Shown here piece after piece: positions 1 to 64,000 of a stretch of DNA of 64,000 bases. The notes beneath the pieces were generated by a model. The model worked only from the letters and a program-made list of their open reading frames with translations, searched no databases and was not told the origin of the DNA. Numbering within the stretch: the stretch's first letter is position 1; each line of letters begins with the position of its first letter. The translations under genes were made by a program, and so were the position numbers. The stretch is from Lachnospiraceae bacterium. Its GTDB lineage: Bacteria > Bacillota > Clostridia > Lachnospirales > Lachnospiraceae. The stretch spans positions 25,388-89,387 of the forward strand of contig JAILKJ010000016.1 of assembly GCA_024693845.1 (NCBI GenBank), given 5' to 3'.

Positions 1-426
1 GAACACAAGCTGGAGCTGCATCACTGGTTCTTTACTTCGGATCTGACCTATCTGATCCGGGGCGGCAGAGTATCCAAGGCAGCCGGTGTCGTGGGAGGTC
101 TTTTGAATATCTGTCCTCTTCTGAATGTGGATCTGCTGGGAAGACTGATCTCCCGCGCCAAGCTTCGCGGTAAAAGTAAAGTTATCCAGGCAGCCTGGCA
201 GAAGATGCAGGAGCATGCTGTTGACGGCCTGAATTACTCCGGTAAATGTTATATTTCCAGTTCCGACTGTATGGAAGACGCCAAGGCTCTTTCCGATCTG
301 ATCGAAGCCGGTATGCCGAATCTGGACGGCAAGGTTCAGCATTACTCCATCGGAACCACCATCGGTGCCCACACCGGTCCGGGAACCGTGGCCCTGTTTT
401 TCTGGGGTGACAAGAGAGCCGACTGA
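1..426 (+). CDS. DegV family fatty-acid-binding protein, C-terminal part
   Basis: Only the last 141 codons are present; the gene starts before the window. DegV proteins bind a fatty acid and, in Firmicutes, are often the FakB partner of the fatty acid kinase FakA, handing acyl chains to phospholipid synthesis. The visible part has the family landmarks: the segment LIRGGRVSKAAG near residues 20-31 and the closing GTTIGAHTGPGTVALFFWG at about residues 118-136, whose His and Gly residues line the ligand pocket in known members. It ends in TGA at 424-426 and is followed by a clear terminator at 451-484, so it is the last gene of its unit. Which fatty acid it binds cannot be seen. Confidence 0.93.
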   Translation, partial: EHKLELHHWFFTSDLTYLIRGGRVSKAAGVVGGLLNICPLLNVDLLGRLISRAKLRGKSKVIQAAWQKMQEHAVDGLNYSGKCYISSSDCMEDAKALSDLIEAGMPNLDGKVQHYSIGTTIGAHTGPGTVALFFWGDKRAD

Positions 427-450
427 GTACATTTTTCATCGATGACCCAA

Positions 451-484
451 AGGCATCTGTTTTTATAAAGCAGATGTCTTTTTA
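451..484 (+). terminator. Intrinsic terminator after the DegV gene
   Basis: An 8-bp stem (GGCATCTG at 452-459 with CAGATGTC at 471-478, one G-U pair) encloses an 11-base loop and is followed by a run of T. It sits 25 bases after the DegV stop codon. Confidence 0.85.
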
Positions 485-505
485 TGTAGAAAAAAATCCT
501 AATTG

Positions 506-514
506 TGGTACAAT
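506..514 (+). promoter_or_regulatory. Extended -10 promoter TGGTACAAT for the GGDEF gene
   Basis: TGG followed by TACAAT is an extended -10 element (TGn plus hexamer). There is no good -35 at 17 bases, as is normal for this promoter class. The same nine bases recur ahead of two other genes in this window (25366 and 37398). Transcription would start near 521, about 50 bases before the chosen ATG at 572. Confidence 0.6.
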
Positions 515-571
515 GGTAAACGGGTGGTTGCGTCTTGGCAACTAAGTATTTTTTCGGATGGTAAGATACAA

Positions 572-1636
572 ATGAACAGAAATAAAAGAATCATGATGGC
601 AGTTTATGCCTCTTCCCTCGGTAACTCCACTGTCGCATTGTTTCTCGTTGCGGCCATGGAGATCTTTATGCTGTGCTACTCAGTCATAAATGTAGACCTG
701 TACGGATCCTATCTGCACAGATACCGTTTATTCTACATTGCACTTCTTTCCGTGGCGCTGATCAATATCGCTCTGAACCGGTATGTGAAAAAGGATATCG
801 AGAAGCGTTATACGATCCTGAATATATCCAATCCTCTCTGTGCGATCTTTTTCTATGTGTGGACGCTGGGGATTACCTATTCCGACGTGCGGATCGGCGG
901 GGTGATCGAACCGACGGTATATATGACATCCTCTCTCATCGTTCCGCTGAGTTTCTATCTGTATCCCGCTGTCTATGCGATAGCCGTGCTGATCACGGAT
1001 CTGATCATGCTGTATATGTCGGTCACCATAACGGGCTCCGAGGCGCAGATCATCAACCTGAGCATTTTCTTTGTTTTCCAGATGATCCTCGGCGTTGTAT
1101 TCCTGCGGACCAAAACCCGTCTGGCAGAGAAGATCGTCACCGAGATGGATAATGCGGATACGGATGCCCTGACCGGAAGACCCAACAGACGGGCTTATGA
1201 AACGGAGATCAAGAAGCTGTCCAAGTCAAGGCTTGCGGACGAGCTTGTTTATATGACCATTGATATCAATGCACTGAAGAATACCAACGACACTCTCGGT
1301 CATGAAAAGGGCGATAAGCTGATCATCGGTGTGGCGGAGTGTATTGAGGAAAGCCTTTGTGAAAAAGGAAAGATGTTCAGGGTCGGCGGCGATGAATTTG
1401 CGGTCATCCTGCATGCCACCCCCAGTCAGCTCAAGGAGCTTATGGGAGCCTATGAGGTCCGTGTCAAGAACTGGGCCGATAAGAACAAACTCCCTTTAAG
1501 TACCTCTTACGGATATGTATGTCATCTTGAATTCCCGGACAAGACCATTACGGATCTGGCCAAGATCGCCGATGATCGGATGTACGAGAACAAGAACCGC
1601 TTTTATCAGATGCATGAGAATATCCGGAGAAGATAA
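572..1636 (+). CDS. Membrane-bound diguanylate cyclase (GGDEF domain)
   Basis: Likely makes the second messenger cyclic di-GMP from two GTP. The first 180 or so residues hold five or six membrane segments, a 7TM-like sensor of unknown ligand. The C-terminal half is a GGDEF domain with [11 protein letters not shown] near its start and an intact GGDEF at residues 272-276, so it should be active. The five-residue upstream inhibitory RxxD site is absent, so product inhibition at that site is not expected. I chose ATG 572 (354 aa): an earlier TTG at 503 in the same frame overlaps the -10 promoter element and so would not be transcribed. The ribosome binding site is weak. No EAL or HD-GYP domain is attached. 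The output is unknown, though the flagellin and Tad pilus genes elsewhere in the window are plausible targets. Confidence 0.88.
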
Positions 1637-1656
1637 GTAACAGGAAGGAGAACAGA

Positions 1657-3966
1657 ATGATCCAATTATACGAGGAAGGCATTTATCTGGTAAAAGGAGA
1701 GAAGATCATACCCGACGGACCTTCGGCAGCGGAATTGCTGAAAGCCGAGACCGGTAAGGCGCCTTCAAAACAGGAAGCGGCAGAGGGGACCATCGCCTAC
1801 GGGATCTTAAAAAGCCATAATACCTCCGGCAACATGGAAAAGCTTAAGATCAAATTTGACAAGCTGACCAGCCACGACATTACCTTTGTGGGTATCATCC
1901 AGACCGCAAGGGCATCAGGTCTTGAGAAATTCCCCATCCCTTACGTGCTGACCAACTGCCATAACTCCCTTTGTGCGGTGGGCGGAACCATCAACGAAGA
2001 TGACCATATGTTTGGCCTTACCTGTGCCAAGAAATACGGCGGTGTTTATGTTCCGCCTCATCAGGCTGTCATTCATCAGTTTGCAAGGGAGATGCTTGCA
2101 GGCGGCGGCAGGATGATCCTGGGTTCCGATTCTCACACCCGCTACGGCGCACTGGGTACCATGGCCATGGGAGAAGGCGGACCGGAGCTGGTTAAGCAGC
2201 TGCTTTCCCAGACCTATGATATCAACATGCCCGGCGTTGTAGCCGTATATCTGGAAGGCGAGCCTGCCTTCGGCGTAGGCCCTCAGGATGTGGCTCTGGC
2301 CATCATCGGCGTCGTATTTGAGAAAGGCTATGTAAAAAATAAAGTCATGGAGTTCGTAGGCCCCGGCGTAGCAAGCCTGTCGGCTGATTTCAGGATCGGC
2401 ATTGACGTAATGACCACCGAGACCACCTGCCTGTCTTCCATCTGGGAGACCGATGAGAAGATCAAAGAGTTTTATGATATCCACGGCAGGAGCGCTGACT
2501 TCGGCAGCGAGCTTCATCCCGCAGACGTTACCTACTATGACGGCTGCATAAAGATCGATCTTTCCAAGATCAAACCCATGATCGCAATGCCCTTCCATCC
2601 CAGCAACACCTATACCATCGATGAGGTGAATGCCAATCTTACCGATATCCTTGCCGATGTGGAGAAAAGAGCCCTTGTCAGCTTAGACGGAGCCGTAGAG
2701 TACTCTCTCCGGGACAAGGTAAGAGACGGCGCTTTCTATGTGGATCAGGGCATCATTGCAGGTTGTGCCGGCGGCGGCTTCGAAAATATCTGTGCCGCAG
2801 CGGACATCCTGAAGGGAGAGTATATCGGCTCTGACGGCTTTACACTGAGTGTTTATCCGGCTTCCATGCCCGTCTATATGGAATTGATCCGCAACGGCTG
2901 CGCAGCTACGCTGATGGAGACAGGTGCGGTATTGAAGACCGCCTTCTGCGGTCCCTGCTTCGGAGCAGGCGATACTCCCGCAAACAATGCTTTCTCCATC
3001 CGTCATTCCACGAGAAACTTCCCCAACAGAGAAGGTTCCAAGCTTCAGAGCGGACAGATCGCATCGGTAGCCCTGATGGATGCAAGATCCATAGCGGCCA
3101 CCGCGGCCAACAAAGGAAAGCTTACTCCCGCAACCGCCTTTGGCGGAAGCTTCACCGGATATCAGTATCACTTTGACGAGAAGATCTATGCCAACCGTGT
3201 CTTTGATTCCAAGGGCGTTGCAGATCCGGATGTGGAGATCCAGTTTGGTCCCAACATCAAGGACTGGCCGAAGATGGTGGCATTGACGGATAATCTGGTC
3301 CTTCGTGTCGTATCCGAGATCCATGATCCCGTGACCACCACGGATGAGCTGATCCCCTCCGGGGAGACCTCTTCCTACAGGTCCAACCCTCTGGGACTTG
3401 CGGAGTTCACCCTTTCCCGTAAGGATCCTGCTTATGTGGGACGCGCCAAGGAGATCCAGAAGGTTGAGAAGGCAAGAGAAGCTTATCTGGCAGGAGAAAG
3501 CGATGAAAAGCCCTGTCAGGCGCTGGAAGGCTTCCATGATATCATGCAGACCATCAAGGCATCCTTCCCGGAGGTTTCTTCGAAGAACACCGGTATGGGA
3601 TCCACGATCTTTGCGGTGAAGCCCGGAGACGGTTCCGCCAGAGAGCAGGCGGCAAGCTGTCAGAAGGTACTGGGCGGCTGGGCCAACATCGCCAATGAAT
3701 ATGCAACCAAGAGATACCGTTCCAATCTGATCAACTGGGGTATGCTTCCTCTGCTGATCCCCGAAGGAGAGTTGCCTTTTGCTAACCTGGACTACATCTT
3801 CCTTCCGGGCATCCGTGAGGAGGTTGAGAAGAAGGCGGATAAGATCAAAGCCTTTGCAGTGAAAGGCAGTGAGCTCAAAGAGTTTGAGATGACACTGGGC
3901 GAGCTTACGGATGAAGAAAGACAGATCATCCTGAAGGGATGTCTGATCAATTATAACCGGGTATAA
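1657..3966 (+). CDS. Aconitase-family hydratase (YbhJ-like)
   Basis: A 769-aa member of the aconitase/homoaconitase superfamily, which carries a [4Fe-4S] cluster and adds or removes water on hydroxy-acids. The three cluster ligands are visible: Cys370 (in a GCAGGG motif) and Cys431 and Cys434 (CGPC). The active-site arginine motif [11 protein letters not shown] follows, then the C-terminal swivel domain (GGSFTGY at about residue 496). Overall shape fits the YbhJ-like hydratase branch better than AcnA, AcnB or LeuC, so the substrate is not known and citrate should not be assumed. It starts 20 bases after the GGDEF gene behind AAGGAG. It is followed 22 bases later by an unrelated zinc-ribbon gene, and no other TCA-cycle genes are nearby. 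Confidence 0.85.
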
Positions 3967-3988
3967 AACAAACCAGGAGGGTATAACT

Positions 3989-5284
3989 ATGGGAGATGTA
4001 TTGAGCTTCAAATGCCCCTGTTGTGTGGCACCGCTGGAGTTTAACGGGGATCAGGGACAGATGACCTGCGAGTACTGCGGATCCAGCTTTACGATGGAGC
4101 AGGTGAAGGCAGCGCAGCAGGCAGATGCACTGGAGGGAGATGCGTCCGAGATGACCTGGTCATCCTCCGAGCCGGAGATGATTCAGGATGCGGACGGCAA
4201 GGTCGAGGGATACCTTTGCCCTTCCTGCAGCGGCGAGATCATCGCAGACGAGAATACGGCTGCAACGGAATGTCCTTTCTGCGGCAACCAGACCATCATT
4301 CCCCAGTCCTTTGAAGGAATGTACAAGCCGGACGGCATCATTCCCTTTGCCATCGACAAGAGCCATGCCGAGGAGAAGCTGCGTGAATTCTATAAAGGCA
4401 AGAAGCTTCTGCCCAACAGCTTTACGGACAACAATCATATCAAGGCCATCAGCGGCGTATACGTACCCTTCTGGCTGGCTAGTGCTACCGCAAACGGTAC
4501 GGTGGTCTTCGACGGTGTGAAGAACAAGACCGAGAAAAAAGCCAACGAGACCGTTACGATCCAGGATCACTACAATGTGACCAGAGCCGGAAGTCTGGAC
4601 TTCAAACGGGTTCCCGCGGACGCATCCTCCAAGATGGACGATGCACTGATGGATTCCCTTGAGCCCTACGATATGGACAAGATCGTGGATTATGACGCGG
4701 CATATTTTTCCGGTTATATGGCTGACAAGTACGATGTTAAGGCGGAGGATATCAAGGATCGCGTGAACAAACGTATCCGCACCACCTTCATCAATGAGAT
4801 GCGTTCCACCGTTTCCGGCTATGACAGCGTGGTGAGCAAGAACGATTCGGTGAAGGTCAACGACGGAAAGACGGAATATGCTTTCCTGCCGGTATGGATG
4901 CTCAGCACCAAATACAACGACGAAGTGTACACCTTTGCCATGAACGGACAGACCGGTAAGATCTCCGGTTCGCTTCCCATCGATCAGGGAAAATATTGGA
5001 AAAATGTTGTCATCACCCTTGCCATCGTAGCGGCGGTCATCATGGCCCTGTTCTATTTCGGCGTGATCGGTGCTGGCGGTTTTGCTCTTAAGAGCCTTTG
5101 CATCTCCGTAGTGATCGGCGCTATCGTAGGTTTCATCCGGGGCGCTATCCTGAAGGGCTCCATGAGCAACGTACATGAACAGAGTGCAGCTGCCCGGTAT
5201 GCGGTGGAGAACTCACTTAAGATCAAGACCAAGACCGATACCTTCATGTACTCCAAGAGAGAAGTTAAACCCAACAATAATTAG
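3989..5284 (+). CDS. Zinc-ribbon membrane protein, YdjG-like (TFIIB-type)
   Basis: A 431-aa protein with two N-terminal zinc ribbons (CPCC...CEYCG at residues 9-34, CPSC...CPFCG at about 76-98), a mixed middle domain and a C-terminal membrane hairpin of two or three hydrophobic segments at about residues 335-390. The middle carries IIPF, YKGKKLLP and VYVPFWL, which recur almost word for word in the second copy at 37458-38546, so the two are paralogues. The architecture matches the clostridial 'TFIIB-type zinc ribbon' membrane proteins related to B. subtilis YdjG, which helps organise membrane stress proteins. The start ATG has AGGAGG eight bases upstream. It runs straight into the ATP synthase operon with a 40-base gap and no visible terminator, so some co-transcription is likely. 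Confidence 0.75.
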   Translation: MGDVLSFKCPCCVAPLEFNGDQGQMTCEYCGSSFTMEQVKAAQQADALEGDASEMTWSSSEPEMIQDADGKVEGYLCPSCSGEIIADENTAATECPFCGNQTIIPQSFEGMYKPDGIIPFAIDKSHAEEKLREFYKGKKLLPNSFTDNNHIKAISGVYVPFWLASATANGTVVFDGVKNKTEKKANETVTIQDHYNVTRAGSLDFKRVPADASSKMDDALMDSLEPYDMDKIVDYDAAYFSGYMADKYDVKAEDIKDRVNKRIRTTFINEMRSTVSGYDSVVSKNDSVKVNDGKTEYAFLPVWMLSTKYNDEVYTFAMNGQTGKISGSLPIDQGKYWKNVVITLAIVAAVIMALFYFGVIGAGGFALKSLCISVVIGAIVGFIRGAILKGSMSNVHEQSAAARYAVENSLKIKTKTDTFMYSKREVKPNNN

Positions 5285-5324
5285 CATTGCCTTACCATAA
5301 GCATTTCGGAAGGGAGATGGTATT

Positions 5325-6011
5325 TTGGAAGCAGTTGCGGAGCATATTCAGGAAGAGCTGAATGTGCAGACTGTCTTTACCATACCGATCGGCGGCGGCT
5401 TGCCCGTGGCGGAATCCGTGGTGGTCACCTGGATCATCATGGGAGTACTGATCCTGCTGGCATTTTTCCTGACCAGGGGATTTAAGACCAGAAATATCAG
5501 CAAAAGACAGGCAGCCGTGGAGGTTGTCGTGACCAAACTTACGGGTTTGGTGGGCGGTATGCTGGGAGAAGAGGGAGAAAGCTATACCACTTATCTGACA
5601 ACCGTCCTTTTGTATATCGGTATTGCAAACATCATCGGGATCTTCGGGTTCAAATCCCCAACCAAGGATCTGAACGTGACACTGGCTCTGGCGCTGATGA
5701 GTATCATCCTGGTGCAGATCGCCGGGATCCGGGCCAAGGGAGTCAAAGGATGGCTTAAAGCGTTTACACAGCCCATAGCTATTGTGACACCCTTCAATAT
5801 CCTGGATCTGGTGACCAGACCGCTCTCGCTCTGCATGCGACTGTTTGGTAACGTGCTGGGTGCTTTCGTGATCATGAAGCTCATCGAGCAGGTACTGCCT
5901 GTTTTCCTGCCGGCGGTATTTTCGGTGTACTTCGATCTGTTTGACGGTCTGCTGCAGGCATATGTGTTTGTCTTTCTGACCAGTCTCTACATCAAAGAGG
6001 CTGTGGAATAA
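5325..6011 (+). CDS. atpB: F1Fo ATP synthase subunit a
   Basis: The stator membrane subunit that forms the two half-channels for ions next to the c-ring. It has 228 aa and five to six hydrophobic helices. The essential arginine is Arg172 in the motif SLCMRLFGNVLG. The start is TTG at 5325, nine bases after GGAAGGGAG; an ATG at 5317 is out of frame. It is the first gene of the atp cluster. No atpI gene precedes it, and no clear own promoter is visible in the 40-base gap from the zinc-ribbon gene. Confidence 0.96.
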   Translation: MEAVAEHIQEELNVQTVFTIPIGGGLPVAESVVVTWIIMGVLILLAFFLTRGFKTRNISKRQAAVEVVVTKLTGLVGGMLGEEGESYTTYLTTVLLYIGIANIIGIFGFKSPTKDLNVTLALALMSIILVQIAGIRAKGVKGWLKAFTQPIAIVTPFNILDLVTRPLSLCMRLFGNVLGAFVIMKLIEQVLPVFLPAVFSVYFDLFDGLLQAYVFVFLTSLYIKEAVE

Positions 6012-6062
6012 GGGTAAGAAGTAAAATATCTACGAAGAATCATAAGGATAGGAGGAAACAAC

Positions 6063-6287
6063 ATGAACTCACTCATTGCAATTGGTGCAGGTATCGCAGT
6101 ATTCGGTGCTCTCGGTGCCGGTGTCGGAATCGGTATCGCTACGGGAAAGGCCGTTGAAGCGGTTGCCCGTCAGCCGGAAGCCGACAGCAAGATCATGAAG
6201 AACCTGATCCTGGGTTGTGCACTGGCAGAGGCTACCGCTATCTATTGTTTCGTTATTGCGATCATGATCATCATGTTCTTTAAATGA
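6063..6287 (+). CDS. atpE: F1Fo ATP synthase subunit c
   Basis: A 74-aa two-helix hairpin that builds the rotor ring. The conserved loop ARQPE is at residues 35-39 and the ion-binding carboxylate is Glu56, in ALAEATAIY. The sodium-type signature seen in Ilyobacter (Gln in helix 1, Glu-Ser in helix 2) is not complete: the Gln position is Ile23 and the residue after Glu56 is Ala57. That favours proton coupling, although the following Thr58 and Tyr61 match sodium rings. It starts behind GGAGG with a six-base spacer. Confidence 0.96.
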   Translation: MNSLIAIGAGIAVFGALGAGVGIGIATGKAVEAVARQPEADSKIMKNLILGCALAEATAIYCFVIAIMIIMFFK

Positions 6288-6309
6288 TAGACGTTGAAAG
6301 GATTCAACT

Positions 6310-6798
6310 ATGTTAAGAATTGATATCAATCTGATCTTTACCGTTATCAATATCCTGGTCCTGGCCATTGCCATGAAGATCTTTCTGTTCAAACCCGTTA
6401 AGGATATCATCGACAAGAGACAGAAGGAAGCCGACGAGGAGTATGAGAAGGCGACGGTTGCCAAAAACAAGGCGGATGAGCTCAGACAGCAGTATGATGA
6501 CTCGCTTTTGAAGCTGGAGGAAGAGAAGAAGGAAACGCTGCGCACCGCCCGTAAAAACGCGGACTCGGAGTATCAGCGCATCATCGGCCTGGCGGAATCC
6601 AAAGCGGCCACGATCAAATCCGATGCCCAGATCCAGGCAGAGTCCACCCGTCAGCAGGTGCTCAAGCGTGCCGAGCGTGAGATCGCCGACATGGTCCTTA
6701 ACGCTACGGAGAAGATGACCGGCGAAGCGGTAGGCGGCAAAGAGATCAACAGCAGTCTGTATGATGAATTCTTGAGTAAGGCAGGTGAGGAGCAGTGA
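6310..6798 (+). CDS. atpF: F1Fo ATP synthase subunit b
   Basis: The peripheral-stalk subunit, 162 aa. One N-terminal membrane helix (residues 5-25, ending in the KIFLFKPV motif common in this subunit) is followed by a long charged coiled coil with many Lys, Glu and Ala. It overlaps the next gene by four bases (GTGA), which implies translational coupling with the delta-alpha fusion it must hold. Confidence 0.95.
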   Translation: MLRIDINLIFTVINILVLAIAMKIFLFKPVKDIIDKRQKEADEEYEKATVAKNKADELRQQYDDSLLKLEEEKKETLRTARKNADSEYQRIIGLAESKAATIKSDAQIQAESTRQQVLKRAEREIADMVLNATEKMTGEAVGGKEINSSLYDEFLSKAGEEQ

Positions 6799-8897
6799 CG
6801 GATAAGGTAAAATATTATGCCCAGATGCTGATCACCAACGGCATTCCCAAGTCTCTGATGCAGCAGACCACGGAGATCCTCGAGGCCGTACCCGAGATCC
6901 GGCTTGAGTTCGAGAACCCGGCGGTTTCCATCGAAAAGAAACATACGGTGATCGACAAGGTCTTTCCCAAGCCGGCCCGCAACTCCTTAAAGCTGCTCTG
7001 CGACAACGGAGATTTTTCTCTGTACGACGATGTGCTGGAGGCATATGATGAGCTGATGGAAAAGCCGTCCAAAACGGTGACAAAGGCTTATCTTACCTAT
7101 GTGGACAAGCCCTCCGACGAGCAGATCGAAAGGATCCGCTCCTTTGTGGAAAAGGAGACCAATTCCGAGAATATCGAGATCGTTCTGCGCAAGGATGATT
7201 CCCTGGGCAGCGGTTTTGTTCTCAAGATTGGGGCCAAGGAATACGACTGGAGTGAGAGCGGCAGACTGGACCAGCTCAAGGAAAACCTGATCCGTTCCGT
7301 TTTCCGGATCAGTAAACATAGCTTTTCCGAGGAGGGTATCATTTCGATCCTCCGCAGCAGCGTGGAAGATTTCGAGCTGCAGGCCCAGGATATGGAAGTG
7401 GGCCTTGTGACCTGGGTGGGAGACGGTATCGCCAACGTAGACGGTATCGACCACGCGGCATACGGCGAGATCGTCATTTTTGACTGCGGTATCAAGGGTA
7501 TGGTACAGGATGTCAGACGTGACGACATCGGCGTTATCCTGTTCGGACCCGATACAGAGCTGTACGAAGGCAGCAGAGTGGTACGAAGCGGACGTATGGG
7601 CGGTGTCCCCGTGGGAAAAGAGTTCCTGGGGCGTATCGTCAATGCTCTGGGTGATCCCATCGACGGACTGGGTGAGATCGACTCCGACGGATTCCGCAGA
7701 ATGGAGAATCCCGCACCCTCCATCGCAGATCGTAAATCAGTATCCGTTCCCATGGAAACGGGTATCCTTTCCATAGATTCCATGTTCCCCATCGGACGTG
7801 GTCAGAGAGAGTTGATCATCGGTGACAGGCAGACCGGTAAGACGTCCATCGCCATCGATACGATCTTAAACCAGAAGGGCAAGGATGTGGTATGTATTTA
7901 TGTGGCCATCGGCCAGAAGGCTTCCACCATTGCCCAGCTGGTCAATACCCTGAAGCAGCATGATGCCCTTTCCTATACCACTGTGTATTGTGCTACGGCG
8001 TCGGATCCGGCTCCCATGCAGTACGTGGTACCCTACAGTGCAACGGCGCTGGCAGAGTACTTCATGCTCCGCGGCCGGGACGTACTGATCGTTTATGATG
8101 ATCTTTCCAAGCATGCGGTGGCTTACAGGGCCATCTCCCTTTTACTGGAGCGTCCTCCGGGACGTGAGGCATATCCGGGAGATGTATTCTATCTGCATTC
8201 GAGACTCCTGGAGCGTTCGGCCAGGCTTTCACCGGCAGCGGGCGGTGGTTCCATCACGGCGTTGCCCATCATTGAGACCCAGGCCGGAGATGTATCCGCA
8301 TACATCCCCACCAACGTGATCTCCATCACGGACGGGCAGATCTATCTGGAAAGCGAACTGTTCAATGCGGGACAACGTCCTGCCGTGAACGTAGGTCTTT
8401 CCGTATCCCGTGTAGGTGGTGCCGCACAGTGGCCGGCTATGAAAAAAGCAGCCGGTTCGGTACGTATCGATCTGGCGCAGTATCGGGAGATGGAGGTCTT
8501 CACCCAGTTTTCTTCCGATCTGGACGAGAGCACCAAGAAGCAGCTGGCACACGGACGTGCCCTGATGGAGCTTTTGAAGCAGCCCATCGGAAAGCCTCTT
8601 TCCATGCCCCAGCAGGTGATCCTTCTGGTGTCCGCAGGGATCGGGGTCTTCGATAAGATCCCCGTGGAAAACATCTCCGTTTTCAGGGAGGAGCTGCTGG
8701 AATACTTTGCGGAGAATCACTCCGATATCATAAACGAACTGGAAAACCAGGGTGTTTTAAACGACGATCTTCGGGCAGCCATTGAAGAGGGAGCAACTAC
8801 CCTTGCCGAAGACATCAGCGCTGAGGATGTGCCTCCCGCTGAAGAGGTCTCGACGACCCTTCCCGAGACGGAGGCCGTATTTGTAAAGAACAACTAA
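6795..8897 (+). CDS. atpHA: Fused F1 ATP synthase subunits delta and alpha
   Basis: One 700-aa reading frame joins subunit delta (about residues 1-178) to a complete subunit alpha (about 180-700). The delta part begins VKYYAQMLITNGIPKSLM and ends in the usual EYDWSESGRLDQLKENL region. The alpha part starts at SEEGIISILRSSV, where a free alpha would carry its MxLRPEEI start, and continues VGDGIA, Walker A GDRQTGKT (343-350), PYSATALAEYF, the DDLSKHAVAYR loop and the arginine finger Arg539 in SVSRVGG. No stop or ATG lies at the junction. Delta normally sits on top of the alpha-beta hexamer bound to alpha N-termini, so a tether of one delta to each of three alphas would need explaining. It starts GTG with a four-base overlap to atpF. 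The C-terminal tail (about 665-700) is acidic and unusual. Confidence 0.92.
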   Translation: MTDKVKYYAQMLITNGIPKSLMQQTTEILEAVPEIRLEFENPAVSIEKKHTVIDKVFPKPARNSLKLLCDNGDFSLYDDVLEAYDELMEKPSKTVTKAYLTYVDKPSDEQIERIRSFVEKETNSENIEIVLRKDDSLGSGFVLKIGAKEYDWSESGRLDQLKENLIRSVFRISKHSFSEEGIISILRSSVEDFELQAQDMEVGLVTWVGDGIANVDGIDHAAYGEIVIFDCGIKGMVQDVRRDDIGVILFGPDTELYEGSRVVRSGRMGGVPVGKEFLGRIVNALGDPIDGLGEIDSDGFRRMENPAPSIADRKSVSVPMETGILSIDSMFPIGRGQRELIIGDRQTGKTSIAIDTILNQKGKDVVCIYVAIGQKASTIAQLVNTLKQHDALSYTTVYCATASDPAPMQYVVPYSATALAEYFMLRGRDVLIVYDDLSKHAVAYRAISLLLERPPGREAYPGDVFYLHSRLLERSARLSPAAGGGSITALPIIETQAGDVSAYIPTNVISITDGQIYLESELFNAGQRPAVNVGLSVSRVGGAAQWPAMKKAAGSVRIDLAQYREMEVFTQFSSDLDESTKKQLAHGRALMELLKQPIGKPLSMPQQVILLVSAGIGVFDKIPVENISVFREELLEYFAENHSDIINELENQGVLNDDLRAAIEEGATTLAEDISAEDVPPAEEVSTTLPETEAVFVKNN

Positions 8898-8918
8898 ACC
8901 TGATACGGGATAACGACA

Positions 8919-9893
8919 TTGGCTAATGCGAAAGAGATTCAAAACCGCATAAAGAGTATTCAGGATACCATGAAGATCACCAAGGCCATGTACCTGATGA
9001 GCTCCATGAAGCTTCGAAAAGCCAGACAGAAGCTATCGGATACGGAGCCCTATTTCTTCGCCCTGGAAGAGGAGATCACGGATATCCTGCTGCATTTTCC
9101 CGCACTGGAGGATGTGTTCTTCGATAACCGGAGTGAGGATAAGCGGGAGACCGTTAAGCATCGTGCCTACATCGTCATGACGGCCGATAAGGGAATGGCA
9201 GGGGCCTATAACCACAACGTGCTCAAACGGACCCAGCAGCTGCTTAACACGCTGAAGCAGCAGTACGGCGATGACAAGGAGAGAGAGAACAGACTCTTTG
9301 TTGTCGGAGAGCTGGGGCGGGCATTTTTCCGGGGACAGGGTTACCCCATAGAGCCGGATTTCTTCTTCTCTGCCAACAATCCCACTATGCACAGGGCAAG
9401 GCAGATCACGGGACGGATCATGGATCTGTATGTGGGAGAGGAACTGGACGAGGTCTTTTTGATCTACACGAGAATGGTCAACTCCATGAAGGAGACCGTA
9501 GAGGTAGAAAGACTTCTCCCCCTGAAGACAAGTGAGTTCGTCCGTAAGGAGATCCAGGATAAGATCGATCAGGGCCTTCTGAATCCGGAGGTCATCGACG
9601 AGAAGGACGACTGGTATCTGTTCTATCCCACTCCCCGGGCCATCCTGGAGAAGCTGGTGCTCAACTACCTGACGGGCTTTATCTACGGTGCCATGGTAGA
9701 GGCTCATGCCAGTGAGGAAAACGCCCGGATGATGGCGATGCAGTCAGCAACGGATAACGCACAGCTCATGCTCAATGAGCTGTCGGTGGAATACAACAGG
9801 GTCAGACAGGCGGCGATCACCCAGGAGATCACGGAGGTCATCAGCGGTGCCAAGGCCCTGAAGAAAAAGAAAGAAGCTATGAAGAAAGGATAG
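8919..9893 (+). CDS. atpG: F1 ATP synthase subunit gamma
   Basis: The central rotor shaft. At 324 aa it is some 35-40 residues longer than the common 285. The N-terminal helix ANAKEIQNRIKSIQDTMKIT and the C-terminal helix (about residues 265-310) form the coiled coil that turns inside the alpha-beta hexamer. The extra length appears in the middle Rossmann-like domain (about 60-230). The start is TTG at 8919, giving the standard N-terminus after Met removal. The upstream ribosome binding site is poor. Confidence 0.93.
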   Translation: MANAKEIQNRIKSIQDTMKITKAMYLMSSMKLRKARQKLSDTEPYFFALEEEITDILLHFPALEDVFFDNRSEDKRETVKHRAYIVMTADKGMAGAYNHNVLKRTQQLLNTLKQQYGDDKERENRLFVVGELGRAFFRGQGYPIEPDFFFSANNPTMHRARQITGRIMDLYVGEELDEVFLIYTRMVNSMKETVEVERLLPLKTSEFVRKEIQDKIDQGLLNPEVIDEKDDWYLFYPTPRAILEKLVLNYLTGFIYGAMVEAHASEENARMMAMQSATDNAQLMLNELSVEYNRVRQAAITQEITEVISGAKALKKKKEAMKKG

Positions 9894-11291
<1,398 letters not shown>

Positions 11292-11295
11292 GGAT

Positions 11296-11712
11296 ATGAA
11301 AACATTCAGGCTGAGAGTCCTGGCCTGTGACAGGGTATTTTACGACGGAGAGTGTCGTATGCTGATCTTTCCTTCCTTCGACGGAGAGATGGCTGTCATG
11401 GCGGGACATGAAAGAATGAGTACGGCCATAGAAGTGGGGGAGATCCGCTTTCAGGATGAAAAGGGAGAGTGGCAGTCCGCCATAGTTTCCGACGGTCTTT
11501 TGAAGGTTGAAAAGACCAAGGTAAGCCTTTTGGTCTATTCAGCGGAACGTCCCGACGAGATCGATGCCTTCCGGGCGGAGGCGGCGATGGAGCGGGCAAA
11601 GGAGCAGCTTTCCCAGCAGCAGAGCATTGTGGAATATCATATTTCGAGAGCCAACCTGGCAAGGGCCATGGCAAGGCTCCGCGGCGCAGGCAAACACATG
11701 CCTGATGCCTGA
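11296..11712 (+). CDS. atpC: F1 ATP synthase subunit epsilon
   Basis: A 138-aa subunit at the foot of the central stalk. It has an N-terminal beta-sandwich (FRLRVLACDRVFYDGEC, SFDGEMAVMAGH) and a C-terminal two-helix hairpin rich in Ala, Arg and Glu. This helical part can inhibit ATP hydrolysis in many bacteria. It is last in the atp set and is followed only 14 bases later by the first antiporter gene, with no terminator between. Confidence 0.95.
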   Translation: MKTFRLRVLACDRVFYDGECRMLIFPSFDGEMAVMAGHERMSTAIEVGEIRFQDEKGEWQSAIVSDGLLKVEKTKVSLLVYSAERPDEIDAFRAEAAMERAKEQLSQQQSIVEYHISRANLARAMARLRGAGKHMPDA

Positions 11713-11726
11713 CAGAGGCGATTTAC

Positions 11727-12179
11727 ATGTATTTGGGTATCATACTGTTGTGGATCATATTGAACGGCCGGATCACGGGAGAGATCCTGATCTTCGGGAT
11801 CATGATCAGTGTGGCAGTCTCGCTGTTCTCCATAAAGGTCATGGGTTATTCTATGAAAAGTGACGAGAGGTTCCTTCGGAATCTGCCGCTTTTCATAGGA
11901 TATATTTTTGTGCTGATCTGGGAGATCATAAAGGCAGCACTGGCGGTGGCATTTTTATCCCTGGGAAGGACAAAGCCGGATCCCCAGATCATGGAGTTTC
12001 ACTCGGGACTTACAAGCGATCTGCAGAACGTGATGCTGGCCAATTCCATCACCCTGACGCCGGGGACCATCACCGTGTTCCAGGAGGGTGACCGTTTTGT
12101 GGTACACTGCCTTCGAAAGGAATACGGCGAAGGCCTTGAGGACTGCATTTTTGTAAGGATGCTCAGGAAGTTTAAGTAG
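11727..12179 (+). CDS. mrpE: Mrp-type cation/H+ antiporter subunit E
   Basis: A 150-aa MnhE/MrpE protein with two or three N-terminal membrane segments and a soluble end. Family landmarks are the LIWEIIKAALAVAFLSL helix and the ANSITLTPGTITV motif at about residues 94-106. Subunit E sits at the edge of the Mrp complex. It opens the antiporter module directly after atpC. Confidence 0.92.
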   Translation: MYLGIILLWIILNGRITGEILIFGIMISVAVSLFSIKVMGYSMKSDERFLRNLPLFIGYIFVLIWEIIKAALAVAFLSLGRTKPDPQIMEFHSGLTSDLQNVMLANSITLTPGTITVFQEGDRFVVHCLRKEYGEGLEDCIFVRMLRKFK

Positions 12180-12203
12180 AACATAAGGAAAGGAAACTGC
12201 GAA

Positions 12204-12563
12204 ATGTCAGTTGAAGCAGCTTACCATTATCTTTATATGACGGTGCTGATCCTGTTTGCGCTGCTTGCCACGGTCATGATGATCCGTGCCATCATCGGAC
12301 CGCGGATCACGGACAGGGTGTTGTCGGTGAACATGATAGGTACCATTGTGATCAGCTGTATCGCCGTGCTTTCGGTGATGCTGAAGGAAAGCTATCTGGT
12401 GGACGTGGCGCTGATCTATGCCATGATCAGCTTTATATCCGTGCTGATCCTGATCTCGGTCTATCTGCCCAACAGACAGCTTCGTGACAGCAGTCTGAAG
12501 GAGCAGACCGGTAAGCAGTCGGGCCGCGGATCCGGCAAAAGAAAGCGGGGGAAGAGCAAATGA
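12204..12563 (+). CDS. mrpF: Mrp-type cation/H+ antiporter subunit F
   Basis: 119 aa with three membrane helices, including the conserved IIGPRITDRVLSVNMIGT loop at residues 29-46 and LVDVALIYAMISF. A short basic tail follows, rich in Arg and Lys. It overlaps the next gene by four bases. Confidence 0.92.
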   Translation: MSVEAAYHYLYMTVLILFALLATVMMIRAIIGPRITDRVLSVNMIGTIVISCIAVLSVMLKESYLVDVALIYAMISFISVLILISVYLPNRQLRDSSLKEQTGKQSGRGSGKRKRGKSK

Positions 12564-12889
12564 CGGCAGAATGGATCAGATTTATCATTACGGCTGTCCT
12601 GATGGCAGTGGGGCTCTTCTTTTTTGCAACGGCCGTTCTGGGTGCCAACCGTTTCGGCTTTGTGATGAACAGAATGCATGCTGCCGGCATCGGTGATACT
12701 GCGGGATTGTTTTTCGTGATCCTCGCGCTCTTTGTGGCATCGGGGGTTCATGCGGACACTCTCAAGCTTTCGCTGATCGTGTTCTTCATGTGGTTCACTT
12801 CTCCCGTATCGTCTCATTTTCTGAGTCAGATCGAGTATTATACGAACCCGGAGTTATATCGTTTTATGAAAAGAAAGGAAGAGCCTTAA
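12560..12889 (+). CDS. mrpG: Mrp-type cation/H+ antiporter subunit G
   Basis: 109 aa with three helices and the PhaG/MnhG hallmark ANRFGFVMNRMHAAGIGDTAG at residues 28-48. It is joined to the next gene by a one-base TAATG overlap, so the order E-F-G is tightly coupled. Confidence 0.92.
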   Translation: MTAEWIRFIITAVLMAVGLFFFATAVLGANRFGFVMNRMHAAGIGDTAGLFFVILALFVASGVHADTLKLSLIVFFMWFTSPVSSHFLSQIEYYTNPELYRFMKRKEEP

Positions 12890-13179
12890 TGGGAACAACT
12901 GAGATCTTCAGGATCGTGCTTCTGGTGCTGCTGATCGCCTGCGCCGTGGCGGTGAACCTGACGAAAAACCTGATGCAGGCCGTGATCATCTTCATGTCCT
13001 ACAGCTCCATCATGTGCATCCTCTGGATCCTGATGCAGTCACCCGATCTGGCCATCACGGAGGCGGCTGTGGGTGCCGGTATCAGCGGGACCCTGTTTTT
13101 GATGACGCTGAAAAAAATAGAAGCCGAGGATGCCGGCGAGAAAAAGAGGAAAAAGAAAAGGGCGGGAAAACGATCATGA
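12889..13179 (+). CDS. MbhD-like subunit (DUF4040), detached part of MrpA
   Basis: A 96-aa protein with three helices carrying QAVIIFMSYSSIMCILWILMQ and PDLAITEAAVGAGISG, the DUF4040/MbhD signature. In canonical Mrp antiporters this stretch is part of the C-terminal region of MrpA; in membrane-bound hydrogenases it is the free subunit MbhD. The true start is the ATG at 12889 that overlaps the mrpG stop; an in-frame ATG at 12790 lies inside mrpG. The last 20 residues are highly basic (Lys/Arg). Its stop overlaps the next start (ATGA). Confidence 0.85.
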   Translation: MGTTEIFRIVLLVLLIACAVAVNLTKNLMQAVIIFMSYSSIMCILWILMQSPDLAITEAAVGAGISGTLFLMTLKKIEAEDAGEKKRKKKRAGKRS

Positions 13180-13973
13180 AAAAGGCCTTTCACAGATTTT
13201 ACAACCTGATCGCCGTGATCTGCTGTCTTTTGCTCATCGGCGTGCTGCTCTATGCGGTATCCATGCTCCCCCACTACGGGCAGGAGAATCCCCGCAGTGT
13301 AGAAGTGGTGGAGCGGTATGTTCATGACGGTCTTGAGGAGACCGGCGCCACCAATATTGTGGCGGGCATGATCCTGGATTACCGTGCCTTTGATACTCTG
13401 GGAGAATCCCATGTCCTCTTCACGGCTCTGATCTGCGTGATCATCCTGCTGGGGAAGGACGTCAAGAACATGCGTCGGGAATATGACGGATACTACACCG
13501 TGGAATATGAAAGCTATCATAAGCTGGCGGATGATAAGATCCTGCGGCTTGTGGGTTATATCCTGCTGCCCTGTCTGTTTCTGTTCGGGATCTATATCCT
13601 GTTGAACGGACAGCTGTCTCCCGGAGGAGGTTTCTCCGGCGGGGCCATCATGGGTGCGGCTCTGATCATTTTTGCCGCGGCCTTCGGATTTGAAACCGTG
13701 GATAAGGTCTTTACGGAAAAAGTGCTGAAGGGCGTGACTTTTGTTTCCCTGGCCTTCTACAGCTTTGCCAAGGGCTATGTATTTTTCACCGGAGCCAACG
13801 GCCTGGAAAACCACGTACCGAAGGGAGAGCCGGGGATGATCCTGTCAGGCGGGCTGATCCTGCCGCTGGATATTGCGGTGGGTATGGTGGTAGCCTGCAC
13901 GATGTACGGTTTCTACAGTTTGTTCAGAAGAGGGAGTATCGGACATGATCACACATTTATGGATCAACAATGA
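13176..13973 (+). CDS. mrpB: Fused MbhE-like and MrpB subunit
   Basis: A 265-aa protein. Residues 1-95 match the MbhE part of MrpA (EETGATNIVAGMILDYRAFDTLGE); residues about 110-255 are a full MrpB/MnhB with LNGQLSPGGGFSGGAIMGAA. So the end of MrpA has been cut from its large domain, and its second half joined to MrpB. The start is ATG 13176 in an ATGA overlap; upstream in-frame codons belong to the preceding gene. It overlaps mrpC by 29 bases. Confidence 0.88.
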   Translation: MKKAFHRFYNLIAVICCLLLIGVLLYAVSMLPHYGQENPRSVEVVERYVHDGLEETGATNIVAGMILDYRAFDTLGESHVLFTALICVIILLGKDVKNMRREYDGYYTVEYESYHKLADDKILRLVGYILLPCLFLFGIYILLNGQLSPGGGFSGGAIMGAALIIFAAAFGFETVDKVFTEKVLKGVTFVSLAFYSFAKGYVFFTGANGLENHVPKGEPGMILSGGLILPLDIAVGMVVACTMYGFYSLFRRGSIGHDHTFMDQQ

Positions 13974-14325
13974 AGAAGCGGTAGCCATCATCCTGTTCGG
14001 CATCGGTTTTACCATGCTGCTTTTTCAGAAGAATCTGCTCAAGAAGCTGATCGGCATGAACATCATGGATACGGGAACCTTTCTGTTCCTGGCTTCCATG
14101 GGATATATCGAGGGCCGCAGACCGCCCATCGTGGAAAACGGTGTGCTGGAAAGATCGGCCTATATCAACCCCGTGCCTGCGGGGCTGGTGCTGACCGGTA
14201 TCGTGGTATCGGTGTCGGTGACGGCCATCATGCTTTCCCTTACGGTGCGGCTCTATAAACGGTACCACACCCTGGACATCGACGAGATGTACGAAAGATC
14301 AAAACACGCGGCGGAGGACAGATAA
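13945..14325 (+). CDS. mrpC: Mrp-type antiporter subunit C (NuoK-like)
   Basis: 126 aa, three helices, homologous to NuoK of complex I. Landmarks are the LIGMNIMDTGTFLFLAS helix and the PVPAGLVLTGIVVSVSVTAI helix at residues 74-93. The loop between helices 2 and 3 (PPIVENG) is typical of MrpC/MbhG. Confidence 0.92.
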   Translation: MITHLWINNEEAVAIILFGIGFTMLLFQKNLLKKLIGMNIMDTGTFLFLASMGYIEGRRPPIVENGVLERSAYINPVPAGLVLTGIVVSVSVTAIMLSLTVRLYKRYHTLDIDEMYERSKHAAEDR

Positions 14326-14326
14326 A

Positions 14327-15823
14327 TTGGAATTCATTACGAATTTTCCGCTATTTACCATAGTGCTGAGCCTCTTTTCCGGAGTGCTCTGTTATATGCT
14401 CAAGCCCAGAGTGGCCAAGATCTATACCTTGGTCTATGAAGGATTCCTGATCCTTCTTGTCAGTGCTGTTCTGTATTATGTGCTGGCTACGGGACAGGCC
14501 TTTACCTACGTGATGGGTGAGTTTCCCGCACCCTGGGGAAATGAGATCCGGGCAGGTGTGCTGGAGGCCATGATCGCCCTCTGCTTTCTGATCGTAATGA
14601 TCTGCTCGGTCAGTGCAGGCTTCCGTTTTTTGAAAACGGATATGGACGAAAGTAAGCTGAACCTGTATTTCACCCTGGTGAACCTGATGACGGCGGCTCT
14701 CATGTCTCTGGTGTGGACCAACGATCTTTTCACGGGATACGTTTTTCTGGAGATCCTGACGCTGACCAGCTGCGGCGTTCTGATCGTACGGGAGATCGGA
14801 AGGACCTCCCTGGCGGCAGTGCGCTACATGATCCTGAACCTTCTGGGTTCCGGACTCTTTTTGCTGGGCGTTGTGCTGTTGTATGATCTGACGGGGCATC
14901 TTCTGATGGTGCCCATGAAGGAGACCATCGCCGAGCTGGCCACGGATCCTGCCGTCCTGCCGGTGATCGGTGTCGCGGTGGGGATCCTTACCATCGGTCT
15001 TTCCATCAAGAGCGGTCTGTTTCCCTTCCATTTCTGGATGCCGGATACCTACGGCTGGGCCACGCCAACTTCGGCGGCACTTTTGTCCTCCCTGGTTTCC
15101 AAGGCATATATCTTCCTGCTGTTTAAGACCTACTACAGAGCCATCGGCATTGATGTCCTGCAGCAACTTCCCATCCGTCATGTACTGCTGGTGCTGGGGG
15201 CCATGGGTATCGTGGTGGGCTCGCTACAGGCGATCCATACCAACAACTTAAACCACATGGTGGCCTATTCCTCGGCAGCCCAGATCGGATATATCTACAT
15301 GGGTATCGGACTGGGCGGTGTTGCAGGATACACGGCAGCCATGTTCCATGTTATGGCCCATGCCATCACCAAATCCCAGCTGTTTCTGACTACACCCCGC
15401 CTGGCTGAGGTAGCGGGGGGGAACCTGAAATTCCAGGATCTGCAGGGAAGCGCGTTAAAGACCAGAGTCGCCGGTTTTTATTTTACCATCGGTGCCTTTT
15501 CCATGATCGGTATTCCCATTTTTGCCGGCTTTTCCTCCAAGCTCCAGTTTGCCTTAGCGGCTGTGACAGGAGCCGGGATCAAAAGGATCCTGATCGTTAT
15601 GTTGGCCCTGGCTGTCAGCTCCATGCTGAACGCCCTGTATTTTGTCATGACCCTGATCCGGATCTATACACCGGACGGAGATAATAACAGAAGTGTGATG
15701 ACCCATCATCACATCAATTACCATCTGCCCATGCTGCTGTTAACGGCGGCTAACCTTTTGCTGGGCCTTCGCTGTGATCTGATCGTGGATCTGATCGGAA
15801 AAGGCCTTGCCATGTTCGGGTAG
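14327..15823 (+). CDS. Antiporter-type subunit 1 (MrpD/NuoN-like)
   Basis: The first of four large proton-translocating-type subunits, 498 aa and about 14 helices. The TM5 glutamate lies in GYVFLEILTLTSCG. The TM7 lysine lies in SIKSGLFPFHFWMPDTYG, and the TM8 lysine in LLSSLVSKAYIFLL. The start is TTG 14327, 10 bases after GGAGG. It belongs to the MrpD/MbhH/NuoN superfamily; I cannot say from sequence alone which slot it fills in the complex. Confidence 0.88.
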   Translation: MEFITNFPLFTIVLSLFSGVLCYMLKPRVAKIYTLVYEGFLILLVSAVLYYVLATGQAFTYVMGEFPAPWGNEIRAGVLEAMIALCFLIVMICSVSAGFRFLKTDMDESKLNLYFTLVNLMTAALMSLVWTNDLFTGYVFLEILTLTSCGVLIVREIGRTSLAAVRYMILNLLGSGLFLLGVVLLYDLTGHLLMVPMKETIAELATDPAVLPVIGVAVGILTIGLSIKSGLFPFHFWMPDTYGWATPTSAALLSSLVSKAYIFLLFKTYYRAIGIDVLQQLPIRHVLLVLGAMGIVVGSLQAIHTNNLNHMVAYSSAAQIGYIYMGIGLGGVAGYTAAMFHVMAHAITKSQLFLTTPRLAEVAGGNLKFQDLQGSALKTRVAGFYFTIGAFSMIGIPIFAGFSSKLQFALAAVTGAGIKRILIVMLALAVSSMLNALYFVMTLIRIYTPDGDNNRSVMTHHHINYHLPMLLLTAANLLLGLRCDLIVDLIGKGLAMFG

Positions 15824-15838
15824 GAGGAGGAAAGAAAG

Positions 15839-17296
15839 ATGCTCCAAGTGTTCGCCATCCTTTTTCCGGCCATATGCGGGATCGCCATCAGTGTGTTTTT
15901 AAATGACGACCGTCTGACGGATGAAGGGATCAAAGCGGAAAGAATGAAAATAAGAAACCGCCTCTACACGGCGGTGATCCTCATATGTGATCTTCTGGGT
16001 ATCCTGCTGGTCTGCACTCCGCAAAAGACCGTTTCCTGGGATATCGTAGGGGGCGCAGGGATCCTTTTATCCCCGGACAGCTTCGGGAAGCTCTGCCTTT
16101 GTGTGGTGCTGATCCTGTATACGGCAGTCTGCTTTTACAGCTTCGAATACATGAAAAAAGAAGAGCGCCACGAATATTTCTTCGCCTTCTTCTTCGTTTC
16201 CCTGGGAGCATTGCAGGCAGTCTGTCTGTCCGGCAGTCTGGTCTGTTTGTATGCTTTCTTCGAGCTGGCCACCTTATCTTCCATGCCTCTGGTGCTGCAT
16301 GAGATGACCAGGGAATCCGTTGCCGCCGGTAAAAAATACTTGTTTTACTCCATCGGCGGTGCCCTGATGGGTCTTTGCGCTGTGCTCTTTGTGTGCAGCC
16401 TGACGGAGGGCGGAGCCGGCTTTGTTGAAGGGGGCTTTATGACAAGTGCCATGATAAGCGGCCGGGAGAGCATGTTCCTGGCGGCTGCTTTTCTCGGGAT
16501 CCTGGGCTTCGGTACGAAGGCCGGTATCTATCCCATGCACGGATGGCTCCCTACGGCGCATCCCATTGCGCCCGCGCCCGCTTCGGCCCTGATGAGCGGT
16601 ATCATCGCCAAGGCCGGTGTCATCGCTCTGGTAAGGCTGGTTTATTACAGCATCGGTCCCTCCCTTCTTCGGGGAACCTGGGTGCAGAGAGGCTGGATGC
16701 TGCTTTCCATGATCACGATCCTGGTGGGATCTTCCATGGCCTTTTTGGAAAAAGAACTGAAAAAACGACTGGCCTATTCTACGGTCAGCCAGATCTCCTA
16801 TATCCTGCTGGGTCTGTCCCTTTTGTCCGAAGAAGGACTTCGGGGAGGCCTGCTGCAGCTGATGTCCCATGCGGCATCCAAGGGGTGTCTCTTCCTCTGT
16901 GCCGGGGCCATGATCTACCTGACCGGAAAGCGTCAGGTTAAGGATCTGCGGGGCATCGGAAAAGAGCTCCCCGTGACCCTATGGTGCTTCACACTGGCGT
17001 CCCTGTCCCTGGTGGGTATCCCGCCCATGGGCGGTTTTATCGCCAAGTGGACCCTGTCCGGAGCGGCACTTTCCGAAGAGATGGGCGTCTGGTCCGTTGC
17101 ACCCGTAGTCGTACTTCTGATCTCCGCCATGCTGACGGCAGGTTATCTGCTGCCCATAGTGATCGACGGATTTTTCCCGGGCAGGGAGTTTGCCGCGCAG
17201 CCGAGGCGTAAGGAACCCCTGTATCTTACCATCCCCATGCTCTTTCTTTCCGGGGCGGCACTGCTTGTGGGGATCCTGGGAGGGTATATACCATGA
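15839..17296 (+). CDS. Antiporter-type subunit 2 (MrpD-like)
   Basis: 485 aa with about 14 helices. The TM5 glutamate is in YAFFELATLSSMP, the TM7 lysine in FGTKAGIYPMHGWLP and the TM8 lysine in MSGIIAKAGVIAL. The full set of charged residues suggests an active ion path. It overlaps the next gene by four bases (ATGA). Confidence 0.88.
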   Translation: MLQVFAILFPAICGIAISVFLNDDRLTDEGIKAERMKIRNRLYTAVILICDLLGILLVCTPQKTVSWDIVGGAGILLSPDSFGKLCLCVVLILYTAVCFYSFEYMKKEERHEYFFAFFFVSLGALQAVCLSGSLVCLYAFFELATLSSMPLVLHEMTRESVAAGKKYLFYSIGGALMGLCAVLFVCSLTEGGAGFVEGGFMTSAMISGRESMFLAAAFLGILGFGTKAGIYPMHGWLPTAHPIAPAPASALMSGIIAKAGVIALVRLVYYSIGPSLLRGTWVQRGWMLLSMITILVGSSMAFLEKELKKRLAYSTVSQISYILLGLSLLSEEGLRGGLLQLMSHAASKGCLFLCAGAMIYLTGKRQVKDLRGIGKELPVTLWCFTLASLSLVGIPPMGGFIAKWTLSGAALSEEMGVWSVAPVVVLLISAMLTAGYLLPIVIDGFFPGREFAAQPRRKEPLYLTIPMLFLSGAALLVGILGGYIP

Positions 17297-18759
17297 GTCC
17301 ACTGTTTTTGCTTTTGCCCATCTTAATACCCGTGATCGGCGGCTTTTTGCTGATCCCCCTGAAGCCGAAGACCAGCCGCGTCAGAAACATCTACAGCGAG
17401 TGTGTTGTGGTGCTGACCAGCATCCTGGTATGGGTGGCGATCTTTACCCTCGATCGGGAATCCGTGGAGCTGTACAGCTTTACGAGAGGCTTTTCCATCG
17501 ACTTCATGCTGGACGGCGCCGGTATGCTCTTTGCCGGTATGGTGTCCCTTATGTGGCCGCTGGTAATGCTCTATGCCTTTGATTACATGGAAAACACAGG
17601 CAGGAAAAATGTCTTCTTTGCCTTTTACATCATGACCTACGGTATCACCCTGGGTATCGCATTTGCCTCCAACATGACGACGATGTATACCTTCTTTGAG
17701 ATGCTGACTCTGGTCACCATTCCGCTGGTCAGCTATTATGAGAGCCGGGAGTCACGCTATGCGGGAAGAAAATACGCGGCCTTTTGTATCGGCGGCGCAT
17801 CCCTGGGCTTCTTTGCCGTCATTATGACAACCCTGTACGGAAAGGGAGGCAACTTCATCCTGGGGGGTTCCCTGATCGAGGGATTCGATCCCGTGCTGAT
17901 GCAGCTGGCCTTTCTGTTCGGCTTCTTCGGCTTTGGCGTAAAGGCGGCCGTTGTGCCATTGCATGACTGGCTTCCCACGGCCTCCGTGGCTCCTACCCCC
18001 GTAACAGCCCTGCTGCACGCCGTGGCAGTGGTCAATTCCGGTGTCTTTGCCATCGTACGTCTGACCTATTATACCTTCGGAACGGAGTTTCTGGATCATT
18101 CACCCGCCGGGGATCTGGCACTTTACGTCAGCATTTTTTCCCTGCTGTTTTCCGCCTGGATGGCGCTGGGAGAAGGACACTTTAAGCGTCGACTGGCCTA
18201 TTCCACCGTCAGTAACCTGTCCTATATGCTCATGGGTCTGATGCTGATGAGCAGCGCGGGTCTGGAAGCCGGACTTTTGCACATGTTGTTCCACGGCATC
18301 ATCAAGATGTCCCTTTTCCTCTGCGCCGGCGCTTTCATGCATGTGACGGGGAAGGAATATGTGAAGGATACGGTGGGCGTCGGTAGAAAAATGCCCGTCA
18401 CCTTTGCTTTTTATACCATGGGAGGCATCTCCCTTACCGGTGTGCCGCTGTTCTGCGGCTTTGTGTCGAAATGGAAGCTTCTCTCCGCAGCTTTTGAGAG
18501 GGGAGATATCGGCGGCTATGCCGGGATCCTTGCGCTTCTCATATCGGCGCTGCTTTGTGCGATCTACACGCTGGGTATCAGCATGCGGGCCTTTTTTGCT
18601 CCCAAGGGAGAGGATCTCTATGAAAGATCTGACATTAAAGAAGCCCATGCACTGATGCAGATCCCCATTATCGTATTCGGGATCATCAATGTGGTCCTGG
18701 GAATCTATCCCGCACCGATCCTTAAGTTTGTTGAAAAGATCGTCGTGGGACTGATCTGA
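17293..18759 (+). CDS. Antiporter-type subunit 3 (MrpD/MbhH-like, altered TM8)
   Basis: 488 aa. TM5 glutamate in YTFFEMLTLVTIP and TM7 lysine in FGVKAAVVPLHDWLP are kept. In TM8, where copies 1, 2 and 4 have lysine, this copy has LLHAVAVVNSGVFAIVR: a histidine near the start, as in NuoL/MrpA, and Asn in place of Lys. This makes it the most distinct of the four and a candidate for the MrpA/NuoL-like position or for a changed ion specificity. Confidence 0.87.
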   Translation: MSPLFLLLPILIPVIGGFLLIPLKPKTSRVRNIYSECVVVLTSILVWVAIFTLDRESVELYSFTRGFSIDFMLDGAGMLFAGMVSLMWPLVMLYAFDYMENTGRKNVFFAFYIMTYGITLGIAFASNMTTMYTFFEMLTLVTIPLVSYYESRESRYAGRKYAAFCIGGASLGFFAVIMTTLYGKGGNFILGGSLIEGFDPVLMQLAFLFGFFGFGVKAAVVPLHDWLPTASVAPTPVTALLHAVAVVNSGVFAIVRLTYYTFGTEFLDHSPAGDLALYVSIFSLLFSAWMALGEGHFKRRLAYSTVSNLSYMLMGLMLMSSAGLEAGLLHMLFHGIIKMSLFLCAGAFMHVTGKEYVKDTVGVGRKMPVTFAFYTMGGISLTGVPLFCGFVSKWKLLSAAFERGDIGGYAGILALLISALLCAIYTLGISMRAFFAPKGEDLYERSDIKEAHALMQIPIIVFGIINVVLGIYPAPILKFVEKIVVGLI

Positions 18760-18788
18760 AGGGAAAGCTGACAGAAAGCAGGTTTAAA

Positions 18789-20747
18789 ATGAGTCTGATT
18801 CTACTGATCATCATCATACCGATCCTTACCGCCCCGGTGGCTTATCTCATCGGGCGAAAAGAAGAGTCTCGGCCGGAGTATCTTGCCACCGGTGTATGCA
18901 CACTTATTCTGGCGGCGGTGATCGCCCTTGCCATCCGAAGGCCACAGGCAGCCCTCTGCCTGATCCCCCGGACTTTCTTTTCCTTTGATCCTTCCAAGCT
19001 TCATCTGCTTTACGGTCTGATCACGGCATTTATGTGGTTTGCAACGGCTATTTTTTCCCGGGAGTATTTTGCAAAGGAAAGAGAGCATCTGGGTAGATAC
19101 TGGATGTTCATGCTCATCACCCTTTCGGCCACGGAGGGAGTGATGCTTTCGGCGGATTTCATGACCGCCTTTGTCTTCTTTGAGATCCTTTCGTTTACGT
19201 CCTTTACCTGGGTCATCCACGAAGAGACAGGGGAGGCGGTCAGAGCGGCCTATACCTATCTGTTCATTGCGGTATTCGGAGGCATGGTCCTGTTTGCGGG
19301 GCTGGCACTTTTGCAGCATGCGGCAGGAACCCTGTCCTTTGCAAAACTTCCTTCGGCCATCGCAGCCTGCTCTCATCCCGGCTATGTGATGGCAGCCGGC
19401 ATATGCATCCTCTTTGGTTTCGGTGCCAAGGCAGGTATGTTTCCGCTGCACGTATGGCTTCCCATGGCTCATCCCGTTGCACCTTCTCCGGCTTCGGCCC
19501 TTCTGTCCGGTATCCTGACCAAGGTGGGTATCTACGGTATCCTGATGGCGGTGAGATATGTGCTTTGTGACAGCGAAGAATTTGCGATTCTGATCTTTGT
19601 CCTGGCGCTGATCACCATGGCAACAGGTGCGCTTCTGGCGCTGTTTTCCGTGAACCTTAAGCGGACACTGGCCTGCTCCTCCATGTCCCAGATTGGATTC
19701 ATTCTGTCCGGTATCGCCATGATGGAGTTTTTCGGATCTGCGGGAGAGACGAAGAAAGTGGAAGCTGCTTTTGCGGGTGTGGCCCTTCATATGATCAACC
19801 ACTCTATGATCAAGCTGGTTTTGTTCATGGCTGCCGGCGTGGTAGTCATGAGACTGGGAGCCCTCAGACTTGACGAGATCAGGGGATGGGGCAGGAACAA
19901 AAAGGCGCTGAAGCTGGCCTTTGGCCTGGGTGCCCTGGGCATCAGCGGTGTGCCGCTGTTTGGCGGATATGTCAGCAAGACTCTGCTCCATGAAGCCATT
20001 ACCGAAGGATCCCATGTTCTGCCCGGCGTTGCAGCGCTTCTGAAGACGGGAGAGTGGGTGTTCATCGTCAGCGGAGGACTTACCTTTGCCTACATGCTCA
20101 AGCTTTTCATCTGTCTGTTTTGTGAAAGCAACAGTGATGCCCAAAAACAGGAAAGCTTTAACAAAGATGCTTCCTGCATGAATAACTGTTCGGCCGCTGT
20201 GATCCTGTTTACAGCCCTTCTGATGCCTCTGCTGGGACAGCCGCCCATAGCGGGATTCCTTGCAGGGATCTGCGGTGATCCCGGAGTCCGGGTTGCCTAC
20301 GGCAGTATCTTTTCTCTTGAAAGTCTGCTGGGCGGAGGACTATCTCTTCTCATCGGAGCGGGAGTCTACCTTTTGATCGTAAGAAAGCTGCTGATCAAAG
20401 ACGGCAGCTATGTGACGCTGCGTCAGGCCCTCGGCAGGGCGGATAAGGAAAGCGCAGCTGCAAAAATGTTTGCCGGCTTTTTCAAGGGTGCAGGCACAGT
20501 ACTTTCCGAGGCGGTAAAGCTCATTGCCTACGGACTGGATGCGCCGGTGGATCTTTTGAAATACTTCTTATCTGCCGAGCAGAATAAAAACGACCGGCAT
20601 ACGCCGGTCTACGGATTGTTCAGTGCAACTCTGACTTCCAGCAGGGATGAAGCACATCCCATCTCGGAGGGCTTTTCCTTTGCTCTCATGATGACCTGTA
20701 TCGGAATTCTGATCATCCTGTTCGTGCTGGTATTTACGGTTCTATAA
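18789..20747 (+). CDS. Antiporter-type subunit 4 with C-terminal extension (NuoL/MrpD-like)
   Basis: 652 aa, some 160 residues longer than its three siblings. The core has the TM5 glutamate (FVFFEILSFTSF), TM7 lysine (FGAKAGMFPLHVWLP) and TM8 lysine (SGILTKVGIYGIL). The extension (about 500-652) holds a further helix, a soluble amphipathic stretch and a last membrane helix, which recalls the long lateral arm of NuoL. It ends the cluster; 14 bases separate its stop from the convergent histidine kinase gene. Confidence 0.87.
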   Translation: MSLILLIIIIPILTAPVAYLIGRKEESRPEYLATGVCTLILAAVIALAIRRPQAALCLIPRTFFSFDPSKLHLLYGLITAFMWFATAIFSREYFAKEREHLGRYWMFMLITLSATEGVMLSADFMTAFVFFEILSFTSFTWVIHEETGEAVRAAYTYLFIAVFGGMVLFAGLALLQHAAGTLSFAKLPSAIAACSHPGYVMAAGICILFGFGAKAGMFPLHVWLPMAHPVAPSPASALLSGILTKVGIYGILMAVRYVLCDSEEFAILIFVLALITMATGALLALFSVNLKRTLACSSMSQIGFILSGIAMMEFFGSAGETKKVEAAFAGVALHMINHSMIKLVLFMAAGVVVMRLGALRLDEIRGWGRNKKALKLAFGLGALGISGVPLFGGYVSKTLLHEAITEGSHVLPGVAALLKTGEWVFIVSGGLTFAYMLKLFICLFCESNSDAQKQESFNKDASCMNNCSAAVILFTALLMPLLGQPPIAGFLAGICGDPGVRVAYGSIFSLESLLGGGLSLLIGAGVYLLIVRKLLIKDGSYVTLRQALGRADKESAAAKMFAGFFKGAGTVLSEAVKLIAYGLDAPVDLLKYFLSAEQNKNDRHTPVYGLFSATLTSSRDEAHPISEGFSFALMMTCIGILIILFVLVFTVL

Positions 20748-20748
20748 A

Positions 20749-20766
20749 AGTAAGCATATGCTTACT
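20749..20766. repeat. 18-bp perfect palindrome between convergent genes
   Basis: AGTAAGCATATGCTTACT reads the same on both strands. It fills the space between the last antiporter gene and the convergent histidine kinase and includes the kinase stop codon. It could fold as a 7-bp stem with an ATAT loop on either transcript and act as a weak bidirectional terminator, but no T run follows on either side. Confidence 0.5.
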
Positions 20767-22204
20767 CCTCATCCTCCTCGGTTTCCGGTTCGTCCTCATC
20801 TGCCATGGCAACGGTAAAGGTGAACTCGGTGCCGACGTCCTCGGTGCTGATCACGTTGATGTTCTCGTTATGGGAGCGGATGATCTCACGGACTATGGCA
20901 AGTCCCAGGCCGGTGCCTTTCTTATCCTTACCGCGGGAGCTGTCGCTCTTATAGAAGCGGTCAAAGATAAGGCCGAGGCTTTCCTTGGGAATGCCGATAC
21001 CGGTATCCTTAACGGAAACCAGAAGTTTATTCTTTTTCACAGAGGTCTCAATAGTGATCACGGAATCCTGATGGGAAAACTTGATCGCATTGTCAAGCAG
21101 GTTGTAAAGGACCTGCTTTAATTTTTCCTTGTCGCCGTTGACCACCATTGTATCACCCACGAGGACCAGATCGATCCGGATCCCCTTTTGCAGGCAGGTA
21201 CCTTCGAAGGTGGCGATGGTGTCGCGGATCACCGCATTGATATCAAAATCGCTCCGGTCCAAGGCCATGCCTTTGGTGTTAAGATTGTTCAGCTGCAGAA
21301 GCGAGTTGGTGAGCTTGGTCAGACGCTCCGTCTCGTTAAGAACGATCTGCAGATATTTTTCATGCATTTCCGGAGGGATCGTTCCGTCCAGCATGGCACG
21401 AAGATAACCTCTGATGGAGGTCAGGGGGGAACGGAAATCGTGGGAAACGTTGGCAATGAATTTTTTCTGTACGTCTTCCGACTGGGCGATCTTGCCGGCG
21501 ATGAAGCTCAGGGTCCCCGCCAGATATCCCATCTCATCATAGGAGTCCACCGAGAATTCATAGTGCATGTTGCCATCGGCATACTGTTCGGTGGCATAGA
21601 TGATCTTGCGGAGCGGGCGGTAAAACATCTCCGTAAAGAACAGAAGGATGATCAGGGACAGAAGAAAGATCAGTCCCATGGTAATGTAAACGATGGTAAG
21701 GAAGCTGTTACTGCGCTCCGTAAGAGAGGAAAGGGGTTTTAAAAAGATCACGTATCCCTGGATCCTGTAACCGGAGGTGATGGGTGAAAAGACAATGAGC
21801 TGCTTTTCCTTAAAACGTCGGAAAAAGTAACCGGTGGTGTAATAGGTATTCTGAGTGATCTGGGGTGTGAAATCCTCGATGACCTGAGGCTGTGAAAGAT
21901 CGGAGATACCTTTATCCGTCAAAAGAACGGTGCCGGAAGGGTTGACGATCCAGATGGAGGCACCCATGTATACGGAAAGACTTTTCAGTTGATCGTAAAC
22001 GGCCTCGATGGTGGTCTCGGACTGATAAAGGGAAGCGGCATAGCTTTGGGATATCATTCCTGCTTCCGCATACAGACTGGCCGCCTCTTCCCGAAGGACC
22101 CGCTCCCGGATGAGCATGTCGGAAAAGGTGGCTACCACAAGAAAACTGAACAGACCGAAGATCACATAGGCCAGAAGAAATTTCAGATATAATACTTTTT
22201 TCAA
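20762..22204 (-). CDS. Sensor histidine kinase
   Basis: 480 aa. Order: N-terminal membrane helix (about 8-28), an extracellular sensor region (about 30-165), a second helix (about 168-190), a HAMP linker, a dimerisation domain with phospho-acceptor His255 in NVSHDFRSPLTSIRGY, and a HATPase with N box DNAIKFS and G boxes DTGIGIP and GTGLGLAIV. It ends in an acidic tail. It overlaps the response regulator by four bases and should phosphorylate it. The signal is unknown. The shape resembles kinases for cell-envelope stress or antibiotic response in Firmicutes. Confidence 0.92.
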   Translation of the reverse strand: MKKVLYLKFLLAYVIFGLFSFLVVATFSDMLIRERVLREEAASLYAEAGMISQSYAASLYQSETTIEAVYDQLKSLSVYMGASIWIVNPSGTVLLTDKGISDLSQPQVIEDFTPQITQNTYYTTGYFFRRFKEKQLIVFSPITSGYRIQGYVIFLKPLSSLTERSNSFLTIVYITMGLIFLLSLIILLFFTEMFYRPLRKIIYATEQYADGNMHYEFSVDSYDEMGYLAGTLSFIAGKIAQSEDVQKKFIANVSHDFRSPLTSIRGYLRAMLDGTIPPEMHEKYLQIVLNETERLTKLTNSLLQLNNLNTKGMALDRSDFDINAVIRDTIATFEGTCLQKGIRIDLVLVGDTMVVNGDKEKLKQVLYNLLDNAIKFSHQDSVITIETSVKKNKLLVSVKDTGIGIPKESLGLIFDRFYKSDSSRGKDKKGTGLGLAIVREIIRSHNENINVISTEDVGTEFTFTVAMADEDEPETEEDEE

Positions 22205-22905
22205 CGCAGTACCTCGAATTTATAGCCGATGCCCCATACGGTGGAGAGCCGCCATGCGGGATGATCGCTGATCTTTTCGCGAAGGCGCTTGATGTGGACA
22301 TCCACGGTACGGGTGTCGCCGATGTACTCGTAGCCCCAGATTTGATCCAGCAGCTGTTCTCTGGTGAACACCTGATTGGGAGAGGAGGCAAGGAAGTACA
22401 AAAGCTCCAGCTCCTTCGGAGGCATATCCACTACATTATCCTTATAGACGACGGAGTAGTTCGTCAGATTGATCTCCAGATCTTCAAGGGTGACCTTCTT
22501 GACGCCATCGCCCTCAGCAGGTGAATCAGTGCCGGGTTTATAGCGGCGGAGCACTGCCTTGACCCTGGCAACCAGCTCCTTGGAATCGAAGGGTTTTTCC
22601 ATATAGTCATCGGCACCCAGTTCCAGACCCAGCACCTTGTCAAAGATCTCGCCCTTGGCCGAGAGCATGATGATAGGCGTTGAGCTGTCCTTTCGGATCT
22701 GCCGGCATACCTCGTATCCGTCGATCCCGGGCAGCATCAGATCCAGCAGGATCAGGTTCGGCTGAAAGGTTTTGACACATGTCAGAGCAGATTCTCCGTC
22801 AGGAGCAATCTGGGTCTCAAAGCATTCCTTAACCAGATAAAGGGAGATCAACTCTGCGATATTCTCATCATCATCCACGATCAGGATCTTTTGTTTGGTA
22901 GCCAT
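22201..22905 (-). CDS. OmpR/PhoB-family response regulator
   Basis: 234 aa. The receiver domain begins KILIVDDDENIAEL, with the phosphorylated aspartate at residue 55 (LLDLMLPG) and conserved Lys in KPFDSKEL. The C-terminal half is a winged helix (TREQLLDQIWGYEYIGDTRTVDVHIKRLREK, given here as its DNA-binding landmark WGY and VDVHI). AGGAGG lies nine bases before ATG. It is placed 20 bases after mutS2 on the same strand, so mutS2, regulator and kinase probably share a transcript. Confidence 0.94.
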   Translation of the reverse strand: MATKQKILIVDDDENIAELISLYLVKECFETQIAPDGESALTCVKTFQPNLILLDLMLPGIDGYEVCRQIRKDSSTPIIMLSAKGEIFDKVLGLELGADDYMEKPFDSKELVARVKAVLRRYKPGTDSPAEGDGVKKVTLEDLEINLTNYSVVYKDNVVDMPPKELELLYFLASSPNQVFTREQLLDQIWGYEYIGDTRTVDVHIKRLREKISDHPAWRLSTVWGIGYKFEVLR

Positions 22906-22925
22906 ATGAGGTCCTCCTGTTGCCT

Positions 22926-25334
22926 TTATTTAAACGTTACGATCGTAACGCCCGCATCGCCCTCGCCGAATTCGCCGAGGCGGTATTCCTTGACATGTTT
23001 CTGTCTTCTGAGATGATCATGGACGGCCTTACGAAGGGCGCCCGTTCCCTTTCCGTGCACGATCCTGACCATCGGGATATGAGCCATGTAGGCATCGTCG
23101 AGGTATTTATCCAGCTCATTCACGGCTTCATCCGTGGTCCGTCCGAGGAGGTTCAGCTCCATGGGAACGTTACGGGCTTTGTTCATCGCTATGCGGCCGA
23201 CACTGCTTTTGCCGGCAGGTTTAACGTTAGCCGTTTCCTCGGCGATCATGATCAGGTCATCGATATGCACCTTCGAGCGGATCACGCCGCAGGTAACAAA
23301 CAGATAACCCTTCGGATCCGGTTTGGAGGAAACATGTCCTTCCAGATTCATGGATAACACTTTTACCGGATCGCCGGGAGCGATGGTGGCAGGATCCGGC
23401 TTCTGCCCCTCCCGCGAGCGGGTCTTTTTCTCCCCGGCCGAAAGAGCCGCATTGCGGTCGTTGATCTTCTCGCGGAGAGCGCTGCGCTGCTGCTCCATTT
23501 CCCGCATGGAAGTATTCTCACCGTACTTGCGGAAAGACCGGATCGTATCGTCAGCCACTTCCTTGGCATTCTGCAAAATATCCCTGGCCTGTTCGTTGGC
23601 CTGTTGCAGGATATGTTCCTTCTGCTTTTCCAGACTTTTCTCTCTTTTTTCGAGATCCTCCAGACGCCGCTTGATCTCTTCATCCTGCAAACTGATCTGC
23701 AGGGTCTGTTCTTCCATTGTGATGCGTTTGTGCTCAAGCTGCGAGAGAACATCCTCGAACTGTTCCTGATCACGGCTCATGCGCTTCCGGGCGGAATCGA
23801 TGATGTCATCGGAAAGACCGAGACGTTTGGAGATCGCAAAGGCGTTACTTTTGCCCGGGATCCCGATCAGCAGCCGGTAGGTGGGCATCAGGCTTGCCAC
23901 GTCGAACTCGCAGCAGGCATTGATCACGCCGGGGGTCTGCAGCGCATACATCTTGATCTCGCTGTAATGCGTAGTGGCGATACAGAGAGCCCCGCGCTTA
24001 TGCAGCTTCTCGAGGATCGAGATCGCAAGGGAGGCACCCTCGTCGGGATCGGTCCCGCTGCAAAGCTCGTCAAACAGACAGAGCGTACCCGGCGCCGCCT
24101 GCTTGAGGATATCCACGATATTCGTCATATGCGAAGAAAAAGTGGACAGATTCTGTTCTATGCTCTGTTCATCACCGATATCCGCATAGATCTTCTTGAA
24201 AACAGGCAGAATGCTGTGATCCAGGGCGGGGATGAAAAGCCCCGCCTGCGCCATAAGGCAGAACAGACCGATGGTCTTGAGGGAAACGGTTTTGCCTCCC
24301 GTATTCGGTCCGGTGATGATCATCTGTCTGATATCAGAAGAAAGCTGAACATCGATGGGCACAACCCGATCCTGCGGAAGGAGGGGATGACGGCCCTTCT
24401 TGATATGCATCTGTCCGTCTTCGGAAAAGTCCGGGCAGGAGGCCTTCATGGAAAGGGCCAGAGCTGCTTTGGCAAAAATGAAATCCAGCATTGTCATGAG
24501 CTCGCAGTTGCGTTTCAACGCCTCCACCTGATCAGACAGATCGGCGGAAAGGAGAGCCAGAAGCTTTTCGATCTCTTCCTTTTCCTCCTGCTGCAGCTCA
24601 CGGATCTTATTGTTGAAATCGACGATGGCCGACGGCTCTATGAACAGCGTCGAGCCGCTGCCGCTTCTCTCATGTACGATACCCGGAATGCTGGCCTTAT
24701 GCTCGGCCTTGACCGGGATACAGTAGCGTCCGTTCTTCTGTGTGATGACGGGATCCATCAGATAGGTCCGCGCGGAGCCGTTGACAAGCGAGGACAGATG
24801 GTTGTGGATCTTGTCCTGCAGCGAAGACATCTGACGGCGGATCTGCCGGATCGCCGGAGTGGCGTCATCCGCGATCTCTTCCTCGGATAAAATGCACCTG
24901 CGGATCTCCGCAGCGCTCGGGGTCAGCGGCATCAGTTCTTCGAAAAAGCCGCTTAAGGAATCGGTTTTCACATCCTCATCGGAAACCTCCTGCAGGTCGG
25001 GACCGGCGGATCTTCCGAAGGCCTTGACGCGGGCTACGTTCTCCAGAAAGGAGGCCAGCGCCAGGAGCTCGCCTGCCTGCAGCACGCCGCCGATGGAAAG
25101 ACGGGAAAGCTGCAGGGAAAAGTCCCTGTTATTGCCGAAGGAAGGGCTGTTCGGCCCGGAAAGGAGTCTCGAAACCGCATCCTGCGTCTGCTCACGGCGG
25201 AGCAGGATCTGGGAAAGCGAATCAGCAGGCTTTAAGGATCTGCAGAGATTCCGTCCCGGAACGCTGTCCGCCTCGGCCTCCAGCCGGGCCAGTATCTTAT
25301 CAAATTCGAGTATCCGAAGTGCTTTTGCGTTCAT
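22926..25334 (-). CDS. mutS2: MutS2 endonuclease / ribosome-rescue ATPase
   Basis: 802 aa, close to the usual 785. It has the MutS-like core with Walker A GPNTGGKT at residues 342-349, Walker B LCLFDELCSGTDPDEGA, and a long coiled coil. A C-terminal Smr domain follows, with HGKGTGALR in VRIVHGKGTGALRKAV. In Bacillus and Helicobacter MutS2 suppresses homologous recombination, and in Bacillus it also splits collided ribosomes. The start is the ATG at 25334 (MNAKALRILEF, the family N-terminus); the open frame continues to 25451 but that part lies in the promoter region. There is no ribosome binding site before this ATG, which may mean a leaderless transcript. Confidence 0.93.
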   Translation of the reverse strand: MNAKALRILEFDKILARLEAEADSVPGRNLCRSLKPADSLSQILLRREQTQDAVSRLLSGPNSPSFGNNRDFSLQLSRLSIGGVLQAGELLALASFLENVARVKAFGRSAGPDLQEVSDEDVKTDSLSGFFEELMPLTPSAAEIRRCILSEEEIADDATPAIRQIRRQMSSLQDKIHNHLSSLVNGSARTYLMDPVITQKNGRYCIPVKAEHKASIPGIVHERSGSGSTLFIEPSAIVDFNNKIRELQQEEKEEIEKLLALLSADLSDQVEALKRNCELMTMLDFIFAKAALALSMKASCPDFSEDGQMHIKKGRHPLLPQDRVVPIDVQLSSDIRQMIITGPNTGGKTVSLKTIGLFCLMAQAGLFIPALDHSILPVFKKIYADIGDEQSIEQNLSTFSSHMTNIVDILKQAAPGTLCLFDELCSGTDPDEGASLAISILEKLHKRGALCIATTHYSEIKMYALQTPGVINACCEFDVASLMPTYRLLIGIPGKSNAFAISKRLGLSDDIIDSARKRMSRDQEQFEDVLSQLEHKRITMEEQTLQISLQDEEIKRRLEDLEKREKSLEKQKEHILQQANEQARDILQNAKEVADDTIRSFRKYGENTSMREMEQQRSALREKINDRNAALSAGEKKTRSREGQKPDPATIAPGDPVKVLSMNLEGHVSSKPDPKGYLFVTCGVIRSKVHIDDLIMIAEETANVKPAGKSSVGRIAMNKARNVPMELNLLGRTTDEAVNELDKYLDDAYMAHIPMVRIVHGKGTGALRKAVHDHLRRQKHVKEYRLGEFGEGDAGVTIVTFK

Positions 25335-25341
25335 AGGAATA

Positions 25342-25350
25342 AGTATAGCA
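25342..25350 (-). promoter_or_regulatory. Extended -10 promoter for mutS2 (TGCTATACT)
   Basis: On the minus strand TGC-TATACT lies only seven bases before the mutS2 ATG, so the transcript would begin at or within a base or two of the start codon. No -35 is evident. Confidence 0.4.
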
Positions 25351-25365
25351 TAATAGCTGGAAAAA

Positions 25366-25374
25366 TGGTACAAT
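25366..25374 (+). promoter_or_regulatory. Extended -10 promoter TGGTACAAT for the HtrA-like gene
   Basis: Identical in nine bases to the elements at 506 and 37398. It lies 34 bases before the ATG at 25409 and back to back with the mutS2 promoter. Confidence 0.6.
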
Positions 25375-25408
25375 GGGATCACGTGAGCCAAAAGAAAAGG
25401 GTGATCAA

Positions 25409-26731
25409 ATGGATCAGGATTATAACAGACCGGAGTTCGTCCGGGAAACAATAAAGAAAAAACCCGTAAACATGAATAAGCTGCTGCGCCGCACGTTTCT
25501 GACCATCGCCATGGCGGTGATCTTCGGCGCCTTTGCCTGCCTCACCTTCCTTTTGATGGAGCCGGTCATCGGCAACATCATCAATCCCAAGGAGATCCCC
25601 AAGGTTTCCTTCCCCGAGGAAGAGGTTCCCGTGGATCAGCTTCTGACGGAGGAGAGCAAGGCACAGAAGGATAAAGAGGACCAGCAGGCGGTTTTGGCAG
25701 AGGCCAAGGAGGTAGCGCGAAAGACGGCAGAGGAAAGCCGCCAGTACGAAGAGGAAGAGACCTCTCTTCAGCGCTATGCGAACATATATGAGGAGCTCAG
25801 CAATCTGGCAGCCAATGCCAGAGGCTATCTTGTTACGGTGGTTTCCTCCCAGGAGAGAGAGGACTGGCTCATGGGCAGCTACGAATCCCAGAAGAGCTTT
25901 TCCGGCCTCATCGTGGCGGATAACTCACAGTCGATTTTCATCCTGGCGGATATGCAGGGAGAGAACGCGGACAAGTATTCCATCGTCTTCCAGGACGGCA
26001 GCTACGTGGAGAGCCAGATCCTGCAGTTTGACAGTCAGACGGATCTTGCTGTTTTTGCCATTGATAAAAGTGCCCTCCCCTCATCCATCCGCTCCTCGGT
26101 CATGCCGGCGCCCCTCGGGAATTCCTATGATACCAACCTGCTGGGTAAACCCGTGATCGCGGTGGGCTCTCCCCAGGGTATTTCCAATTCCCTTGCTTAC
26201 GGAGTCATCACTTCAAATACCGCCAAGTTGCAGCTGACGGATGCGGACTATGGAGTGATCCTTACGGATATAGCAGCCTATCCTTCCGCCAGCGGATATC
26301 TTCTGGATCTGAAGGGAAATGTGGTAGGCGTTGTGCTGCAGAAGGCTCAGAACGAATCCTACGGCGGACTTGCCGTAGTGGGGATCTCGGAGCTCAAGGC
26401 GCTGATCGCCAAGCTGTCCAATAATGAACCGAGAGCCTATCTGGGTGTCAGGGGAAACAGTGTTACCCGTCTGATCCACGAACAGATGAATGTACCCTAC
26501 GGCGTTTTTGTTACGGAGGTCGAAGCAGGTTCTCCCGCCATGCAGGCCGGGATCCGGAACGGAGATATCATCGTTCAGGCAGGGAACATCTCGGTGTCCT
26601 CCTTCACGGAGCTGAGGACGGCACTTTTATCCTGTGATCCGCAGGATACTCTGCAGGTTAAGCTGCTTCGCCAGACCGGCAACGAGTATCAGGAGATCTC
26701 AACAGAGGTATTTATCACAACAACGGAATAG
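25409..26731 (+). CDS. HtrA-like membrane protein with degenerate protease domain and PDZ
   Basis: 440 aa from ATG 25409, behind AAAAGGGTG. An N-terminal membrane helix (about residues 25-50) is followed by a charged coiled-coil stretch. Then comes a trypsin-like domain (about 130-330) and a C-terminal PDZ domain (about 335-435, with YLGVRGNSV and the GSPAMQAGIRNGDIIVQAG binding groove). The catalytic aspartate is kept (Asp212 in DSQTDLAVFAI) and a serine is at the right place (Ser295 in YPSASGYLL instead of PGNSGGPL). The histidine motif TNxHVV is replaced by ILADMQ, with no histidine. It is therefore probably not a working protease but a periplasm-side binding or sensing protein. Confidence 0.82.
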   Translation: MDQDYNRPEFVRETIKKKPVNMNKLLRRTFLTIAMAVIFGAFACLTFLLMEPVIGNIINPKEIPKVSFPEEEVPVDQLLTEESKAQKDKEDQQAVLAEAKEVARKTAEESRQYEEEETSLQRYANIYEELSNLAANARGYLVTVVSSQEREDWLMGSYESQKSFSGLIVADNSQSIFILADMQGENADKYSIVFQDGSYVESQILQFDSQTDLAVFAIDKSALPSSIRSSVMPAPLGNSYDTNLLGKPVIAVGSPQGISNSLAYGVITSNTAKLQLTDADYGVILTDIAAYPSASGYLLDLKGNVVGVVLQKAQNESYGGLAVVGISELKALIAKLSNNEPRAYLGVRGNSVTRLIHEQMNVPYGVFVTEVEAGSPAMQAGIRNGDIIVQAGNISVSSFTELRTALLSCDPQDTLQVKLLRQTGNEYQEISTEVFITTTE

Positions 26732-26739
26732 GAGGAGTT

Positions 26740-27684
26740 ATGAAATATATCAGCGATTATAAGGAAGGGGACCGGATCGGAGGCGTTTATCTTTGCAAAA
26801 GTAAACACTCCGCGGTAGCCAAGAACGGTAAGCCTTATGAAACCCTTACGCTTCAGGATAAGACAGGCTGCGTTGACGGCAAGATCTGGGATCCCAGCAG
26901 CGCGGGCATTTCCGATTATGAATGCTTTGACTATGTGGAGCTTGCCGGAGAGGTTACCGTTTTCCAGGGCGCGATCCAGTTCAATATCAAGCGGCTGAGA
27001 GTAGCCGGTGAAGGCGAGTTCGATCCGGCGGATTATCTTCCGGTCAGCAAAAAGGACATCGGACAGATGTTTGACGAGCTCAAGGGGATCATCGATACGA
27101 TCAAAAACCCGTATTTAAATAAGCTTCTGAATTCCTTCTTCCGGGAGGATGAGGCTTTTGCCAAAGCATTCTGCAATTCCTCAGCGGCCAAAAGCGTTCA
27201 TCACAGCTTCGTGGGAGGATTGCTGGAGCATACGCTTTCCGTCACCAAGCTCTGTGACTATTATTGCAGCAGCTATCCGGTTCTGAAGAGGGATCTTCTG
27301 CTGACAACGGCGATGCTGCATGATATCGGCAAGATCCGCGAGCTGTCCGCTTTTCCCCAGAACGATTATACCGATGAGGGAAATCTGATGGGACATATCG
27401 TGATGGGCTCCGAGATGGTTTCCGCAAAAGCTGCCGCTATCGAGGGATTTCCCAAGACGCTGCTGGGGGAAGTAAAGCACTGCATCCTGGCGCATCACGG
27501 CGAGCTGGAATTCGGATCGCCCAAGAAGCCTTCCCTGGCGGAGGCCATGGCACTTCACATGGCAGATAACACCGATGCCAAGATGGAGACCTTTACGGAG
27601 CTGTTTGAGCAGACCTATGAGAAGGGCTGGCTCGGATTCAACAGACTGCTGGACAGCAACGTCAGAAAAACAGGAGAGGTATGA
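26740..27684 (+). CDS. yhaM: 3'-5' exoribonuclease YhaM family
   Basis: 314 aa, the normal length for YhaM. An N-terminal OB-fold (residues 12-85) that binds single-stranded nucleic acid is followed by an HD hydrolase domain with His194-Asp195 in AMLHDIGKI, an upstream conserved His in SVHHSFVGGLLEHT, and LAHHGELEFGSP. YhaM trims RNA 3' ends by a few bases and can act on DNA in vitro. It starts behind GGAGGAG, eight bases after the HtrA-like gene. Confidence 0.93.
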   Translation: MKYISDYKEGDRIGGVYLCKSKHSAVAKNGKPYETLTLQDKTGCVDGKIWDPSSAGISDYECFDYVELAGEVTVFQGAIQFNIKRLRVAGEGEFDPADYLPVSKKDIGQMFDELKGIIDTIKNPYLNKLLNSFFREDEAFAKAFCNSSAAKSVHHSFVGGLLEHTLSVTKLCDYYCSSYPVLKRDLLLTTAMLHDIGKIRELSAFPQNDYTDEGNLMGHIVMGSEMVSAKAAAIEGFPKTLLGEVKHCILAHHGELEFGSPKKPSLAEAMALHMADNTDAKMETFTELFEQTYEKGWLGFNRLLDSNVRKTGEV

Positions 27685-27721
27685 AAACCCGAAAGGAAAT
27701 AAAGATAAAGGAGTAAGGAAA

Positions 27722-28999
27722 ATGAGTGATTACAAGCTGAATACCAAATGTGTACAGGCAGGCTACAGGCCGGGAAACGGGGAGCCCAGACAGATCCCCA
27801 TCATCCAGTCCACCACCTTTAAGTATGACACCAGCGAGGATATGGGAAAGCTGTTTGACTTAGAGGCAAGCGGATACTTCTATACCAGACTGCAGAATCC
27901 GACCAACGATTATGTGGCTGCAAAGATCGCAGAGCTGGAAGGCGGCTGTGCCGCAATGCTCACCTCCTCCGGACAGGCTGCTAACTTTTTTGCCCTGTTC
28001 AATATCTGTGAGTGCGGCAGTCATATCGTATCTTCTTCTTCGATCTACGGAGGCACTTTTAACCTGATCGCCGTAACGATGGCAAAGATGGGGATCGAGG
28101 TAACCTTCGTTTCTCCCGACTGCACCGAGGAAGAGCTCAACGCGGCATTCAAGGATAACACCAGAGCGGTCTTCGGAGAGACCATTGCCAATCCCGCACT
28201 TACGGTTTTGGATATCGAAAAGTTTGCAAAAGCTGCCCATGATCACGGTGTACCTCTGATCGTAGACAACACCTTCCCTACTCCCGTGGGCTGCCGTCCC
28301 ATCGAGTGGGGTGCCGATATCGTAACCCATTCCACCACCAAATACATGGACGGTCACGGAGCCGCTGTCGGCGGTGTGGTAGTGGATTCCGGTAACTTTG
28401 ACTGGATGGCACATGCAGATAAGTTCCCCGGTCTGACGACGCCCGATGATTCCTATCATGGTATCACCTATGCGGAGAAGTTCGGTAAGGAGGGCGCTTT
28501 TATCACAAAGGCAACCGCCCAGCTGATGCGTGACTTCGGCTGTATCCAGTCTCCCCAGAATGCCTTCATCCTGAATCTCGGTCTGGAATCTCTCCATGTG
28601 AGAATGCCCAGACATGTGGAGAACGGACAGGCTGTCGCTGAGTTCCTTGAGAAGCACCCGAAGGTAAAGAAGGTAAGTTATTCCGGACTTCCCTCGGACA
28701 AGTATTATGAGCTTGCCCAAAAATACCTTCCCAACGGCGGCTGCGGCGTAGTTTCCTTCGAGCTGGAGGGAGGAAGAGCTGCGGCAGAAGCCTTCATGAA
28801 AAAGCTGAAACTGGCAGCGATCGAGACCCACGTGGCAGATGCCAGAACCTGCTGCCTGAATCCTGCCACCTCCACCCACAGACAGATGACGGACGAGCAG
28901 CTTGAGCAGGCAGGTATCCCTGCCGGATTGGTACGTATGTCCTGCGGTCTTGAGGACAAAGAGGATCTGATCGCAGACCTTAAACAGGCGCTGGAGTAA
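27722..28999 (+). CDS. metY: O-acetylhomoserine sulfhydrylase / cysteine synthase, PLP enzyme
   Basis: 425 aa, the standard size for MetY. It makes homocysteine from O-acetylhomoserine and sulfide in methionine synthesis. The PLP lysine is Lys207 in HSTTKYMDGHG; the aspartate binding the PLP ring is in LIVDNTFPTP. The C-terminus has the ATSTHRQMTDEQLEQAGI block typical of the family. The start ATG at 27722 has AAAGGAG upstream; the open frame extends further into the yhaM end but without a start signal. No SAM riboswitch or T-box fits in the 37-base gap, so it is expressed with yhaM unless promoter signals were missed. Confidence 0.94.
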   Translation: MSDYKLNTKCVQAGYRPGNGEPRQIPIIQSTTFKYDTSEDMGKLFDLEASGYFYTRLQNPTNDYVAAKIAELEGGCAAMLTSSGQAANFFALFNICECGSHIVSSSSIYGGTFNLIAVTMAKMGIEVTFVSPDCTEEELNAAFKDNTRAVFGETIANPALTVLDIEKFAKAAHDHGVPLIVDNTFPTPVGCRPIEWGADIVTHSTTKYMDGHGAAVGGVVVDSGNFDWMAHADKFPGLTTPDDSYHGITYAEKFGKEGAFITKATAQLMRDFGCIQSPQNAFILNLGLESLHVRMPRHVENGQAVAEFLEKHPKVKKVSYSGLPSDKYYELAQKYLPNGGCGVVSFELEGGRAAAEAFMKKLKLAAIETHVADARTCCLNPATSTHRQMTDEQLEQAGIPAGLVRMSCGLEDKEDLIADLKQALE

Positions 29000-29010
29000 G
29001 ATAACCGTTT

Positions 29011-29040
29011 GACCGAATAGACATTTGAAACGACCGAATA
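29011..29040 (+). promoter_or_regulatory. Direct-repeat binding site for the LytTR regulator
   Basis: GACCGAATA occurs at 29011-29019 and again at 29032-29040. The two 9-bp copies are separated by exactly 12 bases (21 bases start to start, two turns of the helix), the arrangement that LytTR-domain regulators bind. It lies 80 bases before the LytTR gene, so it most likely mediates autoregulation. Confidence 0.7.
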
Positions 29041-29119
29041 AACCGGATGCATTGTTTTTCTTCCGCCGGCGTGGGAGAATGAAAATGGATCCGGTTCGGT
29101 CTGAAAAGGAGGGAAACCT

Positions 29120-29596
29120 ATGGCTGAAATGGTGGATATTGAAGTCATCCTGGATGACCATTATCTGGATCCCAAGATTTCGATCTATACCAAGAGTGAA
29201 ACAAAACAGGTTGAAAATATCATCTATGCCATTGAGAATACGTCCTACCATCAGTATCCTCCGCTTCCCGTACACAGGGATAAGAGCTACAAGGTCATAT
29301 CCCAGAGGGATATTTACAGGATCCGTACGCAGGGGCGTGATGTTATGGTGGATACCAGGGATGAGTCCTATCTTCTGAAGGGCTCCATGTCTGCCGCCGA
29401 AGAGATCCTGGATGAAGAGCGTTTTTTCAGGATCTCCCAATCGGAGATCATCAACCTGTACAAGGTAGATACCTTCAGCTTTGACCAGACGGGTACGGTG
29501 GGAGTTGTATTTGATAATGCTGTGACAAGCTGGGCGTCAAGAAGATGTGTGAAACCGCTTCGTGACAAACTGGCCAAACGGTTCGGCCGGATCTAG
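29120..29596 (+). CDS. LytTR-domain DNA-binding regulator
   Basis: 158 aa. The last 100 residues are a LytTR domain (YKVISQRDIYRIRTQGRDV, then FFRISQSEIINLYKVD), the DNA-binding unit of AgrA-like regulators. There is no receiver domain; the first 50 residues are not recognised. It is paired with a four-helix DUF3021 protein 17 bases downstream, the layout of 'LytTR regulatory systems' such as HdrRM and BrsRM of streptococci, in which the membrane protein holds the regulator inactive. AAAAGGAGGG precedes ATG. The leader contains an 8-bp inverted repeat (AACCGGAT 29041, ATCCGGTT 29089) of unknown role. Confidence 0.9.
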   Translation: MAEMVDIEVILDDHYLDPKISIYTKSETKQVENIIYAIENTSYHQYPPLPVHRDKSYKVISQRDIYRIRTQGRDVMVDTRDESYLLKGSMSAAEEILDEERFFRISQSEIINLYKVDTFSFDQTGTVGVVFDNAVTSWASRRCVKPLRDKLAKRFGRI

Positions 29597-29613
29597 CGAA
29601 AGGAGGACCTGAG

Positions 29614-30072
29614 ATGAGTCTGAAACAAAGATTTATATATAAGGCTTCGATCGGTTTTGCGCTGGGTGTATTTGTCACGATCATGTTTTATCTGATCCAT
29701 CTTTTATCCGGTGGTTATTCCGAGAATATAGTAGCAAAGGATTTTCTGTCTGAGCTGGTGATCCAACTGTTTTCCGGCGGGATGATGGGCGTTATCGGCA
29801 ACGGAGGGTCTGTGATCTACGAGATCGATCACTGGAGCATTATCCGGACAACCGTAACGCATTTCTGTCTGGCCTTCTTTACCTTCCTTGTACTCGGCCT
29901 TCTGAACGGATGGCTGGAGCCCGGGCTTACTCTGTTCAATATCATTATGATCCTTAGCTGGATCACGGTGTATTTCATGATCTGGATGATACAGTATCTG
30001 ATCTACAAAAAGGAAGTCGATCAGATCAACCGCGGCGTAAAACTGCTCAAAGAAAGCAAAGAAGCGTCATAA
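29614..30072 (+). CDS. DUF3021 membrane protein, inhibitor partner of the LytTR regulator
   Basis: 152 aa with four membrane helices (about residues 12-32, 45-65, 82-103, 110-132) and a charged tail. It matches the DUF3021 family in length, helix count and position behind a LytTR gene. By analogy with HdrM/BrsM it should restrain the neighbour until a signal arrives. The signal is unknown. Confidence 0.87.
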   Translation: MSLKQRFIYKASIGFALGVFVTIMFYLIHLLSGGYSENIVAKDFLSELVIQLFSGGMMGVIGNGGSVIYEIDHWSIIRTTVTHFCLAFFTFLVLGLLNGWLEPGLTLFNIIMILSWITVYFMIWMIQYLIYKKEVDQINRGVKLLKESKEAS

Positions 30073-30097
30073 GTTTTATCATGTATATGTTAAACAA

Positions 30098-30124
30098 CAC
30101 CCCGGCCTGTGAAAGGCCGGGGTG
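30098..30124. terminator. Bidirectional stem-loop terminator, copy 1
   Basis: A perfect 10-bp stem (CACCCCGGCC with GGCCGGGGTG) and 7-base loop TGTGAAA. It lies between the convergent DUF3021 and Rpn genes. T-rich stretches are moderate on both sides. The stem is identical to the one at 36791. Confidence 0.75.
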
Positions 30125-30130
30125 GTTATA

Positions 30131-31084
30131 TTATAGCATTGCCGTACTTCCTCCCAAGCGGATGATTTCTTGCTTGAGCTTTTCGATCATGATTGTATTA
30201 TTCTTTTCCATTTGCTTCATCTCTTCGCTGAGGGCTTTGATCTCCTCATTCTTTTCTCTTTCCTTTTCTGCTATCGCAGCATTCACAGCCTCTTCTTTTT
30301 CTTTTTCAAACAGCATACCCACTCTGGTCATGGCGATCCTCCTTCTGATCATGGTTATCATTTCATCCGTAAATACTTTGTTTCCCCATATGGCCATTCC
30401 TGACAGAAGAAACTTTCTTTGATCATCATCTTTTATCTTATCCGTTAGTGCTAGCATCCTTTTGCCGAGAATCCTTTTTTCTTTAGAGCTCGGTGCGGAA
30501 AGCGGAACAATTATGTACTTCATCAGTTCCTCCTCATTCAGCACCTCCCCGGCAAAAACCTTTTTCTCAATTGTTTCTACTATCTCATCCTTGGGAAGGT
30601 CCGACAGAAATGCTTCTTCAGTCTCAAGACGGATGCCCCCGATATCAAGGACCGGTTTCGTCCGGCCTCTTTTCACGTCACCGGTATATACTACAATGAT
30701 TCTCACCTTAGACGGAATCCTGCCCTTCCATTTCTTTCGCAGCTGATTCAAGTGTTCCTGTGCTTCCGAGGATAATCTGTCATCTGCCTTCATCCCGGCA
30801 TAATAGGTAAGGATCTGTGTGACATACCGAAGATACTTGATCTTATTATAGCGGTCATATTTGCTTTCGTTATCCAATACACAGATGGAAGCGTCTTCCA
30901 GCAGATAGATATTGTCTGCAAACTGGTCTCTTGCCAGAACCTCCGGCAGCTCCACATTCAGAGGCCGGCTGATCCTCGGAATCTGAATACCGTATACAGC
31001 CAGTGATTTCCCAGCCATGCTCTGTGCAAAATACTTGGACAAAATGTCCCTGTTGTGATGCGATACGCCTTCCTGCATAAACAT
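30131..31084 (-). CDS. Rpn-family PD-(D/E)XK nuclease / transposase-like protein
   Basis: 317 aa. It resembles the Rpn (recombination-promoting nuclease) group, once classed as putative transposases and found in many gut Clostridia. The nuclease core is at about residues 50-80: a strand with Asp (ADNIYLLED) followed by VLDNESKYD, whose Glu and Lys fit the ExK part of the motif. A long helical and coiled-coil C-terminus (about 245-310, rich in Glu and Lys) follows. Rpn proteins cut DNA in E. coli and have been linked to phage defence. The start ATG has AAAGGAAAGGGG upstream. No terminal inverted repeats were seen around it, so it is not shown to be a mobile element. Confidence 0.7.
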   Translation of the reverse strand: MFMQEGVSHHNRDILSKYFAQSMAGKSLAVYGIQIPRISRPLNVELPEVLARDQFADNIYLLEDASICVLDNESKYDRYNKIKYLRYVTQILTYYAGMKADDRLSSEAQEHLNQLRKKWKGRIPSKVRIIVVYTGDVKRGRTKPVLDIGGIRLETEEAFLSDLPKDEIVETIEKKVFAGEVLNEEELMKYIIVPLSAPSSKEKRILGKRMLALTDKIKDDDQRKFLLSGMAIWGNKVFTDEMITMIRRRIAMTRVGMLFEKEKEEAVNAAIAEKEREKNEEIKALSEEMKQMEKNNTIMIEKLKQEIIRLGGSTAML

Positions 31085-31189
31085 CGCCCCTTTCCTTTGA
31101 TGTACGGGAAAGATGCGACATCAATTTATCTCTCCCGCCTGCATTGTTACTTTGGAATCTGCAGCGAGAGAATTAGAACATTAAAAGAA

Positions 31190-31217
31190 TGTCAGAATAT
31201 AAATGAATTGTCAGAAT
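31190..31217. repeat. Direct repeat TGTCAGAAT x2 upstream of the Rpn gene
   Basis: Two 9-bp copies at 31190-31198 and 31209-31217, 19 bases apart. On the minus strand each reads ATTCTGACA, containing a -35-like TGACA, 105 to 135 bases before the Rpn start. A likely operator, possibly for the XRE protein encoded just upstream. Confidence 0.45.
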
Positions 31218-31313
31218 TTCCTTCGCTGTGACTGTAGAATAGCATAGTCTGAGGGTTGATACAAGAGGAAATACCTCATATAGATAGCAGTACGCCGAAA
31301 AGATTACTTTTTA

Positions 31314-31655
31314 TTATTTGCGGTAGCCGCGTATCTTCAAAAAAAGATTGATGTATTCCAACAGCAGATATGCTTCCTGCTGGTCTTTCTTTTGTAAGAT
31401 TTCGATTATCGTATTTGGGATATAAGCGATAGAATCATCGATTTGTTTTCCGCGAATCAGATAGTCCAAGGAACAGTCAAGTATATCGCAGATGTGAACA
31501 AGCTTGGGAATTGAAAAGGAAGATCGCCCACTTTCAACGGCGCTTATATGTTTTACAGTTACATCAAGTAATTCTGCAAATTCTTCCTGTGTCATACCGC
31601 GGTCATGTCTAAGAAGACTGATGCGGTCACCGATATCTTTGTAGATTTGATCCAT
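31314..31655 (-). CDS. XRE-family transcriptional regulator
   Basis: 113 aa. A lambda-repressor-like helix-turn-helix occupies residues 8-65 (RISLLRHDRGMTQEEFAELL, with VKHISAVESGRSSFSIPKL as recognition region). The C-terminal 45 residues are helical and may serve for dimerisation. I chose ATG 31655; a TTG at 31667 in frame lies only one base after AAGGAGG, too close to be used, while the ATG has a long 13-base spacer. It is divergent from the SPFH operon, whose promoter contains a palindrome, so it is probably that operon's repressor. Confidence 0.83.
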   Translation of the reverse strand: MDQIYKDIGDRISLLRHDRGMTQEEFAELLDVTVKHISAVESGRSSFSIPKLVHICDILDCSLDYLIRGKQIDDSIAYIPNTIIEILQKKDQQEAYLLLEYINLFLKIRGYRK

Positions 31656-31755
31656 ATCGTAATACAAACCTCCTTAAAACGGTTACAAAAACTGCAGTTG
31701 TCTGATCCGTTCTATTCCTTTATTTTACGGACGAAAACTTCTTTCAAAAACTATA

Positions 31756-31792
31756 AATACGTATTGTGAGGGAAACCTCGTAGGTGTATAAT
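31756..31792 (+). promoter_or_regulatory. Strong sigma-A promoter with overlapping palindromic operator
   Basis: -35 TTGTGA at 31764-31769, 17-base spacer, -10 TATAAT at 31787-31792. A perfect 10-bp palindrome AATACGTATT (31756-31765) overlaps the -35. A repressor bound there would block polymerase; the divergent XRE gene is the obvious candidate. It drives the SPFH operon that starts at 31883. Confidence 0.75.
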
Positions 31793-31882
31793 AAATAGCG
31801 TAGTTGTGTATGATTTTTGAACATAGTAATAGTTCGGATTGATTGTTTTGAATATTTGAATATTTTCATAAGGAGGTCAGCG

Positions 31883-33253
31883 ATGGGATTACTACACAGC
31901 GATAATCCAAAAGAAAAGGATCACAAAGGTGTTTTAGGTGCTTTTTCAGTCGATGTCATCAAGTGGGAACCGGAAGACGATGTGCAGGCTGGGATTGTGG
32001 CGCATAAGTTTGAGTATGAGGATTTTCCCAACGGCTCTTATTTGATCGTCAATCAGTCACAGATGGCTGTTTTCACCAATAACATGACCGCCGGCAATTC
32101 CCTATCGGCAAACGGAGAGGGACAGGCGCAGGTATCCACCTTCATCGGACCGTGCAAGATCAAGCTCGAGACGGGTGACAGCAGGTTTGCTCCATTCCGC
32201 AACATTTCACATTCCCTGACTGGCGGAGAGTCCGCATTCCACAGCACGGTCTACTTTATCAACACGACATTCATGAATGAACTCAACTGGGGCACGCAGG
32301 CGCCGGTTGTATTGCAGGATCCGGAGGAAGAGGTCAATGTTCATGTAAGGGCCTTCGGTCTTTTTGGCGTGCATATCGAGCAAGTGGATACGAATGAAGC
32401 CGTGATCGATGCGAGGAAATTCCTGCAGAAGATCGTCGGTACCAGGGCAGACTATACCCGTTCGGAACTGGTGGATTTTATGCGCGCCAAGATTCTCGAA
32501 TATGTACCCGACCTTCTGGCAAAGAACATGATCAATGAAGGGATAGGCATTTTGCGAATCAGCACCAAGCTCAAGGAATTTTCGGAGACGATCTACAGCG
32601 AGCTGAAGGACCACTTCAAGGAGTTCGGCCTGACGCTTGATAATTTCTCCTTCCATAATATCAATGTTCCGGATTCCGATCTCAATGCGCTCAATGAAGC
32701 GAAGATCAAACGGAAAACAGCCCGTCTTGAAGCTGAGGGCACTGCGGCAAAAATGGATATCGAGTCCGCTGCAAGAGCCAGGATGCGAGAGCGCGAAGGT
32801 TATACTTATCAGCAGGAGCAGGCATACGGCGTTATGCAAAATGCCGCTTCTAATACCGGCTCTGCCGGGGGCTTCATGGGAATGGGCATGGGCCTTGGTA
32901 TGGGCGTCGGAGTCGGCGGTGCCATGGGAATGGGAATGAATGACATCACCCGCAGTACCATGTCTGCCATACAATCTCCTGGCGGTATGCAGGGGATGCA
33001 GCCTGCGCAAAGCGGTGGCATTACCTGCAGCAAATGCGGCAAGATCAATCCCGATGGAGCACGTTTCTGTTTGGAGTGCGGCGAGAGCTTTGCACCGGCA
33101 GGTGCAGTTTGTCCTTCCTGCGGGAAAGAACTGGTTCCTGGTGCCAAGTTCTGTTTAAACTGCGGCGCGAAACTGGTGCTTCAGTGTCCGAGCTGCGGCG
33201 AGGAGCTGCCGGCAGGTGCGAAATTCTGTCATAAATGCGGCGGGCAGATCTGA
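31883..33253 (+). CDS. SPFH-domain protein with three C-terminal zinc ribbons (YdjI-like)
   Basis: 456 aa. Residues about 20-260 form an SPFH (stomatin/flotillin-like) domain of the YdjI type; a helical stretch rich in Ala, Arg and Glu follows (about 268-310), then a Gly/Met-rich linker (about 328-352). Three zinc ribbons close the protein (CSKC...CLEC from residue 382, CPSC...CLNC, CPSC...CHKC). B. subtilis YdjI links PspA to the membrane under envelope stress. The start is ATG 31883 with AAGGAGG six bases upstream; the frame is open further up, but that part covers the promoter leader. It is first in an operon of at least four genes. Confidence 0.85.
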   Translation: MGLLHSDNPKEKDHKGVLGAFSVDVIKWEPEDDVQAGIVAHKFEYEDFPNGSYLIVNQSQMAVFTNNMTAGNSLSANGEGQAQVSTFIGPCKIKLETGDSRFAPFRNISHSLTGGESAFHSTVYFINTTFMNELNWGTQAPVVLQDPEEEVNVHVRAFGLFGVHIEQVDTNEAVIDARKFLQKIVGTRADYTRSELVDFMRAKILEYVPDLLAKNMINEGIGILRISTKLKEFSETIYSELKDHFKEFGLTLDNFSFHNINVPDSDLNALNEAKIKRKTARLEAEGTAAKMDIESAARARMREREGYTYQQEQAYGVMQNAASNTGSAGGFMGMGMGLGMGVGVGGAMGMGMNDITRSTMSAIQSPGGMQGMQPAQSGGITCSKCGKINPDGARFCLECGESFAPAGAVCPSCGKELVPGAKFCLNCGAKLVLQCPSCGEELPAGAKFCHKCGGQI

Positions 33254-33293
33254 GGCTGCGGAAACTGAGCCTGTTTGAAAGGAGAGATAGTCC

Positions 33294-33995
33294 ATGAAAA
33301 ATCAAAAGTTTTTTTTGTTCGGAGAGATCATGCTGGGTGTGATCTGGTTGATCGCAGGTCTGATCTTTGCACATTTTGAGACGTTCGGAAATTCCGAGGG
33401 ACTTTACTGGACGGGGTATGTCTGTGGGATCGTTGCGATCGCGGTTGTCTGCCTTGTCACCTATCTTTGGGAGGTGCGGACCAATGCCGCAGTCGTGGAA
33501 GTCGGCTTCATGTCTGTTTACTTCGGTTTTATTTATCTGTTCCTTGCCCTTGCCTGCAATATCGTTTGCATGGCAAAGCGTTATGACCAAGGCATCAAGG
33601 TTGCGCTTTTCATCAATCTCGTTTTACTGATCCTGTACATTGTCATGGTCTTTTATGCAAATAAGAACGTTACGCGGGTGACCGGGCAGCTTGAAGTGAT
33701 GGCCGAAAAGACTGAGGCTTCCGGAAACATCAAGAGCATGATGGCAACGGTGCTTGGACTAGCGCAGAGTGAGACAGTAAAACAGAGACTCCGTGCATTG
33801 AAGGAAAAAACGGATTATTCCGACAATCTTTCCCAGTTTTTTTCCGCTGATAAGGAAGACGAGTTTTATGACTGCATGACAGGGATCAAGCAGGCTCTTT
33901 TAGAGGACAGGAGTGATGATGAGATCTTGTCCATGATCGATGCGGCAGAAAAGATCTGGATCCAGCGTAATTCCCTGGTTTCATCTGCCAAGTAA
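33294..33995 (+). CDS. Four-helix membrane protein with helical cytoplasmic tail, unknown
   Basis: I do not recognise a family. 233 aa: four membrane helices at about residues 8-26, 42-60, 73-92 and 104-124, then a soluble helical region of 110 residues rich in Lys, Glu and Asp (EVMAEKTEASGNIKSMM, RALKEKTDYSDNLSQFF). AAAGGAGA precedes ATG. It lies between the SPFH gene and a zinc-ribbon gene with 40- and 14-base gaps, so it should work with them, perhaps as the membrane anchor. Confidence 0.7.
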   Translation: MKNQKFFLFGEIMLGVIWLIAGLIFAHFETFGNSEGLYWTGYVCGIVAIAVVCLVTYLWEVRTNAAVVEVGFMSVYFGFIYLFLALACNIVCMAKRYDQGIKVALFINLVLLILYIVMVFYANKNVTRVTGQLEVMAEKTEASGNIKSMMATVLGLAQSETVKQRLRALKEKTDYSDNLSQFFSADKEDEFYDCMTGIKQALLEDRSDDEILSMIDAAEKIWIQRNSLVSSAK

Positions 33996-34009
33996 ACGGA
34001 GATTGCCCT

Positions 34010-34816
34010 ATGGATATGCTAGCATTAGAGTGCCCCGGATGCGGCAGCACGAACATACAATTTGATGCAAAATCCCGCAGGGTCATCTGCAACCAGTGCG
34101 GAGCGACAAATACCTATTCCCGTACAAGTTTGAATGCGAGCGGAAAGGTCGTCTACGGCAAACGGAACGCAGTCACCAATTTCCTGGATGCCAAGTTTGA
34201 CCTTGCAAGGCATTATGCCTTAGATGTACTCAACATTTCCCTTGATCATGTGCCTTCTCTATTCATTGTGGCTTATTGCGATGAGTTCCGTGAAGGACGA
34301 AATGGAGAGATGCAGCGTTTTTTTTCCCAGATTCAGAACGTCCAGATTGAATATGATGAGTTGGTTGATCTAAGGCAGCTTTTTATGTCTTCCATCCAGC
34401 GGATGCAGGAATATGAGGATGAGGTGCTCGGACTGCTCGGAAAGAACATGCAGGCGCCGGAGGATGAGCAGGAGCTGATGGAGTTTCTGGATATATTCTG
34501 TCCCTATCTGATTAGCAAGCGCACGTCGTCCTCTTTTCTTGGCGGGGAACTTTTAAAGCAGTATAAGGAAGCGGTACAACGTTACGGGATTCCGAAGACC
34601 TGTTTTGCGTTGCTTAAATCTATCGAAACCAACCCGGAATCGCCTTATGTGGGAAACACCTTTTATCTTCGGGCAAAGGCAGAATACTTTTTTGAGCATT
34701 ATGTAAAGACAGTGGGAGAGGTACTTTCCCTGATGCCGGAAGGGGCATATAAGGAAAAATTCCTGCGGGCCTATCAACAGAAGGTATCTCAGTATCAACA
34801 GTCTATGAATGTATAA
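34010..34816 (+). CDS. Zinc-ribbon protein with helical C-terminal domain, unknown
   Basis: 268 aa. An N-terminal zinc ribbon (CPGC at residues 8-11, CNQC near 30) is followed by about 220 residues with no recognised domain and a mostly helical pattern. No membrane segment or signal peptide. It starts 14 bases after the membrane protein gene and ends 15 bases before the coiled-coil gene. It differs from the YdjG-like proteins elsewhere in the window, having one ribbon and no transmembrane end. Confidence 0.7.
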   Translation: MDMLALECPGCGSTNIQFDAKSRRVICNQCGATNTYSRTSLNASGKVVYGKRNAVTNFLDAKFDLARHYALDVLNISLDHVPSLFIVAYCDEFREGRNGEMQRFFSQIQNVQIEYDELVDLRQLFMSSIQRMQEYEDEVLGLLGKNMQAPEDEQELMEFLDIFCPYLISKRTSSSFLGGELLKQYKEAVQRYGIPKTCFALLKSIETNPESPYVGNTFYLRAKAEYFFEHYVKTVGEVLSLMPEGAYKEKFLRAYQQKVSQYQQSMNV

Positions 34817-34831
34817 GAAGGGAGGATTATT

Positions 34832-36502
34832 ATGAGTGGAGTTGTTGATTCTGCAGCGATCAACGCTTTGAATTCGCGAGTTAAAAAAGTGGAGGACCGT
34901 ACCACCAAGTTGGAAGGTATGATGGGGGACGTTAATGAAAATCTCCGGGAGATGAAGGGCTCGCTTCGGAATGTAGATACATCCTTAAAGCAGTTGATCG
35001 ACGGCTTTAATCGAATGATGAACGAGCAGAAACGCACGGCCGACCTGCAGGGAGCTTTGACAGAGCTTGTCCGCGTGCGTCAGGAGATTGAGCAGCGGTT
35101 TGGCAATTACAAGATCGTCCGGGAAAATATGCTCGGTATCCTGCAGGCAACAGATGTGGCTCTTGTCAAAAAGACAACAATCTCAAGGATCTCGGAAGAA
35201 CTCATGCTTTCCACCCCTGATTATTGGTTGGCACCCTGCCTGGTGGCGGTGGCTGCTTGGATCGGAAATGACAGGGATCTGGCAGATCGCGCGATCCGGG
35301 AGGCAATTAAACGTGATGAGGAAAAGACAGCCCTGACGATGGCGTTGATCTGCCGGCGTAATAACAGGGTGGATACCTGTTTTGAATGGCTTTCCATTTA
35401 TTTCAGAAATCAGAGTGCTGCGAATTTTTCAGAGGGCAGTTTTGCCTATATCGATGCCTATGTGAATGGCATCTTCGGTGATGATGACAAACATATGTGT
35501 GATGATTACATCACAAGATGGATCAATGAAATCCGCGGTAACAGCTCTAACTTCGAATCGGAGCAGGAGGAAATGTGGAAATCCTACTGCGAACGTTTTA
35601 AGATGCGGATAGGTGACCAGTATCCGCTTCTTGCACAAAATATCGTGGAGTTTCCGCAGATTGATGCCTATCTCGGTCGTATCGAATCGGTGGATTCTAT
35701 CGCCGGCACCTTTACGGGGATCCGCGAGGCTTACGTTGATCAGGATAACCTCAAGAAAAAAATTGACAGTAACCTGATCTCACTGATCAATCGTTTTGAC
35801 GGCAATGAGATTCCGCTTCGAAATGAGGAAAGATTCCTATTGAGGGTAAAGGAGTTTAATGGAGATGTTGAACGAGCAAGGGCAGTCTGCGAGCAGGAAG
35901 AACGTGACCGGAAGGAACATACCCTTAATCTTGTGGAGCAGATGACCCATGCAATCATCTCTGACGATGATACGATCCCTTCCCAGAAAAAAACAGCCGT
36001 ATCGTTTCTGAGCGGTTATATCAAGAAGGGATTTGATACCTATATCAATGAAAATAAGCAGAGCTTCCCCGAGCAGGTAACCATCAAGATGGGCGACTGG
36101 TCCGGACAGACTACAGACGGTTCAAACATTCCTGCTCTGACGTCCCAGTATGAATCATACCTTCGTCAGTCCTGTGAACGGGAAAAGGCAGCGGCAACGA
36201 CAAATAAGCCTCAAGGTCTAATGATCGGAGCGATCGTTGTAGGCGTGATTTCCTTGCTTCTTTTGTTTGGGGTTCCGTTCCTCGGAATCGTGGGCCTGAT
36301 CGTAGCCGGCGTGCTTGCCTTTAACATGAACAAGGAAAAGAAAGAAATGGCACAAAAGATTCTTGACATTAATGCGAAGTATGAAGTCTTGATTGAGGAC
36401 GGAAAAAAGACAATTGCCCAAACCGCAACGCAATGGGTAGAGGCAAAAGAAGCCGTCGATCGATTTAATAATTCGCCGACAAGAGAGATCATTGCTTCTT
36501 GA
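34832..36502 (+). CDS. Large coiled-coil protein with C-terminal membrane hairpin, unknown
   Basis: 556 aa. Residues 10-80 are a heptad-like coiled coil (VKKVEDRTTKLEGMMGDVNE region), then a long helical domain with many charged residues. Two membrane helices sit close together at about residues 461-500, separated by GVPFLG, and a last amphipathic helix follows. So nearly the whole protein is cytoplasmic and held to the membrane by its end. GGGAGG precedes ATG. There is no PspA gene in this operon; this protein is the only one that could play such a membrane-scaffold role, which is a guess. Confidence 0.7.
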   Translation: MSGVVDSAAINALNSRVKKVEDRTTKLEGMMGDVNENLREMKGSLRNVDTSLKQLIDGFNRMMNEQKRTADLQGALTELVRVRQEIEQRFGNYKIVRENMLGILQATDVALVKKTTISRISEELMLSTPDYWLAPCLVAVAAWIGNDRDLADRAIREAIKRDEEKTALTMALICRRNNRVDTCFEWLSIYFRNQSAANFSEGSFAYIDAYVNGIFGDDDKHMCDDYITRWINEIRGNSSNFESEQEEMWKSYCERFKMRIGDQYPLLAQNIVEFPQIDAYLGRIESVDSIAGTFTGIREAYVDQDNLKKKIDSNLISLINRFDGNEIPLRNEERFLLRVKEFNGDVERARAVCEQEERDRKEHTLNLVEQMTHAIISDDDTIPSQKKTAVSFLSGYIKKGFDTYINENKQSFPEQVTIKMGDWSGQTTDGSNIPALTSQYESYLRQSCEREKAAATTNKPQGLMIGAIVVGVISLLLLFGVPFLGIVGLIVAGVLAFNMNKEKKEMAQKILDINAKYEVLIEDGKKTIAQTATQWVEAKEAVDRFNNSPTREIIAS

Positions 36503-36551
36503 TCCGAAGCATCAAACTCGACAGATTAGCAGAAAATAAGGGGGTTTATCA

Positions 36552-36728
36552 ATGGACAACATGGGAGAAATAACGGAAATGAACGAACTGGATGAGCTTG
36601 AGTCAATGTTCGGCCAGAGTGAAGCGGATGTGGCAAAGGTGGAACAGGCCGTACTGAGCCAGAATGATGCAGTGCTTGAAGGGTTTGCAAGCTGTTTTCC
36701 TGAATGGGATCTGCACCCGCCGGTATAG
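36552..36728 (+). CDS. Small acidic protein, 58 aa, unknown
   Basis: Starts ATG behind AAGGGGG with a good spacer, 49 bases after the coiled-coil gene, and ends at TAG 36726-36728. The sequence is acidic and helical (ITEMNELDELESMFGQSEAD) and ends in CFPEWDLHPPV. It has no membrane segment. The ending looks like a docking tail, but it is also possible that the gene is shortened: another frame stays open from the stop region to about 36788. It is in the operon's direction and just before the terminator at 36791. Confidence 0.55.
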   Translation: MDNMGEITEMNELDELESMFGQSEADVAKVEQAVLSQNDAVLEGFASCFPEWDLHPPV

Positions 36729-36790
36729 TAATAGGGAAGTGGACTTCCATCCGATAGAAGTGCGCTCCACCGGGTATATTTATATATAAA

Positions 36791-36817
36791 CACCCCGGCC
36801 TGTGACAGGCCGGGGTG
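36791..36817. terminator. Bidirectional stem-loop terminator, copy 2
   Basis: The same perfect 10-bp stem as at 30098 (CACCCCGGCC/GGCCGGGGTG) with loop TGTGACA, one base different. It separates the SPFH operon from the convergent acetyltransferase. Flanks are A/T-rich on both strands. Confidence 0.78.
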
Positions 36818-36829
36818 ATTTAGTTTCTA

Positions 36830-37273
36830 TCAGGTTTCTTCCTTGGGGCGGCGGTAGAACATCTTGTACTCCGTTTCCCCGAGGTCTTCATTTATCTCTT
36901 CATCGATCTTTAAGAAGCGCCGGTTCTCATAGAAGCGGACGGCGCCGAAATTGTTCTCAAATACGTGGAGCTCTATCACATCGTACAGCTCGGCAACATA
37001 GGCAAGCAGCCTGGTGCCGATCCCCTGTCCCCGGTAATCCTTTTCAACAAAGATCCCGCTGATATAACCCTCGTCCACACCGACGAAACCAACCACTTTT
37101 CCGTCGATCTCATAGACATAGGTTTCGGTCTGGGGAATGAGACGGGAGACATATCCGAAATTCCTGTCCCAATAAGAGGCGGGGATGAAATCATGAGCCT
37201 CGATATTGCCGTCATACCAGATCCGCATGACCTTTTTAAGATCAGGTTCGTAGTACTTTCTGATGATATCCAT
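36830..37273 (-). CDS. GNAT-family N-acetyltransferase
   Basis: 147 aa, a single GNAT domain that moves an acetyl group from acetyl-CoA to an amine. The acetyl-CoA loop is GIFVEKDYRGQGIGTRLL, containing the R-G-x-G-x-G pattern; the following strand and helix (IELHVFENNFGAVRFYENRRF) complete the fold. The start ATG has GGAGG about seven bases upstream on the minus strand. Substrate unknown. It is a single gene with no partner nearby. Confidence 0.9.
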   Translation of the reverse strand: MDIIRKYYEPDLKKVMRIWYDGNIEAHDFIPASYWDRNFGYVSRLIPQTETYVYEIDGKVVGFVGVDEGYISGIFVEKDYRGQGIGTRLLAYVAELYDVIELHVFENNFGAVRFYENRRFLKIDEEINEDLGETEYKMFYRRPKEET

Positions 37274-37397
37274 ATGACCTCCGCATTATCCTTTGGAAAG
37301 CCGGCCGGCATGGGCCCGGCAGCGTGGGTATCTTACGAATGATTATAGCATCTGCGGAGAGGAAAGAACAGACCTATTTTATATAGCTTTCGATCTG

Positions 37398-37406
37398 TGG
37401 TACAAT
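37398..37406 (+). promoter_or_regulatory. Extended -10 promoter TGGTACAAT for the YdjG/YdjH-like pair
   Basis: Third copy of the same nine bases; 51 bases before the ATG at 37458. No clear -35. Confidence 0.6.
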
Positions 37407-37457
37407 GAAAAAGTGTTGTACGGGCAACATTAAGAGAGATATCGAAAGGGGTATCAT

Positions 37458-38546
37458 ATGGCTAAAACAGTGGAATACAGATGTCCTTCCTGTGAAGGTC
37501 TGATGCGGTTTCTGCCGGGAAGTGAAACGCTGGTGTGCGAATACTGCGGCACGAAGATGACCGTTGAGGAGATGGAGGAGAGTCAGAAGGGCGATAAAAA
37601 GGTGCAGCTCGAGGGCTTTGATTTTGCTTCTCTCAAGGATCAGGCAACGGATGAAAACGCCATGGCCCTTCCCGTATGCTATTGCGAATCCTGCGCCGCA
37701 GAGCTGATCGCAGACCTTGAACAGGTGGCCATCAGCTGTCCCTATTGCGGCAGCAGGGTGATGCTGTCGGACAAGGTATCGGGGCCGCTTCGGCCGGACG
37801 GTATCATTCCGTTTCAGTACGAATCTTCAGCACTGCCGGATGCCGTGAAAAAATATTACAAAGGTAAAAAACTCCTCCCCAAAGACTTTTTTTCAGCCAG
37901 CCGTATCGGCCAGGTGACGGGGATCTATGTTCCTTTCTGGATCTTTGATGGAAAGCTTAAGGGGAGCCTTCGGTACAAAGGGACCAAGACATCCTCAAGC
38001 CGGAGCGGGGATTATATCGAGACCAGAACGGACTATTACCGGATCACAAGGGATGTTTCAATGGAGTTTGCCAATCTCCCGGTGGATACCAGTAAGAAAG
38101 TGGACGATGCGCTGATGGACAGCCTGGAACCCTTTGACCTGACCAAGGCCGTTCCCTTTGATATGGCTTATCTGGCAGGGTTTGCAGCGGACCGTTTTGA
38201 TACGCCCAAAAGCACTACGACCCGGCGGGCACAAAACAGGATGACAACTTCGGCGGCCTCCCTGGCCCAGGCCCAGGCAGGAGCCGGATACGGTAACGTG
38301 ACCCGGGAAGGCGGCAGCCTGAAGACGGATCTGAAAGCAAAATACATGCTGTTCCCCGTCTATCTGTTTGATGTGAAATATAATGATGAGACCTACAGCT
38401 TTGCCTTTAACGGGCAGACGGGAAAGGTGGTAGGAAAGCTTCCGGTGGATAAAAAAGTAAGCCGAAGCTACTTTTTGACCAGGATGCTGATCCCGGCGGG
38501 ACTCATTTTTCTGTGGTCATTGCTTACTTACTTTGTGGGATATTAA
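37458..38546 (+). CDS. Zinc-ribbon membrane protein, YdjG-like, second copy
   Basis: 362 aa, paralogue of the protein at 3989-5284. Two zinc ribbons (CPSC...CEYCG at about residues 9-32 and CESC...CPYCG at about 77-97), the shared middle motifs IIPFQYESS, YKGKKLLP and GIYVPFWIF, the ALMDSLEP and FNGQTGKV blocks, and one C-terminal membrane helix (about 338-360). GAAAGGGG precedes ATG. It is followed by a TPM-domain gene after 21 bases. In B. subtilis ydjG and ydjH form such a pair next to SPFH ydjI and pspA-like ydjF, so a role in membrane stress is inferred. Confidence 0.78.
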   Translation: MAKTVEYRCPSCEGLMRFLPGSETLVCEYCGTKMTVEEMEESQKGDKKVQLEGFDFASLKDQATDENAMALPVCYCESCAAELIADLEQVAISCPYCGSRVMLSDKVSGPLRPDGIIPFQYESSALPDAVKKYYKGKKLLPKDFFSASRIGQVTGIYVPFWIFDGKLKGSLRYKGTKTSSSRSGDYIETRTDYYRITRDVSMEFANLPVDTSKKVDDALMDSLEPFDLTKAVPFDMAYLAGFAADRFDTPKSTTTRRAQNRMTTSAASLAQAQAGAGYGNVTREGGSLKTDLKAKYMLFPVYLFDVKYNDETYSFAFNGQTGKVVGKLPVDKKVSRSYFLTRMLIPAGLIFLWSLLTYFVGY

Positions 38547-38567
38547 GGGTTGTCTGAGGGATACGGG

Positions 38568-40544
38568 ATGAGAGCGAAGAAAGAACGCAAAAATATACGA
38601 TATGGCATGGTTTTGGAAGGATGCTTTATGGCGGCATTTTTCCTGGGCCTGATGCTGCTTATGACAAGAAGTGTTTTTGCCGAGAAGCTGTGGAATGAAG
38701 ACTTTTACAGGGCAGTTGACGGAACCGGCGATCTGAGCGATGCCCAGAGAAATGATCTGGACAAGCTTTGTATCGAGTTCATGAAAAATTACCACATGGA
38801 TCTTTCTCTACTGGCAGTGAGCAGTGAGAGAAGAGAGGGAATGAGCCTGGAGGAAGTGGGCCGCCAGTATTATGAAGAGTGTGGTTTCGGTTATTCCCTT
38901 TCCTATGACGGCTTCCAGATGGTATGGGATGTGGGCAGCGGTGAGGTCTGCATCGTGGCCATCGGAGATGCGAAAGGGAAGGTGGATGAAGACTACCTTG
39001 CCTTTGTAGAGAAAACCGTGCCGGATTATCAGGAGGAGTACGGAAGCTTCGGGCCCCTTTATGCTACCTATCGGTTCCTGGATAACTACCTGAAGGAGGA
39101 CGTGGCAGATCAGGATGCCGGTGATACGGGAGATGCACAGGAATCCAAAGAGGAGACGGAGCAAGGTCTGGAGGAGGAAACCAGGGTGATCGCCCAGAGC
39201 GATACGGCGGAAGGATCCAAAGAAACCGGGGAAAGCCAGGAGGCCGAAGATACAAACGCCGGGGAGGAAGAGCTTTCCGAAGAAAAAAATACAGCGACGG
39301 AGCTTCCCGGTCAGTCTACGGCAGGAATAAACCCTGAGGAGAAGGGTAAGCGTGTGGTGGACCGGGCAGGCCTGTTTACGCAGGAGCAGCGGGAGGAGAC
39401 GGAGAAGTATCTGCTGGAGCTGACGGAAGAGCTGCAGAAGGATATCGTGATCTTTACGGATACCACCTCTGCAGGACAGGAGCATAAGGTTTATGCGGCG
39501 GATTTTTACGATTACGGTGGATACGGCTTCGGACCGGAGTTTGAGGGTGTCTGCCTGTTCGTTTGCATGGATCCCGAGGACAGGGGCTGGTGGTGCTGCT
39601 GTACCGGAAGCGAAACCATGGGTCTTTATACCGAGACCATCGCGAATCAGATCGATGACATGCTCTATCCTTATATGAAATCCGGAGACTATTACACGGG
39701 TATCAGAGGATGGATCGAAAATATACGCAGGATGTACCAGAGCGGATCACCTTTTCTGGAAAGCTGGGCAGTGGAAGAAGTAAGCGCGGACTCACGTTTC
39801 CGGGATGAAGGTGCTGACAGAGTGGTGGATGATGCATCGTTGCTTAAACCGGAGCAGATCAGAAAGCTGGAAGAAAGGGTAAAAGAGTTAGCAGATGCTT
39901 ACAATGTGGATATCGCCATCCACACCGTTCCCGGAACAGGACCCCTGGAGCTTAAGGAGTATGCGGACAGATACTATCGTCACATGGGCTACGGCAAGGG
40001 CGAGGACTATAAGGGAATCTTGCTTTGCGTGCAGCAATACGCGGACTATACACCCCATCTTGATATCAGCTTTTTCGGGGAAGGATACGAGGAGCTGACG
40101 GAGGAGGCATACAGCAGACTTACGGGTCGTACCCTCAGTCTGATCAGGGAAGGGAAATACGAAGACGGATTAAACCTCTTTTGTGATATGACGGAGAACT
40201 ACCTTAAAAAGGGAAGGGTTCCCAGATCCGGTCTGTCGTGGTTTTTAAGGCTTCTGTTTGCCGTGATCGTCGGTGCGATCATCGGAGGCATTGCACTGGG
40301 CAGGGCCAGATCCTCCATGAAAACGCCGGCTGTCAGCGAAAACGCGGATGCCTATCTGGTGAGCGGATCTCTGTCGGTGAAGGGTGGAAATGATACCTTC
40401 CTCAGCTCCACCACATCCAGACGTTATGATCCCCCCTCCTCAAGCAGCGGATCTTCTTCCTCGAGATCCTCTTCTTCCTCTTACTCCTCGAGCTATTCAG
40501 GTTCCTCGGGCCGGTCCCACTCAGGATCGGGCAGGAGTTTTTGA
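38568..40544 (+). CDS. Membrane protein with three TPM domains and Ser-rich tail (YdjH/YgcG-like)
   Basis: 658 aa from ATG 38568, preceded by GAGGG; a TTG at 38550 is too close to its upstream GGG. An N-terminal hydrophobic segment (about 15-35) acts as signal or anchor. Three TPM-type domains follow: a diverged one (about 40-160), one starting VVDRAGLFTQEQREE (about 265-400) and one starting VVDDASLLKPEQIRK (about 420-555). Between the first two is a Glu/Thr-rich linker. A membrane helix at about 566-588 and a low-complexity Ser/Gly/Tyr tail end the protein. TPM domains are found in YgcG/YdjH-like proteins and in plant thylakoid TLP18.3. Enzyme activity is unproven. It pairs with the zinc-ribbon protein upstream. 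Confidence 0.8.
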   Translation: MRAKKERKNIRYGMVLEGCFMAAFFLGLMLLMTRSVFAEKLWNEDFYRAVDGTGDLSDAQRNDLDKLCIEFMKNYHMDLSLLAVSSERREGMSLEEVGRQYYEECGFGYSLSYDGFQMVWDVGSGEVCIVAIGDAKGKVDEDYLAFVEKTVPDYQEEYGSFGPLYATYRFLDNYLKEDVADQDAGDTGDAQESKEETEQGLEEETRVIAQSDTAEGSKETGESQEAEDTNAGEEELSEEKNTATELPGQSTAGINPEEKGKRVVDRAGLFTQEQREETEKYLLELTEELQKDIVIFTDTTSAGQEHKVYAADFYDYGGYGFGPEFEGVCLFVCMDPEDRGWWCCCTGSETMGLYTETIANQIDDMLYPYMKSGDYYTGIRGWIENIRRMYQSGSPFLESWAVEEVSADSRFRDEGADRVVDDASLLKPEQIRKLEERVKELADAYNVDIAIHTVPGTGPLELKEYADRYYRHMGYGKGEDYKGILLCVQQYADYTPHLDISFFGEGYEELTEEAYSRLTGRTLSLIREGKYEDGLNLFCDMTENYLKKGRVPRSGLSWFLRLLFAVIVGAIIGGIALGRARSSMKTPAVSENADAYLVSGSLSVKGGNDTFLSSTTSRRYDPPSSSSGSSSSRSSSSSYSSSYSGSSGRSHSGSGRSF

Positions 40545-40627
40545 CATCGGGGATCGGAAGGTAATGAAACAGAGCCGATCAGCCGAAATACATTTCAGAA
40601 AACGGATCATGCCACAGAGGATACCAT

Positions 40628-43600
40628 ATGAAGATCAATTTTGAGGAAATGCAAAAGATGCAGAAAAGCCAGAGCAGCGACAGCACGCTACTGCAGACAA
40701 AGGCCATGGGAGCCTATGCCAAAGCTTCGATGAAGGCTGAAGGCGCTGCGGTCAAAGGAAGCGGTTTTTCGGTGGATCTTTCCGGCAAGACAGCAGCCAT
40801 CGGCGGCTACGGAAGACAGAAGGATGACAGAACGCAGAGTCTTGAGGATATGGGTTTCAGTGATGCAGCCGCTCTCGATGACAAGATGCTGGTATGCGCT
40901 TCCACCATGTCCGGAGAGGACTATAAGAAGATGGTAGAAGAGGGCGTGAAGCCCGGAAAGACGGAGCCCGGAGATGCTGTCAATATCCTGGATCATATCA
41001 AGGCGGTCATGGCCCGCTCAGGTCAGGTGATAGACGGTTTTAACGGCGAAGGCGATCTGGATAAGGAAGCACTGGTGGAAATGACGGGATCAGAGGGCAG
41101 TGCACAGGCTCTTTCCAGAGCGCTCCGCCAAAGAGATCTTCCGGTCAGCGAAGAGAACGTTAAAGATATGCTTTCCGAGAAAGAACGCGCCGATGAATTA
41201 ACAGAGGTTTCGGATGGGATGAAGCAGTACATGCTGGAAAACCATCTGGAGCCCACTTTGGATAATCTCTATCTGGCCCGCTACAGTGCATCCGGCGTAA
41301 GAAGCGCTTCGGGTGGATATTTTGCCGAAGATCTTCACGGTTATATAGGAAAGACTACGGAACATGCGGATATCGGGGAAATGCAGGAGCAGGTGGATAA
41401 GGTGATCCTGCAGGCTGATCTGATCCCTTCCGATGAGACAAGGGAGTATTGCAGCTTCCTTATGGAATCGGATATCCCCCTGACCGGGGATAATCTTTCC
41501 GATCTTAATACCCTTTCGAAGATCTCTCTGCCCATGAGCAGCGAGGAGCTTTTCTCCTGTATGGCGGATGCCATCTATGAAGGAAAGAGTGCAAAGGATG
41601 CAGATCTGACGGGCGAGAGCCTGATAGGCAGAGCAGAAAAAATACAACAGGAAACCATTACGATCTCACAGCAGGCGGCGGATGAAGTGATCCTTTCTCA
41701 GGAACCCTTCACGATCCGCTCCCTTTCTGCTGCCCAAAGAAGGATCGAAACCGGGGCGGAAAGTAAGAGTGAGCTTACCGAAGTGAGTGAAGACAGGCTC
41801 CTTTCTGCGAGAAAGACCCTGGCCGAGGTACAGCTTCATATGACGGTGAGTGCCAATATGCAGCTGCTGAAAAGGGGCATTGAGATCGATACAACAGAAC
41901 TTACTTCACTGGTAGAGGATCTTAAGGAGGCAGAAACAGCACAGCAGCAAAGGTGGAACCTGTCCCTTCCGGATCCTGAGCAGGATAGGATCTTTGCACA
42001 GACCATGGCGCAGAGAGAGGATCTTTTCTCTATGCCGGCAGCCGTTCTGGGCCCCATCGCAGATGGTTTTGAGAAACTGAGTCTTCCCAGGGTTCACGAA
42101 GCAGGCGCAGCGTTGCAGGATACCTTCCGCAGAGCAGGCGAGAGCTATGAAGCACTGATGACCGCCCCGAGAGCGGATCTGGGAGACAGGATCGGGGACG
42201 CTTTTTCCAATATCGATGATCTGCTGGCAGAGCAGGAGCTCCCTGCTACCGAGGATAACCGGAGGGCAGTCAGGATCCTGGCTTATAACAGAATGGAACT
42301 GAGCCTCGAAAATATCGCAAATGTCAAGGCAGCCGATCAGGTAATGCAGGGACTGCTTACCAAAATGAATCCCGCAGCTACTCTGCAGATGATCCGCGAC
42401 GGCATCAATCCCCTTGAGCAGACCATCGAAGAGCTGGACGAATACTTTGACAGACAACAGCTGGACGCGGAACAGACCAGCGAACGCTTTTCCGTTTTCC
42501 TGTATGAACTGGAACACTCCGATGGTATCACACCCGAAGAGAAGGAAACCTACATGGGCATTTACCGTCTGCTTCATCAGATCGAGAAGGGTGACGGCAA
42601 GGCCATCGGAACTGTGGTAAACAACGGACAGGAGTTGTCTTTTGCTAACCTTCTTTCGGCGGTCCGCACTTCCAAGAAGGGAGGCATCCGTGCTACGGTG
42701 GATGATTCCTTCGGCGGCGCTAAGGGAAGCGTGACCAAGAGCATTTCCGATCAGATCGGAACTTACTATGCAAAGAAGGTCGGCACTTTGACCGAAAGAA
42801 TAATGCCTGAGGCGCTCAGGGAGCTGGGAGCAGATATGGCTACCACCCTGGATGAGCTTTTGGACAGTGAGATCATCGCAGAGACCAAAACCGCCGAGGA
42901 GCTTCGGATGGAATCCTATCATCAGCTGCAAAATGCATATCTTGGCGGCAGCGGGGCGGCAGAGCTTCTGCTGGAGAGCGGCATCATTCCGACTGCGGAT
43001 GATCTGTCGGCCATGACCGAGATCCTGAAGGATAAGGGCGGTGTGTTCAAAGGCTTTAAGGAGCTGGCAAAGAGGATTGAGAAGGCAGCATCCGAAGATA
43101 AGGAGGATCTGGGCAGCGAGCTTGCTTCCGGGATCGATGATCTTTTGTCCCTGCCCCTTCAAAGTCTTACCGACGAAGTCAGCGCAAAGCGGGCTTACGA
43201 GGAATTTACCACAGGAATTTCCGATTATCTGCAGGAAGGTCTTTATCAGGATGAGACGGGTTACCTGGATGTTAAGGCCATCAACCTCTGTGCAAAGCAG
43301 CTTACGGTTATGAATAAACTTAGCAGGCAGGACCACTTTGAGCTACCCGCCGTGATCGACGGAGAGCTTACGGCTGTCAGCCTTCGTTTTGTAAGGGACA
43401 GCGGCAAGGCGGCCAGTGCAAAGATCACCATTGAACTTTCCGACGACAGGCAGATACGGACGGAACTTTTCATGAACCCGGATAAGATCACCGGTATCGT
43501 TGGGACTACGGATGAGGACCTGGGAGCCAAGTTGGAAAGGAAAATGAAGGATTTTGGCGCCAAGGTGCTTGCCGAAACCGGAAAAGATGCCGATATAAGT

Positions 43601-43729
43601 ATTGTATATAGCGAAACACTTGCAGCCATCCCGGCTTCGGGAGCAGGGCAGCGGGAAGCGGGCGGCAGCCCCAAGGAGCTGTACAGAACGGCTAAAATGT
43701 TTTTGGAAACGCTTAATACGCTTTCGTAA
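40628..43729 (+). CDS. Large helical repeat protein beside flagellin, unknown (possible FliK-like end)
   Basis: 1033 aa, soluble, no signal peptide or membrane helix. I do not know the family; large uncharacterised proteins of this kind occur next to flagellar genes in Lachnospiraceae. A loosely conserved motif, hydrophobic-Pro-x-x-x-(D/E)-N-(L/I), recurs: LPVSEENV (~172), EPTLDNLY (~208), IPLTGDNL (~282), LPATEDNR (~537), MELSLENI (~556), IPTADDLS (~786). It suggests a chain of similar helical units. The last 150 residues alternate beta and helix (ITIELSDDRQIRTELF...ADISIVYSE) in a way that recalls the C-terminal domain of hook-length protein FliK. It lies 26 bases before flagellin and would be co-expressed with it. 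Confidence 0.6.
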   Translation: MKINFEEMQKMQKSQSSDSTLLQTKAMGAYAKASMKAEGAAVKGSGFSVDLSGKTAAIGGYGRQKDDRTQSLEDMGFSDAAALDDKMLVCASTMSGEDYKKMVEEGVKPGKTEPGDAVNILDHIKAVMARSGQVIDGFNGEGDLDKEALVEMTGSEGSAQALSRALRQRDLPVSEENVKDMLSEKERADELTEVSDGMKQYMLENHLEPTLDNLYLARYSASGVRSASGGYFAEDLHGYIGKTTEHADIGEMQEQVDKVILQADLIPSDETREYCSFLMESDIPLTGDNLSDLNTLSKISLPMSSEELFSCMADAIYEGKSAKDADLTGESLIGRAEKIQQETITISQQAADEVILSQEPFTIRSLSAAQRRIETGAESKSELTEVSEDRLLSARKTLAEVQLHMTVSANMQLLKRGIEIDTTELTSLVEDLKEAETAQQQRWNLSLPDPEQDRIFAQTMAQREDLFSMPAAVLGPIADGFEKLSLPRVHEAGAALQDTFRRAGESYEALMTAPRADLGDRIGDAFSNIDDLLAEQELPATEDNRRAVRILAYNRMELSLENIANVKAADQVMQGLLTKMNPAATLQMIRDGINPLEQTIEELDEYFDRQQLDAEQTSERFSVFLYELEHSDGITPEEKETYMGIYRLLHQIEKGDGKAIGTVVNNGQELSFANLLSAVRTSKKGGIRATVDDSFGGAKGSVTKSISDQIGTYYAKKVGTLTERIMPEALRELGADMATTLDELLDSEIIAETKTAEELRMESYHQLQNAYLGGSGAAELLLESGIIPTADDLSAMTEILKDKGGVFKGFKELAKRIEKAASEDKEDLGSELASGIDDLLSLPLQSLTDEVSAKRAYEEFTTGISDYLQEGLYQDETGYLDVKAINLCAKQLTVMNKLSRQDHFELPAVIDGELTAVSLRFVRDSGKAASAKITIELSDDRQIRTELFMNPDKITGIVGTTDEDLGAKLERKMKDFGAKVLAETGKDADISIVYSETLAAIPASGAGQREAGGSPKELYRTAKMFLETLNTLS

Positions 43730-43755
43730 GCACATCATAAAAGAGAGGTAATCTT

Positions 43756-44865
43756 ATGAGAATCAAGTATAACGCATCGGCAGTCATCGCAGGTTCGGCC
43801 CTTTCCACCACAGAGAACAAATTCAACGTTTCTTCCGAGAGACTTGCAACAGGCTACAAGATCAATCATGCCAAGGACAATCCTTCGGGAATTGCCATCA
43901 GCAAGAGAATGAGCGCTCAGATCAAGAGCCTCGGAGAAGCACGTCAGAATGCAAGTAATGCTGTTTCGGTGGTAAATACCGCCGAGGGTGCCATGATGGA
44001 GATCCAGTCCATGGTACAGCGAATCAACGAGCTGTCCGTTCAGGCAGCCAACGGAACCAAGACCGATCAGGACAGAGCAGCCATTCAGGCAGAGGTAAAG
44101 CAGCTTAAGGAAGAGATCCAGCGTATGGCTGAGGAGAACGAGTTCAATGGTAAGAAGCTGTTGAACGGCGACTGTGATCTGAAGGGTTATACAGATACAA
44201 AGGGAGTTACCGTAAGCTACTATTCCGACGAGACTCCTGTGGGTAATTACAGCATTCATATCAACAACCTGACCAAGGAGAACGGCAAGCTGGCCCTGAA
44301 GGACGGCGACGTGGATGACATGACAGTAGGCGGTAAGACACTTACCCCTACCTATGACGGAAATAAAGTGACCTTCAAGGGTGCCAACGAATTTGAGCTC
44401 ACCCTGGAACTTGCCGAAGATCTGAGTGTACCGGCAGCGGGCCTTGATACACAGATCGATGTGACCGGAATGGGAGCCATGCGAGTACAGATCGGTTCCA
44501 ATGAGGGTCAGGTATTGGGGATCAGAATTCCCGCTGTTACACTCAAGGCCATGGACCTTACGGATATCGATATCTCCACCATCGACGGTGCCAACGAAGC
44601 TATGGAGCTGTCCCGTCTGGCCAATGCCTATATCTCTTCCGTACGCGCCCGTATCGGTGCCTATGAGAACAGACTTGAGCATACCGAGAACAGTCTGGAT
44701 GTCACCACCGAGAAGATGACCGGAGCCATCTCCCGCCTGCTGGATACGGATATGGCTGATGAAATGACCGAGTACAGCAATATTCAGGTACTCAACCAGG
44801 CCGGCGTTTCCATCCTGGCACAGGCTAACCAGAGACCCAGCGAAATGTTGCAGCTTCTACAATGA
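43756..44865 (+). CDS. fliC: Flagellin
   Basis: 369 aa, the filament subunit. The N-terminal D0/D1 region (residues 1-140: ERLATGYKINHAKDNPSG, ISKRMSAQIKSL, VNTAEGAMMEIQSMVQRI) and C-terminal D1/D0 (about 285-369, ending ILAQANQRPSEMLQLLQ) are complete. The variable middle is short (about 145-280), so the filament surface is small. GAGAGGT precedes ATG. A possible sigma-D-like promoter, TAAA-N14-GCTTAATA, lies at the end of the upstream gene about 60 bases before ATG, but it fits the consensus poorly. No other flagellar structural genes are in the window apart from fliS. Confidence 0.95.
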   Translation: MRIKYNASAVIAGSALSTTENKFNVSSERLATGYKINHAKDNPSGIAISKRMSAQIKSLGEARQNASNAVSVVNTAEGAMMEIQSMVQRINELSVQAANGTKTDQDRAAIQAEVKQLKEEIQRMAEENEFNGKKLLNGDCDLKGYTDTKGVTVSYYSDETPVGNYSIHINNLTKENGKLALKDGDVDDMTVGGKTLTPTYDGNKVTFKGANEFELTLELAEDLSVPAAGLDTQIDVTGMGAMRVQIGSNEGQVLGIRIPAVTLKAMDLTDIDISTIDGANEAMELSRLANAYISSVRARIGAYENRLEHTENSLDVTTEKMTGAISRLLDTDMADEMTEYSNIQVLNQAGVSILAQANQRPSEMLQLLQ

Positions 44866-44872
44866 TACTAGA

Positions 44873-44927
44873 CCGACAAAGAACAAGATGCTCCATGCTT
44901 GCATGAGAGCATCTTGGGCCTTGTCGG
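44873..44927 (+). terminator. Long hairpin after flagellin, no T run
   Basis: Nested stems: CCGACAA (44873) with TTGTCGG (44921), CAAGATGCTC (44884) with GAGCATCTTG (44907), and a small CATGC/GCATG tip. This stable structure begins seven bases after the flagellin stop. Without a T tract it may serve more as an mRNA 3'-end stabiliser than as a full terminator, letting some transcripts go on to fliS. Confidence 0.55.
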
Positions 44928-45010
44928 GTGAACAAAGATGAGCAAAAAAGCGAGGAGAGCAAAGCGAACCGAGCGATTTGCGAATCTTTGCAGGATTGCG
45001 GAGCAATCCG

Positions 45011-45019
45011 TGGTATCAT
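45011..45019 (+). promoter_or_regulatory. Possible extended -10 promoter for fliS (TGGTATCAT)
   Basis: TGG plus TATCAT just after a small hairpin (GGATTGC/GCAATCC, 44993-45009), 47 bases before the fliS ATG. No -35. Confidence 0.35.
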
Positions 45020-45065
45020 TGTTTATTAGACCGACAAAGATGAGCAAAAAGGGAGAGGTTCAAGT

Positions 45066-45542
45066 ATGACAGATGAAAAAAGACAGGAATACACGTTGCG
45101 GATCACCCAGGCCAATCAAAGCCAGCTGGTCGTGATCCTGTATGATCTGTTTTTTGAGTATACCGGGCAGGCCGTAGAAGAGCTTTCGAAGGGAAACAGA
45201 CAGGCATATTCCGAGCAGCTGGACAGAGCACAGGATGTGCTCTCGGAGCTGATCCTCTCCCTTAACATGGATCAGGATCCCGCGCCGGCCATCTACAGAG
45301 TTTACCTCTATGTCAGCGCAAGGATCGGACAGGCCAGAGGAAGCCTGAAAAGTGAGGGCTTAAAGGACCCTCTCAGAATGATGCACAGCCTCTGCGACAC
45401 CTATCGTGAGGATGCCAAGTCCGATACCTCCGGCCCTGTGATGGACAACAGCCAGAAGGTCTATGCGGGACTGACCTACGGCAGAGACTCTCTGAATGAG
45501 AGCATGGATGAAGGAAGCGGAAGCCGCGGCTTCTTTGTGTAA
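45066..45542 (+). CDS. fliS: Flagellin export chaperone FliS
   Basis: 158 aa, a little longer than the usual 125-135. FliS binds the C-terminal helices of flagellin to keep it unfolded for export. The fit is by the pattern ITQANQSQLVVILYDLFFEYTGQA (family: ASPEQLILMLYDGAI), the four-helix layout and its place behind flagellin. The last 30 residues (VYAGLTYGRDSLNES and a Gly/Ser end) are an extension. AGGGAGAGG precedes ATG. Confidence 0.85.
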   Translation: MTDEKRQEYTLRITQANQSQLVVILYDLFFEYTGQAVEELSKGNRQAYSEQLDRAQDVLSELILSLNMDQDPAPAIYRVYLYVSARIGQARGSLKSEGLKDPLRMMHSLCDTYREDAKSDTSGPVMDNSQKVYAGLTYGRDSLNESMDEGSGSRGFFV

Positions 45543-45616
45543 GATATGAGTGACAACGAGTTGGGATCATGAAATTCATAAGGAAAACCACAAGCGGTTT
45601 TAGCGGATAAAACGAG

Positions 45617-45660
45617 AGGCAGAGCGAATGATTGCATTCAGAACTGCCTTTCTTTTATTT
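45617..45660 (+). terminator. Intrinsic terminator after fliS
   Basis: AGGCAG (45617-45622) pairs with CTGCCT (45644-45649), with inner GAATG/CATTC stem, followed by TTCTTTTATTT. Confidence 0.75.
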
Positions 45661-45745
45661 AAAAAACAAAGGGATTTCCTTATGAATTCAGCAGATATTT
45701 GGCGAAACATCTCGTCTTGCGTGTTTTGCGGATCATCCGGTGTTG

Positions 45746-45754
45746 TGCTATACT
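45746..45754 (+). promoter_or_regulatory. Extended -10 promoter TGCTATACT for the lipase gene
   Basis: TGC-TATACT, 115 bases before the ATG at 45869. The long leader in between shows no clear fold. Confidence 0.5.
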
Positions 45755-45868
45755 ATGCCGTAAGAGAAGAAGCTTGTAAATGCTGTAGCTATTGAGAATG
45801 AGCTTGATTCCACATAGCCGATTTGACCGGTGTGACCAAATATGAACAGTGATATGTAGAGGTTAGCA

Positions 45869-47080
45869 ATGGAAAACAAAAGAAAAGACAAACCCTATAC
45901 CGGAGCGCGGCTGAATGCCCTCTCTATCGGATGCGCGTTATTGATCCTGTTTCTGGTATCGGTTACCATATGCGCCGCATGGCTGATCCTTCGGATGAAC
46001 CAAAGCGGTTTTCTGGTTACGCTGAAGGCAGAATGGCCAAAGCTGATCCTGATCACTTTAATTGAGACGGTGATCTTCTGGACAGGTATCATCATGGTCT
46101 ATACCACATCCGTCCAGCTGGGGATCAAGCTTCGGATCATAGGCATTATCTGCGGATGGATGCCCGTCATTCATATCATCGTTCTTTTGATGATCATAGA
46201 CAAGGCGGCAAAGGAAGCATCCTTTGAGAAACGAAAGCTTCGCGTCAACAAAAAAAGAGCCGGAGAGCAGCTCTGCAAAACGAAGTATCCCATCCTTATG
46301 GTACACGGAGTATTTTTCCGGGATTTCAAGTATTTTAATTACTGGGGCAGGGTGCCTGCCGAGCTGGAAAAGAACGGAGCCACGGTTTACTACGGCAACC
46401 ACCAGTCAGCAGCATCCGTGGCAAACAGTGCCGAAGAGCTGGCCGAAAGGATCCGTCAGATCGTTGAGGAGAGCGGATGCGGCAAGCTGAACATCATCGC
46501 TCATTCCAAGGGAGGTCTTGATATCAAGACAGCCGTTTCACAGCTGGGACTTTCCGATCTTGTGGCTTCCATCACCACAGTCAATACGCCCCACCTGGGC
46601 TGCGAGTTTGCGGAATACCTGTTAAGCAAGGCACCGGAAGGACTGAAGGAAAAGGTAGCAGCCGCTTACAACAGCGCCCTTCGGAAGGTGGGGGATCCCA
46701 ATCCCGACTTCATTGCCGCAGTCACGGATCTTACGGCTTCCAGATGTCGTGAGATTTGGGATGAGACAGACAGCTTTGATTTCAAAGGCAGCGGGATCTA
46801 CACTCGGAGCATCGGTTCCTGCATGAAAAAAGCCGGCAGCGGCGCTTTTCCCCTGAACATGAGTTATCATCTCGTCGGATGGTTCGACGGTGCTAACGAC
46901 GGGTTGGTGGGAGAGAAATCCTTCCGTTGGGGAGAAGACTATACCTTTCTGAAAAACAAAAAGAAACGAGGCATTTCTCACGGCGATATGATCGATCTGA
47001 ACCGGGAGAACATCCCCGGATTCGACATCCGCGAGTTCTACGTTCAGCTGGTCGCAGACCTGAAAAATAGAGGTTTGTAA
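45869..47080 (+). CDS. Membrane-anchored alpha/beta hydrolase, lipase-like
   Basis: 403 aa. Three N-terminal membrane helices (about residues 18-42, 55-78, 85-112) precede an alpha/beta hydrolase domain. The oxyanion strand is KYPILMVHGVFFRD. The catalytic triad is Ser213 in IIAHSKGGLD, Asp344 in GANDGLVG and His371 in GISHGDMIDL. This is the triacylglycerol-lipase/esterase layout; the substrate, probably a membrane lipid or ester, is inferred. It is a single gene; the ECF sigma promoter begins 19 bases after its stop. Confidence 0.87.
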   Translation: MENKRKDKPYTGARLNALSIGCALLILFLVSVTICAAWLILRMNQSGFLVTLKAEWPKLILITLIETVIFWTGIIMVYTTSVQLGIKLRIIGIICGWMPVIHIIVLLMIIDKAAKEASFEKRKLRVNKKRAGEQLCKTKYPILMVHGVFFRDFKYFNYWGRVPAELEKNGATVYYGNHQSAASVANSAEELAERIRQIVEESGCGKLNIIAHSKGGLDIKTAVSQLGLSDLVASITTVNTPHLGCEFAEYLLSKAPEGLKEKVAAAYNSALRKVGDPNPDFIAAVTDLTASRCREIWDETDSFDFKGSGIYTRSIGSCMKKAGSGAFPLNMSYHLVGWFDGANDGLVGEKSFRWGEDYTFLKNKKKRGISHGDMIDLNRENIPGFDIREFYVQLVADLKNRGL

Positions 47081-47098
47081 AAAATTTTTCATTTTTTT

Positions 47099-47126
47099 TG
47101 TAACGAAATTCGATCTGTTCCGTCTA
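47099..47126 (+). promoter_or_regulatory. ECF-type promoter TGTAAC-N16-CGTCTA
   Basis: -35 TGTAAC (47099-47104), 16-base spacer, -10 CGTCTA (47121-47126). This matches the TGAAAC-N16-CGTC(T/A) class recognised by sigma-W/M/X-type ECF factors, and it sits just before an ECF sigma gene, so autoregulation is very likely. Confidence 0.85.
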
Positions 47127-47163
47127 ATCTATGAGACCAAAGGAAAGGAACGCACGTTGTTAC

Positions 47164-47649
47164 ATGGATAATGCCACTGCTCAAAAGCTTTACGAAGCGT
47201 TTTATATGAAGGTGTTCTCTTATGTGATAACTCTCTGTGCAGATCACGATGATGCCATGGAGATCACACAGGAGACATTTTTCCGGGCTATCACCACAAA
47301 GCACGAGTTCCGGGGAGAGAGCGAAAGCTTCACCTGGCTCTGTGTCATAGCCAAGAACATCTTCATAGACGAGAAAAGACGCACATCCAAAATGGGCGAG
47401 GCAGTCCCGGAGGATCAGCCGGATATGAAAAAGGGTCCGGAAAAAATGCTGGTCGACTCGGACACCTCCATCAGGATACACCGTATCCTGCATGAAATGG
47501 ATGAACCCTATAAGGAAGTCTTTCAGCTTCGGGTTTTCGGTGAATTATCCTTCAAGGAGATAGGATCCATCTTCGGAAAAACGGAAACCTGGGCCAGGGT
47601 TACCTACCATCGTGCAAGAATCATGATCAAAGAAAGGATGGACGGATGA
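47164..47649 (+). CDS. ECF-family RNA polymerase sigma factor
   Basis: 161 aa with region 2 (LYEAFYMKVFSYVITLCADHDDAMEITQETFFRAI) and region 4 (YKEVFQLRVFGELSFKEIGSIFGKTETWARVTYHRARIMIK, cited here by its FKEIG and YHRAR parts). The start is ATG 47164: transcription from the ECF promoter would begin near 47133, after the alternative ATG at 47131, and AGGAAAGGAA lies in front of 47164. Its stop overlaps the anti-sigma gene by four bases. Confidence 0.92.
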   Translation: MDNATAQKLYEAFYMKVFSYVITLCADHDDAMEITQETFFRAITTKHEFRGESESFTWLCVIAKNIFIDEKRRTSKMGEAVPEDQPDMKKGPEKMLVDSDTSIRIHRILHEMDEPYKEVFQLRVFGELSFKEIGSIFGKTETWARVTYHRARIMIKERMDG

Positions 47650-48599
47650 TGAAATACGAATGTAAAATGATCGAAGATCTTTTGCCCCTGTATAAAGACG
47701 GTGTCTGCAGTGAGGCAAGCAGCAATGCGGTAAAGGAGCATCTTGCGGAGTGTCCCGCATGTACGAAGATGCTGGATGAACTTAAGGACACCTCGGTGGA
47801 TGAGCTGATCCGGAAGGAAAAGGACGATGTGATCGGATCGCAGTCCAAATATTTTAAGAGAAAAAGTGCACTGATAGGGGCTATCATCGCAGGTGTTTTT
47901 ACCCTGCCGATCCTGATCTGCCTGCTTGTTGACATCGTTTCGGGTCACGGACTGAGCTGGTTCTACATCGTGCTCGCTGCCATGCTCATACCCACTTCGC
48001 TGGTTGTGGTACCCCTCATGGCGCCGAAGAACAGGATGCTGTATTCGATGTGCAGCTTCGCGGCAAGTGTTATCGTGCTTCTGGCAGTATGCTGCATCTA
48101 TACGGGGGGCAGTTGGTTCTTTGTAGCCGCAGCCTCAGCTCTCTTCGGACTGACCGTATGCTTCATGCCCTTCATCGCCTGCAGAAGACCGGTGAACGCA
48201 CTCCTGGGAAATAAGAAAGGCCTGACCATCATGGGTTCCTATACCCTCACCTATTTCCTGATGATCCTCTGCATCGGCCTTACTGTACGCGCACCCCATT
48301 TCTTTGCCCTTGCCTTTACCATCAGCATCCCTATCATTGCCATGGCCTGGATCACCTTCCTGATCATCCGTTACCTGCCGGTAAACGGACTCCTGAAGGC
48401 AGGTATCTGCACCATAGCGCTGAGCCTGTTCAGCCACTACGGAGCCAGAGCGATCGTCTACGCATGCATGCTGATCACCGGTACGGTAGAGGAGATTCAG
48501 GGTTATTCCGGCTATACGATGATCGCAGGACTTGTGATCGGCGGAATCCTCCTGATCTTCGGCCTGGCAAAAGAAGGCAGAAAGACCATCGTCGAGTAA
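47646..48599 (+). CDS. Zinc-binding anti-sigma factor with membrane domain
   Basis: 317 aa. An N-terminal zf-HC2/ZAS domain holds His32, Cys36 and Cys39 (EHLAECPAC) and binds the sigma factor. Six or seven membrane helices follow (about residues 75-310), where most ZAS anti-sigmas have one. The membrane part is the likely sensor of a cell-surface signal. It overlaps the sigma gene by four bases and is followed by a strong terminator. Confidence 0.85.
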   Translation: MMKYECKMIEDLLPLYKDGVCSEASSNAVKEHLAECPACTKMLDELKDTSVDELIRKEKDDVIGSQSKYFKRKSALIGAIIAGVFTLPILICLLVDIVSGHGLSWFYIVLAAMLIPTSLVVVPLMAPKNRMLYSMCSFAASVIVLLAVCCIYTGGSWFFVAAASALFGLTVCFMPFIACRRPVNALLGNKKGLTIMGSYTLTYFLMILCIGLTVRAPHFFALAFTISIPIIAMAWITFLIIRYLPVNGLLKAGICTIALSLFSHYGARAIVYACMLITGTVEEIQGYSGYTMIAGLVIGGILLIFGLAKEGRKTIVE

Positions 48600-48616
48600 C
48601 CTTTTGACAAACACAA

Positions 48617-48663
48617 ATCCCCTTCCCAAGCATCTTTGAAGGTGGTGGGAGGGGGATTTTTTT
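48617..48663 (+). terminator. Intrinsic terminator after the anti-sigma gene
   Basis: ATCCCCTTCCCA (48617-48628) pairs with TGGGAGGGGGAT (48646-48657) with one G-U pair, followed by seven T. Confidence 0.9.
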
Positions 48664-48711
48664 GCCTTTTTCGGCGTTTTTAACAAAAATGAAAAAGATG
48701 CGGATTACCTG

Positions 48712-48740
48712 TTTACAGGGAAAAAATCCTTCGCTATAAT
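48712..48740 (+). promoter_or_regulatory. Sigma-A promoter of the Tad pilus operon
   Basis: -35 TTTACA (48712-48717), exactly 17 bases, -10 TATAAT (48735-48740). A strong housekeeping promoter, with a leader of about 115 bases before the first gene. Confidence 0.8.
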
Positions 48741-48862
48741 GCGTTTTGTATCAAGTCAATTTCATAGTTCGATCATTTCAATTAATCTCATTTCAAATTC
48801 TTATTTCGGACTTGATGCATCCCACAAACATACTCAAATATGTGAAACCGGAGGTGAAGTAT

Positions 48863-49357
48863 TTGACGGTACTGATCGCACTTTTGCTTTCAGCTGTCGT
48901 CTTTGATCTGAAAACGTATCATATACCAAATGCCCTGATCGTGACAGGAGGGCTTCTGGGCCTTTGCGATCTGCTGGGGACTGCCGCTGCAGGCGGCTTC
49001 ATGCAGACAAAAGACCTGGCTGCATACATCTTGCTTCGTTTGCTTTTAAGTGTCGCGATGCTCTTTTTGCTATGTCCTTTCTGGAAGCTGCATGTGATAG
49101 GCGGAGGAGACGTAAAGCTTGCTGCGGTGATGGTCCTATTTCTTGGATTTTCACAGACGCTGACCGCACTGATCCTTTCCCTGGTCTGGGCACTGGTGCT
49201 TTCCCTGATCAGGCATCTGCTGCATAAACTGATGCCCGAACGGGTATCTGATCTGGCAAAACGGGGCGACCGGCATATCTGCCATTTCTCGCCGGCTCTT
49301 CTTCTCGGAGTGCTATGCCTTTTGTTCCCGGGAAATCTCTTCCCGACTTTTCTCTGA
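48863..49357 (+). CDS. A24 prepilin peptidase (TadV/CpaA-like), copy 1
   Basis: 164 aa membrane aspartic protease that cuts the leader of Flp prepilins. The catalytic pair is Asp15 in VFDLKTYHIPN and Asp83 in GGGDVKL. I chose TTG 48863: GGAGGTGA lies five bases upstream and the protein then starts right at the first helix, as in the family. An earlier ATG at 48815 lacks a binding site. First gene of the Tad operon. Confidence 0.85.
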   Translation: MTVLIALLLSAVVFDLKTYHIPNALIVTGGLLGLCDLLGTAAAGGFMQTKDLAAYILLRLLLSVAMLFLLCPFWKLHVIGGGDVKLAAVMVLFLGFSQTLTALILSLVWALVLSLIRHLLHKLMPERVSDLAKRGDRHICHFSPALLLGVLCLLFPGNLFPTFL

Positions 49358-49390
49358 ATGATAGTTGATCAAAGATGCGGAGGACGCAGA

Positions 49391-50392
49391 ATGAATGAAA
49401 AAATCGTGATATGTGACAAAGAGGCTACCTTTGTGTCCATGCTCGCCAAAAATCTGAAAAGGGTATTTTTGCCAAAGCAGCCGCAGGTACTTGTCTTTGA
49501 CGATGGGGCAAAAATGTTTGCCGACAAAACGGTCTGGGAAGACAGCGTCCTTCTGCTGGGGGACAGCATGCTGGGTGCCTTTGAAATGGAAAAGCTTACG
49601 GAGGGCGCCGTAAAGATCATTCCCCTGACAGAACAACGGGGCCGCGAGGGCATCTTTAAATATCAGAGCGCAGGAGATCTTTCAAGGCAGATCCTTGAGA
49701 TCATCTTAAGCAGCGATGACCTGATCGTTTCCGCCTCGGACAGGGTATCAGCAAAGGACAGTGCCTTTGTTATGGGCCTGTACTCTCCGGCAAGACCTCT
49801 GATCCAGAGCAGGATCTCACTTACCATGGGCCAGATCATCGCCGCGAAAAAGAAGTGCCTGTATCTGAATCTCGAGCCCTATTCAGGAATGGAATACCTG
49901 ATGCAGAAGGAGTTTTCCCATGATCTTACGGACCTTCTTTTTTTCATCAGGAATCAGGAAAACAGACTGCCCTGGAGATTGAAGTCCCTGGTGGAAAGTG
50001 TCGGAAAGCTGGATTATATCCCGCCGGTTTTTTCCTATCCGGATCTGGAAGAGATGGAACCGGACGGAATGTGTAAGCTGATCGACAGGATCGCCACGGA
50101 GACAGATTATGAAGTGTTGATCCTGGATCTATGCGAAATGCGGGGGATCTTCACCCTTCTGAAAAGATGTGACCGGATCATCTGTCCATATCAGAGTGAA
50201 GGGCTGGCTGAGGCGAAGGTGGATCAGTATGAAAAAATGCTCGCCTTCCTGAAAGAAGATCAGCTTAAGGAACGGCTGGAGAGGGTAAAGCTCCCGGCGT
50301 TTTCCCATCTCCCGAGAGAGGTCTCCAGGCTGACGGAGAGCCAGTTGGCGGAGTTTGTAAGAACGCAGATCCTAACGGAGGAAGACAGTTAA
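49391..50392 (+). CDS. TadZ/CpaE-like protein without a P-loop
   Basis: 333 aa. Position before tadA and overall fold mark it as the TadZ/CpaE member that places the pilus machine at the cell pole. An atypical receiver-like N-terminus (about 1-110) is followed by a MinD/ParA-like domain. Where the Walker A lysine should be, the sequence reads MGLYSPARPLIQSRIS, so ATP binding is unlikely. Strands CLYLNLEPYSG and EVLILDLCEMRG still fit the fold. Start ATG 49391 behind GGAGG; the upstream in-frame ATG 49358 is less well placed. Confidence 0.78.
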   Translation: MNEKIVICDKEATFVSMLAKNLKRVFLPKQPQVLVFDDGAKMFADKTVWEDSVLLLGDSMLGAFEMEKLTEGAVKIIPLTEQRGREGIFKYQSAGDLSRQILEIILSSDDLIVSASDRVSAKDSAFVMGLYSPARPLIQSRISLTMGQIIAAKKKCLYLNLEPYSGMEYLMQKEFSHDLTDLLFFIRNQENRLPWRLKSLVESVGKLDYIPPVFSYPDLEEMEPDGMCKLIDRIATETDYEVLILDLCEMRGIFTLLKRCDRIICPYQSEGLAEAKVDQYEKMLAFLKEDQLKERLERVKLPAFSHLPREVSRLTESQLAEFVRTQILTEEDS

Positions 50393-50393
50393 G

Positions 50394-51650
50394 ATGGGCG
50401 AAAGTGACAGCGTGCAAGAGGATTACCAAAGGATCCGGGACCGGATACGTCAGGAGCTTTTGACAAGGCTCGACCAGGAGATGGGACGAAGTGATGAAGA
50501 GGTGCTGGAGCTGATCGAAGAGAAGATCATCGAGGCGGGCAGGCAGGAGTATCTGTCGCTGTCTGATAAAAACAGACTGCGGCGCGAGCTTTTCTTCGGG
50601 ATCCGTAAACTGGATCTTCTGCAGGAGATCATGGAGGATCCGCAGATCACGGAGATCATGGTAAACGGTCGGGAGCATATATTCATTGAAAAACAGGGAA
50701 GGCTGGAGAGGTTTCACGGCAGCTTCGAAACGACTCAGAAGCTTGAGGATGTGATCGAGAGGATCGTTTCCGCCTGCAACAGGATGGTAAACGAAAGGGA
50801 TCCCATCGTGGATGCCAGATTGTCGGACGGGAGTAGAGTCCATGTGGTATTAAGACCCATCGCACTGAACGGACCGATCCTGACCATAAGGCGTTTTCCG
50901 CAGCAGCCGGTCACCATGGAAAAACTGTTGGAGCTGGGTTCCATCACAAAGGAGGCAGCCGATTTTCTGACCGGGCTGGTGGTGGCCGGATACAACATTT
51001 TTATCAGCGGAGGCACGGGCAGCGGAAAGACCACCTTCCTGAATGTTCTCTCCGGATTCATTCCGAGGCAGGAGAGGATCATCACCATCGAAGATAGCGC
51101 CGAGTTGCAGATCCAGGGGGTGGATAATCTTGTGAGTCTGGAAACCAGAAATGCCAATATGGAGGACGTTAAGCCCATCACGATCCGGGATCTTATCCGC
51201 GCAGCTCTGAGAATGCGGCCGGACCGGATCATTGTCGGAGAGGTCCGCGGAGCAGAAGCCATGGATATGCTCCAAGCCTTCAATACGGGCCATGACGGGT
51301 CACTTTCCACCGGGCATGCCAACAGCGCGGAGGATATGATCGCAAGACTGGAGAGCATGGTTTTGATGGGAGTCGAGCTGCCGCTGGCGGCCATCCGAAG
51401 ACAGATCGGAAGCGGAATAGATATCATGGTCCATCTCGGAAGGCTTCGCGACAGAAGCAGGAAGGTACTTTCCGTCAGAGAGATGGAATGCACTTTGGAC
51501 GGAGAGATCCGGTTACATACCTTATATGAATTTGAAGAAACCGGTGAGGATGATCAGGGCAGGATCCTGGGAACCCTGGTCAAAAAGGGTGAGCTGAAGG
51601 ACAGGAGGAAGCTTTTGATGGCCGGTATGGGAGGCGAGGATGGAATATGA
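50394..51650 (+). CDS. tadA: Tad pilus assembly ATPase TadA/CpaF
   Basis: 418 aa, a secretion ATPase of the VirB11/GspE type that powers Flp pilus assembly. Walker A is GGTGSGKT (206-213); the Asp box is TIEDSAELQ, Walker B IIVGEVRGAEA and the His box STGHANS. It begins one base after the TadZ gene and overlaps tadB by 11 bases. Confidence 0.95.
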   Translation: MGESDSVQEDYQRIRDRIRQELLTRLDQEMGRSDEEVLELIEEKIIEAGRQEYLSLSDKNRLRRELFFGIRKLDLLQEIMEDPQITEIMVNGREHIFIEKQGRLERFHGSFETTQKLEDVIERIVSACNRMVNERDPIVDARLSDGSRVHVVLRPIALNGPILTIRRFPQQPVTMEKLLELGSITKEAADFLTGLVVAGYNIFISGGTGSGKTTFLNVLSGFIPRQERIITIEDSAELQIQGVDNLVSLETRNANMEDVKPITIRDLIRAALRMRPDRIIVGEVRGAEAMDMLQAFNTGHDGSLSTGHANSAEDMIARLESMVLMGVELPLAAIRRQIGSGIDIMVHLGRLRDRSRKVLSVREMECTLDGEIRLHTLYEFEETGEDDQGRILGTLVKKGELKDRRKLLMAGMGGEDGI

Positions 51651-52377
51651 AAAATACAAACCGCCTGTAAGAGTCATGGCCCTGTGGTGCGCAGAGCTTA
51701 TGTTGCTGTCCTGTTTGATCGGAAAGCTGTTTTACGGATCCTTTTCGGTGGGACTGATGGGGATCGCCGGGATCCCGTTTTATGTCCGCTCTAAAGCAAA
51801 GCAGCTTTGTCAGCGCAGGAAACAGGAGCTTCTTGTGCAGTTTCAGGATCTGATACGTTCCTACAGTACGGCTTTAAAGGCGGGCTACTCCGTGGAAAAT
51901 GCATTCAAAGAAGCCTATGCGGATCTGAAATATCTCTATGAGGATAAGGCGCTGATCATGATGGAATGTGCCCGGATGGTAGACAGGATGAAGAACGGTC
52001 ACGGTATTGACGAGCTGATGCTGGATCTGGGAAAAAGAAGCGGCCTGGAGGATATCACGGATTTTGCTTCGGTGTTTTCCGTTGCAAAAAAGAGCGGAGG
52101 CAATCTGGGGGCCATGATCGCCGATACCACACAGCGGATCTCGGAGAAGCTTTCCGTTACGGAGGAGATCCGGCTGATGTTTGCATCAAAGGCTTTGGAC
52201 CAGAGGATCATGAACCTGGTACCTGTCGGGATCATGCTTTATATCCTGCTGGGGAATCCGGACTATTTTGAGCCGCTGTATAAAAACGCGGCAGGGATCG
52301 CCATTATGACGGCGGCGCTGGGATTGTATGCGGCCGCTTACTTTTTGGCAAGGAAGATCATGGATATCAGGATTTAG
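51640..52377 (+). CDS. tadB: Tad pilus inner-membrane protein TadB
   Basis: 245 aa with a T2SF/GspF domain between membrane helices: LIRSYSTALKAGYSVENAFKEA and SVAKKSGGNLGAMIADTTQRI are the domain's landmarks. Two helices lie at the N-terminus and two at the C-terminus. TadB and TadC form the platform that TadA pushes against. Confidence 0.9.
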   Translation: MEYEKYKPPVRVMALWCAELMLLSCLIGKLFYGSFSVGLMGIAGIPFYVRSKAKQLCQRRKQELLVQFQDLIRSYSTALKAGYSVENAFKEAYADLKYLYEDKALIMMECARMVDRMKNGHGIDELMLDLGKRSGLEDITDFASVFSVAKKSGGNLGAMIADTTQRISEKLSVTEEIRLMFASKALDQRIMNLVPVGIMLYILLGNPDYFEPLYKNAAGIAIMTAALGLYAAAYFLARKIMDIRI

Positions 52378-52386
52378 GAGGAACGA

Positions 52387-53691
52387 ATGAAGATACATCT
52401 GCCGGAAAAGATACTCGATAAGCTGATCCGGAGCGATGTGAGAAACATGCTCATATTGCTGCATCCCGGACAGGATGTTCAAAAGCTTTGCCGGGAGTAT
52501 TATGCAAAAAAACTGGTACAGTCTGTGCTGATCTTAACGGCCGGATTCCTTCTGGTGGGTATCATGGCGCTGGTGCATCGCAAAGACAGCGTGCTTCAGG
52601 ACGGTAACAGGCTTATCAGAGGGGATTATCAGAGCGAGTCCGAAACCGTGGATCTGGTGATCACAGGTGAGGATGAAACAGCCAGAAGGCTTACCTATGA
52701 ACTGCTGGGAAGGACCTATTCCGAAAAGAGGCTGAAGGAAATGGCCGGGGAGATAGAAGGCAGACTTCCCGGGATGATCCTGGGAGAGAATGAAAGTGCG
52801 GAAAACGTGACGGCTCCTCTTTTGTTGACGAATTCTTTTGAAGGATACCCTTTTGAGGTGGAATGGGAAAGCAGTAATTATGCTCTTTTGGATGATGACG
52901 GCTCTGTGAACAACACTGATCTGAAGGAAAGTGAAGCCGTTACTGTGGTCTGCAGCCTGCATTACCGGGAGTTTACCTCACAGATCACTTTTCCCGTGAT
53001 CATCGCGCCAAAGCCGGTGACCGACGCAGAAAGCAGTCAGGATAGGATCCTTCGGGAGCTTCGGCAGGAGGATCTGTCCCAGCAGGAAAGTGAAGAATTC
53101 CTGCTTCCCGGAAAGCTTTTTGGGGAAAAGGTGAGATATGAGACTGCGGACCGGGGCCGTGAGTTTCTGCTGTTTCCGGTAGTGATCGTCATCACGGTGC
53201 TTCTTTACTGTCTCAGAGACCGGGATCTGTCGGAGGAGCTGCAAAAAAGAAAAACCGAACTGGAGCTCTCTTACCCGGATTTTGTGGAGAAATATGTTTT
53301 GTATACGGGAGCCGGTGTCAGCAGCCGCGGCTGTCTGGAGCGAATCAGTGCAGATGCCAATATCAGTCCCTATCTTCAAAGCGAGCTGCAGGTATTGCTT
53401 CGGGATCTGGGGAACGGGATTCTGGAATCCCAGGCTTTGGACAGTTTCGGAAGGAGATGCAAAAGCCCTCTCTATATCAAGTTTGCCGGTATGCTGATCC
53501 AAAACAGGAAAAAGGGAGGGCCGGAGCTGATGCGTCTGCTTTCGGAGGAGTGTGCTCAGGCCTTCGTGCTTCGTAAAAACCAGGCGAAAAAGCTGGGAGA
53601 GGAAGCTTCGACCAAGCTGCTTATTCCGATGATCATGATGCTGGGTGTAGTCATGGTGGTCATCATCATGCCGGCCTTTCTGTCGTTCTGA
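52387..53691 (+). CDS. tadC: Tad pilus inner-membrane protein TadC with extra outer domain
   Basis: 434 aa, some 130 longer than a typical TadC. The C-terminal half (about 255-434) is the T2SF part with helices at about 262-280 and 410-432. Between the first helix (about 42-62) and the second lies a soluble domain of 190 residues that should face outside. It contains FEVEWESSNYALLDDDGSV, which looks like a beta-sandwich of the bacterial Ig-like kind. This insertion is the odd feature. Confidence 0.82.
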   Translation: MKIHLPEKILDKLIRSDVRNMLILLHPGQDVQKLCREYYAKKLVQSVLILTAGFLLVGIMALVHRKDSVLQDGNRLIRGDYQSESETVDLVITGEDETARRLTYELLGRTYSEKRLKEMAGEIEGRLPGMILGENESAENVTAPLLLTNSFEGYPFEVEWESSNYALLDDDGSVNNTDLKESEAVTVVCSLHYREFTSQITFPVIIAPKPVTDAESSQDRILRELRQEDLSQQESEEFLLPGKLFGEKVRYETADRGREFLLFPVVIVITVLLYCLRDRDLSEELQKRKTELELSYPDFVEKYVLYTGAGVSSRGCLERISADANISPYLQSELQVLLRDLGNGILESQALDSFGRRCKSPLYIKFAGMLIQNRKKGGPELMRLLSEECAQAFVLRKNQAKKLGEEASTKLLIPMIMMLGVVMVVIIMPAFLSF

Positions 53692-53824
53692 GAGGAAAGG
53701 TTTCAAAAAGGCGGAAGGCTGTGTTTTTGCCGCAGGTGCAAAAAAGGACAGCTTAAAACGGCAGGAAAACCTTCGGGAATTCAGCCGTATAGATCCGTAA
53801 TCCATTAGGAAGGGAGGTGGGAGT

Positions 53825-53992
53825 ATGTCCTACATTCGCGCAATTTGGAGGGATGAGGAAGGGATCGGAACCGTGGAACTGATATTGATCCTGGTTGTTC
53901 TGATCGGTCTGGTCCTTATCTTCAAGAAACAGTTAACAACTCTTGTTAACGATATTTTCAAAACCATTACGTCCGAAAGCAAAAAAGTGTGA
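53825..53992 (+). CDS. Flp1-family type IVb prepilin
   Basis: 55 aa, the pilus subunit. A 13-residue basic/acidic leader ending DEEG is followed by IGTVELILILVVLIGLVL. Cleavage after Gly13 puts the conserved Glu18 at +5, the type IVb rule. The hydrophobic helix runs to about residue 33, and the rest is a short polar tail. AGGGAGGTGGG precedes ATG. A 133-base gap from tadC may allow separate, higher expression, though I see no definite promoter in it. Confidence 0.88.
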   Translation: MSYIRAIWRDEEGIGTVELILILVVLIGLVLIFKKQLTTLVNDIFKTITSESKKV

Positions 53993-54062
53993 TTCAGTAG
54001 GCATAGACGAAGATCATCGGGCTCAATAATGCACATGAGAAAAAAACAGGAATGAGGAAGAC

Positions 54063-55547
54063 ATGCAGCAGGACAGAAATAACAAAGGACAGGGGTCCGT
54101 AACTATCTATATGACGCTGATGCTGGCGGTGCTTCTCTCTCTGTTTCTGGCACTGGTCGAAAGTGCCAGGGAGAGGGCGGTAGAGCTGGTGGCAGCCTGT
54201 GGTGTGGATCTGGCGGTCTACTCCGTTTTTGCGGAGTACAGCAGGGATCTTTTGGAAGAGTATGACCTGCTGTTTGTCGACACCTCGTACATGACGGAAG
54301 ATACCTCCGGGAAGGCGCTGGAAGCCCACCTGGAGAAATATATAGAGGAGAACCTGAGCACGGGTAAGCAGAATGCAGGACGGGATCTGACAGGGACCTT
54401 TCTCGAAGAGGCAAGGATCGTTAAGAGGTCTTATGCCACCGATGAAGGCGGGGAGGTCTTTTTCAATCAGGCGGTAGCATTTATGAAGGAAAAATACGGT
54501 GTTTCCTATCTGGAAAAGCTTCAAAAGGAGCTGCAGACTGCCGGGGAGAACGATCTGTTTGAGAAAGATGTGGACAGTCCCAGAGAGGCAAATGAGGCAA
54601 AGCTTCAGGAGGCAGCCCGGGAGGGAGTGGAAACAGGAGAGACGGATAAGGACGGAAACCCGATCCGGAAGGAGGCGGAGTTTGAGAACCCGGCGGATGG
54701 GGTGAATGCCGGCAGAAGCGCCGGGCCGCTGAGTCTGGTAACGGGTGAAAAGGGTGTGTCCGACAGGGCGGTAAAAAGAGAAAGCCTGTTATCTGTCAGA
54801 GGTGTTGGTAAAAGCGGGGACGGCATGCAGGGCAGGACCTCTCAGAGCATCGGAAAGCTCTGGTTCGAGCTGTACGTAAAGGAACATTGCGGTTGCTATA
54901 CGTCGCCCAAGGATGAGGGGGTGCTGACCTATCAACAGGAATATGTGATAGGGGGAAAGGATAACGACAGGGACAATCTGAGTGCGGTGGTCAAACGGCT
55001 CCTGGCCCTTCGGGAGGCGGCAAATGTGGCCTATCTGTTTTCTGATGCAGCCAAGGTCTCGGAAGCGGAGGCTCTGGCCCTGAGTATAGCAACGGCTGCG
55101 GGGGTGCCGGTGATCACGGAACTATTAAAGATCTCGCTTCTGTTTGCCTGGGCCTTTGCCGAAAGTGTCTGGGATGTGAAATGCCTGCTGGCGGGCAGGA
55201 AGGTTGCTCTGATCAAAACCGCGGCGGACTGGCATTATTCCCTGGAGGGAATGCTTTCCTATGCCTCGGACCAGCCGGAGTCTGAGACGCATACGGCGGG
55301 AGAAGATCTTACGGCACTGTCTGAAGGCAAGCTCGGGTATGAAGACTATCTGTTTTTGTTCATGAGTCTGGAGAGTAAGGATACTTTATGCAGCAGGATG
55401 ATGGATATAGCGGAAATGGATGTCAGGAGCAAGGGAGATTACGGATTTTGTCTGGATGATTGCGTCGATCACATACTGGTCGAAGCTTCGGTGGGATCAA
55501 AGCGGGGAAGTTCCGCCTTTGTCCGCCGGGAGTTTTCCTATCGGTAA
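54063..55547 (+). CDS. Tad-associated pseudopilin-like protein, DUF5702-like
   Basis: 494 aa. An N-terminal GQGSVTIYMTLMLAVLLSLFL segment is a TadG-like prepilin helix. A long outer domain with coiled-coil stretches follows, and a second hydrophobic segment at about residues 340-375. It resembles the DUF5702 proteins found in clostridial Tad loci. Probably a minor pilin or assembly factor; the exact role is unknown. Confidence 0.75.
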   Translation: MQQDRNNKGQGSVTIYMTLMLAVLLSLFLALVESARERAVELVAACGVDLAVYSVFAEYSRDLLEEYDLLFVDTSYMTEDTSGKALEAHLEKYIEENLSTGKQNAGRDLTGTFLEEARIVKRSYATDEGGEVFFNQAVAFMKEKYGVSYLEKLQKELQTAGENDLFEKDVDSPREANEAKLQEAAREGVETGETDKDGNPIRKEAEFENPADGVNAGRSAGPLSLVTGEKGVSDRAVKRESLLSVRGVGKSGDGMQGRTSQSIGKLWFELYVKEHCGCYTSPKDEGVLTYQQEYVIGGKDNDRDNLSAVVKRLLALREAANVAYLFSDAAKVSEAEALALSIATAAGVPVITELLKISLLFAWAFAESVWDVKCLLAGRKVALIKTAADWHYSLEGMLSYASDQPESETHTAGEDLTALSEGKLGYEDYLFLFMSLESKDTLCSRMMDIAEMDVRSKGDYGFCLDDCVDHILVEASVGSKRGSSAFVRREFSYR

Positions 55548-55584
55548 TGGACAGGATCGGGAATATCCGTTCAAGGAGAGAAAA

Positions 55585-56337
55585 ATGAATGATAACTTGT
55601 CAAAGAAAGGAGAATGTATTCTTCAGCGAAGCAAAACAAAACGTGCCGGATCTTTCTTTGCACGGGTATTCCCGTATTTTGCCTCAAGGGGCAGCATGAC
55701 CATCGAAGCCGCCCTTGTGATGCCCTTGTTTCTGTTTGCCGTTTTGTCGATCCTGTCAGTTATGGATATGATCCGTATTTATGAGGAAACAGAGCTGAAG
55801 CTTTACAGGACTGCCCGGGACGCAGCGGTTTTCGGATACGCCGCGGAGGGCGGTAACGACTGGGTAAGGCTCAGCCTTGTTTATCCCGCAAAAGGTCGGG
55901 GAGCCATGTTTGCAAAAACATTGCTGCTTGAAAATCATGTCAACGTCCATGTGTTTTGCGGTTATACAGGTGACGATGGACAGATGAGCAAAGAGAGGGA
56001 CCGGTATGTTTATGTTACGGAAGGCAGTGAGGTTTACCATACCAGGCGAAGCTGCTCCCATCTGAATGTTTCCGTTAGAGCAGTTTCATACTCCGGCGTG
56101 GGAGGTCTGAGGAACGAAGACGGGAGCAGATTTCATCTGTGCCGCTACTGCGGCAGAGGGATGAGTGGAAAAGACCTTTCGGGAACGCAGGTATACGTGA
56201 CGGATTACGGAGGCCTTTATCATATGAGAGTGAATTGTCCGGATCTGAAACGGACGGTATATGTGGTTTTGTTATCGGAGGTGTCCGGAAAAAGGCCCTG
56301 CAGAGACTGTGGGGGGTTAAGAAAAGAAAGGAGATAA
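55585..56337 (+). CDS. TadE-like pseudopilin with two Cys/His motifs
   Basis: 250 aa from ATG 55585, with AAGGAGAG in front; earlier in-frame codons overlap the previous gene. The TadE helix is SMTIEAALVMPLFLFAVL at about residues 37-54. The outer part ends in two similar units, each with a YVT start, a YHxxxxC motif and a CxxCG: VYVTEGSEVYHTRRSC...CRYCG and VYVTDYGGLYHMRVNC...CRDCG. These probably bind metal or form disulfides outside the cell. Confidence 0.75.
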   Translation: MNDNLSKKGECILQRSKTKRAGSFFARVFPYFASRGSMTIEAALVMPLFLFAVLSILSVMDMIRIYEETELKLYRTARDAAVFGYAAEGGNDWVRLSLVYPAKGRGAMFAKTLLLENHVNVHVFCGYTGDDGQMSKERDRYVYVTEGSEVYHTRRSCSHLNVSVRAVSYSGVGGLRNEDGSRFHLCRYCGRGMSGKDLSGTQVYVTDYGGLYHMRVNCPDLKRTVYVVLLSEVSGKRPCRDCGGLRKERR

Positions 56338-56339
56338 AA

Positions 56340-56789
56340 ATGCTGTTTGTGATGCCGTTTCTGGGATGGAATGCCTACAGGGATCTTAAGTCGAGAAAAG
56401 TTAGTATCGGCTCACTTTTTTTGTTTGCTCTGCTGAGGGTTTTGTTGCCGCTGTGGTCATGGGGAAAGGATTATCTGACGCTCTCAGACGAAACGACCGC
56501 AGGTTTTGTGGCCGGGGCTCTGTTCGGGACAGCGCTTTTGCTTCTATCTGTTGCATCCCGGGGTGGGATCGGGTCGGGAGATGCGTTTACGGCTATGGTG
56601 GCCGGCGCATATCTGGGGCTGTATAAGGTCCTTCTGTTGTTCATGGGTGGTTTTGTCATGACCGGTGTATACGGAGGTCTGATCCTGCTGTTTCGAAAAA
56701 AGGGAAGGAAGGATACCCTGCCGCTTCTGCCGTTTTTGCTGGTTTCCGGGGCAGTGTTGAGCGTTCTTGAGCTGATGCAGATGAGATGA
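56340..56789 (+). CDS. A24 prepilin peptidase-like protein, copy 2
   Basis: 149 aa, four or five membrane helices. Catalytic aspartates are Asp15 in AYRDLKSRK and Asp81 in GIGSGDAF, as in copy 1 but in a shorter frame. AAAGGAG precedes ATG. Two peptidases in one Tad operon suggest that one serves the Flp pilin and the other the TadE-like proteins. Confidence 0.8.
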   Translation: MLFVMPFLGWNAYRDLKSRKVSIGSLFLFALLRVLLPLWSWGKDYLTLSDETTAGFVAGALFGTALLLLSVASRGGIGSGDAFTAMVAGAYLGLYKVLLLFMGGFVMTGVYGGLILLFRKKGRKDTLPLLPFLLVSGAVLSVLELMQMR

Positions 56790-56806
56790 GAAAGGAAGAA
56801 TGGTAT

Positions 56807-57286
56807 ATGGAAAAGAGAATTCTGAGGATGAATTGCCGGGGAAGCGCCTCCATCGAGGCAGCACTGTTGATCCCGCTGATCCTGTCGGTTGTCATGATGC
56901 TGATCTATCTGTCGCTGTTTCTGTATAACAGGACGGCAGCCGTTTCTTTGGCGGGCCGGGCATTGGTGCTGGGCGCGGGGATGGAAAACGAGGGAGCAAA
57001 GAAGATCGAACAGCGAATGAATGCCTTTTTAAAGGAAGGAGAAAACCATCTTCCTTTTGTAAAAAGCAGCAAGGTTACGGCCGATGTTTCTTTAATAGGG
57101 ATCAAAGCAGGGATAGATCTTACCGGCAGAATGAACAGCTTTTTTCTTCCCCGGGCGGCAAGGGAACCTTCTTATTCCTGGCATGGAAGGGTAGAACGGC
57201 TGGATCCTGCTGGTTATATCTGGAAGATCAGGATCGCAAAACAGCTCGGCGCCGGAAGAAATGTCGGGATAAAGGAGGAGGAATAA
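56807..57286 (+). CDS. TadE-like pseudopilin
   Basis: 159 aa. Near the N-terminus CRGSASIEAALLIPLILSVV is the type IVb processing region (Gly, then Glu at +5) and helix. The outer part is about 110 residues with no known domain. I chose ATG 56807, eight bases after AAGGAAG; ATG 56786 in an ATGA overlap is an alternative. Confidence 0.75.
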   Translation: MEKRILRMNCRGSASIEAALLIPLILSVVMMLIYLSLFLYNRTAAVSLAGRALVLGAGMENEGAKKIEQRMNAFLKEGENHLPFVKSSKVTADVSLIGIKAGIDLTGRMNSFFLPRAAREPSYSWHGRVERLDPAGYIWKIRIAKQLGAGRNVGIKEEE

Positions 57287-58083
57287 TGGAAAATATGGAT
57301 ATCAGGAGACAGCCGGACGGATGCTACCTGGTGGTAGAGGAGGTTCCGGACTTCGACACGCAGGAGGAGTTTTCCTTCCGCATGCTGACGGAAAACAGGA
57401 TCGAGGGGCTGCTGGAACCGAAGCTTCAGATCTTTAACGGGGAAAGAAGCCTGTATTATGAGATCACGGGAATGCAATCCCTGGAAAACTATGCATCCGT
57501 CCATTCTCTGTCGGCCGAAGATCTTAGAAGTCTCTTCGGCCGTCTTCTTTGGCTTACCCGGCAGCTGCCGGATTATTTCCTGGATGTAATGAACCTGGTG
57601 CTGTCCCCTAAACATATTTACCTTTCCGAGGAGGGCTTCTTTTTTTGTTACGGGCTGGGGGAGCGCAAGGAGGAGAGAAGGCGGGAGGCCTTCGCCGGTG
57701 AGCTGATCGGACTGATCGATCATGAGGATGAAATGGCGGTGGTCTACGCCTATCAGTTCTATCAGTTGATGCAAAGCGGCGGGGAGCTTTCGGATGTGCT
57801 GCAAAAAGTGGTGGGCAGCAGGGACCAGGCTCCGGAGGAGGAAACCGACCGGCAGCGGTCGGAGCCCGGCCAGGAGGTCTGTATGGAAACCGGAGAAGAG
57901 AAAACAGGGGAGAAAAAGCAGCAAAGACAGAAAAAACGTGATCTGCCGGGGACACTGCTCTTTTTTCTGGTCTTTCTGGTGGGAGTGGCGCTCCTGGCTG
58001 TCCGGGAGGAGATCCCGGGCCTTGTATTCACTTTTTCCGGCGCCGGAGGGATTTTCTTTACGTTTTTCGCAGGGAAAGGTTGA
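57286..58083 (+). CDS. DUF6382-like protein with C-terminal membrane helices
   Basis: 265 aa. The N-terminal 150 residues (FSFRMLTENRIEGLLEP, RSLYYEITGMQSLENY) resemble the DUF6382 region often found ahead of FHA domains in clostridial Tad loci, but here no FHA follows. A polar, Gln/Glu/Lys-rich linker and two membrane helices (about 222-260) end it instead. It shares its ATG with the previous stop (TAATG). Role in pilus assembly is inferred from place only. Confidence 0.6.
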   Translation: MENMDIRRQPDGCYLVVEEVPDFDTQEEFSFRMLTENRIEGLLEPKLQIFNGERSLYYEITGMQSLENYASVHSLSAEDLRSLFGRLLWLTRQLPDYFLDVMNLVLSPKHIYLSEEGFFFCYGLGERKEERRREAFAGELIGLIDHEDEMAVVYAYQFYQLMQSGGELSDVLQKVVGSRDQAPEEETDRQRSEPGQEVCMETGEEKTGEKKQQRQKKRDLPGTLLFFLVFLVGVALLAVREEIPGLVFTFSGAGGIFFTFFAGKG

Positions 58084-58093
58084 CTTTTGTATT

Positions 58094-58113
58094 TTGTTAG
58101 CATAAGCTAACAA
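58094..58113. repeat. Short perfect hairpin after the Tad operon
   Basis: TTGTTAGC, loop ATAA, GCTAACAA. It is ten bases after the last Tad gene. No T run follows, so it is a weak terminator or an operator. Confidence 0.4.
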
Positions 58114-58139
58114 TTAAAGGGAGAAAAGGGTGACCTGAT

Positions 58140-59204
58140 ATGGATCAGCAGCTGGGAGATCTTTTCCGGGGAGCGGGCTATAAAAAACTGCATACGGAAG
58201 CGGCAGCTGTAAGTGCGTATTTTCTGGCGGAAACAGGCTATGTGAACGTAGTGATGCTCTATGACGCGGATCTGATAGAGGGAGCCGACGCAAGCTACTA
58301 CCGCGAGCAGGCGCAGAGGATCACCTGGCGGTTTCACGATGCCGGACAGGCCGAAGTTCATCTGCTGACTTTGCTTTTGACATCTGACTTGCAGAAGGGC
58401 AGAGAGCTTGTAAAGGATGACAGTCATGCCTGGATCATTGATAAGAGGCAGCGGGCATTGGAGATCCCCCCGGATGCACCGGAGAATTTTTACGGGATAA
58501 GAGGCGGGATCGAAATGGTACTTTCCCGGCCCGAGACCGTGAACAGCTATCCCGAAACGCCCTTGGAATATGACGCCAATGGCCGGAGATGTATCCGGAG
58601 CATCAATCAGCGTCCTCTGGTGAACCACGGACTTTTGATCCTGAACCTGATGGGATATGCTCTCTGTATCCTGTTTGTAAGTGCCATGTATGAGTGGGGA
58701 GACCTTCGCTATATCAGGGTCAGGGACTTCGGAGAGTGGTACCGGATCTTTACCAGCATGTTCCTGCATGCGGATGTGCAGCATCTGGCGGGAAATATGA
58801 TGATGCTGTTGTTTTTGGGAGATATTCTCGAAAGGGCCCTGGGACATATCAGATATTTTCTGCTGTATATGGCGGGAGGAGTGCTGTCGGCCTTTGTTTC
58901 CATGTATGCGGCTTTTCTGACGAACGATCCCATCGGAAGCGTCGGTGCCAGCGGGGCTATCTTTGCTGTCTGCGGGGGGATCCTCTGGGTTTTGCTTCGT
59001 AACCACGGCAAGCTGGAAATGCTCACAACCAAGAAGACCCTGTTTTTGATCGCATACAGCCTGTATTTCGGCTTCACCTCCAAGAACGTGGACAATGCGG
59101 CCCATGTGGGAGGTGCTGTGGCGGGCTTTTTACTGGCGATCCTTCTATATCATAAGAAACGATCCGGAAAGAACAAGCGGGAAGGAGAAGGGATAGGCTC
59201 ATGA
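58140..59204 (+). CDS. Rhomboid-family intramembrane serine protease
   Basis: 354 aa. A soluble N-terminal domain (about 1-150) is followed by a six- to seven-helix rhomboid core. The catalytic dyad is Ser271 in GSVGASGAIFAV and His322 in NAAHVGGAVAGF. The conserved HADVQHLAGNMMMLLFLG loop is also there. It cleaves single-pass membrane proteins; the substrate is unknown. It overlaps the next gene by four bases. Confidence 0.92.
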   Translation: MDQQLGDLFRGAGYKKLHTEAAAVSAYFLAETGYVNVVMLYDADLIEGADASYYREQAQRITWRFHDAGQAEVHLLTLLLTSDLQKGRELVKDDSHAWIIDKRQRALEIPPDAPENFYGIRGGIEMVLSRPETVNSYPETPLEYDANGRRCIRSINQRPLVNHGLLILNLMGYALCILFVSAMYEWGDLRYIRVRDFGEWYRIFTSMFLHADVQHLAGNMMMLLFLGDILERALGHIRYFLLYMAGGVLSAFVSMYAAFLTNDPIGSVGASGAIFAVCGGILWVLLRNHGKLEMLTTKKTLFLIAYSLYFGFTSKNVDNAAHVGGAVAGFLLAILLYHKKRSGKNKREGEGIGS

Positions 59205-60205
59205 AGATCAACATGTATTACGGCGGACGGGGCCTGGTGGACGATCCCACCAATCTGGTCCTGAATAAGATGCAGACGGTTTTGGAGGAGCTCAACGTTA
59301 CGGTGGAGAGGTTCAATCTCTACGAGCTTCGCGGGGCATTGACCACCCTGCCTCAGACCCTCAAGAGTGTGGACGGCATCGTTCTGGCAACCACCCTGGA
59401 GTGGTTCGGTATCGGTGGCTATATGCAGACCTTCCTGGATGCCATCTGGCTCTACGGCGATAAGGAGAAGATCAGTCAGATCTACATGTGTCCCGTGGTC
59501 ATGAGTACCACCTACGGAGAGAGAGAGGCCAAGCTTTCCCTTTCCAATGCCTGGGAGATCCTGGGCGGGCTGCCCTGCAGCGGCATGTGCGGCTATATCA
59601 AGGATACGGCGATCCTGGAGAGGGATCAGGATTATCAGACCCTGATCGAGAAAAAGGCAGAGAATCTCTATCGCACCATCCGTCAGAAGGTGAAATCCCT
59701 TCCGGCCAGCAATCAGGCTGTGAAGCAGACCGTGGCACTTAACCAGGGCATGAATCTAACGCCCCAGGAAACGGAGCAGCTTTCCAGATATGCCGCCAAC
59801 GAGGGTTATGTTCAGAAACAGAAGGAAGATATCAAGGAACTGACGGCTTTCTTCGGGGACAAGCTGGGAGAACAGAAGAAAAAGACCGGCAGCGGAGGCT
59901 TTTCGGATTACACCACCAGATTCCAGAGAGCTTATACGCCTAAACCCGGCGGGCGCGGCGTTTTTACCCTCCATATCACGGGAGGAAATACCCCGGTGGT
60001 CCAGCTTCATGTGGAGCCGTCGGGACTGACGGTGTTTACCCAGGAGGGGGGCAGATCGGATGTGGAGATCAGCCTGGAGCAGAAGGTACTGGACGATATC
60101 ATGAGCGGCACATCGGATTTCCAGAAGGCGTTCATGACGGGAGCCATGAAGATGAAAGGAGATTTCGCCGTCTTCCGTATACTGGATGAGGTATTTTCCT
60201 TTTAA
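59201..60205 (+). CDS. Flavodoxin-like / SCP-2 fusion protein
   Basis: 334 aa. Residues 1-150 resemble flavodoxin-type NAD(P)H reductases (TTLEWFGIGGYMQTFLDAIW fits the flavin loop). Residues about 245-334 look like an SCP-2 sterol-carrier domain (GRGVFTLHITGG, SDVEISL, ITGAMKMKGDFAVF-type ending), which binds lipids. A helical linker joins them. A redox enzyme acting on a lipid-like substrate is a fair guess, not more. It is coupled to the rhomboid gene. Confidence 0.75.
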   Translation: MKINMYYGGRGLVDDPTNLVLNKMQTVLEELNVTVERFNLYELRGALTTLPQTLKSVDGIVLATTLEWFGIGGYMQTFLDAIWLYGDKEKISQIYMCPVVMSTTYGEREAKLSLSNAWEILGGLPCSGMCGYIKDTAILERDQDYQTLIEKKAENLYRTIRQKVKSLPASNQAVKQTVALNQGMNLTPQETEQLSRYAANEGYVQKQKEDIKELTAFFGDKLGEQKKKTGSGGFSDYTTRFQRAYTPKPGGRGVFTLHITGGNTPVVQLHVEPSGLTVFTQEGGRSDVEISLEQKVLDDIMSGTSDFQKAFMTGAMKMKGDFAVFRILDEVFSF

Positions 60206-60236
60206 GAGTACAGGATAACAAAGGAGGAATGCTGAA

Positions 60237-60647
60237 ATGATGGATGATAACTGTATTTTTTGTAAGATCGCAAACGGTCAGATCCCGTCCAAGACCATTT
60301 ACGAGGACGAGAGATTCCGCGTGATCCTGGATCTGGGACCGGCAGCCCGCGGGCATGCCCTGATCCTTCCCAAGGACCACTACGCCAACCTCTTTGAATT
60401 GCCGGATGACGTGGCTGCCGAGGCCATGAAGCTGGCCAAGAAGCTGGGCGCTCAGATGAAGCAGAATCTCAATGCGGACGGTTTTAACCTGGTTCAGAAC
60501 AACGGCGAGTGCGCGGGACAGACGGTATTCCATTTCCATCTGCATCTGATCCCCCGCTATGCGGATGACGGTCAGAAGATCGGCTGGAAGCCGGGCAAGC
60601 CCTCTGATGAGGAGCTGGAAGAGACCAAAAATGCCATCATCGGTTAG
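60237..60647 (+). CDS. HIT-family nucleotide hydrolase
   Basis: 136 aa with the HIT triad His99-x-His101-x-His103 in VFHFHLHLIPR and the N-terminal CIFCKIANGQIPS motif. Such Hint-type proteins hydrolyse purine nucleoside phosphoramidates or dinucleoside polyphosphates. AAAGGAGG precedes ATG; a second ATG follows directly. Confidence 0.94.
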   Translation: MMDDNCIFCKIANGQIPSKTIYEDERFRVILDLGPAARGHALILPKDHYANLFELPDDVAAEAMKLAKKLGAQMKQNLNADGFNLVQNNGECAGQTVFHFHLHLIPRYADDGQKIGWKPGKPSDEELEETKNAIIG

Positions 60648-60675
60648 CAAAAGGAAACTAGCGGGGTGGGGATAT

Positions 60676-60870
60676 ATGGGACAGTTTGAAGAATCTCTCC
60701 GGAATTTCACCAGGGACTTTGCTTATGGCGGCGCGATCCGGCATCTGGCGGATCACGGATACACCGCAGAGCAGATCCTGAAGGAATACAAATATCCCCT
60801 ATCTCTTGATACGGTGCAAAAGATCATGGACGAACATCTAAAGAAAAAGCAGGAGGAGAAATCATGCTGA
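60676..60870 (+). CDS. Small protein, 64 aa, unknown, upstream of a DtxR-like gene
   Basis: No family recognised. ATG 60676 behind GGGG; helical, with GGAIRHLADHGYTAEQILKEY, which looks like a small helix-turn-helix or UBA-like fold. Its end overlaps the next start by seven bases, so it is translated with the DtxR-like regulator and may act with it. Confidence 0.6.
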   Translation: MGQFEESLRNFTRDFAYGGAIRHLADHGYTAEQILKEYKYPLSLDTVQKIMDEHLKKKQEEKSC

Positions 60871-61250
60871 TATCCGGAAAAGTGTACCTGAGTACGATCT
60901 ACAGACTGAAAAAGCAGGGCGGACGGGTCCGCTCCGTTGAACTGGCAAGAGAACTGGGCTATACCAAGCCCAGCGTTAGCCGTGCCGTTGGGAATTTTGA
61001 AAAGGAAGGTTATCTGACGGTGGAAAAGGGCGGTATCCTTACGTTGACCGATAAGGGACTGAAGGAAGCAAAGGAGCTGGTGAAGCGTCAGGAGCTTATT
61101 GCCAAGCTTCTGCAGATGACCTGTGGGATCGACGAAAAACAGGCGCTGCAGGATGCCATCTACATGGAGCCGGGCGCCAGCAAAAAGACTCTGGCCGGGA
61201 TCCGGGACTTTATCCGACAGGTAGAGCAGCTGGAAAGCGAGCAGGCTTAG
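60864..61250 (+). CDS. DtxR/MntR-like metal-dependent regulator
   Basis: 128 aa. A winged helix at residues 5-60 (VRSVELARELGYTKPSVSRAVGNFEKEGYL) is followed by a helical dimer region (about 65-115) with YMEPGASKKTL. It matches the shorter, MntR-type members of the DtxR family, which lack the SH3 domain. Some metal ligands (His in HAECxH) are not obvious here, so the metal response is uncertain. Confidence 0.78.
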   Translation: MLISGKVYLSTIYRLKKQGGRVRSVELARELGYTKPSVSRAVGNFEKEGYLTVEKGGILTLTDKGLKEAKELVKRQELIAKLLQMTCGIDEKQALQDAIYMEPGASKKTLAGIRDFIRQVEQLESEQA

Positions 61251-61259
61251 GAGGCGGAT

Positions 61260-61847
61260 ATGCCGGCAAAAAAAGATGTGGAACTGCGGCTGAAGAACGC
61301 CTTTAAGGAACTGGCGAAGGAACAGCCGGTGGATAAGATCACGATCCATGAGATCACGGAGCGGGCAGGTGTCATCCGAACCACCTTCTATCATCATTAT
61401 CAGGATAAGTATGAGCTGATGGAGCAGATCGTCCGGGAGGAGATCATTCTGCCCATCGAGCCCCTTTTGGAAAACGATATGATCAACGAAGCGGTCCGAC
61501 TGATCTTTTCCAATCTGATGCGGGAAAAAGAGCTGTATATGAAGCTGGCCAAGACCAGCGGACAGAATTCCTTCGAGCAGATCGCACAAAAATGTGTCAT
61601 GGATATTCTGTATCGTGTTGTCGGAGGAAAGCTGAAAGCCGGGATCGATGCCAAGACATTTCAGAAGAACTGGCTTTCTCCGGAGATGCTTTCTTCCTAT
61701 TATTCAAGGACCATCGCTTTCGCCGTCATGTACTGGATCGATATGGGAATGCCCTATTCTCCCAGAGAGATCGCCGATATCTACGAGTATATCATCAGTC
61801 ATTCCCTCCAGGATGTGGTAGACGAGCTGCGGCTTGGAGGAGGTTGA
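61260..61847 (+). CDS. TetR-family transcriptional regulator
   Basis: 195 aa. Residues 8-52 are a TetR helix-turn-helix (DKITIHEITERAGVIRTTFYHHYQDKYELM). The helical C-terminal domain binds an unknown ligand. AGGAGG precedes ATG. A probable repressor of the MMPL exporter that follows, since such pairs are common. Confidence 0.9.
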   Translation: MPAKKDVELRLKNAFKELAKEQPVDKITIHEITERAGVIRTTFYHHYQDKYELMEQIVREEIILPIEPLLENDMINEAVRLIFSNLMREKELYMKLAKTSGQNSFEQIAQKCVMDILYRVVGGKLKAGIDAKTFQKNWLSPEMLSSYYSRTIAFAVMYWIDMGMPYSPREIADIYEYIISHSLQDVVDELRLGGG

Positions 61848-61915
61848 AAGAAGGATCTGCATTGCTGCGTTAGCAGACATCACTTCAGAGTGCTAAAAAA
61901 CAAGCGACAAAATGC

Positions 61916-61986
61916 AAGAGTTGTCTACATATAAGGGACAGGTCACGGGACAATGTTTCTTATATGTAGACGGCTCTTATTTTTTG
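61916..61986 (+). terminator. Terminator or operator hairpin before the MMPL gene
   Basis: A perfect 13-bp stem (GTCTACATATAAG at 61923, CTTATATGTAGAC at 61959) with outer AAGAG/CTCTT pairs and a run of six T. It ends the TetR unit; the long symmetric arms could also be read by a regulator. Confidence 0.8.
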
Positions 61987-62013
61987 CATCTTCCTTTCCT
62001 GAAAAAGGGCTCC

Positions 62014-62019
62014 TATACT
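62014..62019 (+). promoter_or_regulatory. Possible -10 box (TATACT) for the MMPL gene
   Basis: TATACT lies 30 bases before the ATG at 62050. No good -35 is found at 16-18 bases, so this is tentative. Confidence 0.35.
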
Positions 62020-62049
62020 TCGGCTTAGAAAAGGAAAGGATGATGTTTT

Positions 62050-64000
62050 ATGAAGTGGCTCAGTAAAGGAATCGTTAAATCCAGATTTCTGATCTTTTTC
62101 ATCAGTCTGGCATTACTGGTACCCTCCGCCATCGGCTATTTTGCCACCAGGATCAATTATGACGTGCTGGCATATCTGCCTAAGGATATCGACACGATGG
62201 TAGGTCAGGAAATCCTGAAGGAGGATTTCGGTACAGGTGCTTTTTCCATGGTGGTCATGCAGGGCATGCCCTTTAAGGATGTGGCCAAGCTGAAGAAAAA
62301 CATCGAAACAGTGGATCATGTTAAAAAGGTGCTGTGGTATGATACCGTGTCCGACATTTCCATCCCCCCGGAGCTTTTGCCGGAAAGGCTGGAAAAAGCT
62401 TTTGTAAACGACGATGCTACGATGATGATCGTTCTGTTTGACACGGGCACCAGCGAAGACGAGACCATGGATGCCATCCGGGACATCCGGGTAAAGACAA
62501 GCGGACAGGCTTTTGTCAGCGGCATGTCGGCCATCGTAACGGATACGAAGGATCTTTCGGATAAGGAAACGCCTGTCTACGTTCTGATCGCAGTAGTGCT
62601 TTCGGCCATCGTGCTTTCGCTGACCATGGATTCCTACATGATCCCGCTGTTCTTCCTGTTATCCATAGGAATGGCCATCATTTACAACCTGGGTTCCAAC
62701 GTTTTTCTGGGCCAGATCTCCTATATCACCAAGGCTCTGGCGGCTGTCCTGCAGCTGGGTGTGACCATGGATTATTCCATCTTCCTGTGGCACAGCTATG
62801 AGGAACAGCAGGAAAAATGCAGCGACAGAAAGGAAGCTATGGCTAACGCCATTACGGCCACTTTCACGTCGGTGATCGGCAGCTCCGTTACCACAGTGGC
62901 GGGCTTTATCGCTCTCTGCTTCATGAGTTTTACCCTGGGACTTGATCTGGGGATCGTTATGGCAAAGGGCGTAATGATCGGTGTGCTCTGCTGTGTTACC
63001 GTTCTTCCCTCCATGATCCTGATCTTTGACGGGATCATAGAAAAGACCAAACATAAACCGCTGATCCCCCAGTTTCGGATCTCCGGTTTTGTGGCAAAGC
63101 ATTATCGGATCATAGCAGTCCTGTTTGTACTTTTATGGATCCCCGCGGTTATCGGATATAAAGGAACGAAGGTATACTACAAGCTGGATTCCTCCCTTCC
63201 GGAAACCCTTTCCAGCATCCAGGCCAATAAGGCTCTGAACGATCATTTTGAAATGAACACCATGCACCTTCTTCTCATCGATTCATCTCTGAGTCGCAAA
63301 GAGAAGGCAAAGATGGCGGAAGAGATCGAAGGGCTGGACGGAGTTAAGGCTGTCCTGGGGATCGATTCCCTGCTGGGACCCTCCATTCCCGAAGAACTGA
63401 TCCCCAAGGATCTGACACAGGAGCTTCGCAAAGGCGGCCGGGAGCTGATGATGGTCACCTCGGAATATGAAGTGGCCTCCGATGAGGTCAACACCCAGTG
63501 CGACAGGATCGAAGAGATCATCAAACAGTATGACAAAAAAGGACTTCTGATCGGTGAGGCACCCTGTACGAGAGACCTGATCAAGATCACGGATAAGGAT
63601 TTCGCCACCGTCAGTGCGGTATCCATCGGCGTGATCTTCGTGATCATCTTCTTCGTCTTCAGATCGTTGTCACTGCCGGTGATCCTGGTTGTGACCATAG
63701 AGTTTGCCATTTTTGTAAACATGGGCCTGCCCTATTATACCCATACGGTGCTGCCTTTTGTGGCATCCATCGTCATCGGTACGATCCAGCTGGGCTCCAC
63801 TGTGGATTACGCGATCCTGATGACAAACCGTTACAAAGTGGAAAGAATGGCCGGTCTTCCCAAGAAGGACGCGGTGGTAACAGCCCATCAGGCATCGATC
63901 CAATCCATCTTTGTCAGTGCCATGAGCTTTTTTGCGGCGACCTTCGGCGTGGGTCTGTATTCCAATATCGATATGATTTCGCAGCTTTGTTCCCTGATGG
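62050..64000 (+). CDS. MMPL/RND-family transporter, truncated by window end
   Basis: 650 codons are visible; the gene runs past base 64000. It is an RND-type membrane exporter of the MMPL branch, driven by proton flow. An N-terminal helix and an outer loop domain (INYDVLAYLPKD, usual for MMPL) are followed by helices with GVTMDYSIFLWHSYEE (Asp241) and, in the second half, GSTVDYAILMTNRYK (Asp586). These two Asp-Tyr motifs are the proton-relay sites of the family. AAAGGAAAGGATG lies before ATG. MMPL proteins export lipids, peptides or drugs; which one here is unknown. Confidence 0.9.
   Translation, partial: MKWLSKGIVKSRFLIFFISLALLVPSAIGYFATRINYDVLAYLPKDIDTMVGQEILKEDFGTGAFSMVVMQGMPFKDVAKLKKNIETVDHVKKVLWYDTVSDISIPPELLPERLEKAFVNDDATMMIVLFDTGTSEDETMDAIRDIRVKTSGQAFVSGMSAIVTDTKDLSDKETPVYVLIAVVLSAIVLSLTMDSYMIPLFFLLSIGMAIIYNLGSNVFLGQISYITKALAAVLQLGVTMDYSIFLWHSYEEQQEKCSDRKEAMANAITATFTSVIGSSVTTVAGFIALCFMSFTLGLDLGIVMAKGVMIGVLCCVTVLPSMILIFDGIIEKTKHKPLIPQFRISGFVAKHYRIIAVLFVLLWIPAVIGYKGTKVYYKLDSSLPETLSSIQANKALNDHFEMNTMHLLLIDSSLSRKEKAKMAEEIEGLDGVKAVLGIDSLLGPSIPEELIPKDLTQELRKGGRELMMVTSEYEVASDEVNTQCDRIEEIIKQYDKKGLLIGEAPCTRDLIKITDKDFATVSAVSIGVIFVIIFFVFRSLSLPVILVVTIEFAIFVNMGLPYYTHTVLPFVASIVIGTIQLGSTVDYAILMTNRYKVERMAGLPKKDAVVTAHQASIQSIFVSAMSFFAATFGVGLYSNIDMISQLCSLM

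Follow-up and report, generated by a model that had tools for sequence, protein, structure and literature searches.

The delta and alpha subunits of an F-type ATP synthase are encoded as a single protein in the Lachnospiraceae bacterium studied here, and this delta-alpha fusion is real and conserved. It lies at positions 6795..8897 (+) of a 64,000-nucleotide stretch of assembly GCA_024693845.1 (contig JAILKJ010000016.1, positions 25,388 to 89,387 of the forward strand), hereafter the window. In the standard description, an F-type ATP synthase has a single delta, peripheral stalk and a-subunit, and its H+/ATP ratio follows from the size of the c-ring (PMC12229609); at the level of gene design, the fusion departs from the one-delta rule. 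To judge from gene comparisons, the fused protein probably works uncut as all three alphas. With delta-alpha in all three alpha positions, the delta C-terminal domain would, like alpha, be present three times, giving three docking sites per F1 head, each of which could in principle hold a b2 dimer together with its a-subunit. More a-subunits per c-ring would in turn mean more protons moved per ATP; these last two steps have been shown by others in an engineered enzyme of Bacillus PS3 with the same layout. To the explanation as a whole, i.e., an uncut fusion in every alpha position and a head that could carry more than one peripheral stalk, we give an even chance. The possibility of more than one stalk goes beyond the preliminary description, which had proposed three delta domains per enzyme, cleavage after synthesis or a second alpha start; the first of these is now best supported, and the last does not hold as a general mechanism. 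The view that a delta-alpha fusion is not known is outdated, as Ueno et al. 2025 built one and named natural cases (PMC12229609). The design was therefore already known from engineering and from a few natural cases without the N-domain, and what is new here is that the fusion also occurs in full length and how widely it is spread, together with the repeated loss of a delta domain and a triple fusion of b, delta and alpha.

As first claimed, one stop-free frame of 700 codons joins delta to alpha. It begins with a GTG that shares bases with the stop codon of b (6310-6798) and encodes 700 aa, an assignment resting on the open reading frame, Pfam, NCBIfam and alignment. The OSCP/delta family PF00213 matches residues 22-165 (74.3 bits against a curated cut-off of 22.3; profile positions 26-172), the families ATP-synt_ab_N, ATP-synt_ab and ATP-synt_ab_C cover residues 201-667 above their curated cut-offs, and the atpA model TIGR00962 covers residues 179-669 (733.7 bits, cut-off 484.45). 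The delta part, which had been called full, does contain both domains; its extreme N-terminus has diverged, the OSCP profile being entered only at position 26, yet the AlphaFold model of the fusion (mean pLDDT 71) has six N-domain helices. This N-terminal domain (aa 1-93; 6795..7073, +), absent in many relatives, is modelled in ten-residue blocks of mostly pLDDT 72-83. It is followed by the delta C-terminal domain (aa 96-168; 7080..7298, +), recognised by alignment with the signature EYDWS..GR and by profile matches to the PS3 and E. coli delta in the PDB; in known enzymes this is the b-binding domain. The usual alpha start had been thought to be replaced by a linker, which is correct for the start codon and the first residues only: a linker of about ten residues (aa 169-178; 7299..7328, +) is present, free of alignment gaps in six rows (the window and five congeners), while the alpha N-terminal helix (aa 179-197; 7329..7385, +) is retained according to the alignment and the model, partly at low confidence. 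Model confidence is low at residues 169-190, i.e., across the delta-alpha junction, and again in an acidic C-terminal tail (aa 678-700; 8826..8894, +). The alpha core between these regions (7386..8825, +; Pfam, NCBIfam) carries the Walker A sequence GDRQTGKT and the motif SVSRVGG.

How widespread the fusion is among Lachnospiraceae, a question raised at the outset, was addressed by a search with a delta-C/alpha-N profile in 397 genomes of the family, taken to be Lachnospiraceae on the strength of named relatives. Counted by hand, at least 75 of them carry a fusion, leaving at most 322 without a visible one. By open-frame length, 28 of these fusions are full and 41 consist of the delta C-domain and alpha only; the remainder comprises three of 636-647 aa (C-domain-only when read), one triple fusion and two cut by contig ends. 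The N-domain is thus gone in about 45 of the at least 75 family fusions. Long and short forms were both found among 116 near relatives. At the level of the order, 33 of 295 genomes are fused (E 1e-15 or better), including 11 outside the family, all C-domain-only (six of these were read); across the phylum, a fusion is carried by 12 of 398 genomes (E 1e-12 or better), and none of the 8 outside the family was seen as full, one (G860) being cut. From 123 relatives found, 80 named loci were kept: 63 full-length, 16 C-domain-only and one unclear. Cultured carriers include Lachnospiraceae bacterium MA2020, with a C-domain-only fusion, besides Pseudobutyrivibrio ruminis DSM 9787 and Butyrivibrio fibrisolvens 16/4, whose fusions are full. 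At loci L085 and L131 (Eubacterium uniforme), the full fusion reaches 756 aa, exceeding many others by about 80 residues. The same H+-type also includes unfused sister operons in which delta and alpha are separate genes (L059, L060, L062-L070 and L073); the end of delta and the beginning of alpha overlap in L059, stop on start. Two further loci are irregular: L056 appears to be a palindromic assembly with two broken operon copies, and L054 holds a decayed F-ATPase operon, the third in its genome.

Phylogenies indicate that the N-domain was lost repeatedly and independently among the fusions. An alpha+beta tree built from 43 operons needs six changes to account for the C-domain-only state, five of them forced by well-supported branches, and a single clade of C-domain-only forms is rejected (p 2e-6); a broader tree of 67 operons requires nine changes, the rows of the trees being a chosen selection of operons. 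For example, the C-domain-only L035 groups with the full fusion L042 (support 100/99, alpha+beta tree), and L033 groups with L040 (81/47 in the 43-operon alpha+beta tree; SH-aLRT 95 in the alpha-only tree and 99 in the 67-operon tree). Change counts alone have no direction; it is because the N-domain is homologous to that of standard delta that the changes are read as losses. No such loss was found in the 12 unfused sister operons read, whose deltas measure 169-182 aa. In the 67-operon tree, the standard lineage contains five C-domain-only fusions that come from outside the family but within the phylum and, therefore, the fusion arose at least twice; a single origin of all fusions is rejected in that tree (p 3.8e-6). 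Within the order, the alpha-only tree unites 16 of the 20 fusions in a single clade (SH-aLRT 98), a grouping that the alpha+beta tree does not recover. Monophyly of all 20 has p 0.019, and that of the 18 left when L034 and L036 are removed has p 0.031. Fusion followed by re-splitting fits this pattern as well as repeated fusion does.

The main competitor of a head with several stalks is a head with three tethered deltas and one stalk, in which one N-domain sits on the threefold axis, one b2-a unit is mounted and two deltas are idle, so that the fusion would mainly strengthen the delta-alpha joint and save dosage control. This reading, which we consider a serious possibility at somewhat less than an even chance, draws on the behaviour of the N-domain in full fusions. 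Relaxation of this domain was expected, but none appears in the ratios of domain distance to alpha distance (simple Kimura-type distances, partly saturated; 51 rows, thinned from 76 full fusions without L043 and L049, and seven rows thinned from eight standard enzymes). The N-domain ratio is 4.37 in full fusions, as against 4.94 for the 12 sisters without a fusion and 6.55 for standard enzymes, so the domain is as constrained as in unfused enzymes and, therefore, probably still functional; the distances speak against it being a mere passenger. The C-domain ratio is 3.16 in full fusions, compared with 4.79 in unfused sisters and 4.72 in standard enzymes, so the C-domain is under more constraint once fused. 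Retention of an unrelaxed N-domain weighs against extra stalks in the enzyme of the window; just one N-domain copy can occupy the threefold axis. The operon also has just one gene each for a and b, and the N-domain is held by Ueno et al. to restrict stalk number, limiting the stalks to one (PMC12229609). However, its repeated absence among the fusions removes the very feature that would enforce a single stalk.

A second argument against a single stalk comes from genome G118, in which b, the delta C-domain and alpha form one 778-aa frame (L084:6156-8492). This triple fusion is the genome's only b above cut-off, its only OSCP match and its only F-type alpha, and a 781-aa protein, P0238, which represents a cluster of 34, is 97% identical to it over residues 1-260 and confirms it at the sequence level. 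The candidate internal start before its C-domain, TTG169, is not conserved, being Gln in P0238. If the G118 protein remains uncut, its use in all three alpha positions would supply each enzyme with three b chains anchored in the membrane, whereas a single stalk has two. Other joined forms occur in the distant operon L055, where b is joined to the delta C-domain (4605-5288) and alpha is separate; gamma and beta there share a stop-free 766-aa frame (6817-9117) with a strong internal beta start, given which an obligate gamma-beta fusion is probably not present.

The feasibility of several stalks has been demonstrated with the engineered PS3 delta-C-domain-alpha fusion (deltaDeltaN-alpha; PDB 9jc1), which mounts as many as three stalks, every one with its own a-subunit (PMC12229609). 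Its a content is raised 2.2-fold and its b content 1.8-fold, its H+/ATP ratio of 5.8 is about doubled, and its equilibrium pmf is 68 vs 133 mV; by cryo-EM, 0, 1, 2 and 3 stalks were seen in 15, 51, 26 and 8% of particles (PMC12229609). By analogy, the fused design would likely allow additional stalks on the motor and a larger number of protons exchanged per ATP. More than one stalk is reasonably probable in the relatives without the N-domain, and for the window's own enzyme it falls just short of an even chance. We tentatively regard the latter enzyme as a still complete stage, whose retained N-domain may set the number of stalks that are mounted.

The preferred reading, an uncut fusion as all three alphas, also competes with mixed or processed heads, in which only one of the three alphas is fused and the others come from an internal start, proteolysis or the second operon. 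This alternative is improbable. It finds some footing in the window's own genome, whose second, standard operon encodes its own delta (183 aa) and alpha (501 aa), the latter 57% identical to the fused alpha, so that mixing is possible there; the low-confidence linker could also be cut. Mixing with a standard alpha as a general rule is nonetheless rejected by 23 genomes. Among 74 fusion-bearing genomes tested for alpha (12 + 62), 29 have a single alpha; of the 25 such genomes from the set of 62, the 20 that were at least 90% complete were taken to the OSCP test, where G218 was excluded for a separate delta at a contig end. In 23 of the 74 (7 full, 16 C-domain-only), the fused gene is the sole F-type alpha above cut-off and the sole OSCP match; in G118 and G068 this match extends into N-domain profile positions, but over upstream b sequence. 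Proteolysis faces a further difficulty, in that cleavage of N-domain-less fusions would free a delta fragment without its usual F1-binding domain.

Internal starts were sought in 20 and then in 115 of 121 fused genes, the six that could not be placed by motif being dropped. No in-frame ATG, GTG or TTG lies between delta and the alpha barrel in 36 of the 115, and an in-frame junction start with strong predicted SD pairing occurs in 14; these fusions are not fully independent, as some loci represent the same genome twice (e.g., L102 and L051). The 14 strongly paired starts favour mixed heads to that extent, whereas a conserved internal alpha start is ruled out by the 36 startless genes, and these two counts together make a separate alpha from a general internal start unlikely. 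The window's junction candidates (GTG190, ATG200, GTG202 and GTG205) would truncate or remove the alpha N-helix.

That an assembly or sequencing error erased a stop between two genes, a suspicion nourished by the 85 contigs of the window's genome, can be dismissed, as the same frame is preserved in five congener genomes (G001-G005), in genera g193 (7/7 matching genomes full by frame length) and g247 (9/9 C-domain-only), in strains that their record titles give as isolates (P. ruminis DSM 9787 and also B. fibrisolvens 16/4 among them), and in the best 120 of the 231 proteins found, two of the 120 being the window's own. An error at the junction, which had been named as grounds for abandoning the fusion, is accordingly excluded by independent genomes and isolates. 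A sixth congener, G006 (80% complete), showed a standard delta only.

The operon of the window reads a-c-b-(delta-alpha)-gamma-beta-epsilon and contains no separate delta gene; the same order without a separate delta was found in 19 other fusion operons read (two cut by contig ends). Besides the fusion, it encodes, all on the + strand, Fo subunits a (228 aa; 5325..6011; PF00119, 142.8 bits, with NF004486 above cut-off), c (74 aa; 6063..6287; PF00137) and b (162 aa; 6310..6798; PF00430), gamma (324 aa; 8919..9893; PF00231), beta (464 aa; 9897..11291; TIGR01039, 805.2 bits) and epsilon (138 aa; 11296..11712; PF02823 and PF00401). The gamma extends about 40 residues beyond the family profile, and four congeners with a readable gamma also have a long one (324-354 aa). 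Upstream of the operon lie a large gene (1657-3966), presumably an aconitase-family hydratase, and a gene for a weakly zinc-ribbon-like protein (3989-5284), relatives of both being likewise upstream in congeners L047, L050 and L051. Directly 3' of the ATP synthase, a multi-subunit Mrp-type antiporter cluster (11727-20747; MnhE, F, G, B-like, C and four D/NuoL-like proteins) was called from open reading frames and, for some of its proteins, family matches. Its first genes also follow the operon in congeners L047 and L049, not in L051; a conserved link with the antiporter was dropped, being confined to part of the window's genus.

By its motif, the c-subunit of the window is H+-type: it has no Na+-ligand-like Q, and its Glu is followed by Ala (AEATAIY). 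The Q motif is taken to provide Na+ ligands. In an alignment for the window's genome, it is missing from the c beside the fusion and present in that of the standard operon, and the same division is seen more widely (0/16 full fusions, 0/23 C-domain-only fusions and 0/11 unfused sisters, vs. 9/9 standard family operons tested). Judged by this motif, the window's fusion operon does not qualify as a Na+-type F-ATPase. A review reports that P. ruminis has a Na+ ATP synthase as well as an H+ ATP synthase (PMC11187502). In P. ruminis DSM 9787 (L130), a full fusion stands beside an H+-type c; thus, the H+ enzyme of this species is probably the fused ATP synthase, a match that rests on DSM 9787, perhaps another strain than that of the original study.

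The bacterium of the window is related to rumen and gut fermenters, and the design is common to many of its relatives. With dozens of natural forms at hand, some of them in isolates, it may be asked whether multi-stalk enzymes serve ATP synthesis at low pmf or, alternatively, the export of more protons per ATP. Full fusions, C-domain-only fusions and unfused sisters constitute a natural experiment on the purpose of the delta N-domain.

Among known systems, N-ATPases (the alternate F1F0 type, TIGR03324) occur beside a standard F-type ATPase. The window's genome resembles them in having a second F-type ATPase beside the standard one; however, its alpha scores 603.1 against TIGR03324, below the cut-off of 750.5. 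The b-delta fusion of mycobacteria is present as a single copy. Like the window's protein, it makes delta within another stator subunit (PDB 7jg5 chain d), but delta is joined to b rather than alpha and the profile match is marginal (E 0.16); the actinobacterial b-delta architecture is absent from the window, where b is a separate gene. Closer is the natural deltaDeltaN-alpha of Acidaminococcus fermentans, named together with two UniProt entries (PMC12229609). It is likewise a gene fusion of the delta C-domain and alpha, although, unlike the window's protein, it has no N-domain. The five C-domain-only fusions from outside the family, which by their tree position are of separate origin, may or may not include Acidaminococcus. 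A full-length delta-alpha fusion is reported neither in the sections consulted of Ueno et al. (PMC12229609) nor in the titles and abstract openings of the literature searched. The closest counterpart is 9jc1, whose chains rank 1, 2 and 10 in a Foldseek search with the window's model and whose delta part is matched by the window's delta profile. The window's protein differs from it in retaining the delta N-domain (Pfam, AlphaFold) and in its other Fo, and 9jc1 is an engineered enzyme with measured properties. In both, the C-terminal end of delta is joined via a short linker to the alpha N-terminus. The engineered enzyme has no separate delta; in the window none lies in the fusion operon, but the second operon of the same genome encodes one. 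The natural C-domain-only fusion of L038 is colinear with the engineered protein over nearly the whole chain, aligning end to end (6-579 to 8-575 of 580 in 9jc1_I).
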